A DNA stretch of 34,830 nt from a virus. Under the pieces are notes generated by a model. That model did not search any database. It saw only the letters and a list, made by a program, of their open reading frames with translations, and was not told the DNA's origin. The DNA lies in the IMG/VR virus record IMGVR_UViG_3300037502_002060, positions 1-34,830 of that record; one strand, written 5' to 3'. Both the position numbers and the translations under genes were made by a program. Shown here piece after piece: positions 1 through 34,830 of this stretch; position 1 is the first letter of the stretch; each line of letters opens with the position of its first letter.

Positions 1-76
1 GGAGAAGATAACCCCAGCCAAACCGGCCAGGATCGAGCGCAGCAAGACTTTGACATTGACTGAGGGGAGAACATGA
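1..76 (+). CDS. 3' end of YqaJ-type exonuclease (second copy of the gene end)
   Basis: This is the last part of the exonuclease gene whose full copy is at 33805-34779. It reads in frame to a TGA at 74-76 that overlaps the ATG of the LexA-like gene (ATGA). It appears here only because the window carries the closing repeat. It is not a separate gene. Confidence 0.9.
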   Translation, partial: EKITPAKPARIERSKTLTLTEGRT

Positions 77-127
77 ACCTCTCCCCGACGCCGGCCCAGA
101 AGCGGCTTTATGACTTCCTGGCCGGGT
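1..127. repeat. Terminal direct repeat (copy 1), genome closure
   Basis: Bases 1-127 are identical to 34704-34830. The repeat covers the 3' end of the exonuclease gene and the first 18 codons of the LexA-like gene, so the genome closes without breaking a reading frame. Unit length is 34,703 bp. An overlap of exactly 127 is also a common maximum k-mer of de Bruijn assemblers, so it may be an assembly overlap of a circular or circularly permuted molecule and not a true packaged terminal repeat. Confidence 0.95.
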
Positions 128-291
128 ATTTCGAGGAGCATGGGGTTTACCCTAGTCAGCGAGAGATTTGCCGGGAGTTCGGCTGGAAATCGGTGGCCAG
201 CTGCCACGCCATGCTCCATCGCCTGGAGCGCCGCGGCTTGATTAGGATTTACCCTTACCTATCCCGCGGCCTGGAGATTGTGAGAAAATAG
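73..291 (+). CDS. Stand-alone LexA-type winged-helix DNA-binding protein
   Basis: This 72-residue protein matches the N-terminal DNA-binding domain of LexA: an opening TPAQKRLYDFL helix, the GVYPSQREI turn, a helix resembling GWKSVASCHAML, and an RRGLIR wing. There is no S24 peptidase domain, so it cannot self-cleave like LexA. The ATG overlaps the stop of the exonuclease gene (ATGA), and AGGGGAG lies just upstream, so it is translationally coupled. It is the last gene of the rightward unit, followed by a terminator. A role as a transcription regulator of the phage or of host SOS-type promoters is an inference. The first 55 bases are repeated at the right end of the window. Confidence 0.8.
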   Translation: MNLSPTPAQKRLYDFLAGYFEEHGVYPSQREICREFGWKSVASCHAMLHRLERRGLIRIYPYLSRGLEIVRK

Positions 292-347
292 ATCTCACTA
301 CCTTCAGCCAGTAGTGTCTCCTTCTCCTTCACAAGGGGGAATTTCAG

Positions 348-371
348 CCCGGCCTAGTGCCGGGTTTTTTT
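348..371 (+). terminator. Rho-independent terminator of the rightward unit
   Basis: A 6-bp GC stem (CCCGGC / GCCGGG, loop CTAGT) is followed by seven T residues. It sits 57 bases after the LexA-like gene and exactly where the leftward unit ends. On the minus strand the hairpin is not followed by a T tract, so it looks one-directional. Confidence 0.85.
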
Positions 372-531
372 ACTTCTTGCCTGGCTTTTTAGCGCCGGCC
401 TCTGACATTGCAATGGCCACGGCTTGCTTGCGATCCATGACCTTGCTGCCGGAGCTGCTCTTTAGCTTGCCGGCTTTGTATTCGCGCATCACTTTCTGGA
501 CCTTCATCATTTGTTTTCCACTCATTGGCAT
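370..531 (-). CDS. Small basic DUF6496-like protein
   Basis: This 53-residue Lys/Ser-rich protein contains the run KVMREYKAGKLKSSSG followed by RKQAVAIAMSEA, which I recognise as the DUF6496 type common in environmental phages. Function is unknown. The start at 531 is chosen because AGGAAGG lies about 8 bases upstream. A longer reading frame to 618 exists but has no ribosome site and lacks family similarity. It is the last gene of the leftward unit, downstream of the lysis cassette, and its stop lies in the T tract of the facing terminator. Confidence 0.7.
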   Translation of the reverse strand: MPMSGKQMMKVQKVMREYKAGKLKSSSGSKVMDRKQAVAIAMSEAGAKKPGKK

Positions 532-567
532 GGTTCTTTTCCTTCCTGGTTGGGGTAAGCTAAACCC

Positions 568-632
568 GCAGCTCGCGGAATAACGGGATTCCGGCAGCGT
601 GGGGTTCGGTTGTTGCACACACCGCGAGCTGC
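568..632. repeat. 11-bp perfect inverted repeat between two small genes
   Basis: GCAGCTCGCGG at 568-578 is the exact reverse complement of CCGCGAGCTGC at 622-632, with 43 bases between. It fills the gap between the 52-residue gene (stop at 632-634) and the ribosome site of the DUF6496-like gene. There is no T tract, so it is not a standard terminator. It could be a processing or stability hairpin in the leftward mRNA, or a site for DNA binding or recombination. Confidence 0.6.
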
Positions 633-790
633 TATTTCATCGCCGCGGCGCGAATGTTATCGACCATGTTCGGGTACGGGCGGCCGGCTTTCTTGGCCAT
701 AGCTTTCGCAGCTTTCTTTTGCGTGTCGCTTAGTTTCTTAGACTTGCCCAGGGACTTCGGGCGCTTCTTTTCCCAGACTGGCTTTTCCAT
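632..790 (-). CDS. Small Lys-rich hypothetical protein (52 aa)
   Basis: This is a 52-residue reading frame from an ATG at 790 to TAG at 632-634, with AGGAG a few bases upstream of the start. It is very basic: it starts MEKPVWEKKRPKSLG, has a central AAKAMAKKAGRPYP segment, and ends NIRAAAMK. I do not recognise a named family. The Lys/Ala composition resembles the neighbouring DUF6496-like protein and the small basic proteins near the portal. It lies 9 bases after the endolysin stop, so it is probably co-transcribed with it. Confidence 0.65.
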   Translation of the reverse strand: MEKPVWEKKRPKSLGKSKKLSDTQKKAAKAMAKKAGRPYPNMVDNIRAAAMK

Positions 791-799
791 TTCTCTCTC

Positions 800-1264
800 C
801 TATGCTCTCAATCCTGGTGTGTAAACTGTCTTGCCATCCACCCGGCTGGCCGTGAGCTGCTGCTTCTTTAGGTCCGCCGGGTTGTAGCTCACATGAACCC
901 AGCCAGAATCCGGTACGCCTGGCGTGTAAAACTCTAAGATGACTTGCGTGAATTGGAGATTTTCCGAGATCCACTTCGCGAGTTCCGCGTTCGGGACGCC
1001 TGGGATTTCGATGTCCGCCGCTTGGCCTTTGCAATGGTCGCTGGTTTTGCTACCGCCGACGGCTGCATTGACTTCTGGGTGACGGAATCCGGAATTGACT
1101 TTGACGCCCCGGCCGTAGTGGTCCCGAACAGGCTGCAAAACTTTCTCACAAAGTACGCGAAGATTTTCAATTTCCACCTCCCCAGGTGTGTTATCCAGGC
1201 CGTGGCGCAGCGCCGTCTCCGACTTCACCATTTCGACCAGGGAAAAATTAGTAGTTAAATTCAT
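800..1264 (-). CDS. Endolysin, peptidase M15-type D,D/L,D-carboxypeptidase fold
   Basis: This 154-residue protein has the M15 zinc peptidase signature: SGFRHPEVN (about 58-66), then GGSKTSDH with ligand H77, QAADIE with ligand D84, and GWVHVS with ligand H124. E111 is a likely general base. Such phage enzymes cut peptide cross-links in peptidoglycan at lysis. No signal peptide is visible, so it should need the holin just upstream. Its ATG overlaps the holin stop (ATGA), making a tight holin-endolysin pair. The length is normal for single-domain M15 endolysins. Confidence 0.9.
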   Translation of the reverse strand: MNLTTNFSLVEMVKSETALRHGLDNTPGEVEIENLRVLCEKVLQPVRDHYGRGVKVNSGFRHPEVNAAVGGSKTSDHCKGQAADIEIPGVPNAELAKWISENLQFTQVILEFYTPGVPDSGWVHVSYNPADLKKQQLTASRVDGKTVYTPGLRA

Positions 1265-1701
1265 TTCTTTTTCTCCAGGATCTCATCGAGCTGCTGGCTC
1301 TTCTCTTTCGACCCAGCGCTTGATCCGAAGTAGTAACCCAGGACCATTGTGACGGCGCTGGTTAGCGCGCCCAAGACATAGATCAGGATGTCTTTGCTAT
1401 TGGCATCGACATCAACAAAGATAATCACGGCGAAAAGAATAAAGGTTAGCCCGACTGTACCGAGCGCTAGGATCGGGGTGACGATTTTGTTTAGGGTTGG
1501 AGCTGCGGCGCTGGTCGCGATTTCGATTTCGCGCTTGCGAGCTGAATCCATTTCTTTGACATGAGCTTCAAGCTCTGCGAGCTGGCCCTTTTGCGCCATT
1601 TCCATGAGCTTTGCCTGGGCTTCGGCTTTGGCTGCCGGGTCCGGTAAAACTTTATCTAAAACTTTTTCGCCGATTGAAAGTAAAGCTGCAATTGGAAACA
1701 T
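1261..1701 (-). CDS. Holin, 3TM/GTA-holin-like
   Basis: This 146-residue protein has an amphipathic N-terminus (FPIAALLSIGEKV), a charged helical middle containing the DPAAKAEAQAKL motif, two clear membrane segments (about 75-98 and 104-125), and a C-terminal GSSAGSKEK tail with a lysine end. This arrangement matches the phage/GTA '3TM holin' family. It would form the inner-membrane lesion releasing the M15 endolysin, whose gene overlaps its stop. Its start lies just after the stop of the spanin-like gene. The lysis role rests on the family plus context. Confidence 0.85.
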   Translation of the reverse strand: MFPIAALLSIGEKVLDKVLPDPAAKAEAQAKLMEMAQKGQLAELEAHVKEMDSARKREIEIATSAAAPTLNKIVTPILALGTVGLTFILFAVIIFVDVDANSKDILIYVLGALTSAVTMVLGYYFGSSAGSKEKSQQLDEILEKKK

Positions 1702-1702
1702 A

Positions 1703-2231
1703 TCACCAGGCCCCCATCAGTTTAAGAGTGAGATAAATTATCCCGCTCAATACAAAAATCATAACCCAAACTAATCTTTCTTCACCCCTGGCCCTTTGGA
1801 ATTCATGGTCCAGAAGTTTCTTTTCTTTTCGCATTTGCGCCACCAGGTTTTTTACTTCACCGACCGCGCTCTTGCCAAATTCTTTTTCGACATCTTTATA
1901 CATCTGCTCTTCGGCGTCGCGAATCTTGCGCACCTCACGATACTCTGTGCTGGCGTCCACGAATACCAAATCGCCACGGCGTTCCAGCTGGAGCTGCTTT
2001 TTCTTCCAGGCTACTCTTGCCCTAGCTTCTTCGTCCAGGAAGCTATTAACTTCCTTGCCGACTTCTTTTATTTCGCGGCCTACTTTGACCGCTTCTTTTA
2101 TTCCACTTAGCGCAGTACGCGCTACTTCCGCCGGGTTAGCGGGATCAGGTAGGCTTGTCACGGCTGATCCTATATCCGATGCGTTGCAGCCAGATACCAG
2201 ATGTGACCAGTAAAGCTGCAATCAATCTCAT
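1703..2231 (-). CDS. Putative unimolecular spanin (lipoprotein plus C-terminal TM), frameshifted near its N-terminus
   Basis: The long frame (172 codons, 1703-2221) can only start at a TTG that directly follows an in-frame stop. It carries VSGC near residue 12, a charged coiled-coil-like middle, and a membrane helix at about 150-170. An ATG at 2231 overlaps the upstream stop (ATGA), as in most genes here. It encodes a signal-peptide start (MRLIAALLVTSG) but runs to a stop after 28 codons in the other frame. Removing one base, for example one of the two C at 2197-2198, joins the frames into MRLIAALLVTSVSGC, a good lipoprotein signal with lipobox VSGC. A lipoprotein with a C-terminal TM next to holin and endolysin is the T1 gp11-type u-spanin design. 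The break may be a sequencing error, a real mutation or a recoding site. Confidence 0.65.
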
Positions 2232-2440
2232 AATTTTGAGACGAGCTTAATCAAAAGGTCGATGGCCCAGCCAAGCGCACCGACCAAAATAATTGTCGCG
2301 GTTAATATCCCAGCTTCAATTCTTTTTAGCCTGGCGTTACTCGCTCTAAACTGCACTTCGATCCCTTTGTATCGCTCGGCGCAGACTGCTTCGTGAGTAT
2401 CCAATTGAGCTTTAACTTCTTGCGTCGTTGTCATACTCAC
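2228..2440 (-). CDS. XhlA-like small membrane protein of the lysis cassette
   Basis: This 70-residue protein has an N-terminal coiled-coil-like half (VKAQLDTHEAVCAERYKGIEVQF, ARLKRIEAG) and one membrane helix at about 45-65, with a short KLVSKL tail. This is the layout of haemolysin XhlA-type lysis accessory proteins. It uses GTG at 2440, overlapping the upstream stop (GTGA); ATG at 2434 is an alternative start. It directly precedes the spanin-holin-endolysin genes, so it is probably a second holin-like or lysis-timing protein. Family assignment is from architecture only. Confidence 0.6.
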   Translation of the reverse strand: MSMTTTQEVKAQLDTHEAVCAERYKGIEVQFRASNARLKRIEAGILTATIILVGALGWAIDLLIKLVSKL

Positions 2441-2820
2441 TCATTTCCGGATGCCGCGTCCCAGGTCTGGTTCGCTTCATTCCATTTGTATTTATTGCCG
2501 TCGGTTGGATACGGAACCGGAGAATTCCATAGACATGACTGCTCATCGAGAATCCAGGATGCGTATGGTTTCTGCGGAATAAATGCGTCGCGCTGCGCGT
2601 CGTATGAATAACCGATGCCGGCGTAATTCTTACGCAGCGCTTTGCTCTGGTCAGCTGATGGCTGGCCGGTTGCCGGATCGTAGTGGACCCCGCCGCGTGT
2701 GTTGTAGCTGGTTTGAATCCAAGTGCCAGGCGAAGTGTCCACGAATGTCTGAAAGAATTCTTGCTCCGCGACAATCACTTGCTCGACGATGCCGTTGTTT
2801 ACTTTTGCGAAATGCCCCAT
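2437..2820 (-). CDS. Conserved phage protein of unknown function ('GHFAKV' type)
   Basis: This 127-residue protein starts MGHFAKVNNGIVEQVIV and contains TWIQTSYNTRGG, NYAGIGYSYD, DAFIPQKPYASW and YPTDGNKYKWNE. It resembles a conserved protein I know from T4-type and other marine phages, usually near tail genes, with no established function. The start at 2820 is set by AAGGAG 6-7 bases upstream. A longer frame to 2880 runs into the neighbouring gene's 3' end. It lies between the adhesins and the lysis genes, so a virion-surface or fibre-associated role is possible but unproven. Confidence 0.7.
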   Translation of the reverse strand: MGHFAKVNNGIVEQVIVAEQEFFQTFVDTSPGTWIQTSYNTRGGVHYDPATGQPSADQSKALRKNYAGIGYSYDAQRDAFIPQKPYASWILDEQSCLWNSPVPYPTDGNKYKWNEANQTWDAASGNE

Positions 2821-2830
2821 GTTTTGCTCC

Positions 2831-3934
2831 TTATGCCGTGTATGTTCCAGATGAAGTAAATGTGTGAATGGTATATCCACCGCTGCTGGTTACTGTGCCG
2901 CCGGTTCCTCGCTGCGATCCTGAGTAACGGATGATTACGATGCCGGAGCCACCAGCGCCAGCAGCGCCAGCATTTGATGTTCCGCCACCAGCGCCACCAC
3001 CACCTGAACCAGTATTGGCGTTAGCATCTCCACCAGCCCCGCCATTTGTTCCGCCAGTACCACCGGCTCCAGCACCACCAGATCCAGCAGTGCCAATAGA
3101 TCCACTACTATAAGCAGAACCTCCGCCGCCTCCGGCTCTAGTTGTTGCGCTTCCATTTATGGATGATGAAACACCATTTCCACCAGCGCCACCATTTTGC
3201 CCAGAACCGTTTGATCCGGCTGCGCCAGCACCGCCGCCACCACCGCCGCCTTGTGCCGGGCCAGATGCGTTACCACCAGCATATCCTTGGTTAGAAGTTC
3301 CAGCGCCGCCACTTAGCCCGTAAGATCCTCCACCGCCTGAGCCGCCACTAGCTCCTGCAAAAGATCCAAATGCGCCTCCGCCGCCACCTCCGGTAGATGT
3401 AATAGAACCAAAAACAGAATTACTACCAGCATTTCCTTGCCCACCACTACCAGCGGATCTACCAGCGCCACCAGCGCCAATTGTTACTGTATATGCGGTT
3501 CCTTCTGAAACACTTAAAACAGATTCAGCAGATCCTCCACCGCCAGAAGATTCACCAGAAACAGATGACCTATACCCCCCAGCACCACCGCCTCCAGCAG
3601 ATGAGTTGCCATTATTTAATCCGCCACCTCCAGCGCCGCCAGCAATTACAAGATATTCAACAGAATATGCTTGCGCCTGAGTAGTCACATCTCTCCATTT
3701 AGTTCCTTCATAAAATTCATATTTGCTGGTGTCTGTGTTGTATCTCACCATCCCAGTACCAGGCGAACCAGGCCGCTGCGCCGTGGTCCCAGCTGGCAGA
3801 TCGAAATAGCTTGTCGCGCTATTCGTCTGTCCGCTCACCGATGTCGGCGTGACCGATACATTGTCCAGCGACGCAGCTCCAATATCACCCGTGGATTCGA
3901 CTACTACTTTTGATAGGTTTCGTGCTTTACTCAT
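2831..3934 (-). CDS. Glycine-rich tail adhesin, paralogue 1
   Basis: This 367-residue protein has an N-terminal structural part (MSKARNLSKVVVE, then PAGTTAQRPGSPGTGMVRYNT and YEFYEGTKWRDVT), as seen in phage fibre-type proteins. A long glycine-rich domain starts at VEYLVIAGGAGGGG and runs with many GGGG blocks to GIVIIRY, followed by a GYTIHTFTSSGTYTA end. Poly-Gly sandwich domains are known in T-even Gp38 adhesins, so host-receptor binding is the likely role. The adjacent gene encodes a paralogue with the same end. AAGGA precedes the ATG at 3934. Confidence 0.75.
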   Translation of the reverse strand: MSKARNLSKVVVESTGDIGAASLDNVSVTPTSVSGQTNSATSYFDLPAGTTAQRPGSPGTGMVRYNTDTSKYEFYEGTKWRDVTTQAQAYSVEYLVIAGGAGGGGLNNGNSSAGGGGAGGYRSSVSGESSGGGGSAESVLSVSEGTAYTVTIGAGGAGRSAGSGGQGNAGSNSVFGSITSTGGGGGGAFGSFAGASGGSGGGGSYGLSGGAGTSNQGYAGGNASGPAQGGGGGGGAGAAGSNGSGQNGGAGGNGVSSSINGSATTRAGGGGGSAYSSGSIGTAGSGGAGAGGTGGTNGGAGGDANANTGSGGGGAGGGTSNAGAAGAGGSGIVIIRYSGSQRGTGGTVTSSGGYTIHTFTSSGTYTA

Positions 3935-3943
3935 ATTGATTCC

Positions 3944-4825
3944 TTATGCCGTGTATGTGCCGGAGCTGGTAAAGGTGTGGATGGTATAGCCGCCGGATGA
4001 TGTGACTGTGCCGCCGGTTCCTTTTTGTGTTCCTAAGTAACGGATGATGACAACACCAGAGCCGCCGCTTCCACCATTTGACCCAGAGCCCCCCCCGCCA
4101 CCGCCAGTATTGGCCGTTCCAGACCCACCAGTATTTGCTCCAGAAACACCATTACCTCCGCCGCCAGTACCACCCACTTGAGCGCCAAGATCCCCTTTAG
4201 CGCCTCCGCCGCCAGCGCGATAAGTGGCGGTTCCGTTAATGCTTGATTGAACACCAATACCACCAACGGCTCCTTGTTGCGAAGTGGCCGTAGCGGGAGT
4301 AGCCCCAGCACCACCGCCAGCACCACCGGAGTTTCCTGAGAAACCAGCACCTCCAGCGTATCCCTGTCCGGTAGTTCCAGCGCCGGGACTTCCGGTTGAT
4401 GAACCACCACCTCCGGAACCGCCTGAACCGCCAGCAAATTCACTATTAAAACTACCGCCACCCCTTCCGCCGCCTGTTGATGTAATAGATCCAAATACAG
4501 AGTTAGAACCTTGTGCTGAACTTGCAGAACCATTAAGCATTCCAGCACCGCCGGCCCCAATAGTTACCGTATATGCGGTTCCATAATTAACGGTCAAAGC
4601 AGATTCGGCAGATGCCCCGCCACCCGATGATTCACCGGTTACAGAACACCGATAACCACCAGCACCACCACCTGAACCATCACCATAGCCTCCTCCGCCG
4701 CCGCCAGCAATTACAAGGTATTGAACAGAATAGTTTTGCAGCGGCCAGTCGCCGCCGCGTAACGCGTTACGGACTTCGTTGAGTTTCCAAATCCCGTCCG
4801 CAGCTGATGTGCTTGGATGTGGCAT
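3944..4825 (-). CDS. Glycine-rich tail adhesin, paralogue 2
   Basis: This 293-residue protein lacks most of the N-terminal structural part of its neighbour. It begins with a short lead (ADGIWKLNEVRNALRGGDW) and goes straight into VQYLVIAGGGGGG. The glycine-rich body, the GTAYTVTIGAGGAG and SVFGSITSTGGG blocks and the last 24 residues match paralogue 1. Its ATG shares a base with the stop of the gene before it (TAATG). A run of eight C at 4089-4096 (G8 in the coding strand) lies in the body and could slip. The tandem pair suggests a duplicated receptor-binding module. Confidence 0.75.
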   Translation of the reverse strand: MPHPSTSAADGIWKLNEVRNALRGGDWPLQNYSVQYLVIAGGGGGGYGDGSGGGAGGYRCSVTGESSGGGASAESALTVNYGTAYTVTIGAGGAGMLNGSASSAQGSNSVFGSITSTGGGRGGGSFNSEFAGGSGGSGGGGSSTGSPGAGTTGQGYAGGAGFSGNSGGAGGGAGATPATATSQQGAVGGIGVQSSINGTATYRAGGGGAKGDLGAQVGGTGGGGNGVSGANTGGSGTANTGGGGGGSGSNGGSGGSGVVIIRYLGTQKGTGGTVTSSGGYTIHTFTSSGTYTA

Positions 4826-5184
4826 TACGAAATCTCCTCATAAGACACGACAATCTCCAGGTCGCTTGCAGCTGAAGCCAGGGCCGTAATCTTGTCACCC
4901 TCTTCCAGGTAGATTGCTTTGCTTAAAACATCGAGCGTCGCGTCAGCTGGTACGGTGATCGTGTGAGCCAGCTTGTAGGATGTTGTGTTGTCAGCGTTAT
5001 AAAACGCCACCGTCACATCGGCATTATTCGTGCCGTCCACATTGGCCACATAAATTGCATTGATCTTGAACACCTTGCCGCTGGCTGCGGTATTCGTAAC
5101 GATGTCAGCGCTACTGGTAGTGAGAGCTGCCCCGACTGTCTTGCCGGTGATGGTTGATACATTGACGATATTTGGTGCTGCCAT
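4825..5184 (-). CDS. Conserved small virion/tail protein (119 aa)
   Basis: This 119-residue protein, predicted largely beta, begins MAAPNIVNVSTITGKT and contains the segments KVFKINAIYVANVDG, ADVTVAFYNAD, LDVLSKAIYLEEGDKI and LEIVVSYEEIS. It resembles a small protein I know from environmental phages located beside tail fibres. Its molecular function is not established. GGAGG precedes the ATG at 5184, which lies 3 bases after the fibre stop. Its stop overlaps the start of adhesin 2. A fibre-tip or decoration role is inferred from position. Confidence 0.65.
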   Translation of the reverse strand: MAAPNIVNVSTITGKTVGAALTTSSADIVTNTAASGKVFKINAIYVANVDGTNNADVTVAFYNADNTTSYKLAHTITVPADATLDVLSKAIYLEEGDKITALASAASDLEIVVSYEEIS

Positions 5185-5187
5185 GAT

Positions 5188-7521
5188 TTATCCTCCAAAA
5201 ACGATGGCCATTGCGATGGCCTTGCCGGTTGATGCCGCACCAATGTTGGTCCTGGCGTTTGATTGCTGGGTACTATTTAATCCCTGGGATGCCGTGTCGT
5301 ATCGCACAAATCGACCGTCGGCTGCCGTCTTAGTATAGTGATCGGCCAGGGCGAAAGTGCCGTAGGCTACGATGTTTAACTCATCATCGAGCGCCGCAGC
5401 TGATCCCAGGACAATCGATGTTCCATTGCTTGCGGTGTAGTCCGACGAATCCAGGCGCACACCATTGAGATAGACATCAATATATCCGGCGTCATACGCC
5501 AGGCTATTTGCATTACTATCTGCGCCGCTGAATGTTGTCTGCCCGGATGTTGCAATATAACGGAACCGGCCAGTCGTACCATTTACAGTTGATCCAACGG
5601 ACTGCCAAAGCGATCCGTTATAAACCTTCATCTGGTCGATGGTTGTATTGAAATACAAGTCTCCATCCTGGAGCGCGGTTGTGTCATTACGCGTAGATGG
5701 GTCGCTTGCTTTCGGTCCGAGATAAGTGTCAGCGTAGTTTGTAATGTCGGTCACATTCGTCGCGACGGTAGTGACATCAGCTGAGATACCAGCCACGGTT
5801 GTCACATTGCCAGATATACCAGCGACGGTTGTAATGTTTGCCGAATTGCCGGCCACGGTTGTCACATTGGCTGATATACCAGCGACGGTTGTTACATTAG
5901 CTGATATTCCTCCGACGGTATTTACATTCGCAATGTTAGTTGCGACGGTATTTATATTCGCCGAGTTTGTGGCCACCGATGTCACATTGGCCGAGATGCC
6001 AGCAACAGTTGTCACATTGCCAGATATACCAGCGACTGTCGTTACATTCGCGGCGATATTTTCTACGGCCTGAACATCAGCTGAGATTCCAGCGACGGTT
6101 GTAATGTCAGCTGCAATTGGACCCAAAGTATTGACATTGGCGATATTGTTTCCGACCAAATCAATGTTGGTAATGTTATTTGCGCAAACCTCGATTTCCG
6201 ACACGGCTTCGTTTAGGTCATTCGCCGTGGTGATAATTTTATTGATGTCTGTCGCACAAGTATTGACCGACGCAATGTTTGTGGCCACCGTAGTTACATT
6301 GGCGTTATTGCCAGCTACCGCGGTCACATCACTAGATATTCCAGCGACGGTAGTGACATTGCCTGAGATACCAGCGACGGTGGTTACATTGGCCGAGACA
6401 CCAGCGACGGTTGTGACATTAGCTGCAATGCCGGCAACGGTTGTAATGTTTCCAGAGATTCCGCTTACTGTGTTGATGTTGGTCTGGTCCGATGTTGTCG
6501 GAGTGGTTCGACGCCAGGTGGTATTGCCCAGGTCGTAAACCTTCATCACATTATTTGTCGTGTCGAAATAAAGCGCCCCGTCGATCAGAGCATTTCCGTC
6601 GTTATCGAGTGTTGGGTCGCTTGCTTTCGATCCCAGGTAACGGTCATCGAATTGATCGTAGCTTGCAGCTGCGTTTGATGCGCTAGTGGATGCAGAGCTG
6701 GCAGAGCTGGCCGCGTTGCTGGCGCTGGTTGATGCGTTACTTGCGCTAGTCGATGCGCTCGATGCCGAGCTGGCTGCGTTGCTGGCGCTGGTCGATGCGT
6801 TACTTGCGCTAGTCGAAGCAGCTGAAGCGCTGGCCGCAGCTGCGGAAGCGCTGGCAGCAGCTGAAGCTGCGTCCACCACCAGATCAAATTTTGCGTAATC
6901 GGCATTGCTGGTTAAAGGCGTTGTGCCGCTAGAAGTGTGAGCCGTGTTTACTCGGTACACATTGGAATTGCTTCCATCTTTTACCAGGTCGCGAACCGTG
7001 TAAGCAGTACCGGCTGCCCAGTTGCCACGCCAGTTTCCAATATCCTCGCCCACCACCGGGTTGCCGCTGGAATCAAAAGCTAGGGTTTTCCCGGCCCGTG
7101 ATGTCTGAGATGGTAGGACCATATTGATCGACGCGGGATCGGTAACCGGGGCGATGATTGCCCGGCCAAGGGCTTCCGCGTTTTGCTGGGCGAAGATCAC
7201 ATTCTGATCCAGGTCCAGGTTTAGCGACACGGCGGTTAAATCACCACCGGTCACAAAGTCTGTGGATCGCTGGATGTCGCGAGCGCCAACAATTGTCACC
7301 CTGGCGGAAGCCGACGGGGCGGAAGTAAAGGTTATTGATCCGGTTCCGTTTGCGTTAATTGAAACGGTGTAATCCGTGGTCAGGGTTTTAAGGGTGTCAT
7401 TCAGATAGACATCAATATCTGTCTGAGCCAGCACCTCAAATGTAAAGGCGTAAGGACCCGCACCGGCCGACGCGGTGTAAACGACACGACGCACTACGGG
7501 TGAGATTGGAAAATTTGACAT
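5188..7521 (-). CDS. Tail fibre, T7 gp17-type N-terminus
   Basis: This 777-residue protein starts with a domain resembling the T7 fibre attachment domain (about 1-150: VVYTASAGAGPYAFTF, DIDVYLND, FVTGGDLTAVSLNLDLDQ). An Ala/Ser/Asn coiled-coil-like repeat follows (about 217-287), then about 25 copies of a 10-residue repeat of the type NVTTVAGISA (about 345-595). A module DRYLGSKASDPTLDNDG...LYFDTTNNVMKVYD flanks this block on both sides. The C-terminus (DGRFVRYD, SNARTNIGAASTGKAIAMAIVFGG) is the kind often seen ending marine phage fibres. The ATG at 7521 shares a base with the stop of a 16-codon micro-ORF (TAATG). Confidence 0.9.
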   Translation of the reverse strand: MSNFPISPVVRRVVYTASAGAGPYAFTFEVLAQTDIDVYLNDTLKTLTTDYTVSINANGTGSITFTSAPSASARVTIVGARDIQRSTDFVTGGDLTAVSLNLDLDQNVIFAQQNAEALGRAIIAPVTDPASINMVLPSQTSRAGKTLAFDSSGNPVVGEDIGNWRGNWAAGTAYTVRDLVKDGSNSNVYRVNTAHTSSGTTPLTSNADYAKFDLVVDAASAAASASAAAASASAASTSASNASTSASNAASSASSASTSASNASTSASNAASSASSASTSASNAAASYDQFDDRYLGSKASDPTLDNDGNALIDGALYFDTTNNVMKVYDLGNTTWRRTTPTTSDQTNINTVSGISGNITTVAGIAANVTTVAGVSANVTTVAGISGNVTTVAGISSDVTAVAGNNANVTTVATNIASVNTCATDINKIITTANDLNEAVSEIEVCANNITNIDLVGNNIANVNTLGPIAADITTVAGISADVQAVENIAANVTTVAGISGNVTTVAGISANVTSVATNSANINTVATNIANVNTVGGISANVTTVAGISANVTTVAGNSANITTVAGISGNVTTVAGISADVTTVATNVTDITNYADTYLGPKASDPSTRNDTTALQDGDLYFNTTIDQMKVYNGSLWQSVGSTVNGTTGRFRYIATSGQTTFSGADSNANSLAYDAGYIDVYLNGVRLDSSDYTASNGTSIVLGSAAALDDELNIVAYGTFALADHYTKTAADGRFVRYDTASQGLNSTQQSNARTNIGAASTGKAIAMAIVFGG
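5740..6490. repeat. Tandem 30-bp repeats encoding fibre decapeptides
   Basis: On the plus strand, units such as CCAGCGACGGTTGTTACATT recur about every 30 bp. They encode the 10-residue fibre repeats on the minus strand. Units differ at many third positions, so the array is old or under selection at the protein level. Being in frame, expansion or contraction would change fibre length by 10 residues at a time. Confidence 0.8.
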
Positions 7522-7571
7522 TATTTTGCCCCTACGAATTTATAAACTATTATTGAAGAATTTGCCATCAT
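7521..7571 (-). CDS. 16-codon micro-ORF coupling the ejection gene to the tail fibre gene
   Basis: An ATG at 7571 overlaps the stop of the upstream 831-residue gene (ATGA), with AAGGAG just upstream. The frame reads MMANSSIIVYKFVGAK and its TAA shares a base with the fibre ATG (TAATG). Both junction types are those used by proven-size genes in this genome. It may be a translated leader that delivers ribosomes to the fibre start, or a remnant. No function is suggested by the peptide itself. Confidence 0.5.
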   Translation of the reverse strand: MMANSSIIVYKFVGAK

Positions 7572-10063
7572 TTTCTCCTTGGCGGTGGCTCCGCCATAAT
7601 TGCCTCAAAATCCGGAGCGCGGTCCGGGGTTGTGTCACCAGGTTCCCACCAATAGCGTTGTCCGGTTTCTCGTCTGTAACGCGCTTCGAGTTCTCGCATT
7701 CGCTGGCGAGCGTCCGGATCACCCCATATTTGCAAGCGATCAAGAATCAATCGCTCTAGCCCTAGTCTTAAATACCAGATCGATGAACCAGGAGTGTACC
7801 TTCCGGTATAGCTAATCAGCTCCCGGACAAAATGCGTATCTTTTCCGGTGGCCAGCTCCTGGAGATTGCCAATAGTTAGGCGGCGCGTATCGTCCAGGAA
7901 TCCCACTACGGGTCCAGCCACGGTTTGTTCTAAGCCACCACCAAATCGATTGACATCGTTAAATAGGAAATCACCTAAGATTCCCAGGCCGCCGCCCTGG
8001 AGCATTGCAGCTCCCCAGAATTCCGGGGTTTGCATAGTTCTGGGATCGCGCCCTTTGGTAATCTCTTTCAGCTGCATTGCAAGTGCGCCGAATAATGTGG
8101 TCGATATAATCAGGTCCGCAAAATATAATCCGCGCTTTTGAATACTTTCTTGGTTTACTGCGCGCATGACATGAGTATTCAGAAGCGTTACCGGGAAATT
8201 TTTATACATAGCAAATGACCGGGATAATTCACCGATCAAAGTACCTGGGCGCGATTCACCGACCAACATCACGCGGCCCCGGACCGAGCTGCTGGGGACG
8301 GCAAATTCCGTCTCGGTCTGAATCATCTCTAGGAATTTCGTAGCAAGACGGTCGGCCTGGCCAGCTGGTAGTCCTTCCATCAAGCTGATCTCTTCAGGCC
8401 GTAGGAAGCGGCTGCCTTCATACTCATAGAGCTGCGCGCCACGAAGTCGATCCCAGTTGCCCTCTCCGAAGCCATAGCGGTTCAGGGTTTCCTGGAGCGG
8501 CTTATCCAGGTCCTTAAACTTCTTGCCGATGTTGTCTGCCACATACCCCATAAACTCCATGCCGAACGCCCAACGGCCAGCCTGGGTCCAGGGTGATAGT
8601 CCGGTAATCCGCATCACCGTATCGCTTACGCGCTGGGTAATTTCAGGACCGGTGACATCACCGACAAATCGAGCTTGCGCCGCAGCCAAGCTGGTCCAGC
8701 TCTCAGCGATTAGGCCCAGGCGAGACGCCAGGCGTCCGCGCTCATCGACGCCGACCGGCATAATGTTTTTAATGATTCGCTTGACCACATCAGCTGCGGG
8801 TATTCCCGAAGTCTGAGCTGCGATCCGCTGAAAGTTCACATCGGTTATAGCTGACACGGCAGCTGCTCCGAGCTGCGCCGCCTGGAGAATCTGCCTGGTT
8901 CCGGCAAAGGTCCTGGCCACTACGCCATCGACCGGGGACATGGTGGACCCATTAAGGATCGCGTACATTGAATCGAACATCCCCAGCTGGCTGCGAGCTT
9001 TATCCAGGAACCGCCCTTCCGGATTATTTGCTTCACGAATGTTGGCGTCTTTCAGCACCGTCTGGTGGATAAACCGAACCGTCGCATTAGGATTAGGCCC
9101 TAGTATTTCCATCATGGAAATGTCCCTGGCCATTCCTTCCAGGTGATTGACCATGATTGCAAACGGTTCCGGATTGCCAAATCGTTCCTGGTACTCAAGC
9201 CAGGAATCGGCATTTTTGAATGACAAGAATCGGTGATCCTGGCGGCGTCCAGCTAGTGACCGGCCACCACCAGCTCCAGATGGTTTGACCTTGTTCCAGC
9301 CTTCCGTCGCAATTGTGTCGAATACCTGGTCGAGTACGAATTCGAGCTGGTCGCGGGTAAACGGCAGTCCGGTTTTCTCGTCCACCATCTTTTCCGGCGC
9401 AAGCCTGTCGCGAATAAAATTCTTCCATTCGTCCCGGCCGGCTTTGCGTACCTGGAGCGAATCGTGAGCTTGTGGCATTCCCCAGTCTTTGCGCTTTGGA
9501 ATCGATCCGCCGGCCTGGTTAAACCTGGTCCTGGCGTAATCAGCTGCGGTGGACCAGGATTGCGCCAGCTCTTTAGCTACTGCGCTGCCGGTGTCCTCGC
9601 CGAATACTTCACGCACCAGGTCTTTTGCGGTGGCCTTATTGCCCAGCGCTCCTGTTGCGCCGCGGCGTCTAAAGGTGGCCAGCACATCATCCATCTTGGA
9701 ATAGATTTGTCCCAGGACGGCTTTGCGCCTGGCTTCCACATTCGAGTATTTAGCAAACTCGTCTCGGTCTAGTAACGCCTGGGCTGCTTTGCCCAGGTCT
9801 TGGCCATTAGCGTAGCGCTGGAGATTAAAACTAATCTCTTGCCAGTTTCTTACCTGGAGAAGTTTGACCCGGCGGCGCTCAATGGCCTCGGCTTTTAATG
9901 CGTCAAATGTTGCCCGGCCGGCCTGGATCTCTGCTTCAGCTGGAGAGAGCTTGGCCCGGTATTCGGCTTCCAGCTCATCAAATAATCCGCGAGCTTGTCC
10001 GGCTTGCTCTTTTGTGAGCTTGCCTTCTTTTTCGCCGTTGATAATACATTCGCGGAAGCTCAT
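7568..10063 (-). CDS. Large internal virion (ejection-type) protein, 831 aa
   Basis: This 831-residue, mostly helical protein lies third in a block of three large genes between the tail tube and the fibre, where T7-like phages keep their internal core/ejection proteins. The N-terminal 150 residues are charged and coiled-coil-like. Hydrophobic stretches occur mid-protein and at about LYFADLIISTTLFGALAMQL. The C-terminus (PGSSIWYLRLGLERLILDRLQIW, then YRRETGQRYWWEPGD) is a recurring ending I know from proteins of this type. I see no clear lysozyme or transglycosylase motif. Its ATG overlaps the stop of the preceding gene (ATGA). Confidence 0.7.
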   Translation of the reverse strand: MSFRECIINGEKEGKLTKEQAGQARGLFDELEAEYRAKLSPAEAEIQAGRATFDALKAEAIERRRVKLLQVRNWQEISFNLQRYANGQDLGKAAQALLDRDEFAKYSNVEARRKAVLGQIYSKMDDVLATFRRRGATGALGNKATAKDLVREVFGEDTGSAVAKELAQSWSTAADYARTRFNQAGGSIPKRKDWGMPQAHDSLQVRKAGRDEWKNFIRDRLAPEKMVDEKTGLPFTRDQLEFVLDQVFDTIATEGWNKVKPSGAGGGRSLAGRRQDHRFLSFKNADSWLEYQERFGNPEPFAIMVNHLEGMARDISMMEILGPNPNATVRFIHQTVLKDANIREANNPEGRFLDKARSQLGMFDSMYAILNGSTMSPVDGVVARTFAGTRQILQAAQLGAAAVSAITDVNFQRIAAQTSGIPAADVVKRIIKNIMPVGVDERGRLASRLGLIAESWTSLAAAQARFVGDVTGPEITQRVSDTVMRITGLSPWTQAGRWAFGMEFMGYVADNIGKKFKDLDKPLQETLNRYGFGEGNWDRLRGAQLYEYEGSRFLRPEEISLMEGLPAGQADRLATKFLEMIQTETEFAVPSSSVRGRVMLVGESRPGTLIGELSRSFAMYKNFPVTLLNTHVMRAVNQESIQKRGLYFADLIISTTLFGALAMQLKEITKGRDPRTMQTPEFWGAAMLQGGGLGILGDFLFNDVNRFGGGLEQTVAGPVVGFLDDTRRLTIGNLQELATGKDTHFVRELISYTGRYTPGSSIWYLRLGLERLILDRLQIWGDPDARQRMRELEARYRRETGQRYWWEPGDTTPDRAPDFEAIMAEPPPRRK

Positions 10064-13000
10064 TTAACGCACCCCACCAGGCGATCCAACATTGTGTCAT
10101 CTTGCTTAAACTCTTCCATCATCTGGCGAACGGTCATGGTTTCCGCAACGCGCTCACCAGTAGCTGCATCGATGCGCTCACCCACCGGAATCTCCAAATC
10201 CATTAAGACTGGATCTCCTTCGATTTCGCCAAATTCGCGGCCCGTCGCTGTTTCCGGCGCTGAATGTATCTGTCCAGGGCCTTCGATTCCGCCGCGTCGT
10301 AGTCGTAAGCTGACCCCTTCCAGTAGCTGGCCGGATTCGTCTGTGACGGGGATGGGAGCGCCCCTTGCGCCTGAGTTGTCGATCGTCGCGTAGCCATCTA
10401 ATCCACCTTTCTGTTTTAATGCTTCGTATGTCCGCGTCGGAGAATCACCTATGCCGCGGAAATAATCCGGGTTTACTAGGCGTCCGGTTTCAATAAAGCG
10501 GCCGATCATGCGGACATAAGCAGTATCGGTCGGGACCGTCATGTTAATTACACCGACGCGGTATCCGTCCTCTTTCAAGTCGCTAATTAAGCGCTCGATT
10601 GAATCAAGGTTTTTACCAACCTTCGGCAAAACAAGATTGTCACCATTATCAATTGCTCGCTCCAGGACCATGTTGATAATATCCTGGGCCTCTTCGTGTA
10701 CGGCATGAGCGCCGACACCATCACCGTATTCTGGCAGCGTCTTTTTGGCTTCATCGCCATCAATGATTGCTGCGCCGCGAGCTTGTGCAATGCGATCAGC
10801 AATTGTGGATTTTCCAGCAGCTGGTGGCCCCAGGATGATTGTTGCCTGGCGGTCCTGTAATACATTGCCTTCGCGGTAGGGTACGCGATCATCCGACCAC
10901 GCCAGGCGCTTTGCCTGTTCGTAAAGTCTGGATACTGCTTCATCATACCCTTTAATTGATTGGCCATCGAATACAAATTCGCGGTCCCGCATCCAGTTCT
11001 CGGACAAATACCCTGGCGATAAATGCGTCTCAGGGATCGTTCTTGCCCTCTCTATGGCGCTGATTACTGCCGGGTGTGCCTCTATCTCCTGGGTCGTAGC
11101 GCCCCGGTCTAGGACCGATTTAAGGTCTTGGCGCTGCACCTGATCCGGGTTCATTCCTTCCCGTGGCGCTTCAGCTGGTAGCTTGCTGCGCAAATCATCT
11201 TCGAGCTGCTCGGCCTGGCGGGTCGCACCTTGTGACCCAGGCCCGGCATCGAATAGGTTTAGCTCGTCTGCGCCTGGCTCTGCGCTGCGATTGACTTGCG
11301 CCGCAGCTGCGAAATCGCCGCGATCTCCGCCATTTGGAATCCTTTCGTAAGTGCCGTCCTCAATCGCTCTTCGGACGCTTTCGGTAAAGTCGCGGATAAC
11401 AGTTTCGGTTTTGCTTCCGCCGCTTGCTTTCCACTCCTGGGCCGCCCTGGTGAGAGCGTCAGAGATTGGCCCTCGGACATTGGCGTTAGCTTGGATGATT
11501 GCAATGGCTTTGCCATAAATTTCCTCCTTTTCCTGGTTTGAGAGTTTGGCCAATGTATTGCCAGCCTCTTCGATTTCTTCGGCATTGCGAACCAGGGTCG
11601 CAAACAGATCCCGGTCCTTACGCATTTCTTTGATTGCTTTATCCAGGATTTTTGCGCGCTCCAGGAATAAGCTTTCGGCCAGCACCTCATCGCCAAATAA
11701 TCCACCCTGGTCATCGACGCGCTGAACGAATCCAGCTTCACGCGCCTGGCGAACAATCTGCTCTGCCTGGACCATGTTAGCTGGCTCCAGGCGGCGCAAT
11801 AGATTTAATGTGGCCAGCTGCTGCGCTTCGTCCGTAATGTAGCGCCCGACTAGGGAACCAAAGTTCGGCGGGACTACATCATTGACCACGGCCATAAATG
11901 CTTTGTTCGTTAGCCTGGATAGATCCTGGGCCTGGCGTACAAATACGGACCTGGGCGGTAGCGTGTTAATCAGCTCCGGCGCATCGCGCAATATCTTGGC
12001 TGCGTCGATTAGGGTTCCGGTTCCTTCGGCAAGGTTTTTACCAGCTGCCATAGCGCGAGCTTCAGCTGGAGAAAACCCATCAGCTTCACGAATTTTGAAT
12101 GCGTAGAGCTGAATGTCTTGCGCCGGATCAGATTCCTGTAAGCGCTTGGCCAATGCCAGGCGCTGGTGGCCATCAGCAATAAATGTCCGGCCATCGGCAA
12201 ATTCATACACGATTGCCGTGTTAGCTTTTACCGGGTCCCATTTTGTTACATCTTGCAATCGCTCGGTCACGCCCATGACATCGCCGCCAGCCTTAAACTG
12301 GAAAAGCTCGGCATCGACCATGAGCTGATTCGGCTTGTAAGCAAATATCTGGCCGTTAAGATTGTCGTGAAAATGAATGTCCCGGATTGCATCAATAGCT
12401 GAAGCTGGTGGGTTTGGAACCACTTTTGTCGCAGCTCCTTCAGCGACTGCGGTATAGCTTTGTGTCAGCCTGGCGTTATGCTCCAGGTCACCGGCATCAT
12501 CTTTCAGCACATTGCCCTGGCTAGAGATGTTGTCAATTTCGTCCATCTCTTTTAGCAGCTTGACATCCGGATCTAGCTCGTAGGGCCGGCCTTCCATTCT
12601 GGCCCTGGCTTTTCCTAAAGCTTCAATGCCATCCGCAATTTGGCGGCGCGTGAATTGTAGAGCTGGTTTTGCTCCCATAATGCCGGCGGTGATCGCGCTT
12701 GCGCCGATACCAGCGACTGCGACATTCGTAAAGAATGTCTTGTAGTCATACGGAAGCCCTAGCGTTTTATACCAATCAGAGACTTCAACCTGGGTAATAG
12801 CTTCAATTCCCATGTTAAGCACACCTTGGCGCAAAGATTCCTTAAGAATTCCATAGTTCTTCCCCCTGGTGAAATAAATATCTGCGGCGGTGATTGCTAT
12901 GTTCGGCGCATCAGTAAGCATTGCAGCTGCTGATCCACCAAACTCACCGAGCCATCCGCCTAAAGTTTGGCGGCCGGCCACATCAGCTGAGACATCAAGC

Positions 13001-13386
13001 GATTTAATCGCGTTTTTCTTAGCTCTTTCAAATATCGTTTCCGAAGATTCATTGACCAAATCCGGAAACATATCCTGGCGGTCGCGAATATATTTGAAAA
13101 TCTCTTCGCTTACCCGGTCGTATTGTTTCTGTCCAAAACCCTGAGTGTCTGAAGCGCCCAGGTAGTTTGCTGGGTTTATAAATTGCTTGCCGGTCTTTTC
13201 TTTAACCTGGCGAATAATTGGGTCCCATTGCTCCTTTAGAACAATTCCGCGGGAATCGGTCCTGGATGTTTTGAGCTGCGATTCATAGGCAGCACTAAAG
13301 TTTTCGACAAAGCCAGTATCCTCACCGCCACCGGCCGGCTTGAACGGTAGGGCGGTTAGATTAGGTTCGTCAAATACGAAGCTCAT
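10060..13386 (-). CDS. Large ejection-position polyvalent protein with ParB-like and zeta-toxin-like kinase domains
   Basis: This 1108-residue protein sits between two other ejection-type genes, joined by ATGA overlaps on both sides. Residues 1-250 are helical with hydrophobic stretches (about 150-172, 220-240). Residues 355-470 carry a ParB/Srx-type signature, FADGRTFIADGHQRLALAKRL, after VDAELFQFK. Residues about 845-1005 look like a zeta-toxin/UDP-sugar kinase domain: ATIILGPPAAGKST (Walker A 853-860), AAIIDGDEAKKTLPEY, HEEAQDIINMVLERA, and a later GRFIETGRLVNPDYF. Multi-domain fusions delivered with phage or conjugative DNA are known as polyvalent proteins. The exact substrates here are unknown. 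The Walker A residues appear intact. Confidence 0.75.
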   Translation of the reverse strand: MSFVFDEPNLTALPFKPAGGGEDTGFVENFSAAYESQLKTSRTDSRGIVLKEQWDPIIRQVKEKTGKQFINPANYLGASDTQGFGQKQYDRVSEEIFKYIRDRQDMFPDLVNESSETIFERAKKNAIKSLDVSADVAGRQTLGGWLGEFGGSAAAMLTDAPNIAITAADIYFTRGKNYGILKESLRQGVLNMGIEAITQVEVSDWYKTLGLPYDYKTFFTNVAVAGIGASAITAGIMGAKPALQFTRRQIADGIEALGKARARMEGRPYELDPDVKLLKEMDEIDNISSQGNVLKDDAGDLEHNARLTQSYTAVAEGAATKVVPNPPASAIDAIRDIHFHDNLNGQIFAYKPNQLMVDAELFQFKAGGDVMGVTERLQDVTKWDPVKANTAIVYEFADGRTFIADGHQRLALAKRLQESDPAQDIQLYAFKIREADGFSPAEARAMAAGKNLAEGTGTLIDAAKILRDAPELINTLPPRSVFVRQAQDLSRLTNKAFMAVVNDVVPPNFGSLVGRYITDEAQQLATLNLLRRLEPANMVQAEQIVRQAREAGFVQRVDDQGGLFGDEVLAESLFLERAKILDKAIKEMRKDRDLFATLVRNAEEIEEAGNTLAKLSNQEKEEIYGKAIAIIQANANVRGPISDALTRAAQEWKASGGSKTETVIRDFTESVRRAIEDGTYERIPNGGDRGDFAAAAQVNRSAEPGADELNLFDAGPGSQGATRQAEQLEDDLRSKLPAEAPREGMNPDQVQRQDLKSVLDRGATTQEIEAHPAVISAIERARTIPETHLSPGYLSENWMRDREFVFDGQSIKGYDEAVSRLYEQAKRLAWSDDRVPYREGNVLQDRQATIILGPPAAGKSTIADRIAQARGAAIIDGDEAKKTLPEYGDGVGAHAVHEEAQDIINMVLERAIDNGDNLVLPKVGKNLDSIERLISDLKEDGYRVGVINMTVPTDTAYVRMIGRFIETGRLVNPDYFRGIGDSPTRTYEALKQKGGLDGYATIDNSGARGAPIPVTDESGQLLEGVSLRLRRGGIEGPGQIHSAPETATGREFGEIEGDPVLMDLEIPVGERIDAATGERVAETMTVRQMMEEFKQDDTMLDRLVGCVK

Positions 13387-15620
13387 CTGGTATCCCTTGA
13401 TTTAACGCGGTCGGCCAGGATTCGGAAGTCCACCACCAGGGGAGACTTGTCCTTATAGGTAAATGCCAATGGGCTAGATTTTCCGCGATAGTCCTCAAAA
13501 TAAAGGACGGCTCGATTGTCATCGATAAATGCTGGGTAACCTTTTCTTAACCGATCAATCGTAAACTGACGGCCTTTATCATCTTCCGGGTTTCCACCAG
13601 CAGCTGCTACAAAATCATCATAGGTAGCGCGATTGATAATTCTGCTGAAATCGTTTTGCGGAATGTTATTAGGAATCGGTGTACGAATTCCGCGATATTC
13701 AATGATGCCGCCATATAGCTTTCCGTCTTTTCCTTTGATTGCTCCAGCAGCTTCCTGGAATGCTGCCTGGTACATATCACTATCAAATACCGTTGCGCCT
13801 GAAGTTATAGAGCGCTGCGTGTAAATTGCATCAGCTACTTTAAGAATTGCAGCTCTGGTGTTAGGGGCGAATGCGTAAGCGCCGCCAAGTTGATCTGCAA
13901 TCTGATTGCGTTTAGTAGCTGCATCGCCGGTCCCTTCAAATACTTTATTGCCAGCCTGGAGCAGCTTCATACCATTTAAGGCGTCGGTCAATGTCACCGG
14001 GTTTGCGCCGCTGATTTTTAGCCCTCCAATATGGGCCAGCTCTGGCGAGAATTTTGAAACCTCGGACATAGCATTGCCAGCTTCTTTTCCGAACGCGGAC
14101 ACAAATACATCTAAAAATCCAATCTGCTGCGGAACGCTACCGCTTACAAATATATTGCTCACGGCAGATGCTTCATCATTTGATAAAAATTTTGGCTTAA
14201 TAGAGTGAACCGCCGCAAAAGATTTTGATTGAGTGATTCGCTCTCTGATCTGAGAAGTTACTTCTTCAGCTGATCCGCCAAAATTAAGTGTCTTGACTGG
14301 CGCATATCCAGTCCGGTTCATGCGAGAAACCGGATCTTTTTCCAGGTCTGAGCTGAGAGAAGTTAAAGACTTCCTGGCCACATCGATAAGCATTGCCTGT
14401 TCTAGCGTCGCGCCCTTGGCGGTTTGCTGCTCGGCATTGCGAATCCAATCTCCGAGCTGGACGCTACTCATCTTGCTAAATGCTATTGATTGGTCGCGCA
14501 GAACGCCAAGATAGTTTGCCTGGCGAGCTACATCGTCATTGGCCGGAAGGCCAAGTGCGCGTGTGCGTCGCTGAAGGTCGCTCACTACACCGGCATCAGG
14601 TATCGATCCCAGGGAGAAAATGCGCAGCGTCTCGCTAATATCGCCTTTTAGCTCGCTTCTAAGCGCTCGGCCTTCAGCTGCCCTGGCGCGCAGATCAGCT
14701 TCAAATTCATTGGTTAGGGCATTGAGACGGCCAGGATCGATTCCGCGGGTAAGGCGGTCGGTTTTGATTGGCTTTCCCTCTGCGTCAAACAAATCACCGA
14801 CCGGGCCTTTTGCCAGGTCGGCGCTCATTGCTTTTAGAAATGCAGCTTTGTCTGGGGCCTTTTCGTAATCCTTGCGCAGCCTTGCTATGTGGTAGTTCTC
14901 CAGGGTTTGGGTGACAACCTTTTCCCTGGCTATGGGATCTGTTTCAACCGTTTGCGCATAGGTGCGCAGCGCTCCAAGCTCAGTAAACAATACCCCTTCG
15001 GCGTTGGCCATGCCACTAATGGCCAGGCGCACAATGTCATCGGATCGCTGGGCTATGCCGGCAATACCCCTGGCTTGTGTTTCTTTCGCGACGCGTGTGT
15101 TGTAGGTTTCAGAAATCTCTAGGAATGCCGTGTCTTTTACACGGTCCAATCCAGCTGCGATCCGTCCGCGGAGCTTCGGATCTAGCAGCCCGGTTAGGGA
15201 TTCCAGGCCATCACGGACATCTGCGGTTTCCGCCAGGAAGTTGATTGGGTCTGCATTCGGGTCGTTTTTGTAGCGCGATACTTTGTCAGCAATCAGCTTG
15301 CGGCCCTGGTTTTCCAGCTCCAAGGCAAGCAGCTCATTAGCCTGGTCGTAGGCGGCGCGGTCATATATGGTTAGCGGTTTCTTGCCACCGGCTTGCTGCA
15401 ATACACCTTTTGCCTGTTCAACATCGGTCACCGACGCCCGGCCTTCCGTCTCAGCCTGTTCAGCTCCAATCTTTGTGGCGAAATCCACTACACGATCGAT
15501 AACCTTTTGCTGGGCAGCCTGGACATTGCGTGTCTCACGCATTAAAGGCGAGAAGTCAGCTGCCCTATAAGGGTCAATCTGGACGCCTCGTTGCTTAAAT
15601 ACTGGAAGTCTTTCTGCCAT
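13383..15620 (-). CDS. Internal virion/ejection protein, 745 aa
   Basis: This 745-residue protein is almost wholly helical and charged, without signal peptide or obvious enzymatic motif. It starts MAERLPVFKQRGVQIDPYRAADFSPLM. It lies directly after the small internal virion protein and before two larger ejection-type proteins, a position equivalent to T7 gp15. Assignment is by position, size and composition, not by a strong family motif. Start at 15620, 2 bases after the preceding stop; its own stop overlaps the next start (ATGA). Confidence 0.65.
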   Translation of the reverse strand: MAERLPVFKQRGVQIDPYRAADFSPLMRETRNVQAAQQKVIDRVVDFATKIGAEQAETEGRASVTDVEQAKGVLQQAGGKKPLTIYDRAAYDQANELLALELENQGRKLIADKVSRYKNDPNADPINFLAETADVRDGLESLTGLLDPKLRGRIAAGLDRVKDTAFLEISETYNTRVAKETQARGIAGIAQRSDDIVRLAISGMANAEGVLFTELGALRTYAQTVETDPIAREKVVTQTLENYHIARLRKDYEKAPDKAAFLKAMSADLAKGPVGDLFDAEGKPIKTDRLTRGIDPGRLNALTNEFEADLRARAAEGRALRSELKGDISETLRIFSLGSIPDAGVVSDLQRRTRALGLPANDDVARQANYLGVLRDQSIAFSKMSSVQLGDWIRNAEQQTAKGATLEQAMLIDVARKSLTSLSSDLEKDPVSRMNRTGYAPVKTLNFGGSAEEVTSQIRERITQSKSFAAVHSIKPKFLSNDEASAVSNIFVSGSVPQQIGFLDVFVSAFGKEAGNAMSEVSKFSPELAHIGGLKISGANPVTLTDALNGMKLLQAGNKVFEGTGDAATKRNQIADQLGGAYAFAPNTRAAILKVADAIYTQRSITSGATVFDSDMYQAAFQEAAGAIKGKDGKLYGGIIEYRGIRTPIPNNIPQNDFSRIINRATYDDFVAAAGGNPEDDKGRQFTIDRLRKGYPAFIDDNRAVLYFEDYRGKSSPLAFTYKDKSPLVVDFRILADRVKSRDTR

Positions 15621-15622
15621 GA

Positions 15623-16096
15623 TTAGCTCGTTTTAGGAAGCATTGAGAATTTACTTCCAGGACCTCCGGCCATGCTATACGACAGACCAGCTCCGCCGAC
15701 TGTACCTATTGCCTGGTATAAGCCAGCTTGTTTTGCAGCTGCTCCAGAAGCTCGGTAGATATTCGCCTGGAACCCAGCCGACGCAGATGCAAGCTTGGCG
15801 TTTTCCTGGGATATATCGAATTCGGTGTAGCCCTCGCGCAGCGCGTAGGTTTGTAAGCTACCGGCAGATCCGCTCATGGGATCAATAGACCCAGCTGCGC
15901 CGCGAGCATTGATGGTCGAAATGGTGCGCTGGATCGATGTTAGGGTTTTCAATCCTTCCTGGCGAGCGCGAATAGCCTCGGTCCGGCCCTGGATTTCTAC
16001 TTGTTGAGCTTGTGCCTGGTATAGCTTTTCCTGGGTTCTACCAGCCTGGTATTGACCATAAGCTCCGATGACTGCTGCTGCGACGGCTAATTCCAT
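15623..16096 (-). CDS. Small internal virion protein (T7 gp14-like)
   Basis: This 157-residue protein has a short hydrophobic N-terminus (MELAVAAAVIGAYGQYQAG), a long Gln/Ala/Arg helical region (YQAQAQQVEIQGRTEAIRARQ), an INARGAAGSIDP turn and a Gly/Ser-rich end. This is the usual make-up of T7 gp14-type internal virion proteins, which form part of the periplasm-spanning conduit during DNA ejection. It follows the tubular tail protein B gene directly, as in related phages. Start at 16096 follows the previous stop by 2 bases. Confidence 0.75.
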   Translation of the reverse strand: MELAVAAAVIGAYGQYQAGRTQEKLYQAQAQQVEIQGRTEAIRARQEGLKTLTSIQRTISTINARGAAGSIDPMSGSAGSLQTYALREGYTEFDISQENAKLASASAGFQANIYRASGAAAKQAGLYQAIGTVGGAGLSYSMAGGPGSKFSMLPKTS

Positions 16097-16098
16097 GA

Positions 16099-18078
16099 TT
16101 ATTGTCCTATCGAAACCTTGTATTCAAGATTCAGTAAGTTTAATTTCAATGGGATCGGCTGCGTTACAGTTATCGCTCCCTCATCGTTAAAACCTAAAAG
16201 TGGTCCAACGCGCTTAACGCCAGTATATTCCTCGATAGCTTGATCGAGAACACTTACGCCAAATTGACGAAACTCAATCTGATTATCGTTAATTGTCATT
16301 GATTGCGTTTTATACAAATCGGCATTTATTTCAATAATGCGTTTTTTGAATCCACGAATAGTGCCGCTGGCCAGCTTTGCCTCGACCGGCATGGTTTTAA
16401 TTTCAATGTTGTAGTTCAGACCTACTTGCCAGGAGCTGGCAGCTGCGGTCGCAAATGTCACGGTTCCGCCGCCTGGAACGGTTTGGTCGGGTTCCAAAAC
16501 ACCATCACGAATAATCTTGACTGATTTAGCGACCAGGTGAGACATCGATGCGCTTGCAGCTCCAGAAGTTGCAAACTTCGCAGAATCTAAACTAAGGTCA
16601 CGGTTAAATGCTTCGACATAGAATGCAGCTGATCCGTTAATGACGCGGCGCACCACAACATAAGTGGTATCAACATCCACGGCCACGGCCTTAAACAATC
16701 CGTCGGTAGTCAGCTCGGATGGCGCAATCACACTTTGTGAGCGCAGCAAAGCGATATTTAGAATCGTCCCGTCATCGCCATTGACCACGAAAAGCCGGTC
16801 GGTATCGTCGGTCGATGTTGCGCGTTTGAGTGCCATGTCCACCGGATTCTTGACCAGGTGGCCACATAGCAGCGTCACATTGTTCGCGACATAGGTGGCT
16901 TCCGTGTCGGTAAATAGCAGCTCATTGATGCTCTTGCCCTGGCGCTGCAAAAATAGGGTTCCTGAATCCAGGCCAATTACCGGGAAGTTGTTTTTTGAGC
17001 CGATCCTGGTGCTAGTGCGGATGATAAAGTTTGACGGCGTAATCGGTTCAAGTGTCGCCTGGGGTACATAGAATTCACCGCCAATGCTAAAAATCTGAAG
17101 GTCCCGGCCAGAGTAAATATCCGTAATCGTATTGAGTTGCGATGTATCGATGGTCGCTTCAAGCGCCTCATCATCCAATCCCTCCGCGTATTCAAAATTA
17201 AAGAAATCATTGACACGCGAACCCCATACCGTGGTCGGTCTATTCTTTGATCCACCAAAATATAAACGGCCTTCATGGAATGTGACGGATCGTGGCCAAC
17301 CTTTTGTGGATGACCAGGTAGCTTCATATCCGCTTTCCTTGCTCCAATTTCCCTGGGCGATATTGCTAGTATCAAAAAACGGTATTTCCGTAATCGCTTT
17401 GACGCTATTGTTACTAATCCATTGAACAATCTTTGCCCGGCCTTGTGGCTCCGCATTGATATATTGGCCAACATCACCAGCTACAAAATACGAATTCTGA
17501 GAAGTCAGCGTCACATTTCCGCTAGTGGCTGATGGTGTAAGGTGGCCAACGGCCGGAGTTGTTTCGGTTAAAGTAAATGCGTACTGTGGGATATTGTCGA
17601 AAGTAATGTTCGATACAGTCCAGCTGGCGTCATTTGCGCCGCGGACAAATTTAACCGGCTGCATATCCTCCTGAACGAAAATAATCGTGTCAGCTGATTG
17701 TGCGAATTTAAGACCTGGAATAATCGCAGCGGTGAATGCAGCTACCGCAAGATAATTATTGCCGGTGGCATTTATATTTGTGACCAGAGCTTTATTCTTA
17801 AAAATATAAACTCGTCCAGGAACCACGGCGAACATATAAGAATCCGTGACATTAAACTGGAACGGAATCAACCGGACCGCCTGGGCTGCCAGGCCGGCAT
17901 CCAGGGTCGAGATATATTGCAGCCCTTCACGGCGTCGCGCTCCGCCCTGGGGCTGGATCACGACATTCGTTGCTTTTTGAAGTCCGTTGTAATACTGATT
18001 TAAGTCAATCCGGCCACGCAATAGTGGGTCAATCTCACCGACCACAAAATTCGTTTGGATGAGAACGACGCGGCTCAT
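16099..18078 (-). CDS. Tail tubular protein B / nozzle (T7 gp12-like)
   Basis: This 659-residue protein opens with the recognisable nozzle-protein start: QTNFVVGEIDPLLRGRIDLNQYYNGL, then NVVIQPQGGARRREGLQYI. A beta-rich body follows with VTFHEGRLYFGGSKN and GRDLQIFSIGGEFYV. T7 gp12 homologues form the tail nozzle below the adaptor ring. Its ATG shares one base with the stop of the tubular protein A gene (TAATG), the usual A-B pairing. Length is in the family range. Confidence 0.9.
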   Translation of the reverse strand: MSRVVLIQTNFVVGEIDPLLRGRIDLNQYYNGLQKATNVVIQPQGGARRREGLQYISTLDAGLAAQAVRLIPFQFNVTDSYMFAVVPGRVYIFKNKALVTNINATGNNYLAVAAFTAAIIPGLKFAQSADTIIFVQEDMQPVKFVRGANDASWTVSNITFDNIPQYAFTLTETTPAVGHLTPSATSGNVTLTSQNSYFVAGDVGQYINAEPQGRAKIVQWISNNSVKAITEIPFFDTSNIAQGNWSKESGYEATWSSTKGWPRSVTFHEGRLYFGGSKNRPTTVWGSRVNDFFNFEYAEGLDDEALEATIDTSQLNTITDIYSGRDLQIFSIGGEFYVPQATLEPITPSNFIIRTSTRIGSKNNFPVIGLDSGTLFLQRQGKSINELLFTDTEATYVANNVTLLCGHLVKNPVDMALKRATSTDDTDRLFVVNGDDGTILNIALLRSQSVIAPSELTTDGLFKAVAVDVDTTYVVVRRVINGSAAFYVEAFNRDLSLDSAKFATSGAASASMSHLVAKSVKIIRDGVLEPDQTVPGGGTVTFATAAASSWQVGLNYNIEIKTMPVEAKLASGTIRGFKKRIIEINADLYKTQSMTINDNQIEFRQFGVSVLDQAIEEYTGVKRVGPLLGFNDEGAITVTQPIPLKLNLLNLEYKVSIGQ

Positions 18079-18704
18079 TACAGTAATCTAACGCTAATCA
18101 ACGGGAATGCGTCGCGGTCATCGAGCGAAATCGACGGACGGCTCTGCGAATCAATGGACATACATTGGCGGAAGTATCCGCCGCGCATATTCTCTTCTGG
18201 CAGTCCAAAAGCCAGGCGCTGATAGTATTCTGCTTTTGTGATCTGGTCGGTCACCGTCTCGGCAAAATTAGCAGCCAAGACATACTTCATCAGGTTCACG
18301 AAAAATGACGGCATTTCGCTCTCAGGTGTCCGATACTGATAATCGATCCAGGCTTCCTCGATGTTTGTTAGCAGCTTGTCTTGCTGCACATCAAATTCAA
18401 CGGTGGACGAAACCCCGACATTCTCATCCGGGAATACGGCTCGAATACCGGCCAGGCGATCACCCGGCAGCTGATAAAGATATTTCCAGCCAAATGCTGG
18501 CGTATCGACCAGGCGAGCTATTTGCGTTTTCTTTAAGGTAAAGGTCCAGGGGTGCATACATAGCACCATGTCCCTAATATCGTCGTACAGTCGATCGCAA
18601 ATCTGAGCTGCGTCGCTTGTCTCCGAAAAAGATGTTAGGGGTTTTGCGCCGAGATAAATGAGCGCATCAGAACAAATTGATAGCTTGGTATCTCCAGCAG
18701 CCAT
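18078..18704 (-). CDS. Tail tubular protein A / adaptor (T7 gp11-like)
   Basis: This 208-residue protein starts with the family pattern (MAAGDTKLSICSDALIYLGAKPLTSF, DAAQICDRLYDDIRDMVL) and has the conserved HPWTFTLKKTQIARL and GWKYLYQLPGDRL segments. It should form the dodecameric ring between portal and nozzle. It lies directly before the nozzle gene. A terminator-like hairpin stands between it and the head genes upstream, so it may be expressed by partial read-through or from its own unseen promoter. Confidence 0.9.
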   Translation of the reverse strand: MAAGDTKLSICSDALIYLGAKPLTSFSETSDAAQICDRLYDDIRDMVLCMHPWTFTLKKTQIARLVDTPAFGWKYLYQLPGDRLAGIRAVFPDENVGVSSTVEFDVQQDKLLTNIEEAWIDYQYRTPESEMPSFFVNLMKYVLAANFAETVTDQITKAEYYQRLAFGLPEENMRGGYFRQCMSIDSQSRPSISLDDRDAFPLISVRLL

Positions 18705-18713
18705 ATAAAACCC

Positions 18714-18754
18714 TCAATAATAAAAACCCAGGCGAGCTTGCGCCCACCTGGGTT
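18714..18754 (-). terminator. Rho-independent terminator after the capsid genes
   Basis: Read on the minus strand, AACCCAGG pairs with CCTGGGTT and the stem extends inward with a few wobble pairs to a CGCAAG loop. TTTTTATTATT follows. It lies between the small post-capsid gene and tubular protein A, and would set a step down from head to tail expression. Confidence 0.8.
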
Positions 18755-18764
18755 GTTCCGATTT

Positions 18765-19040
18765 TTAGTCGGCGTCTGCTACGGTGATAGCCTGACCGTC
18801 TGACACATCCACAACGCCAGAAGCATTGCTTAGAACAATCACCATGTTAGCGGTGGGTGTTGCGGTGTCAAAACAGTAAATCAAATCACCAACGGTCACT
18901 AAGTCAGAAACCGAGTTGAAATAACCCGAAGTATTGACATCAGCGATTGCGTCAGCAGATTTATAACCCCACATTACAGGCGCATTTCCACGCTTGGAAA
19001 CATTGCCAATGGGACCAAAGTTGTCGCGATTAAATGCCAT
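18765..19040 (-). CDS. Small post-capsid virion protein (possible decoration protein)
   Basis: This 91-residue protein starts MAFNRDNFGPIGNVSKRGNAP, continues WGYKSADAIADVNTSGYFN, and ends in a predicted beta section containing TVGDLIYCF and QAITVADAD. Small proteins of this kind directly follow the capsid gene in several environmental podoviruses. A capsid decoration role is inferred from position only. It lies 13 bases after the capsid stop and just before a terminator. Confidence 0.65.
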   Translation of the reverse strand: MAFNRDNFGPIGNVSKRGNAPVMWGYKSADAIADVNTSGYFNSVSDLVTVGDLIYCFDTATPTANMVIVLSNASGVVDVSDGQAITVADAD

Positions 19041-19053
19041 GATCTACTCTCCT

Positions 19054-19905
19054 TTACTCTGTGCAAGTGATCTTGACGATTCCTTCGGAATCAATCGCTA
19101 CTGAGCCGGCGCTGAACATCGACGCGACCAGGAACGAAGTTTTCTCAGGAATGTAATCAACACGGCTGGTTTGATTCAAACCAATTGCCATGCCAACGGA
19201 ATCGCGGTGGAACGCGTACACAGTACGGTCACCAGATGAAAGCGGCAAGCCACCTTCGTCGCGATCGCCAAGGGTAATAAACTTGAAGCCAAGGAAGGTA
19301 TCCAGCTCGCCGTTTACCAAAGCTTTGACCGTGTTGAAGTCTTGGCTGGTAACGGAAGTCAGACCTAGAAGGGCAGACAAGTTGTTTGCATGAATAACGA
19401 TCGTGCGGCCTTCCATCGGTACATTCTTGCCGTCCAAGTACTTCTTGGCGGCGCGGAGTTTTCCGACATTCAGGTTTGAGTTAGCACCGGTCGAACCGTC
19501 ATCAGCAATAGTTTTCGCAACAGTACCGGTGGACGAAGCTGCGGCCAGGGCGTCTAAAACAACCTGGTCCATGCGACGGCCAATAGCGCCGGAAACTACT
19601 TGCACCAGCTCCTGGCGCTCATTAAAGTTTACGCGCTGCTGGTGGAAAATGTCCGAATACTCAGCTGCAATGTAGTCGGTCATTGTTGCGGTAACCTGGG
19701 AATAGGTCACATTCAAAGGTGTCACATCAGTCTGCGGAATGCGGACCGAGGCAGTACCTTTACCAATTTTTGGAAACTTAACAGTCGAACCTTCGACATT
19801 AGTACGCTCGCGACATACGCCAGCCAGGGCGCGCTGCGCCTGATAGGCTTGCTTAACTTCGCTATCGAATAATGTTACGAAGGCGTTAGAGATAGAAATA
19901 GCCAT
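19054..19905 (-). CDS. Major capsid protein
   Basis: This 283-residue protein lies directly after the scaffold gene. It starts MAISISNAFVTLFDSEVKQAYQ and shows capsid-like segments: GSTVKFPKIGKGTA, TDYIAAEYSDIFH, GRRMDQVVLDALA, GRTIVIHANNLSALL, and the C-terminal RVDYIPEKTSFLVASMFSAGSVAIDSEGIVKI. The size and the late section resemble HK97-fold capsids of T7-like environmental phages. AAGGA precedes the ATG. The gene is isolated by a terminator upstream (20033-20075) and one downstream of its small partner, so it forms its own expression block. Confidence 0.85.
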   Translation of the reverse strand: MAISISNAFVTLFDSEVKQAYQAQRALAGVCRERTNVEGSTVKFPKIGKGTASVRIPQTDVTPLNVTYSQVTATMTDYIAAEYSDIFHQQRVNFNERQELVQVVSGAIGRRMDQVVLDALAAASSTGTVAKTIADDGSTGANSNLNVGKLRAAKKYLDGKNVPMEGRTIVIHANNLSALLGLTSVTSQDFNTVKALVNGELDTFLGFKFITLGDRDEGGLPLSSGDRTVYAFHRDSVGMAIGLNQTSRVDYIPEKTSFLVASMFSAGSVAIDSEGIVKITCTE

Positions 19906-20032
19906 CTCGAATTCCTTTCATCAAAGTTAAAAGATAAAATCAAAAAACACTCTTTTGCTTTGCGATTATCCGAAGGCGGGTCGCTACGCGTAGCAACGGG
20001 CCAGATGGTTATCCGTTTGATCGATTATCAAC
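19906..20032 (-). promoter_or_regulatory. Leader region of the capsid gene, probable promoter zone
   Basis: These 127 non-coding bases lie between a terminator and the capsid gene. Transcription arriving from upstream would largely stop, so a promoter is expected here. A GATAAT hexamer occurs on the minus strand, and there are three related GATAA motifs, but no convincing -35 partner. A 12-bp perfect palindrome GCTACGCGTAGC lies at 19983-19994. I infer a promoter but cannot place it. Confidence 0.35.
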
Positions 20033-20075
20033 AAAAAAAATCCGTAACGCAATACATGGTTACGGATTTTTTATT
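20033..20075 (-). terminator. Bidirectional-type terminator between scaffold and capsid genes
   Basis: TCCGTAAC (20041-20048) pairs with GTTACGGA (20059-20066). It is flanked by A8 on one side and T6 on the other, so on the minus strand the stem is followed by eight T. It lies 16 bases beyond the scaffold stop. It separates the packaging/scaffold genes from the capsid gene. Confidence 0.85.
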
Positions 20076-20090
20076 CAGTCTGAGAAGCTC

Positions 20091-20930
20091 TTACCTTCCC
20101 TCTCCATACATTTCGTAAATCATGTCCTCCACCTTTTTGGTGTATGCCATGTCTTTACCGTAACGCGGATCGGCCATCATCGACTGTGCATCGGTGAGCG
20201 ATACGCGCTGAGACTGCTGGAGATCCAGGCCGGGAATGTCCGTCTCCATGTAGGAAGCCCGGATTTTATGCAGCGCCGAAATGAACGACGCATTATTGCT
20301 GGCCCGGCCAATCGCCTCGATCTCGTCGGAATTTAGGGTTCCGGCGTTTTTCATCTTGGTTAGCCATTGCTCGGTAGATTGAATTACCTTGTCCGCATTG
20401 CGGCCAAGCTTCTTCATTTCGGTTTCCCGGTCCACCTGGATCTTCTCATCGATCGCGCCCACATGATTCTGGTATAGCTCCACCAGCTGATCGAATTGTT
20501 CCTGGGAGAATCCTTGCTCTTTTGCCAGGCCGACAAAATCATTGAGCATGGGATCATCCTCTGGAACCCCGGCGTCTCGAAGTGGGGTTACATCGTATTT
20601 TCCGTCTTTAGGCGCTTTGTGCTTGCCGGCCGACATTTTGGCGCGCAGCTCGGCATAGGCTTTTGCCAGGCCCTCAACATCCGGACCTTCTTCTTCATTC
20701 CAGAAATTTTCAGGAAAATAATCTGGTTTTACGAATTCAAAGTCCTCGCCTTCTTCGACCACTTGTTTTTGGTCGTTTGGGTCCGGCTCTAGGTGCGGCG
20801 CAGCAAGATCATCGACCTTGCCGGTAGGCTCTTCTTTCTGGTTTAGGTTTAGTAGTGAATCGCTTTTCTCGTTACTTGTTTCTGCTGCGGCCTGATTGTC
20901 ACCGGTATCGGTGGTCAAGTTATCGCTCAT
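20091..20930 (-). CDS. Capsid assembly scaffolding protein
   Basis: This 279-residue acidic protein has a low-complexity N-terminus rich in D, E, N and Q, then PDYFPENFW, a helical middle (LAKAYAELRAKMSAGKHKAPKDGKY, FVGLAKEQGFSQEQFDQLVELYQ), and a C-terminal helix-turn-helix-like end (MADPRYGKDMAYTKKVEDMIYEMYGEGR). This is the standard design of T7 gp9-type scaffolds. It lies between portal and capsid genes. Its ATG overlaps the stop of the Bbp19-like gene. It should drive procapsid assembly and leave before maturation. Confidence 0.88.
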   Translation of the reverse strand: MSDNLTTDTGDNQAAAETSNEKSDSLLNLNQKEEPTGKVDDLAAPHLEPDPNDQKQVVEEGEDFEFVKPDYFPENFWNEEEGPDVEGLAKAYAELRAKMSAGKHKAPKDGKYDVTPLRDAGVPEDDPMLNDFVGLAKEQGFSQEQFDQLVELYQNHVGAIDEKIQVDRETEMKKLGRNADKVIQSTEQWLTKMKNAGTLNSDEIEAIGRASNNASFISALHKIRASYMETDIPGLDLQQSQRVSLTDAQSMMADPRYGKDMAYTKKVEDMIYEMYGEGR

Positions 20931-21187
20931 TTGGACCTCGCTCGTTTAATTCGCCGCTCTAGTTCCCGGACAAGGGAGTTTTGTCCCTCGCGGGCAAACC
21001 CATGAGAAGGGTCCTCGCCCGGATACCAGGTCGGCTGTTCAATGGTGATCGACCGCAGCCATTCCAGCAGCTTCACACCATCCTCAGTAGAAAAGACGCG
21101 AGTAATGAGTAAATCAATCTCATTTTCCTCAGACGCCTGTTTCTTAGGCTCCGCTTCGCGGAGTCCTTCCCATCCTTCAGCCATCAT
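20927..21187 (-). CDS. Bbp19-like small head-region protein
   Basis: This 86-residue protein lies between portal and scaffold. It has LLITRVFSTEDGVKLLEWLRS and a C-terminal GQNSLVRELERRIKRA segment, which is the pattern of the Bbp19 family of Bordetella phage BPP-1-type podoviruses. The function is not established; the position argues for head assembly. Start at 21187 lies 4 bases after the portal stop. Its stop overlaps the scaffold start (ATGA). Confidence 0.7.
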   Translation of the reverse strand: MMAEGWEGLREAEPKKQASEENEIDLLITRVFSTEDGVKLLEWLRSITIEQPTWYPGEDPSHGFAREGQNSLVRELERRIKRARSK

Positions 21188-21191
21188 GTTT

Positions 21192-22757
21192 TTATGCTCC
21201 TACTGGTGCTTCTAGTTGTTGTTGTCCGCTCATATCGACGCCCATCTGCTGCTGGGCTACCGCTGCGAGCTGCTGCGCAATTTGGGCGCGCTGCTCTTTC
21301 GAGTTTAGTAGGTAGCTCGGCACACCCAGGCGCTCGGCCAGGTAATCGGCGAGCTGCTCCTGGTTAATGGCCAGCTGCGCTCCAAGTCCGACGGCATTGG
21401 CCACCTGGACGAATTGCAGCACATCGTTTACTTCTTGCATATTTTGGGCTTGCGCCAGGCTGCCAGTCGGGACCACCTTGACCTGGGTTCCGTCGATTTT
21501 AATCGGAAAATCCAGGATTCCCATCTCGTCCAGCACTTCCATTGTGCGATTGACGATTGGCTGCATAACCTCGGTAATCAGGCGTCCATAGGCCGGGCCG
21601 ATATTTTGGGCCAGTTCCTTCATGCGCTCGGCCACTTCGGTTGCAGACCTGGCGCTCATAGTGTCAGGCGGCAGCGTGTCATCGAGCAGCATTTTCTTGA
21701 TCGCGTTTACCAGGTCGTTAATCACCAGCTGCGACACATTGAAGTCACCACCGGAGCGCAGCGGACGCAAGCTTTCGCCCTGGGGTCCGCCGTTTCTGGC
21801 CACCGGAATAATCGATCCAGGTGCAATCTTGATGGTGGCTGGGTTTAACACACCGTCATCAGCTGCGGTATAAACCCCGGCCACGGAGATCGATGCGTTT
21901 TTAAGCAGAAGCTCTTTGACCTTGTTGAGCGTTTTGATGTCCGGCAGCGCGTTAATTAGCGGACCGCGGCCATAAACCTCGCCGGCCACCTTCATATAAC
22001 GGCCGACCACCCAAGGTGAGCTGCGGCGAAGCGCCCGATAAACCAGCTCTTCCTTGCCCTTCGGGTCAATCACATGGTAGCTCACCACATTTTTCTTGTA
22101 GTCCAGGATCGTTGCTTCCAGGAGATCGATCTCATCCTCTGGCTTGCGATCGATCTTCGATTGCAGCGACGGTGAAATTTTGGCGTCCTTCCATTGCGTG
22201 GTGATCGCCTCGCCCTTTACGCGCAGCTTGCGGTATAGGTTATCGACGGTTCCAAACTGACCCTCCTCGAAGCTCACCAGGTACTGCGGAACCGCGGTAA
22301 AGCGCACCGGCACATCTTCGTCGCCAGGCATAATCAGCATCACGCCAGTTCCGACGGCCATATCGAGCAGCATTTCGCTGATCGCCAGGTCAAAATTCGT
22401 GCGGCGCAGCACATCAAAGAATTTCTCGGTGTAAATATCCAGGGCATCGGCCAGCTCTTTGCGCTTGCTCTCCGGAACCTCGGTTCCTGGCGTGAGCTGC
22501 ATCCACTTGCGGTACGGCGGGAACAACCCACTTTGAATCCGGTTTGCAAATCGCTGGGTCGAGTTGATTGCGGTCGAATCAAAAACACGGGCGCGTTTGT
22601 TTTGACCAGGCGTCTTGCCTTCGTACTGGCCAGAATACAGATTGCGCTGCGGCAGCGCGAATTCGTAGCACTCTTCGTAAATCGAGCGCCACATATCCTT
22701 TCGGTTGTCTGCCAGCTCGGACCTCTTTAGGACCTCTTTTACCGACATTTTGCTCAT
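21192..22757 (-). CDS. Portal / head-tail connector protein (T7 gp8-like)
   Basis: This 521-residue protein has the connector-family pattern: WRSIYEECYEFALPQRN, FDSTAINSTQRFANRIQSGLFPP, KWMQLTPG, LDMAVGTGVMLI, and the later TLPPDTMSARSATEVAERMKE and PIVNRTMEVLDEMGIL helices. The C-terminus is Gln-rich. It forms the dodecameric portal used for packaging and tail attachment. Its ATG overlaps the stop of the DUF6321-like gene (ATGA). Length is usual for T7-like connectors. Confidence 0.93.
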   Translation of the reverse strand: MSKMSVKEVLKRSELADNRKDMWRSIYEECYEFALPQRNLYSGQYEGKTPGQNKRARVFDSTAINSTQRFANRIQSGLFPPYRKWMQLTPGTEVPESKRKELADALDIYTEKFFDVLRRTNFDLAISEMLLDMAVGTGVMLIMPGDEDVPVRFTAVPQYLVSFEEGQFGTVDNLYRKLRVKGEAITTQWKDAKISPSLQSKIDRKPEDEIDLLEATILDYKKNVVSYHVIDPKGKEELVYRALRRSSPWVVGRYMKVAGEVYGRGPLINALPDIKTLNKVKELLLKNASISVAGVYTAADDGVLNPATIKIAPGSIIPVARNGGPQGESLRPLRSGGDFNVSQLVINDLVNAIKKMLLDDTLPPDTMSARSATEVAERMKELAQNIGPAYGRLITEVMQPIVNRTMEVLDEMGILDFPIKIDGTQVKVVPTGSLAQAQNMQEVNDVLQFVQVANAVGLGAQLAINQEQLADYLAERLGVPSYLLNSKEQRAQIAQQLAAVAQQQMGVDMSGQQQLEAPVGA

Positions 22758-23068
22758 TTTTTCGATTCCTTCATTCGTTTATACCTGGCCGAAAGTGCAG
22801 CCGCTTTCTTTTTCGCGTCGGCCGTAGAGCTTGCGCCCCAGGCTCGTAGCGACAAAAGCTTCCTGGTCGGCCGCCCTTTATCGTCAAAATCCGGTCCGGA
22901 GTTGCCGGCCATACGCGCCAGGAACGAAGCTTTTCTGCGCAGCTGCTCCGGTCCGGCTGGCGCGCCTTTGACCGGAGATTTTAAGTTCGACCCTTCGGTG
23001 CGCTTGTAAAAAGCTCGACCGGCAGCATTCAATCCGCCTTTAGGGTTCTGATACTTTTTCAGCGGCAT
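22754..23068 (-). CDS. Small basic DUF6321-like protein
   Basis: This 104-residue Lys/Arg-rich protein has KKYQNPKGGLNAAGRAFY, GSNLKSPVKG, KASFLARMAGN and a C-terminal AKKKAAALSARYKRMKESKK. I recognise the DUF6321 type from phage genomes. No function is known. The strong positive charge suggests binding to DNA or to an acidic virion partner. It is coupled to the portal gene by ATGA and to the gene before it by TAATG. Confidence 0.7.
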   Translation of the reverse strand: MPLKKYQNPKGGLNAAGRAFYKRTEGSNLKSPVKGAPAGPEQLRRKASFLARMAGNSGPDFDDKGRPTRKLLSLRAWGASSTADAKKKAAALSARYKRMKESKK

Positions 23069-23235
23069 TACATCTTCGACCGTTTGCGCTTAAACTTCGC
23101 GGCCATTTCCATCTTGTCATCGATCTCGACCTTGCCGCCAATGTCTTTTGCATAGCGACGCGCCGCGGCCATGCCGGCTTTGGTGTAGGCAAACTTTTTA
23201 ACCATCTTGCCGTCTTTGGTATAGACCTCTGGCAT
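23068..23235 (-). CDS. Small basic hypothetical protein (55 aa)
   Basis: This 55-residue protein starts at an ATG at 23235, with GGAGG about 7 bases upstream, and has MPEVYTKDGKMVKKFAYTKAGM, AARRYAKDIGG and a KRKRSKM end. A longer frame upstream to 23457 is a shadow of the neighbouring gene. No family is recognised. It belongs to the run of small basic genes between TerL and portal and may be virion-associated or DNA-binding. Its stop shares a base with the next start (TAATG). Confidence 0.7.
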   Translation of the reverse strand: MPEVYTKDGKMVKKFAYTKAGMAAARRYAKDIGGKVEIDDKMEMAAKFKRKRSKM

Positions 23236-23236
23236 A

Positions 23237-23503
23237 TCACCCTCCGAGCTGATCTTGTTGGCCAAGCGATTGATTCTGAGCTGCCATTCGCTCCTGGCTA
23301 AACAAAAGCCGCATCCCGCCACGACGGCGAGCGCGGACGGTGGCTGCGGTTTGTCTTGCTTCAGCTGCTGATGCAGCTTGCGCCGACGCAGATGGTTTTG
23401 CAGCTGCTGGCTGCGGAGCTGCTGCTGGAGCTGCCGGTGGTTTTGGAGCCAAGCCAACGGCTTTTGCGATTGGCTGAATAATTGGTTTTGCGACGCCGCC
23501 CAT
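23237..23503 (-). CDS. Small Ala/Pro-rich protein with RLLFSQER motif, paralogue A
   Basis: This 88-residue protein starts MGGVAKPIIQPIAKAVGL, has an Ala/Pro-rich middle and then RARRRGGMRLLFSQERM. The gene just upstream has the same MGG start and the same RxRRxGGxRLLFSQER block, so the two are paralogues. Proteins with such a motif occur near portals in other phages, from memory, without an assigned function. Its ATG shares a base with the upstream stop. Confidence 0.65.
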   Translation of the reverse strand: MGGVAKPIIQPIAKAVGLAPKPPAAPAAAPQPAAAKPSASAQAASAAEARQTAATVRARRRGGMRLLFSQERMAAQNQSLGQQDQLGG

Positions 23504-23748
23504 TATGTTTTCCTTCCCGTGGTTGTGCCTAATTCATCCATTGCGGTTGCAATCCCCATCATCGGGTTTTCCCGCTCCTGGCTAAACAAAAGCCGAAGTC
23601 CACCGGTGCGCCTGGCGCGCTGGCTGGCAGCGATCTGGCGCTGGGTGGCTGCTTCTTTCTCCGCGATCCTGGCTTCCTGTTTCGCCTGGGTTTCAGCGAT
23701 CTTGGGATCTGGCCCAGGAACGCTAGGTGTTTTGAAAAGTCCGCCCAT
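23503..23748 (-). CDS. Small protein with RLLFSQER motif, paralogue B
   Basis: This 81-residue protein starts MGGLFKTPSVPGPDPKIAE, has a Gln/Ala/Glu coiled-coil-like middle (AETQAKQEARIAEKEAATQRQIA) and the block RARRTGGLRLLFSQER shared with its neighbour. Its start lies inside the 3' end of the gp13-like gene (26-base overlap). The function is unknown. The make-up (short Gly start, helical middle, conserved basic block) recalls small structural proteins and not enzymes. Confidence 0.65.
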   Translation of the reverse strand: MGGLFKTPSVPGPDPKIAETQAKQEARIAEKEAATQRQIAASQRARRTGGLRLLFSQERENPMMGIATAMDELGTTTGRKT

Positions 23749-24235
23749 TATTTAATCTCCGCATCAAAATATGATCCTCACCGGTAGGACCATACCGGTC
23801 CATAACGGCTTCTTCTTGGAAGTATAAAAACTTTGCCCACTTTATCGCACGAACATTCGACGAACGGACGATTATTTGAATGCGCCATAGTTGCATGGTG
23901 CATTCAGACCAGTCAAAAAACTGCCTGGCTACCCTACACAATGGTTGCGTAACGATACCAATGTCCTTATCCGGCATCATCCAGGCTTCCGCTACACCCC
24001 TCCAAATCGGTATTACGCCAAAACAAAGCAGCGGACGGCCATGCAAAAGCGCCGTAAAGCTTGGTCCCATGTCTGCCTGGGCGCGCATTCGCATGGTCCA
24101 GTCCGGTATTGCGTTAATCATTGCCTGGTCATGCTCGTTAAATTGCATCATCGCCAGGTGGCCATAGAAAAACGGGACCAGCTTGCAGCCAGCCGGCAGC
24201 CGGATCGAGCTGGTAAATTCCGACGCGTCAATCAT
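23723..24235 (-). CDS. T7 gp13-like (DUF2833, GNAT-fold-like) protein
   Basis: This 170-residue protein lies between TerL and the portal genes. It shows a GNAT-like layout: SFTALLHGRPLLCFGVIPIWRGVAEAW, then CRVARQFF and SNVRAIKWAKFLYFQEE, the last matching the usual 'N..aiRw...lGF' end of such folds. T7 gp13 (DUF2833) has this pattern and is needed for virion maturation. Catalytic activity is not implied. The ATG overlaps the TerL stop (ATGA). Confidence 0.65.
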   Translation of the reverse strand: MIDASEFTSSIRLPAGCKLVPFFYGHLAMMQFNEHDQAMINAIPDWTMRMRAQADMGPSFTALLHGRPLLCFGVIPIWRGVAEAWMMPDKDIGIVTQPLCRVARQFFDWSECTMQLWRIQIIVRSSNVRAIKWAKFLYFQEEAVMDRYGPTGEDHILMRRLNNGRTFQNT

Positions 24236-25782
24236 AGGATGTCGAAATCAAAGTCGGCCGTGTATTGCTTGGGCGCGTCCAGGCGCAGTCCGCTCCTGGT
24301 TAGCCGCTTGTATTCCCCGCCGCCCAGCATCAGGTACGAAAACGCATCGCCCACATGGGAGTGTTGATTTTTGTTGGGCGCGTCACGGAATCGCTCTTCG
24401 CCGGCCACGCCCACGCGCTTAAAATGGTAACCACCAGCCAGCGATTTTCTTAGCTTGGCGCATCCGCGAGCGACGCGCAGCCCAGGTTTACGATCGATCA
24501 ATCGGATCATCGGTGCAGCTCCGGCTTCCCGGCGTACCCCGAAATCGTTCGTGGGCGCTGGCTGGACCTTGCTAAATCCCAGGGTCCGCAAGTGATCGAA
24601 TGCGGTAGTCTCAAAAATCGGATCGCGCGCCTGGCCAGCTGGGTCACCGGTCAGAATCACCTCGGCTTTCGGGTATCGCATATTGAGCTGGTGCAGCAGC
24701 ATTTGTCCGAAGCGCTGCAATCCCATGTCCTCTGTTACGATCTCTTCCAGGATGTGCCATGTCCCAGAGGGGAGCTTTTGCCCTATCACGGCAGCTGGCG
24801 TCAATCCGAAGTCACAACCGATCAGCAGCGGCAGCTCCGGCATAAACGAAATCGAATCGTCCACCATTGTCGAATCTTCGTATTCTGGCCATACCGCCTT
24901 ACCCTCCTGGACATACACATACTGCGCCCCGATATAGCAGCGAATCCAGTCCAGGTTCTTACCTCCGAGCTGCTGCTCGTAGTAACCAGGAGGCAGATTC
25001 CTTACATTCTCAGCTGAAGGATTATTGATCCAAAATTTTCCCGCAGCTGGAATCGAGCCATCCGTATCCGGCGGCACTTCGACCATACCGCCTGGCTGCG
25101 TGTAAAAGTTCCACTTGTATTTTCCGCGGACCGGATCTTTCTCTGCCAGGCGATACCACCAGCCATCATCATCCGGCGGGTTCGTGTCGGCCCATATTCC
25201 GCGCCAGGTGCATCCGCCATTCGTTTTACTAGGGAATCGTCCGACGCGAGCGGTCAATCCCTGGATCACGGCCAGCGGCAGCTCGCGAGCTTCGTTGCAC
25301 CAGCCGCCGGTCACCTCCAATGACAAAAGCTTGCGCACCGACTTTGCGTCATCGAGCGCCAGGAATATCACCTCACAATCGATCCCCGGCACTCCGTCTC
25401 TCGTCGGCAGCTGCAAGTGGTGAGTAATCGGTGGGGACCAGCGAATCGGCCCCCAAATATGTTCCGGGAAAATCTCCAGCCAGGTGCGGATCGTAGTGGT
25501 TCGCAGCTCACCGTAGGTGTTACGAATGACCACCCAGCGGGTGTAACGGATATTGTCCACCGGGGAAGGGGCCTGGCGCACCGCTCGCAATAGGATCTCG
25601 GAAGCGCAAGCGTAAGACTTGCCGGAACCCACCGGCCCCATAAGTCCTCGGAAAAAGGAATCGTCCGATAAAAATTTTGATGTTGTGGGGCTGGTCGAGA
25701 AATCAAGATTCAGGTCCCCTAGTGCATCTAACCCCGAATCACTCCGGGTCCTTCTCTGCGTCGCGCCCCTCGTCCTTGGCAT
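24232..25782 (-). CDS. Terminase large subunit
   Basis: This 516-residue protein has a packaging ATPase with Walker A GPVGSGKS (49-56), an acidic Walker B/catalytic region around LEVTGGWCNEARE with E164, and a C-terminal RNase H-like nuclease with D324 (LLIGCDFG), D380 (VILTGDPAG) and D479 (SHVGDAF). All key residues are present. It overlaps the TerS gene by 44 bases. It would dock on the portal encoded downstream and translocate the genome. Confidence 0.95.
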   Translation of the reverse strand: MPRTRGATQRRTRSDSGLDALGDLNLDFSTSPTTSKFLSDDSFFRGLMGPVGSGKSYACASEILLRAVRQAPSPVDNIRYTRWVVIRNTYGELRTTTIRTWLEIFPEHIWGPIRWSPPITHHLQLPTRDGVPGIDCEVIFLALDDAKSVRKLLSLEVTGGWCNEARELPLAVIQGLTARVGRFPSKTNGGCTWRGIWADTNPPDDDGWWYRLAEKDPVRGKYKWNFYTQPGGMVEVPPDTDGSIPAAGKFWINNPSAENVRNLPPGYYEQQLGGKNLDWIRCYIGAQYVYVQEGKAVWPEYEDSTMVDDSISFMPELPLLIGCDFGLTPAAVIGQKLPSGTWHILEEIVTEDMGLQRFGQMLLHQLNMRYPKAEVILTGDPAGQARDPIFETTAFDHLRTLGFSKVQPAPTNDFGVRREAGAAPMIRLIDRKPGLRVARGCAKLRKSLAGGYHFKRVGVAGEERFRDAPNKNQHSHVGDAFSYLMLGGGEYKRLTRSGLRLDAPKQYTADFDFDIL

Positions 25783-26149
25783 AAATCACCTCTTCAACCT
25801 TGTGCAAATTTAATTTAATCCCGATCATCGTCGGGCGCTGCGTCTCGTCTTGCTGCGGCTCATTTAATCCCGTCACCCTGGCCATCATGCGCAGCGCGGA
25901 AAGCTTGTCGTGCATCTCCACTTCCACCGAGTTTCCGTATTTACCAGGCGTGATCTTCACCTTCTTGATCGCCTTTTGCACTTGCGTCGGCAGCTCTTCG
26001 CTTGATTTTAATATCGCAACATCGCCGGTCCAGCTCACGACATCCGTGATATTCGAGCTGGCAATGTGGCCCAGCTCCTGGATCACGCGCTCCTGGTTTT
26101 CCGGTGTGGCCACCAGCGCTCGCGCCTGGCGTGTTGTTAGTTTGGTCAA
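25739..26149 (-). CDS. Terminase small subunit (putative), TTG start
   Basis: This 136-residue protein lies directly before TerL. The N-terminus (TPENQERVIQELGHIA) is helical, and LPTQVQKAIKKVKITPGKYGNSVEVEMHDKLSALRMMARVTGL is the usual C-terminal pattern of T7/Bordetella-type small terminases. No suitable ATG exists near the N-terminus. TTG at 26149 overlaps the stop of the zinc-ribbon gene (TTGA), with a GGGGAAG site upstream. It should recognise phage DNA and hand it to TerL. Confidence 0.75.
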   Translation of the reverse strand: MTKLTTRQARALVATPENQERVIQELGHIASSNITDVVSWTGDVAILKSSEELPTQVQKAIKKVKITPGKYGNSVEVEMHDKLSALRMMARVTGLNEPQQDETQRPTMIGIKLNLHKVEEVIYAKDEGRDAEKDPE

Positions 26150-26322
26150 GCCTCTTCCCCTATTCGGCGCTCGATGGTTCTAAACTCGCGACCGCAGTTT
26201 AAGCAGCGCCGGCGGCGATAAATATAATTCTCGTTTATTTCAGGGTCAGTATATTCCCGCGTCTCTAATACCTGGGTTTTATACTGCATCGATTCATCCT
26301 CTACACATCTCCAGCAAATCAT
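26146..26322 (-). CDS. NrdR-like zinc-ribbon protein (58 aa)
   Basis: This 58-residue frame runs from ATG at 26322 to TGA at 26146-26148, with stop/start overlaps on both sides (ATGA upstream, TTGA downstream). It has two CxxC pairs, MICWRC (C3, C6) and RRRRCLNCGREFRTIERR (C40, C43), like the zinc ribbon of NrdR (xRRRxCxxCxxRFTTyE). The ATP-cone domain of NrdR is absent. It may be a small DNA-binding regulator. Whether it targets nrd boxes is unknown. Confidence 0.65.
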   Translation of the reverse strand: MICWRCVEDESMQYKTQVLETREYTDPEINENYIYRRRRCLNCGREFRTIERRIGEEA

Positions 26323-26546
26323 GTTGGCGTAGTCCCTCCCACTTTATAAATATCCTGGTCAATTGCTCGATGCAAATCCTCCGCGACCCCGGCTTGTAAT
26401 AATGCCCGGTGATAATAATTTAACTCACCCTTCATCGCTTCGTATTCTTGCTGCGATTTTTGCAGCTGCTCCTGGAGCATCGAAATATATTGCTGGATTT
26501 CTGGATCAGCTGAAGCTATCAGCTGATTGATTGTTTGCGATCCCAT
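26319..26546 (-). CDS. Hypothetical coiled-coil protein (75 aa)
   Basis: This 75-residue protein has a central helical stretch (DPEIQQYISMLQEQLQKSQQEYEAMKGELNYY). Of two in-frame ATGs, 26546 is preferred because AGGGGAG lies 6 bases upstream; the ATG at 26552 abuts that site. No family is recognised. It is one of several small genes upstream of the terminase genes and overlaps its neighbours at both ends. Confidence 0.6.
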   Translation of the reverse strand: MGSQTINQLIASADPEIQQYISMLQEQLQKSQQEYEAMKGELNYYHRALLQAGVAEDLHRAIDQDIYKVGGTTPT

Positions 26547-26712
26547 AAGCATCTCCCCTTAATTTTGCTTTTACCGTTTTTACATGGTGTTGCAGTTCAG
26601 AATAATCATCAACATTGCCGGCGGTAACCAAAAGCGGTGACACGGCCTGGGCCAGCTCCAGGTAACGGGCGCACCAAAACTCGCAGCGCTTTTGCCAATA
26701 CTCTTCACTCAT
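26506..26712 (-). CDS. Hypothetical protein (68 aa)
   Basis: This 68-residue protein starts MSEEYWQKRCEFWCARYLELAQ, with a GAGG just upstream. It continues with SPLLVTAGNVDDYSELQHHVKTVKAKLRGD. It overlaps the next gene by about 40 bases and the previous one by 8. The two Cys are not paired in a zinc-binding pattern. No family is recognised. The overlap with two other small genes makes it less certain, but the order fits an operon of short reading frames. Confidence 0.5.
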   Translation of the reverse strand: MSEEYWQKRCEFWCARYLELAQAVSPLLVTAGNVDDYSELQHHVKTVKAKLRGDAYGIANNQSADSFS

Positions 26713-26899
26713 CCTCTTTTTCCTCTTCGTTTAGTTCATCGAGCTGCTCTTGCGTGAGCAGATCCCCGTCGCAGCATTCACTCACGGTCATTATGCAGCT
26801 ATCAAACCCAGTAGCGCCCCAATACTCGTATGCGCCGATCCCGAAGTCTCGTTGGACCTCGACGGCTTCTTTCCGGCATTCAGAACAATAGACCCTCAT
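26705..26899 (-). CDS. Small Cys-rich, acidic-tailed hypothetical protein (64 aa)
   Basis: This 64-residue protein starts MRVYCSECRKEAVEV with a CxxC pair (C5, C8), has further Cys at 35, 42 and 43, an aromatic GIGAYEYWGATGF middle and a strongly acidic tail ending NEEEKEDE. Zinc binding is plausible. The ATG at 26899 has no good ribosome site, only an A-rich stretch. A longer frame to 26959 crosses non-coding G/C tracts and is less likely. It is the first gene after the 26900-27082 gap. Confidence 0.5.
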   Translation of the reverse strand: MRVYCSECRKEAVEVQRDFGIGAYEYWGATGFDSCIMTVSECCDGDLLTQEQLDELNEEEKEDE

Positions 26900-27082
26900 T
26901 TTTTTTGACCAGTAAATTTTGAAAAATCTTGCGACATCCCCCCGCACAATAGCGCGCATGGGGGACCCCCCAAAGGTCGATTTTTGGGACAGATCAAATG
27001 CAGCCCACCCCTGGCTGCCAGCTCGCGTGAATGGTTCTCAGTTGCATTTACAAAGGCCAAAGGTTCGTTTCGCATTTGTAAA
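26900..27082. promoter_or_regulatory. Non-coding gap with inverted repeats before the packaging genes
   Basis: This is one of the longest gaps in the genome. It holds an 11-base near-palindrome GGGGGACCCCC at about 26960-26970, and an inverted repeat ATTTACAAA (27046-27054) / TTTGTAAAT (27075-27083) whose second arm touches the stop of the initiator-like gene. No strong -10/-35 pair is obvious; TTGGGG-N16-TATTGT on the minus strand is a weak candidate. It probably separates early replication genes from packaging genes. Confidence 0.4.
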
Positions 27083-27760
27083 TCACTCCAGCCCGGCCCA
27101 CTTGGCCACCTGGTCGAGCGTCATCGGTGGATCTCGGCGCTCTTTCCGCCAGGCAATCGTCGCCTGGACCGCGGCAGCCAGCACCTGGTCCGGCTGAACG
27201 CCTTTTTCGGCCAGCCGGCCGGCGCAAAGTAAGGACTGACCCACATCTCGGACCACCCCGGACGCCCGCTCGACGCCCTGGCGAAAGGCTTGCGCGATAC
27301 TCTGAATCAGCGCTTCGTCACCCCTTACAATCCCCTTCTGATTATAGTCCGCGTCTATGGCTTCCAGGTCTTGATCGTTTTCCGCTATTAGTGGCCTAGC
27401 TGCCAGGAATTGCTCCCTGGTCGGCATCGGTGTAGCTGGCCCCTCGAATAGCACCTGGTATCGATTCGTGAACCAGCCATTCTTCCGCTTGAACCCAAAC
27501 GGATACGCCTTCGGCTGAAGCTTTCGTATGTACCCGGCTTTGATTAGCCGGCCAACATGGACCGACACGGTTTTCCTGGATCTGCTGATGTGCCTGGCCA
27601 ATGTTTCGCCTGATGGCCAACAGATTCCCCAGCCATTGGTATGTAAGCAAATCGCAGCCAACAACCGGAAGCTGGTCGGGTGCAGCTCATCATCCTGGAC
27701 GGACCTGGCCGGCAGCACCGAATACTTTCGGATCTTCGGTTTATCAGAATGGGATGTCAT
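27083..27760 (-). CDS. Replication-initiator-like winged-helix protein
   Basis: This 225-residue protein has an N-terminal HTH_36-type domain: SVLPARSVQDDELHPTSFRLLAAICLHTN, then WPSGETLARHISRSRKTVSVHVGRLIKAGYIRKL, as found in plasmid and phage O/RepA-like replication proteins. The C-terminal part is helical (IQSIAQAFRQGVERASGVV). ATG at 27760 is preferred over an upstream TTG at 27775. It follows the DDIPF-ended gene with a 17-base overlap, and the candidate origin lies upstream of both. It may bind the TGTCCGG repeats there, which is an inference. It could instead be a transcription regulator. Confidence 0.6.
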   Translation of the reverse strand: MTSHSDKPKIRKYSVLPARSVQDDELHPTSFRLLAAICLHTNGWGICWPSGETLARHISRSRKTVSVHVGRLIKAGYIRKLQPKAYPFGFKRKNGWFTNRYQVLFEGPATPMPTREQFLAARPLIAENDQDLEAIDADYNQKGIVRGDEALIQSIAQAFRQGVERASGVVRDVGQSLLCAGRLAEKGVQPDQVLAAAVQATIAWRKERRDPPMTLDQVAKWAGLE

Positions 27761-28394
27761 CTTCCATGTCCTCAAAGAAGTTTCCGGTCTTTTCCTTTTC
27801 CAGCTCGTCCTTCATCTGCTCTTTGACCTTCCCGAACCTGGTGACCACTTTGGTCGTACTCGATCCTGGGAATTGCCGGATCAGCTCGATCACCTCTTTC
27901 GGAATCCATTGCACGATGTCATCCAGGCTGAAGTACGCGTAATCCGAATCCATTGGAATCGCAGCTCGGTCCTGGACCAGCTTCACCACCATCCCGGACG
28001 GGTGTACCGTCTGCCATTCCCTGGTATCGATTGGCTTGTTCCCGGCTTCCTCGATTCGCTGGTTCGCAATCCGTATCCCACGGACCATCGCTTCAGCTCG
28101 CTGCTCTACCAGGTAACCGCTTTTCGCTTCCCTGGCAGTCTGGGTCAATAGGTCGAGCTGCCGTCTCAGTTTCCCAGCAAGCTCTTCCCCGGCCAGCGAG
28201 TATCCCCTTCCGTATCCCCATCGACGATTAAAAGCTTTCAATTCATCGACACAAGTGACAACCGAAGCCACCCCCATCCACCGCTCGAACACGGACACCG
28301 GACAGTCCAGACAATCTCCTAGAGAGGAGATTTGTCTGTCCGGCTCTGGGGTCCTATTGTCCGTCTTGTCCGTCCGCCTTGTAACCCGCGCCAT
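27744..28394 (-). CDS. Unknown replication-region protein with SSB-like C-terminal tip
   Basis: This 216-residue protein has a body I do not recognise (FERWMGVASVVTCVDELKAFNRRWGYG, a long helix LAGKLRRQLDLLTQTAREA, then SDYAYFSLDDIVQWIPKEVIELI). It ends NFFEDMEDDIPF, nearly the same as the bacterial SSB C-terminal tip (DDDIPF) that docks host repair and replication proteins. The start at ATG 28394 is set by AAGGAG upstream; a GTG at 28442 lies inside the origin repeats. It lies between primase-helicase and initiator-like genes. It may be a divergent SSB or an SSB-tip mimic. Confidence 0.6.
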   Translation of the reverse strand: MARVTRRTDKTDNRTPEPDRQISSLGDCLDCPVSVFERWMGVASVVTCVDELKAFNRRWGYGRGYSLAGEELAGKLRRQLDLLTQTAREAKSGYLVEQRAEAMVRGIRIANQRIEEAGNKPIDTREWQTVHPSGMVVKLVQDRAAIPMDSDYAYFSLDDIVQWIPKEVIELIRQFPGSSTTKVVTRFGKVKEQMKDELEKEKTGNFFEDMEDDIPF

Positions 28395-28514
28395 TACTGG
28401 ATCTCCTTGTCTGTCCGGCTTGTCCGGCTTGTCCTTATCCACAAGTTATCCACAAGCAGCCGGACAAACGGTTTTGTCCGGATTTGTTCGGTTTCCGTTC
28501 GTTTCTTATCCGCG
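28337..28514. other. Candidate replication origin: two DnaA boxes and TGTCCGG repeats
   Basis: Two perfect DnaA boxes TTATCCACA lie at 28435-28443 and 28446-28454, start to start 11 bp, on the same strand. Around them are many TTGTCCG/TGTCCGG units: 28337, 28357, 28366, and a 9-bp-period run at 28411-28434. A perfect inverted repeat CCGGACAAA-N4-TTTGTCCGG lies at 28460-28481, and a degenerate box TTATCCGCG at 28506. The core gap (28395-28520) has no gene. Primase-helicase, initiator-like and SSB-like genes surround it. The repeats left of 28394 also lie within the 5' end of the DDIPF protein gene. Confidence 0.65.
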
Positions 28515-28520
28515 TTTACC

Positions 28521-30419
28521 CTAATCATTCTTTCCCTTCCATATCCACACAAAGTCATCCCATTTCCCCACGATCCCGCGGTCCTGGAGCGCAGTCGCGG
28601 ACCGCAAGAAAGCTTTCTTTTTGCTCTCTTCATTGCCGTCGCTGATCTGCTTTGCGAGCGCGTAGGACCGCCACAAGCTTTCCGTCACCACGAAGTAACC
28701 CTTCGGTATGTGCGGAGCGTTTTTCGTCTCCCCGGCAGCCGACAAGGCTTCGTGCAATGCGTCAAGCGCCACCTTCTGCCCTGGCGTGAGTTTCTTTCTC
28801 GCCTGGACATCCACCGGGTCCTCGTTTAGCTCCAGCACCAGGCTCGTCTCCACCTCCAGGCCAAGCTCACCCACCTCCAGCTCGACGCTGATCGTCTTGA
28901 GCTGCATGGGCGCGAGCGGCTCGGCATCCTTTTGCTTTTCCGTGGTGAGAATCACCCGGTCCATGTCCCGGTCCACCCTGACGCTGACATCCACCGCTCC
29001 AATGAGCGCCGTCGATCCGCGCGCCCCGCGGTTGCTATCCTTGCCGGAGTGATGGATCGGCATAACGGCGCAGCCGACGGCCTCGCGTACCAGGTCCATG
29101 TTCCGGACCGCCTTGCCCATATCCTGGGCGGCGTTCTCGTCCCCGCCGATCATGCACCTGGCTACCGTATCGAATACCACCATCGCCACCGGCAGCTCCG
29201 GGTCCCTGGTCGCTTCGATCGTCTGCACCAGGTCGTAGATTTCTGCATCGTCCAGTAGGTTTACCGCCTTCGGAATCAGGTAAAACGGCGCAGCTTCTGG
29301 CAGCTCCCTGTGTTTATGCCAGGCTGCGATCCGCTTTCTAAAACCACCGACGCCTTCGCCGGCCACATAAAAAACCTGGCCGCGGACCGTATCCATGCCA
29401 TGCCAGGAGCTGCCGTGAGCTACGGTGAGCGCAATATCTAGCGCCGTGAAAGTCTTTCCGCCGCCTGGCTCGCCGTAAACCATCGCCAGGCTCTGCTTTG
29501 GGATCAAATCTTTTACCAGCCAGGTGACCGGCGGGAGCGTTGCAATCTCCGCGAGCGTGAGAATTGGTAACCGCGGCGGATTGACCGGAGCTTGCCAGTC
29601 TTTCGCGAGTGGCGCTACTTTCGCAAGTGCCACCAGGTTCTCCCTGGTCCCGCCGGCCTTGATCCAGTCGCTGATGTCACCCTTTTCCGGTAGGTTCGGC
29701 AGCTCCAGGATACGGATCTCGGCTGCAATGTCTTGCAGCTGCTCGATTAAGACCTTCGCGTGATTGCGCCCAGGCTCATCATTGTCCGGGACCACGATCA
29801 GCTTGCGGCCGCGGAAGTATTCATTGAGCTGCGGCTGCCATTTCTTAGCGCCGCCAGAGTTGCAGCTGGCCAAAAGCCCCAGCTTTTTTAGATTCTCGAC
29901 ATCCTTCTCGCCCTCTGTGAGAAATATAGGGCGTTTCGGATGAGCTACCAGCTCCGCCAGGTTGTAAGGCAATGGTGTAACGCCTTGCAAGTTCCAGACT
30001 GTTTTGCCGTTCTCGATTCTGCGCTGCCGGAAGTCTTTCGGCTCGAACCGGATCACCTCATAAACGATTTCGCCGTCCGGAGTGGTGTATGGATAGACCG
30101 CTTTGATCTGCTTTTGCGCTGCCTGGATTGGCCAGGGTTCCTGGTGCGTGTGGCCATTGGCCAGCGGAGCCAGGTCGATGCCCAGCTCGTCTTTCATCCA
30201 GGATTCAATCTTCGCGCCGCCGGTTTCTTGGCGGATCAGGTCGGCTACTCCGCCGCCTTTTTCGTTTTCGTGGTCATACCAGGTTCCCTTTTCCAGGTCG
30301 ATCGATTTCGATCCATGAGTTCCGAACCGCAGCTCTTTCCCAGGCTTGCTTAGTCGTTCGTTCGGATCACCCCACAAATGCCGGGCTACCGTCTCGATGT
30401 GTTGTACCAGGTCTGTCAT
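28521..30419 (-). CDS. Primase-helicase (TOPRIM plus RepA/RecA-type ATPase)
   Basis: This 632-residue protein has an N-terminal region with a primase-like KGTWYDHENEKGGGVADLI but no CHC2 cysteines. A TOPRIM domain follows with LTEGEKD (about 167-173) and VVPDNDEPG (about 210-218). A RecA-type helicase domain has Walker A GEPGGGKT (about 316-323), a VVFDTVARCM strand and MPIHHSGKDSNRGARGSTAL. The C-terminus may be a small winged helix. The start at ATG 30419 is chosen over an in-frame GTG at 30443 that lies in a terminator. It would unwind and prime at the adjacent origin. With no phage polymerase seen, host polymerase III is presumably used. Confidence 0.88.
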   Translation of the reverse strand: MTDLVQHIETVARHLWGDPNERLSKPGKELRFGTHGSKSIDLEKGTWYDHENEKGGGVADLIRQETGGAKIESWMKDELGIDLAPLANGHTHQEPWPIQAAQKQIKAVYPYTTPDGEIVYEVIRFEPKDFRQRRIENGKTVWNLQGVTPLPYNLAELVAHPKRPIFLTEGEKDVENLKKLGLLASCNSGGAKKWQPQLNEYFRGRKLIVVPDNDEPGRNHAKVLIEQLQDIAAEIRILELPNLPEKGDISDWIKAGGTRENLVALAKVAPLAKDWQAPVNPPRLPILTLAEIATLPPVTWLVKDLIPKQSLAMVYGEPGGGKTFTALDIALTVAHGSSWHGMDTVRGQVFYVAGEGVGGFRKRIAAWHKHRELPEAAPFYLIPKAVNLLDDAEIYDLVQTIEATRDPELPVAMVVFDTVARCMIGGDENAAQDMGKAVRNMDLVREAVGCAVMPIHHSGKDSNRGARGSTALIGAVDVSVRVDRDMDRVILTTEKQKDAEPLAPMQLKTISVELEVGELGLEVETSLVLELNEDPVDVQARKKLTPGQKVALDALHEALSAAGETKNAPHIPKGYFVVTESLWRSYALAKQISDGNEESKKKAFLRSATALQDRGIVGKWDDFVWIWKGKND

Positions 30420-30429
30420 AAATTCCAGA

Positions 30430-30459
30430 GAAAAAAGGGCCACGGTTTCCCGCGGCCCT
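30430..30459 (-). terminator. Rho-independent terminator upstream of the primase-helicase gene
   Basis: On the minus strand a 10-bp stem (AGGGCCGCGG / CCGTGGCCCT) with a GAAA tetraloop is followed by six T. It ends 11 bases before the primase-helicase ATG. It would limit expression of the replication and later genes after the SSB-like gene, perhaps as an attenuation or antitermination point. Confidence 0.9.
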
Positions 30460-30473
30460 GGTGCAGCTTGTTA

Positions 30474-31043
30474 TTAAAACTCGTCTTGTGGTGCTTCTGC
30501 TGCCGGCGCAGCTGCTGGAGCAGCTTTGACCGGTGAAGCAGCGCTCACCGTTACGCGTCCTTGTGTACCAAAATCAGCTGGCGGATCGATCCACTTCTCC
30601 AGCTTGAAGTTCGGCACTTGTGTCATCCCCTTACCAATACTGGTAGGCGTCGCGCCCAGGAATTTCAGCACCGGTACTTTCCCAGGATTCGCTGCCGCCT
30701 GGTCAGATACTTCGCCCCAGATTGCAGTTAATCCCTTGTTGCTGCCGGCCGAGTTGGTGGACCACTCGCGCTGCCCGAAGCTCTTGGAGTAGAGCTGCAA
30801 GCTAAACCCGCGCTTGTGTTCATCGCTCGGCTGCGGACCTTTTACACCAGGCCGCTCGTCCCAGCTCCAGTCCGGACCCATGCCGGCCACAATTTTCCCC
30901 CAGCCAGTACGGAGAGAATTGGGGTCCAACAAAAACTGGCCCATCTGGATTGTTTCGCCGTCCACTTGCCAGGTTCCGGTCGATGCGTTGTAACGGATAT
31001 AGCTGCCGCCGTCTCCGCCGGTAAGTCCAAGATCAATACTCAT
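30474..31043 (-). CDS. Putative single-stranded DNA-binding protein
   Basis: This 189-residue protein has an N-terminal beta-rich section (YIRYNASTGTWQVDGETIQMGQFLLDP, WGKIVAGMGPDW), then GFSLQLYSKSFGQREWSTNS and LKFLGATPTSIGKG. A disordered Ala/Pro tail ends PQDEF. A structured domain, a flexible tail and an acidic tip ending in Phe are typical of phage SSBs, and it neighbours a resolvase-like nuclease and the primase. No family motif is certain. AAGGA lies upstream of the ATG at 31043. A strong terminator follows directly. Confidence 0.5.
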   Translation of the reverse strand: MSIDLGLTGGDGGSYIRYNASTGTWQVDGETIQMGQFLLDPNSLRTGWGKIVAGMGPDWSWDERPGVKGPQPSDEHKRGFSLQLYSKSFGQREWSTNSAGSNKGLTAIWGEVSDQAAANPGKVPVLKFLGATPTSIGKGMTQVPNFKLEKWIDPPADFGTQGRVTVSAASPVKAAPAAAPAAEAPQDEF

Positions 31044-31389
31044 TTTCTTTTTCCTTTTTGCTAGTTGCTAGTTTGAAAAGCCCGAAGTCCTGATTCCATC
31101 TAAGCATCAGCTCTTCGGGTACGACATAAAGGCGCGGCTTTCTGTCAGCTCTCACTACCAGGAAGTCGCTGCCTTGCTGGGCGAGCGCGTCATATAACGG
31201 CCCGAACCCATCTTTGCGGCGCTTGCATTCGACGGTGTACCCGCCAATCATCACATCGCCTGTAAACATTCCACCGGCCCCGCCCGATAACGGGACCCGC
31301 TGCGTCTCGACATCCTGGGCGCGCCAGGTGTGGACCACTTCCAGCTCCAGCTCCGCTCCCCGCTCGCGGTTGCGCTTACCCCCTGGCAT
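31033..31389 (-). CDS. Holliday-junction-resolvase-like PD-(D/E)XK nuclease
   Basis: This 118-residue protein has the nuclease core in the expected order: basic start GGKRNRERGAELELEVVH (E13/E15/E17), TGDV with D45, and VECKRR with E54 and K56, followed by QQGSDFLVVRADRKP. This matches small archaeal-Hjc/VRR-type resolvases. ATG at 31389 is preferred (AGGTGA 6 bases upstream) over TTG at 31395. It would resolve branched DNA before packaging or during recombination. It overlaps both neighbours. Confidence 0.75.
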   Translation of the reverse strand: MPGGKRNRERGAELELEVVHTWRAQDVETQRVPLSGGAGGMFTGDVMIGGYTVECKRRKDGFGPLYDALAQQGSDFLVVRADRKPRLYVVPEELMLRWNQDFGLFKLATSKKEKENEY

Positions 31390-31567
31390 TTGCAATCACC
31401 TGGTCGATGCGCTCTGCGCTGGTTGTCCTGGATTCCAGGCCCTGGGAAAGCAGCTCTTCAGCCAGGCTGGAAGCGCTGCGGCGCTCCTGGACGGCTCGCT
31501 GGAATAGGTTCTGACGCAGCTTCTCGGTCAGATGGAGCTGGGTCGGTTTGGTTTTTAAGGGTTCCAT
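31376..31567 (-). CDS. Ribbon-helix-helix (CopG/Arc-type) DNA-binding protein
   Basis: This 63-residue protein has a short beta section (TKPTQLHLTEKL) followed by two helices (RQNLFQRAVQERR, SASSLAEELLSQGLESR), the RHH fold pattern. It is the first gene of the leftward unit and lies beside a pair of direct repeats at 31567-31617, so it could repress its own and the facing promoter. The ATG has no visible ribosome site, which suggests a leaderless or weak start. Confidence 0.65.
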   Translation of the reverse strand: MEPLKTKPTQLHLTEKLRQNLFQRAVQERRSASSLAEELLSQGLESRTTSAERIDQVIANARG

Positions 31568-31617
31568 GTGTTGTGGTTTCGCAACGGTTTCACCGTGGTT
31601 GTGTTGTGGTGTTGCAA
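31567..31617. promoter_or_regulatory. Candidate operator: two direct repeats 33 bp apart
   Basis: TGTGTTGTGGT occurs exactly at 31567-31577 and 31600-31610. Each copy continues with three variable bases and GCAAYGG, making an 18-21-base imperfect direct repeat with a 33-bp period (about three helical turns). The left copy touches the RHH gene start; the right copy reaches into the -35 of the rightward promoter. Confidence 0.6.
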
Positions 31618-31640
31618 TGGTATCAAAAAGGGCGCATAAT
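31612..31640 (+). promoter_or_regulatory. Sigma70-like promoter of the rightward unit
   Basis: A TTGCAA hexamer (31612-31617), 17 bases, then CATAAT (31635-31640) fit the housekeeping consensus 4/6 and 5/6. The expected start of transcription is about 31647, 29 bases before the first ATG. It is the only plus-strand promoter candidate before the operon and overlaps the right-hand direct repeat. Confidence 0.65.
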
Positions 31641-31675
31641 GAGGGTGAACAGTTGATGAACGAAAGGAGAACGAA

Positions 31676-31750
31676 ATGAGCATCATCGGTTTGATTGTCG
31701 GTGTTCTGGTTTTGGCAGCTTTGGTTTTACCCCCTTTTGAAATCGAATAA
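31676..31750 (+). CDS. 24-residue membrane peptide
   Basis: This short frame has a strong ribosome site (AAAGGAG, about 6 bases before ATG). It encodes a single hydrophobic helix (IIGLIVGVLVLAALVL) with a short PPFEIE tail. It is the first gene after the rightward promoter, and the next gene has its own AAGGAG 10 bases after this stop. Single-pass peptides at this position in phages often act on the host envelope or in superinfection exclusion. That role is speculative here. Confidence 0.6.
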   Translation: MSIIGLIVGVLVLAALVLPPFEIE

Positions 31751-31760
31751 GGAGAACGAT

Positions 31761-32117
31761 ATGGGCTTGATGTTGAGTGTGTACCGCGACGCTAGTGGTT
31801 CCGATTGTACGAATGGCGGAGTTAGCAGCCAGTTCGATCGCGTTTGTGTTGTGAATGTTGATGGTCCTTTTAACCCCAGTATTGATTGTCCGGCGGTCGA
31901 GTTAAGTGTTGGCCCCGGAAAAAACAATCCGATCCTGGTCCCTGTTGCCGGCGCAGCTCGCGGTTTTGCCGGCCCGATGTTCGGTGGCAATTTCGCTGGC
32001 ACTTCCGATGGTCGTTTTGGAAATGCTCTCGAACAGATGTTCGGTGTTCGCTTCCGTGTGGTCCCGATGTTTGACCGTTACGAAAGCATGGAACAGTACG
32101 CTGCAAATTTTAATTAA
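31761..32117 (+). CDS. Conserved phage/plasmid protein of unknown function (118 aa)
   Basis: This 118-residue protein has VYRDASGSDCTNGGVSSQF, VCVVNVDGPFNPS, PMFGGNFAGTSDGRF and an end DRYESMEQYAANFN. I recall similar proteins in plasmids and prophages, often beside antirestriction or LPD-type genes, with no known function. ATG at 31761 with AAGGAG is chosen; the frame also stays open upstream to a TTG in the preceding gene. It precedes the LPD29 gene, supporting an early establishment role. Confidence 0.7.
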   Translation: MGLMLSVYRDASGSDCTNGGVSSQFDRVCVVNVDGPFNPSIDCPAVELSVGPGKNNPILVPVAGAARGFAGPMFGGNFAGTSDGRFGNALEQMFGVRFRVVPMFDRYESMEQYAANFN

Positions 32118-32132
32118 CTAAAGGAGATTCAA

Positions 32133-32702
32133 ATGGCTATTTATCTTTCTTGTGCTGATACCGCGAAGCTTGTGCGCGCTGCGCTCAAAGAAGCTTTCCC
32201 TGGTTTCAAGTTTTCTGTCCGCTCTAAAGTTTATTCCGGCGGCGCATCGATCACCGTCGAGTATTTCGATGGTCCCTTATCTTCCGATGTGCAGTCGATT
32301 GTGCGTCGGTTCGAGGGCGCGTACTTCGACGGCATGACCGATTACAAAGGCATCAAATACAACGCGATCGACGGCAAAGAAGTTTCGTTCGGTGCGAATT
32401 TTATTTTCGTGCGTCGTAATCTGTCGGCCGAGTTCCTGGCCGAAGTCGCTGCTGGTGTTGTCAAGTATTACCAGTTTGAAGTTGATTACGAAATCGTGCC
32501 GAGCATTTACGGCGCGTGGATCAAGATCGATTCAAACAAGAATTATCAGAAGCGCGCGGATTGCAATTTCACCGATCTCGTTATGAGAGCAGCTTCAGAA
32601 AAATCTCTGCTGGCTCCCCAGGTCAGCAAGGTTGCAAATAGTGTTCAATCCCTGGGTGATGATGGTTACGGATACGGTTCCGTAGGAAGGATGGCAGCAT
32701 GA
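32133..32702 (+). CDS. LPD29-domain protein (large polyvalent-protein-associated domain)
   Basis: This 189-residue protein has the LPD29 pattern in its first 70 residues: CADTAKLVRAALKEAFPGFKFSVRS, SGGASITVEYFDGP, and FEGAYFDGMTDYKG. The rest includes NFIFVRRNLSAEFLAE and a Ser/Gly-rich end. LPD29 occurs in phage and plasmid proteins linked to early DNA entry and antirestriction (polyvalent proteins). Its molecular role is unknown. AAGGAG precedes the ATG, and the stop overlaps the next ATG (ATGA). Confidence 0.8.
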   Translation: MAIYLSCADTAKLVRAALKEAFPGFKFSVRSKVYSGGASITVEYFDGPLSSDVQSIVRRFEGAYFDGMTDYKGIKYNAIDGKEVSFGANFIFVRRNLSAEFLAEVAAGVVKYYQFEVDYEIVPSIYGAWIKIDSNKNYQKRADCNFTDLVMRAASEKSLLAPQVSKVANSVQSLGDDGYGYGSVGRMAA

Positions 32703-32956
32703 GTTTGAGATTGCGCGTAATGAGACGCGCCGAATTCAATCGTGATTCGGTTCGTCCATTGACCGCGATTGTCCTGGCCAGGATTCCTGGCCGGGTTGAG
32801 TACGCGGTCTTTACGGAGATCGATGAGACGCTGCGCAATGGTTACTACTCTCGCGACATGGAGCGGTGCGTCGCGGAGTACGAATCCAGGAAGAGAGTTG
32901 CAGCTAGTCCGTCCGATCCTGGTGCTGAGTTTATTTTTAGGAGGTATTCAGAATGA
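32699..32956 (+). CDS. Hypothetical protein (85 aa)
   Basis: This 85-residue basic protein has RAEFNRDSVRPLTAIVLARIPG, VFTEIDETLRNGYYSRDMERC and a FIFRRYSE end. It is coupled by ATGA to the LPD29 gene before it and to the recombinase after it. I do not recognise a family. The conserved-looking RNGYYSRDMERC stretch could be tested for homologues in other LPD29 loci. Confidence 0.65.
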   Translation: MSLRLRVMRRAEFNRDSVRPLTAIVLARIPGRVEYAVFTEIDETLRNGYYSRDMERCVAEYESRKRVAASPSDPGAEFIFRRYSE

Positions 32957-33639
32957 AAGCAATTGCTTATTACCGCGTGTCCACTAAGAAGCAAGGCGAA
33001 TCTGGCCTGGGCTTAGAGGGGCAGCGCGCCACCATCGAGCGCTTTATCCCTGGCTCACAATATGAGCTGGTCGGTGAGTATATTGAAATCGAATCGGGAA
33101 AGAAAACGGATCGCCGCCGTCCGCAGCTGCGCGCAGCTCTGGCCGAATGCGAGCGCCTGGGCGCGACGCTGGTGATCGCGAAGCTTGACCGATTGACGCG
33201 TAATGTTGGATTCCTGGTCACGCTGATCGAGCGCCAGGTTCCTATCATGGCGCTTGATTTACCGCAGCTCCAGGACCCAGCAATGAATCGATTCATTTTG
33301 CAGCTGATGGCCAATGTCGCAGAGCTTGAGCGCGAGCAGATTTCGACGCGCACGAAAAGCGCCCTGGCTGCTCGCGCGGCCCGTGGCCAGTCGCTCGGAT
33401 CACCAGCTCCACAAAACGGAGCAGCTGCTGGTGGCCAGGTGATGGCGGCCCAGGCAAAAGAGTTTGCCAGCCAGGTGTACCCGGTGATCCAGGAGCTGCG
33501 CGCTTTCGGTTGTAAGACGCTGGCCAAGATTGCCCAGGGTCTATCAGCTCGCGGCGTATTGACTGCGCGTGGCAATCGCAGCTGGTCGTTGTCCGCGGTT
33601 CGTAATGTGTTGGTTACTTGTGAAGGAGCTGCTGCATGA
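32953..33639 (+). CDS. Small serine recombinase (resolvase/invertase family)
   Basis: This 228-residue protein has the full catalytic set: YYRVST with R8 and nucleophile S10, KKTDRRRPQLRAAL, and AKLDRLTR (D79, R80, R83), then the long helix LMANVAELEREQISTRTKSAL. The C-terminal 60 residues look like a DNA-binding HTH (LRAFGCKTLAKIAQGLSARGV, SWSLSAVRNVL). It is far shorter than large serine integrases, so inversion or resolution is more likely, though integration by a short serine recombinase is possible. No recombination sites were identified. ATGA overlaps on both sides. Confidence 0.88.
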   Translation: MKAIAYYRVSTKKQGESGLGLEGQRATIERFIPGSQYELVGEYIEIESGKKTDRRRPQLRAALAECERLGATLVIAKLDRLTRNVGFLVTLIERQVPIMALDLPQLQDPAMNRFILQLMANVAELEREQISTRTKSALAARAARGQSLGSPAPQNGAAAGGQVMAAQAKEFASQVYPVIQELRAFGCKTLAKIAQGLSARGVLTARGNRSWSLSAVRNVLVTCEGAAA

Positions 33640-33794
33640 TTGATTTACTTTCTAAGTTGTTCCAGGCCGTCGTGATTGTCGGCTTTTCGTTGTTGTTCGC
33701 GGTGTTCTTAATCGAGTGGTTTGCTGGATGCGGTGAGACATACATCGCCGCCGATGGCAAGCGCTACGCTTACGAATGCGTTTTTATTAAATAA
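33636..33794 (+). CDS. Small single-pass membrane protein (52 aa)
   Basis: This 52-residue frame starts at an ATG overlapping the recombinase stop (ATGA). It has one hydrophobic helix (about 11-30: AVVIVGFSLLFAVFLIEWFA) and a polar end with two further Cys-containing segments (GCGETYIAADGKRYAYEC). No family is recognised. It lies between recombinase and exonuclease genes. The paired Cys in the end could form a disulphide if the end is periplasmic. Confidence 0.6.
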   Translation: MIDLLSKLFQAVVIVGFSLLFAVFLIEWFAGCGETYIAADGKRYAYECVFIK

Positions 33795-33804
33795 GGAGAT
33801 TGTC

Positions 33805-34779
33805 ATGGTTGGAAAAGTTACGAATGATGTTTTGCCCAGCGGCTCCCGGCTGCCTGGTATCTTCGGCGTGTCACCTTTCAAGACGCCGAATGATGAGTTG
33901 GCGTATTCATTGAATGCGCTCCAGGGTAAACCGCGCCCACCGTTTAAGGTTGAAGCAGCTGACTGGGGAAATACTTTTGAAGTGCCTATCATCCAGGAAG
34001 CAGCTGCGCGGATCGGGCTGCCGATCAAAGAGCTGCAAGTGGACTATGCGCTTTCGTACCGCGAGGATGGCCAGGACATTCTCCAGGTATCGCTCGATTC
34101 GATCCTGGAAGGTGATGGCCGGACCCTTTACACCGACGCGGACGCCGGTATTTATGTAGTCGATAAATACCCCATCCAGCTCGAAGGCCCTGGCGCGTGT
34201 GAATCGAAGCTCACCTCATCAATGCCGGAAGAAACCCCGCCCGAATACCGCGGTCCGCTCCAGCTCCAGGCGCAGATGCTTTGCGCCGGGTTCAAGTGGG
34301 GCGTCATAGCCACGCTCTATCGGGGTACGGAGTTGCGATTGTTTTTCTATAAGGCTGACCAGGATGCCCAGGCGAAGATTATCGAGAAGTGCAAGGACTT
34401 TATTCGCCGCGTCAATGAGGGTGATTGGTATCCGGCCGTCTCTCCAGCTGACGCCGTGACCGCTTATCCGACCACCGATGACACTTCCGCGCCGGTGGAT
34501 CTGACTGGCAAGCCAGAGGCTTATTCGGTCCAGCGCCTGGCTGACATCAAAGAAGCTATCGCCACCCTGGAGGAAGAAAAGGACCGGCTTCAGTCGCAGA
34601 TCATGGACCGGATGGCCATGAGCGAAAAGGCTTACATCAAAAACAAGGACGGCAGCATTGCCTGGGAAGTGAAATGGGCCATGCGTAATTACAGGGCGCA
34701 GCCGGAGAAGATAACCCCAGCCAAACCGGCCAGGATCGAGCGCAGCAAGACTTTGACATTGACTGAGGGGAGAACATGA
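33805..34779 (+). CDS. YqaJ-type PD-(D/E)XK exonuclease (recombination)
   Basis: This 324-residue protein has the YqaJ/lambda-exonuclease core: WGNTFEVPIIQEAAARIGL with E59, LQVSLDSI with D98, ACESKLTS with E133/K135, and RGPLQLQAQMLCAGF (the Gln-rich DNA-contact helix). A C-terminal coiled-coil and basic tail follow. It would resect double-stranded ends for phage recombination or repair. No RecT, Erf or Red-beta partner was recognised; the SSB-like proteins may serve. ATG at 33805 with AAGGAG is chosen; an upstream in-frame extension crosses the membrane-peptide gene. Confidence 0.85.
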   Translation: MVGKVTNDVLPSGSRLPGIFGVSPFKTPNDELAYSLNALQGKPRPPFKVEAADWGNTFEVPIIQEAAARIGLPIKELQVDYALSYREDGQDILQVSLDSILEGDGRTLYTDADAGIYVVDKYPIQLEGPGACESKLTSSMPEETPPEYRGPLQLQAQMLCAGFKWGVIATLYRGTELRLFFYKADQDAQAKIIEKCKDFIRRVNEGDWYPAVSPADAVTAYPTTDDTSAPVDLTGKPEAYSVQRLADIKEAIATLEEEKDRLQSQIMDRMAMSEKAYIKNKDGSIAWEVKWAMRNYRAQPEKITPAKPARIERSKTLTLTEGRT

Positions 34780-34830
34780 ACCTCTCCCCGACGCCGGCCC
34801 AGAAGCGGCTTTATGACTTCCTGGCCGGGT
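34704..34830. repeat. Terminal direct repeat (copy 2), genome closure
   Basis: This stretch is identical to bases 1-127. It marks the point where the circular map closes. Confidence 0.95.
34776..34830 (+). CDS. 5' end of LexA-type DNA-binding protein (partial copy)
   Basis: This is the first 18 codons of the gene given in full at 73-291, cut by the window end. Its ATG overlaps the exonuclease stop (ATGA), showing the true junction between the two genes. Confidence 0.9.
   Translation, partial: MNLSPTPAQKRLYDFLAG

What the first reader, a model, noticed from the sequence alone, without database searches (positions are those of the whole stretch)
10060..13386. Ejection-position protein fused to a ParB-like motif and a zeta-toxin-like kinase domain
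Seen: an 1108-residue gene among three T7-type ejection genes carries DGHQRLALAK in a ParB-like setting (about 355-470) and an intact Walker A GPPAAGKST with zeta-like downstream motifs (about 845-1005). Known: polyvalent proteins delivered with phage or plasmid DNA combine such domains. Inferred: the virion may inject a kinase able to act on nucleotide sugars or another host target, and a ParB-type NTP-binding or nuclease module, at the start of infection. A zeta-like kinase inside a core virion protein would be an unusual early host-takeover or anti-defence device.
Basis: partly seen in the sequence, partly recalled or inferred. Interest (0 to 1): 0.75.

Follow-up and report, generated by a model that had tools for sequence, protein, structure and literature searches.

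The report
Phage ejection protein with swappable effector cassette
An uncultured short-tailed phage carries, inside one of the proteins it probably injects into bacteria, a ParB-like DNA-handling module and a kinase related to zeta toxins, and in closely related phages that kinase is cut out at the same spot and replaced by other toxin-like enzymes or by nothing, which suggests a plug-in slot for host-attacking enzymes.

Summary
Window 10060-13386 (minus strand) encodes 1108 aa with a ParB unit (NTP-binding plus HTH-type DNA-binding domain, residues ~344-552) and an intact zeta-type P-loop kinase (Pfam Zeta_toxin E=6e-18; model pLDDT 92, closest to zeta Z=17.2, PezT, AvrRxo1). The gene holds the epsilon15/phiV10 gp16-like ejection position. 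The new result is comparative. Among 180 non-redundant relatives, N-terminus, ParB chassis and a ~48-aa C-terminal tail are mostly kept, while the slot between (~738-1060) holds a zeta-like kinase, Tas1-like alarmone synthetase, putative RelA-like domain, ADP-ribosyltransferase, PBECR RNase, or nothing. Cargo changes 52 times on the chassis tree. The window is the only zeta carrier in a clade of Tas1-like carriers, and its flanking genes follow that clade: a local cassette swap. Cargo is under purifying selection; no immunity gene is linked. Zeta catalytic residues are invariant, but UDP-GlcNAc contacts are lost (Glu116 to Pro, Thr118 mostly Val), so 'acts on nucleotide sugars' is disfavoured. 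Best reading: an interchangeable, virion-delivered effector on a podoviral ejection protein, a new variant of the polyvalent/MuF-toxin theme. Virion location, injection, activity and substrate remain untested.

The parts
10060..13386 (-). Whole gene: ejection-position polyvalent protein, 1108 aa (P0001)
   Evidence: ORF; Pfam/PHROG hits; synteny
12373..13386 (-). N-terminal ejection/pilot-like region, residues 1-338 (conserved backbone; profile A9)
   Evidence: profile hits 271 of 286 ParB-chassis ORFs and at least 7 ORFs with zeta but no ParB; no detectable similarity to the phiV10 p19 N-terminus
12022..12357 (-). ParB/Srx-type NTP-binding domain, residues ~344-455, with ADGHQR at 404-409 (12160-12177)
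   Evidence: AF2 model; VIA-align Z 8.5 to CTP-bound ParB 7bm8, also Srx Z 5.5-6.8
11731..12021 (-). ParB/Noc-type HTH DNA-binding domain, residues ~456-552
   Evidence: VIA-align Z 9.2 to 4umk, 8.6 to 6y93
11356..11691 (-). Helical segment that closes the conserved chassis, residues ~566-677
   Evidence: AF2 model; conserved in alignment A5
10207..11175 (-). Variable cargo slot, residues ~738-1060
   Evidence: identity to L060 is about 80% just before ~737, background in the slot, and resumes at ~1061
10306..11055 (-). Zeta-like kinase cargo as modelled, residues 778-1027 (Pfam core 848-1004)
10804..10830 (-). Walker A GPPAAGKST, residues 853-861 (K859)
   Evidence: K859 and S860 68/68 in the non-redundant zeta set
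10753..10755 (-). D878, equivalent of the zeta catalytic base D67
   Evidence: 68/68; alignment to 1gvn
10063..10206 (-). Conserved C-terminal tail, residues 1061-1108 (...TVRQMMEEFKQDDTMLDRLVGCVK)
   Evidence: alignment A10; weak profile similarity to the phiV10-type tail, E=1.9e-5, probability 78%
7568..10063 (-). Next gene, epsilon15 gp17-like virion structural protein (phrog_684, E=3e-182)
   Evidence: directly downstream in 123 of 125 testable loci with classified or no cargo
13383..15620 (-). Upstream gene, phiV10 p18-like 'head protein' (phrog_992)
   Evidence: synteny
15623..16096 (-). Internal virion protein (phrog_418)
16099..18704 (-). Tail proteins (phrog_376 at 16099-18078, phrog_394 at 18078-18704)

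Best explanation
The gene is an ejection protein of an epsilon15/phiV10-like podovirus that doubles as a delivery vehicle for an exchangeable effector enzyme. N-terminus, ParB unit and C-terminal tail form the vehicle (inferred roles: packaging and ejection; binding the entering DNA, perhaps gated by an NTP). The cassette between residues ~738 and ~1060 is the payload, here a zeta-fold phosphotransferase. Shown: fold, intact catalytic residues, modular exchange at fixed boundaries, purifying selection, position in the ejection gene cluster, no linked immunity gene. Inferred: made late, packaged and ejected with the genome, the kinase acts in the host cytoplasm at the start of infection, phosphorylating a host nucleotide-like or nucleic-acid target that is probably not UDP-GlcNAc, to weaken the host or blunt a defence. 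The alternatives in the same slot (Tas1-like alarmone synthetase, ART, RNase) do the same job by other chemistry.
For: Zeta fold and residues. ParB unit. Ejection synteny. Slot with unrelated cargo: Tas1-like, ART-PolyVal, PBECR1 RNase, none. 52 cargo changes on the chassis tree, and the window is the only zeta carrier in a 14-row Tas1-like clade with SH-aLRT 100. Neighbours follow that clade: gp17-like 82% versus at most 57% to zeta carriers, tail B 84% versus 57%, head 62% versus 27%. Median dN/dS about 0.16 for zeta cargo, about 0.09-0.11 for Tas1-like. The same zeta subfamily also rides on a portal protein, on a ParB-less version of this protein and on other polyvalent proteins. No room for an immunity gene: the next gene overlaps by 4 nt in nearly all cargo carriers.
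Against: No virion proteomics, no proof of ejection into the cytoplasm, no activity assay. A second zeta substrate class is unproven; the Glu116/Thr118 argument depends on an ungapped profile alignment of one loop. The N-terminus has no detectable similarity to known epsilon15-type ejection proteins, so 'ejection protein' rests on gene order and a weak tail match. Absence of an immunity gene could also mean that the cargo is not toxic.
Confidence: 0.68

Rival explanations
1. The kinase is a true UDP-GlcNAc kinase, as in zeta/PezT, and weakens the cell wall to help DNA entry or lysis (the reading Iyer et al. proposed for zeta-like kinases in mobile elements).
For: Best structural match is zeta (Z 17.2) and PezT (16.3); K46, D67 and R158 equivalents invariant; published proposal in PMC5512222.
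Against: E116 equivalent Pro in 66/67, T118 equivalent Val in 59/67, R120 equivalent not conserved; Thr to Val at that site abolishes PezT toxicity (PMC3062530). Cargo alternatives in the slot (Tas1-like, ART, RNase) do not act on the wall.
Confidence: 0.13
2. The P-loop domain is an ATPase or structural element of the ejection machine itself (for example a DNA-entry motor), not a host-directed effector.
For: It sits inside an ejection-position protein next to a DNA-binding ParB unit.
Against: 34 of 180 relatives have no cargo and many carry unrelated folds at the same spot; the same zeta subfamily is fused to a portal and other scaffolds. Substrate-side features of a kinase are conserved.
Confidence: 0.08
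3. Injected anti-defence or repair enzyme: the kinase modifies a nucleotide signal, NAD-like molecule or RNA end so that host immunity fails, rather than harming the host directly. (A narrower version of the best explanation; the two overlap.)
For: Structural neighbours include polynucleotide kinases (Z about 14) and AvrRxo1 (Z about 15); slot contents are nucleotide- or RNA-directed enzymes; no immunity gene is needed.
Against: No substrate evidence; the Tas1-like and RNase alternatives look more like attack than protection.
Confidence: 0.3
4. MuF-like polymorphic toxin used by lysogens against competitors.
For: Same logic of a head-associated carrier with variable toxin (PMC5576092, PMC12226406); a serine recombinase in the window hints at lysogeny; relatives occur in bacterial genome assemblies.
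Against: [quoted passage not shown] no MuF domain; cargo is followed by a conserved tail rather than forming the C-terminus.
Confidence: 0.1

Closest known systems
Polyvalent proteins of phages and conjugative elements (Iyer et al. 2017, PMC5512222)
   Same: Large late-gene proteins mixing ParB, zeta-like, ART, RelA/SpoT and BECR domains, proposed to be injected with DNA; ParB-chassis homologues of this gene occur inside giant polyvalent proteins (Ruegeria phage 45A6, L003, with LPD38).
   Different: Here one podoviral ejection-position gene keeps head and tail of the protein constant and exchanges a single internal cassette; the ParB unit gives no ddrB-ParB Pfam hit, although L163 does; the zeta fusion discussed there was to MuF and conjugative proteins.
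MuF polymorphic toxins, including Apk2 (p)ppApp synthetases (PMC5576092, PMC12226406)
   Same: Conserved head-associated carrier plus variable toxin (nuclease, ART, RelA-like/(p)ppApp synthetase).
   Different: Different carrier (ParB ejection-position protein, no MuF domain), internal slot with conserved C-terminal tail, no linked immunity gene.
Epsilon15/phiV10-type ejection locus (phiV10 p18-p19-p20)
   Same: Gene order and position; gp17-like neighbour (phrog_684); weak tail similarity.
   Different: phiV10 p19 is 600 aa and showed no similarity to the ParB or kinase region in our comparison; the N-termini are not detectably related.
Zeta toxin / PezT / AvrRxo1 kinases
   Same: Fold, Walker A, catalytic Asp, Arg residues.
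   Different: UDP-GlcNAc-contact residues replaced; no epsilon-type antitoxin; embedded in a virion-locus protein.
Halovirus HCTV-5 gp114 'zeta toxin and ParB nuclease domain protein'
   Same: ParB plus zeta in one phage protein (as annotated), 27% identity over residues 792-1031.
   Different: Zeta lies N-terminal (residues 145-317), beside gpF-like and head protease genes of a 102-kb archaeal tailed virus.

Membership tests
Zeta toxin (Pfam PF06414) fold family | Profile match above curated cut-off and zeta-type P-loop kinase fold | tested here: met
   E=6e-18, 65 bits versus cut-off 22.3; Z 17.2 to 1gvn
Zeta/PezT UDP-GlcNAc kinases | Catalytic Lys, Asp base and Arg residues | tested here: met
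   K859 and D878 68/68, R963 and R969 67/67
Zeta/PezT UDP-GlcNAc kinases | UDP-GlcNAc contacts (Thr118, Arg120; neighbouring Glu116) | tested here: not met
   T118 equivalent Val 59/67, E116 equivalent Pro 66/67, R120 equivalent variable (PMC3062530)
Zeta toxin-antitoxin systems | Linked antitoxin gene | tested here: not met
   neighbouring genes overlap by 4 nt on both sides; the gp17-like gene follows with no room for a gene in 58 of 59 zeta carriers
ParB/Srx superfamily | ParB N-domain fold with invariant active-site Arg | tested here: met
   Z 8.5 to 7bm8, R409 invariant in 44 sequences
ParB/Srx superfamily | NTP binding/hydrolysis or nuclease activity | not testable with these tools
   needs biochemistry
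ddrB-like ParB of polyvalent proteins (PF18763) | Profile match | tested here: inconclusive
   no hit at E up to 1, while L163 hits at 7e-36; more distant kinship not excluded
Polyvalent proteins | Two or more biochemically unrelated domains in one protein of a mobile element, in late/virion gene context | tested here: met
   ParB plus zeta; between phrog_992 and phrog_684 genes
Polyvalent proteins | Injected with DNA | not testable with these tools
   needs virion proteomics and a translocation assay
MuF polymorphic toxins | N-terminal MuF domain | tested here: not met
   no MuF match in the Pfam scan at E up to 1
MuF polymorphic toxins | Downstream immunity ORF | tested here: not met
Epsilon15-type ejection proteins | Position between gp15-like and gp17-like genes | tested here: met
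Epsilon15-type ejection proteins | Sequence homology to epsilon15/phiV10 gp16-like protein | tested here: inconclusive
   tail E=1.9e-5, probability 78%; N-terminus no match

The most novel reading that the evidence does not exclude
A widespread class of short-tailed phages of (mostly) alphaproteobacteria carries a dedicated plug-in slot in an ejection protein: a ParB-type DNA-binding, NTP-gated carrier rides in with the genome and delivers interchangeable effector enzymes (zeta-fold kinase with a new substrate, Tas1-like alarmone synthetase, ART, RNase) straight into the host at the start of infection, without any immunity gene.
Probability: 0.5. Interest if true: 0.78.

Novelty: new variant of a known kind. 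Interest (0 to 1): 0.63.

Why it matters
If true, podoviruses use their ejection apparatus as a modular effector-delivery device, much as secretion systems use polymorphic toxins. Natural variants that differ mainly in the cassette (zeta, Tas1-like or none on the same chassis) make it directly testable what virion-delivered enzymes do in the first minutes of infection. It would also give a probable new substrate class for zeta-fold kinases and a ParB-type DNA-binding module working in genome ejection.

Tried and rejected
Ubiquitin-like hits of residues 418-460 in the PDB sequence search: summed sub-threshold repeats of poly-ubiquitin chains, rejected. T7-type homology for the cluster: best matches are epsilon15/phiV10-like, not T7. 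Homology of the N-terminal 340 residues to phiV10-type p19: none found. Relationship between the zeta and Tas1-like cargo: none. Solved-structure match for the ParB chassis by sequence profile: none, found only by fold. Solved-structure match for the third Rel-like cargo group (A7): none; kept only as putative from profile similarity to A4 (E=2e-6). Assembly chimera as cause of the window's odd cargo: judged unlikely, since both flanks and both neighbouring genes belong to the Tas1-like clade and the frame is intact. Literature searches for zeta or polymorphic toxin domains in podoviral ejection proteins in the held library found none; most subscription papers are not held. The share of zeta among cargos is inflated by one scan that used zeta as query. 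Known-phage proteomics for a close relative was not found; supplementary tables of the phiGT1 paper could not be read. DNA search of the flank in named phages found only one short match, so no close named relative exists in that collection.
Full report
OBSERVATION. The ORF at 10060-13386 exists exactly as stated, on the minus strand, 1108 aa. Its stop and start overlap the neighbouring genes by four bases, so it is part of one tightly coupled late operon. Pfam finds Zeta_toxin at residues 848-1004 with E=6e-18, and PHROGs finds the ParB region (352-675) in phrog_10691 (7e-65) and in the C-terminal part of a large portal family. The neighbours are phrog_418 internal virion protein, phrog_992 head protein and phrog_684 virion structural protein, with tail genes, capsid, portal and terminase further upstream in transcription. 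The record is a virus contig of 34,830 bases.

FOLDS. An AlphaFold2 model of residues 778-1027 built on 20 relatives has mean pLDDT 91.8. Its closest solved structures are zeta of epsilon/zeta (Z 17.2, 2.8 A, 199 aa), PezT (16.3) and AvrRxo1 (15.2), then polynucleotide kinases near 14. The chassis model of residues 339-690 (pLDDT 79.9) matches ParB and Noc: model residues 7-117 fit the CTP-bound ParB N-domain (Z 8.5, 2.9 A) and 119-214 fit the ParB DNA-binding domain (Z 9.2, 3.3 A). So this is a two-domain ParB unit and not only a motif. The Z values are moderate, but the two hits are adjacent, in the right order, and ParB proteins fill the top ranks. The ADGHQR motif is invariant in 44 relatives.

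THE SLOT. The nearest relative first found, L001, is collinear at both ends but has no kinase; its slot matches Tas1, a (p)ppApp synthetase effector (phmmer E=1.5e-6, profile E=6e-12). Scanning viral contigs with the chassis and with the kinase, and bacterial genomes with the chassis, gave 286 loci, 180 with distinct chassis. Nearly all share the N-terminal region (271 of 286) and, by definition, the ParB chassis; most cargo-bearing and cargo-free podoviral members keep the tail. The slot was classed as zeta in 69, Tas1-like in 46 (two profile groups; the second matches Tas1 at 1.5e-16), a putative third Rel-like group in 7 (profile evidence only), empty in 34, other in 17, cut by contig ends in 7. 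'Other' includes ADP-ribosyltransferases (ART-PolyVal 2.7e-11 in L266, weaker in L069), PBECR1 RNases (1.7e-9 in L099) and giant polyvalent proteins. Zeta and Tas1-like profiles share no similarity. Counts are of what was sampled; the zeta share is inflated by the kinase-based scan.

EXCHANGE. On a maximum-likelihood tree of the chassis (173 rows, quick search) cargo type changes at least 52 times; starred branches alone force 17 changes for zeta and 17 for the larger Tas1-like group. The window sits in a 14-row clade (SH-aLRT 100) of which the other 13 carry Tas1-like cargo. Against L060, identity is about 80% over the ParB chassis to residue ~737, falls to background, and returns at ~1061. 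The downstream gp17-like protein is 82% identical to that clade and at most 57% to any zeta carrier; tail B 84% versus 57%; head protein 62% versus 27%. The cassette alone has been exchanged. The kinase subfamily also occurs in a ParB-less version of the same protein (L156, L160, L164, L166, L170, L176, L189), fused behind a portal protein (Phage_portal_3 E=9e-89 in L183), and in other polyvalent proteins. A domain that moves among virion-type carriers while the carriers persist without it is best read as payload.

FUNCTION. Purifying selection acts on the cargo (median dN/dS 0.155 for zeta, 0.11 and 0.09 for the Tas1-like groups). In the zeta cargos the Walker lysine, the catalytic aspartate and two arginines are invariant, so phosphotransfer is expected. 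The residues with which zeta holds UDP-GlcNAc are not kept: Pro instead of Glu116 in 66/67, Val instead of Thr118 in 59/67, no conserved Arg120 (structure and mutants in PMC3062530). Substrate is therefore likely to be something else; it was not identified. Genes abut with a 4-nt overlap in cargo carriers: only one of 59 zeta carriers and none of 43 Tas1-like carriers has room for an immunity gene downstream. MuF toxins, the closest functional parallel, usually have one (PMC5576092). A late-made, packaged effector that first meets its substrate in the next host would not need it; a non-toxic enzyme would not either.

COMPARISON. The elements are known singly: polyvalent proteins with ParB, ART, RelA/SpoT, BECR and zeta-like domains (PMC5512222), MuF toxins including (p)ppApp synthetases (PMC12226406), and a halovirus protein annotated with both zeta and ParB. 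What I did not find in the held literature is a podoviral ejection-position gene with a fixed internal slot whose cargo is exchanged this often. T7 gp16, an ejection protein with a cytoplasmic DNA-binding part, shows that such proteins can reach the host cytoplasm (review PMC8954989), but homology to T7 gp16 was not shown.

LIMITS. Virion presence, ejection, host, toxicity and substrate are untested. Relatives in genome assemblies are mostly alphaproteobacterial, so such a host is likely but not shown for the window. The swap in the window's own lineage rests on one metagenome contig.

Noticed in passing
window 32953-33639 (+) and 33721-34779 (+): Serine recombinase (Resolvase E=1.5e-29; invertase/integrase PHROGs) beside a RecE-like exonuclease, on the strand opposite the late genes: possible temperate lifestyle or invertible element.
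   Followed up: no
window 2831-3934 and 3944-4825 (-): Two adjacent paralogues with Gly_rich_2 domains (phrog_2295), next to the tail-fibre gene 5188-7521 with a weak CBM_5_12 hit.
   Followed up: no
L183 4378-6738; L191 4315-6735: Phage_portal_3 portal proteins with a C-terminal zeta-like kinase of the same subfamily.
   Followed up: partly
L156, L160, L164, L166, L170, L176, L189: Same N-terminus and zeta cargo but no ParB unit, still directly before the gp17-like gene; the C-terminal tail is also found in six of the seven, while in L160 the tail-profile hit lies inside the zeta region: the ParB unit is itself dispensable.
   Followed up: partly
L036, L081, L086 slot region: By eye, an extra ParB-like stretch (such as LLDGNSTYAIA in L036) ahead of the Tas1-like domain in the cassette.
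   Followed up: no
L019, L024, L025 slot region: About 170 unidentified residues inserted ahead of the Tas1-like domain (seen in L019; L024 and L025 have the same slot length).
   Followed up: no
L254 11066-11737: A cassette of about 224 aa with no Pfam match, a candidate unknown effector.
   Followed up: no
L041, L063, L080: Third cargo group with HIRDSxRFKT and WGxRI motifs, only profile-level kinship to the Tas1-like group.
   Followed up: partly
loci without cargo: 8 of 34 cargo-free loci have 120 nt or more between the chassis gene and the gp17-like gene, unlike cargo carriers.
   Followed up: no
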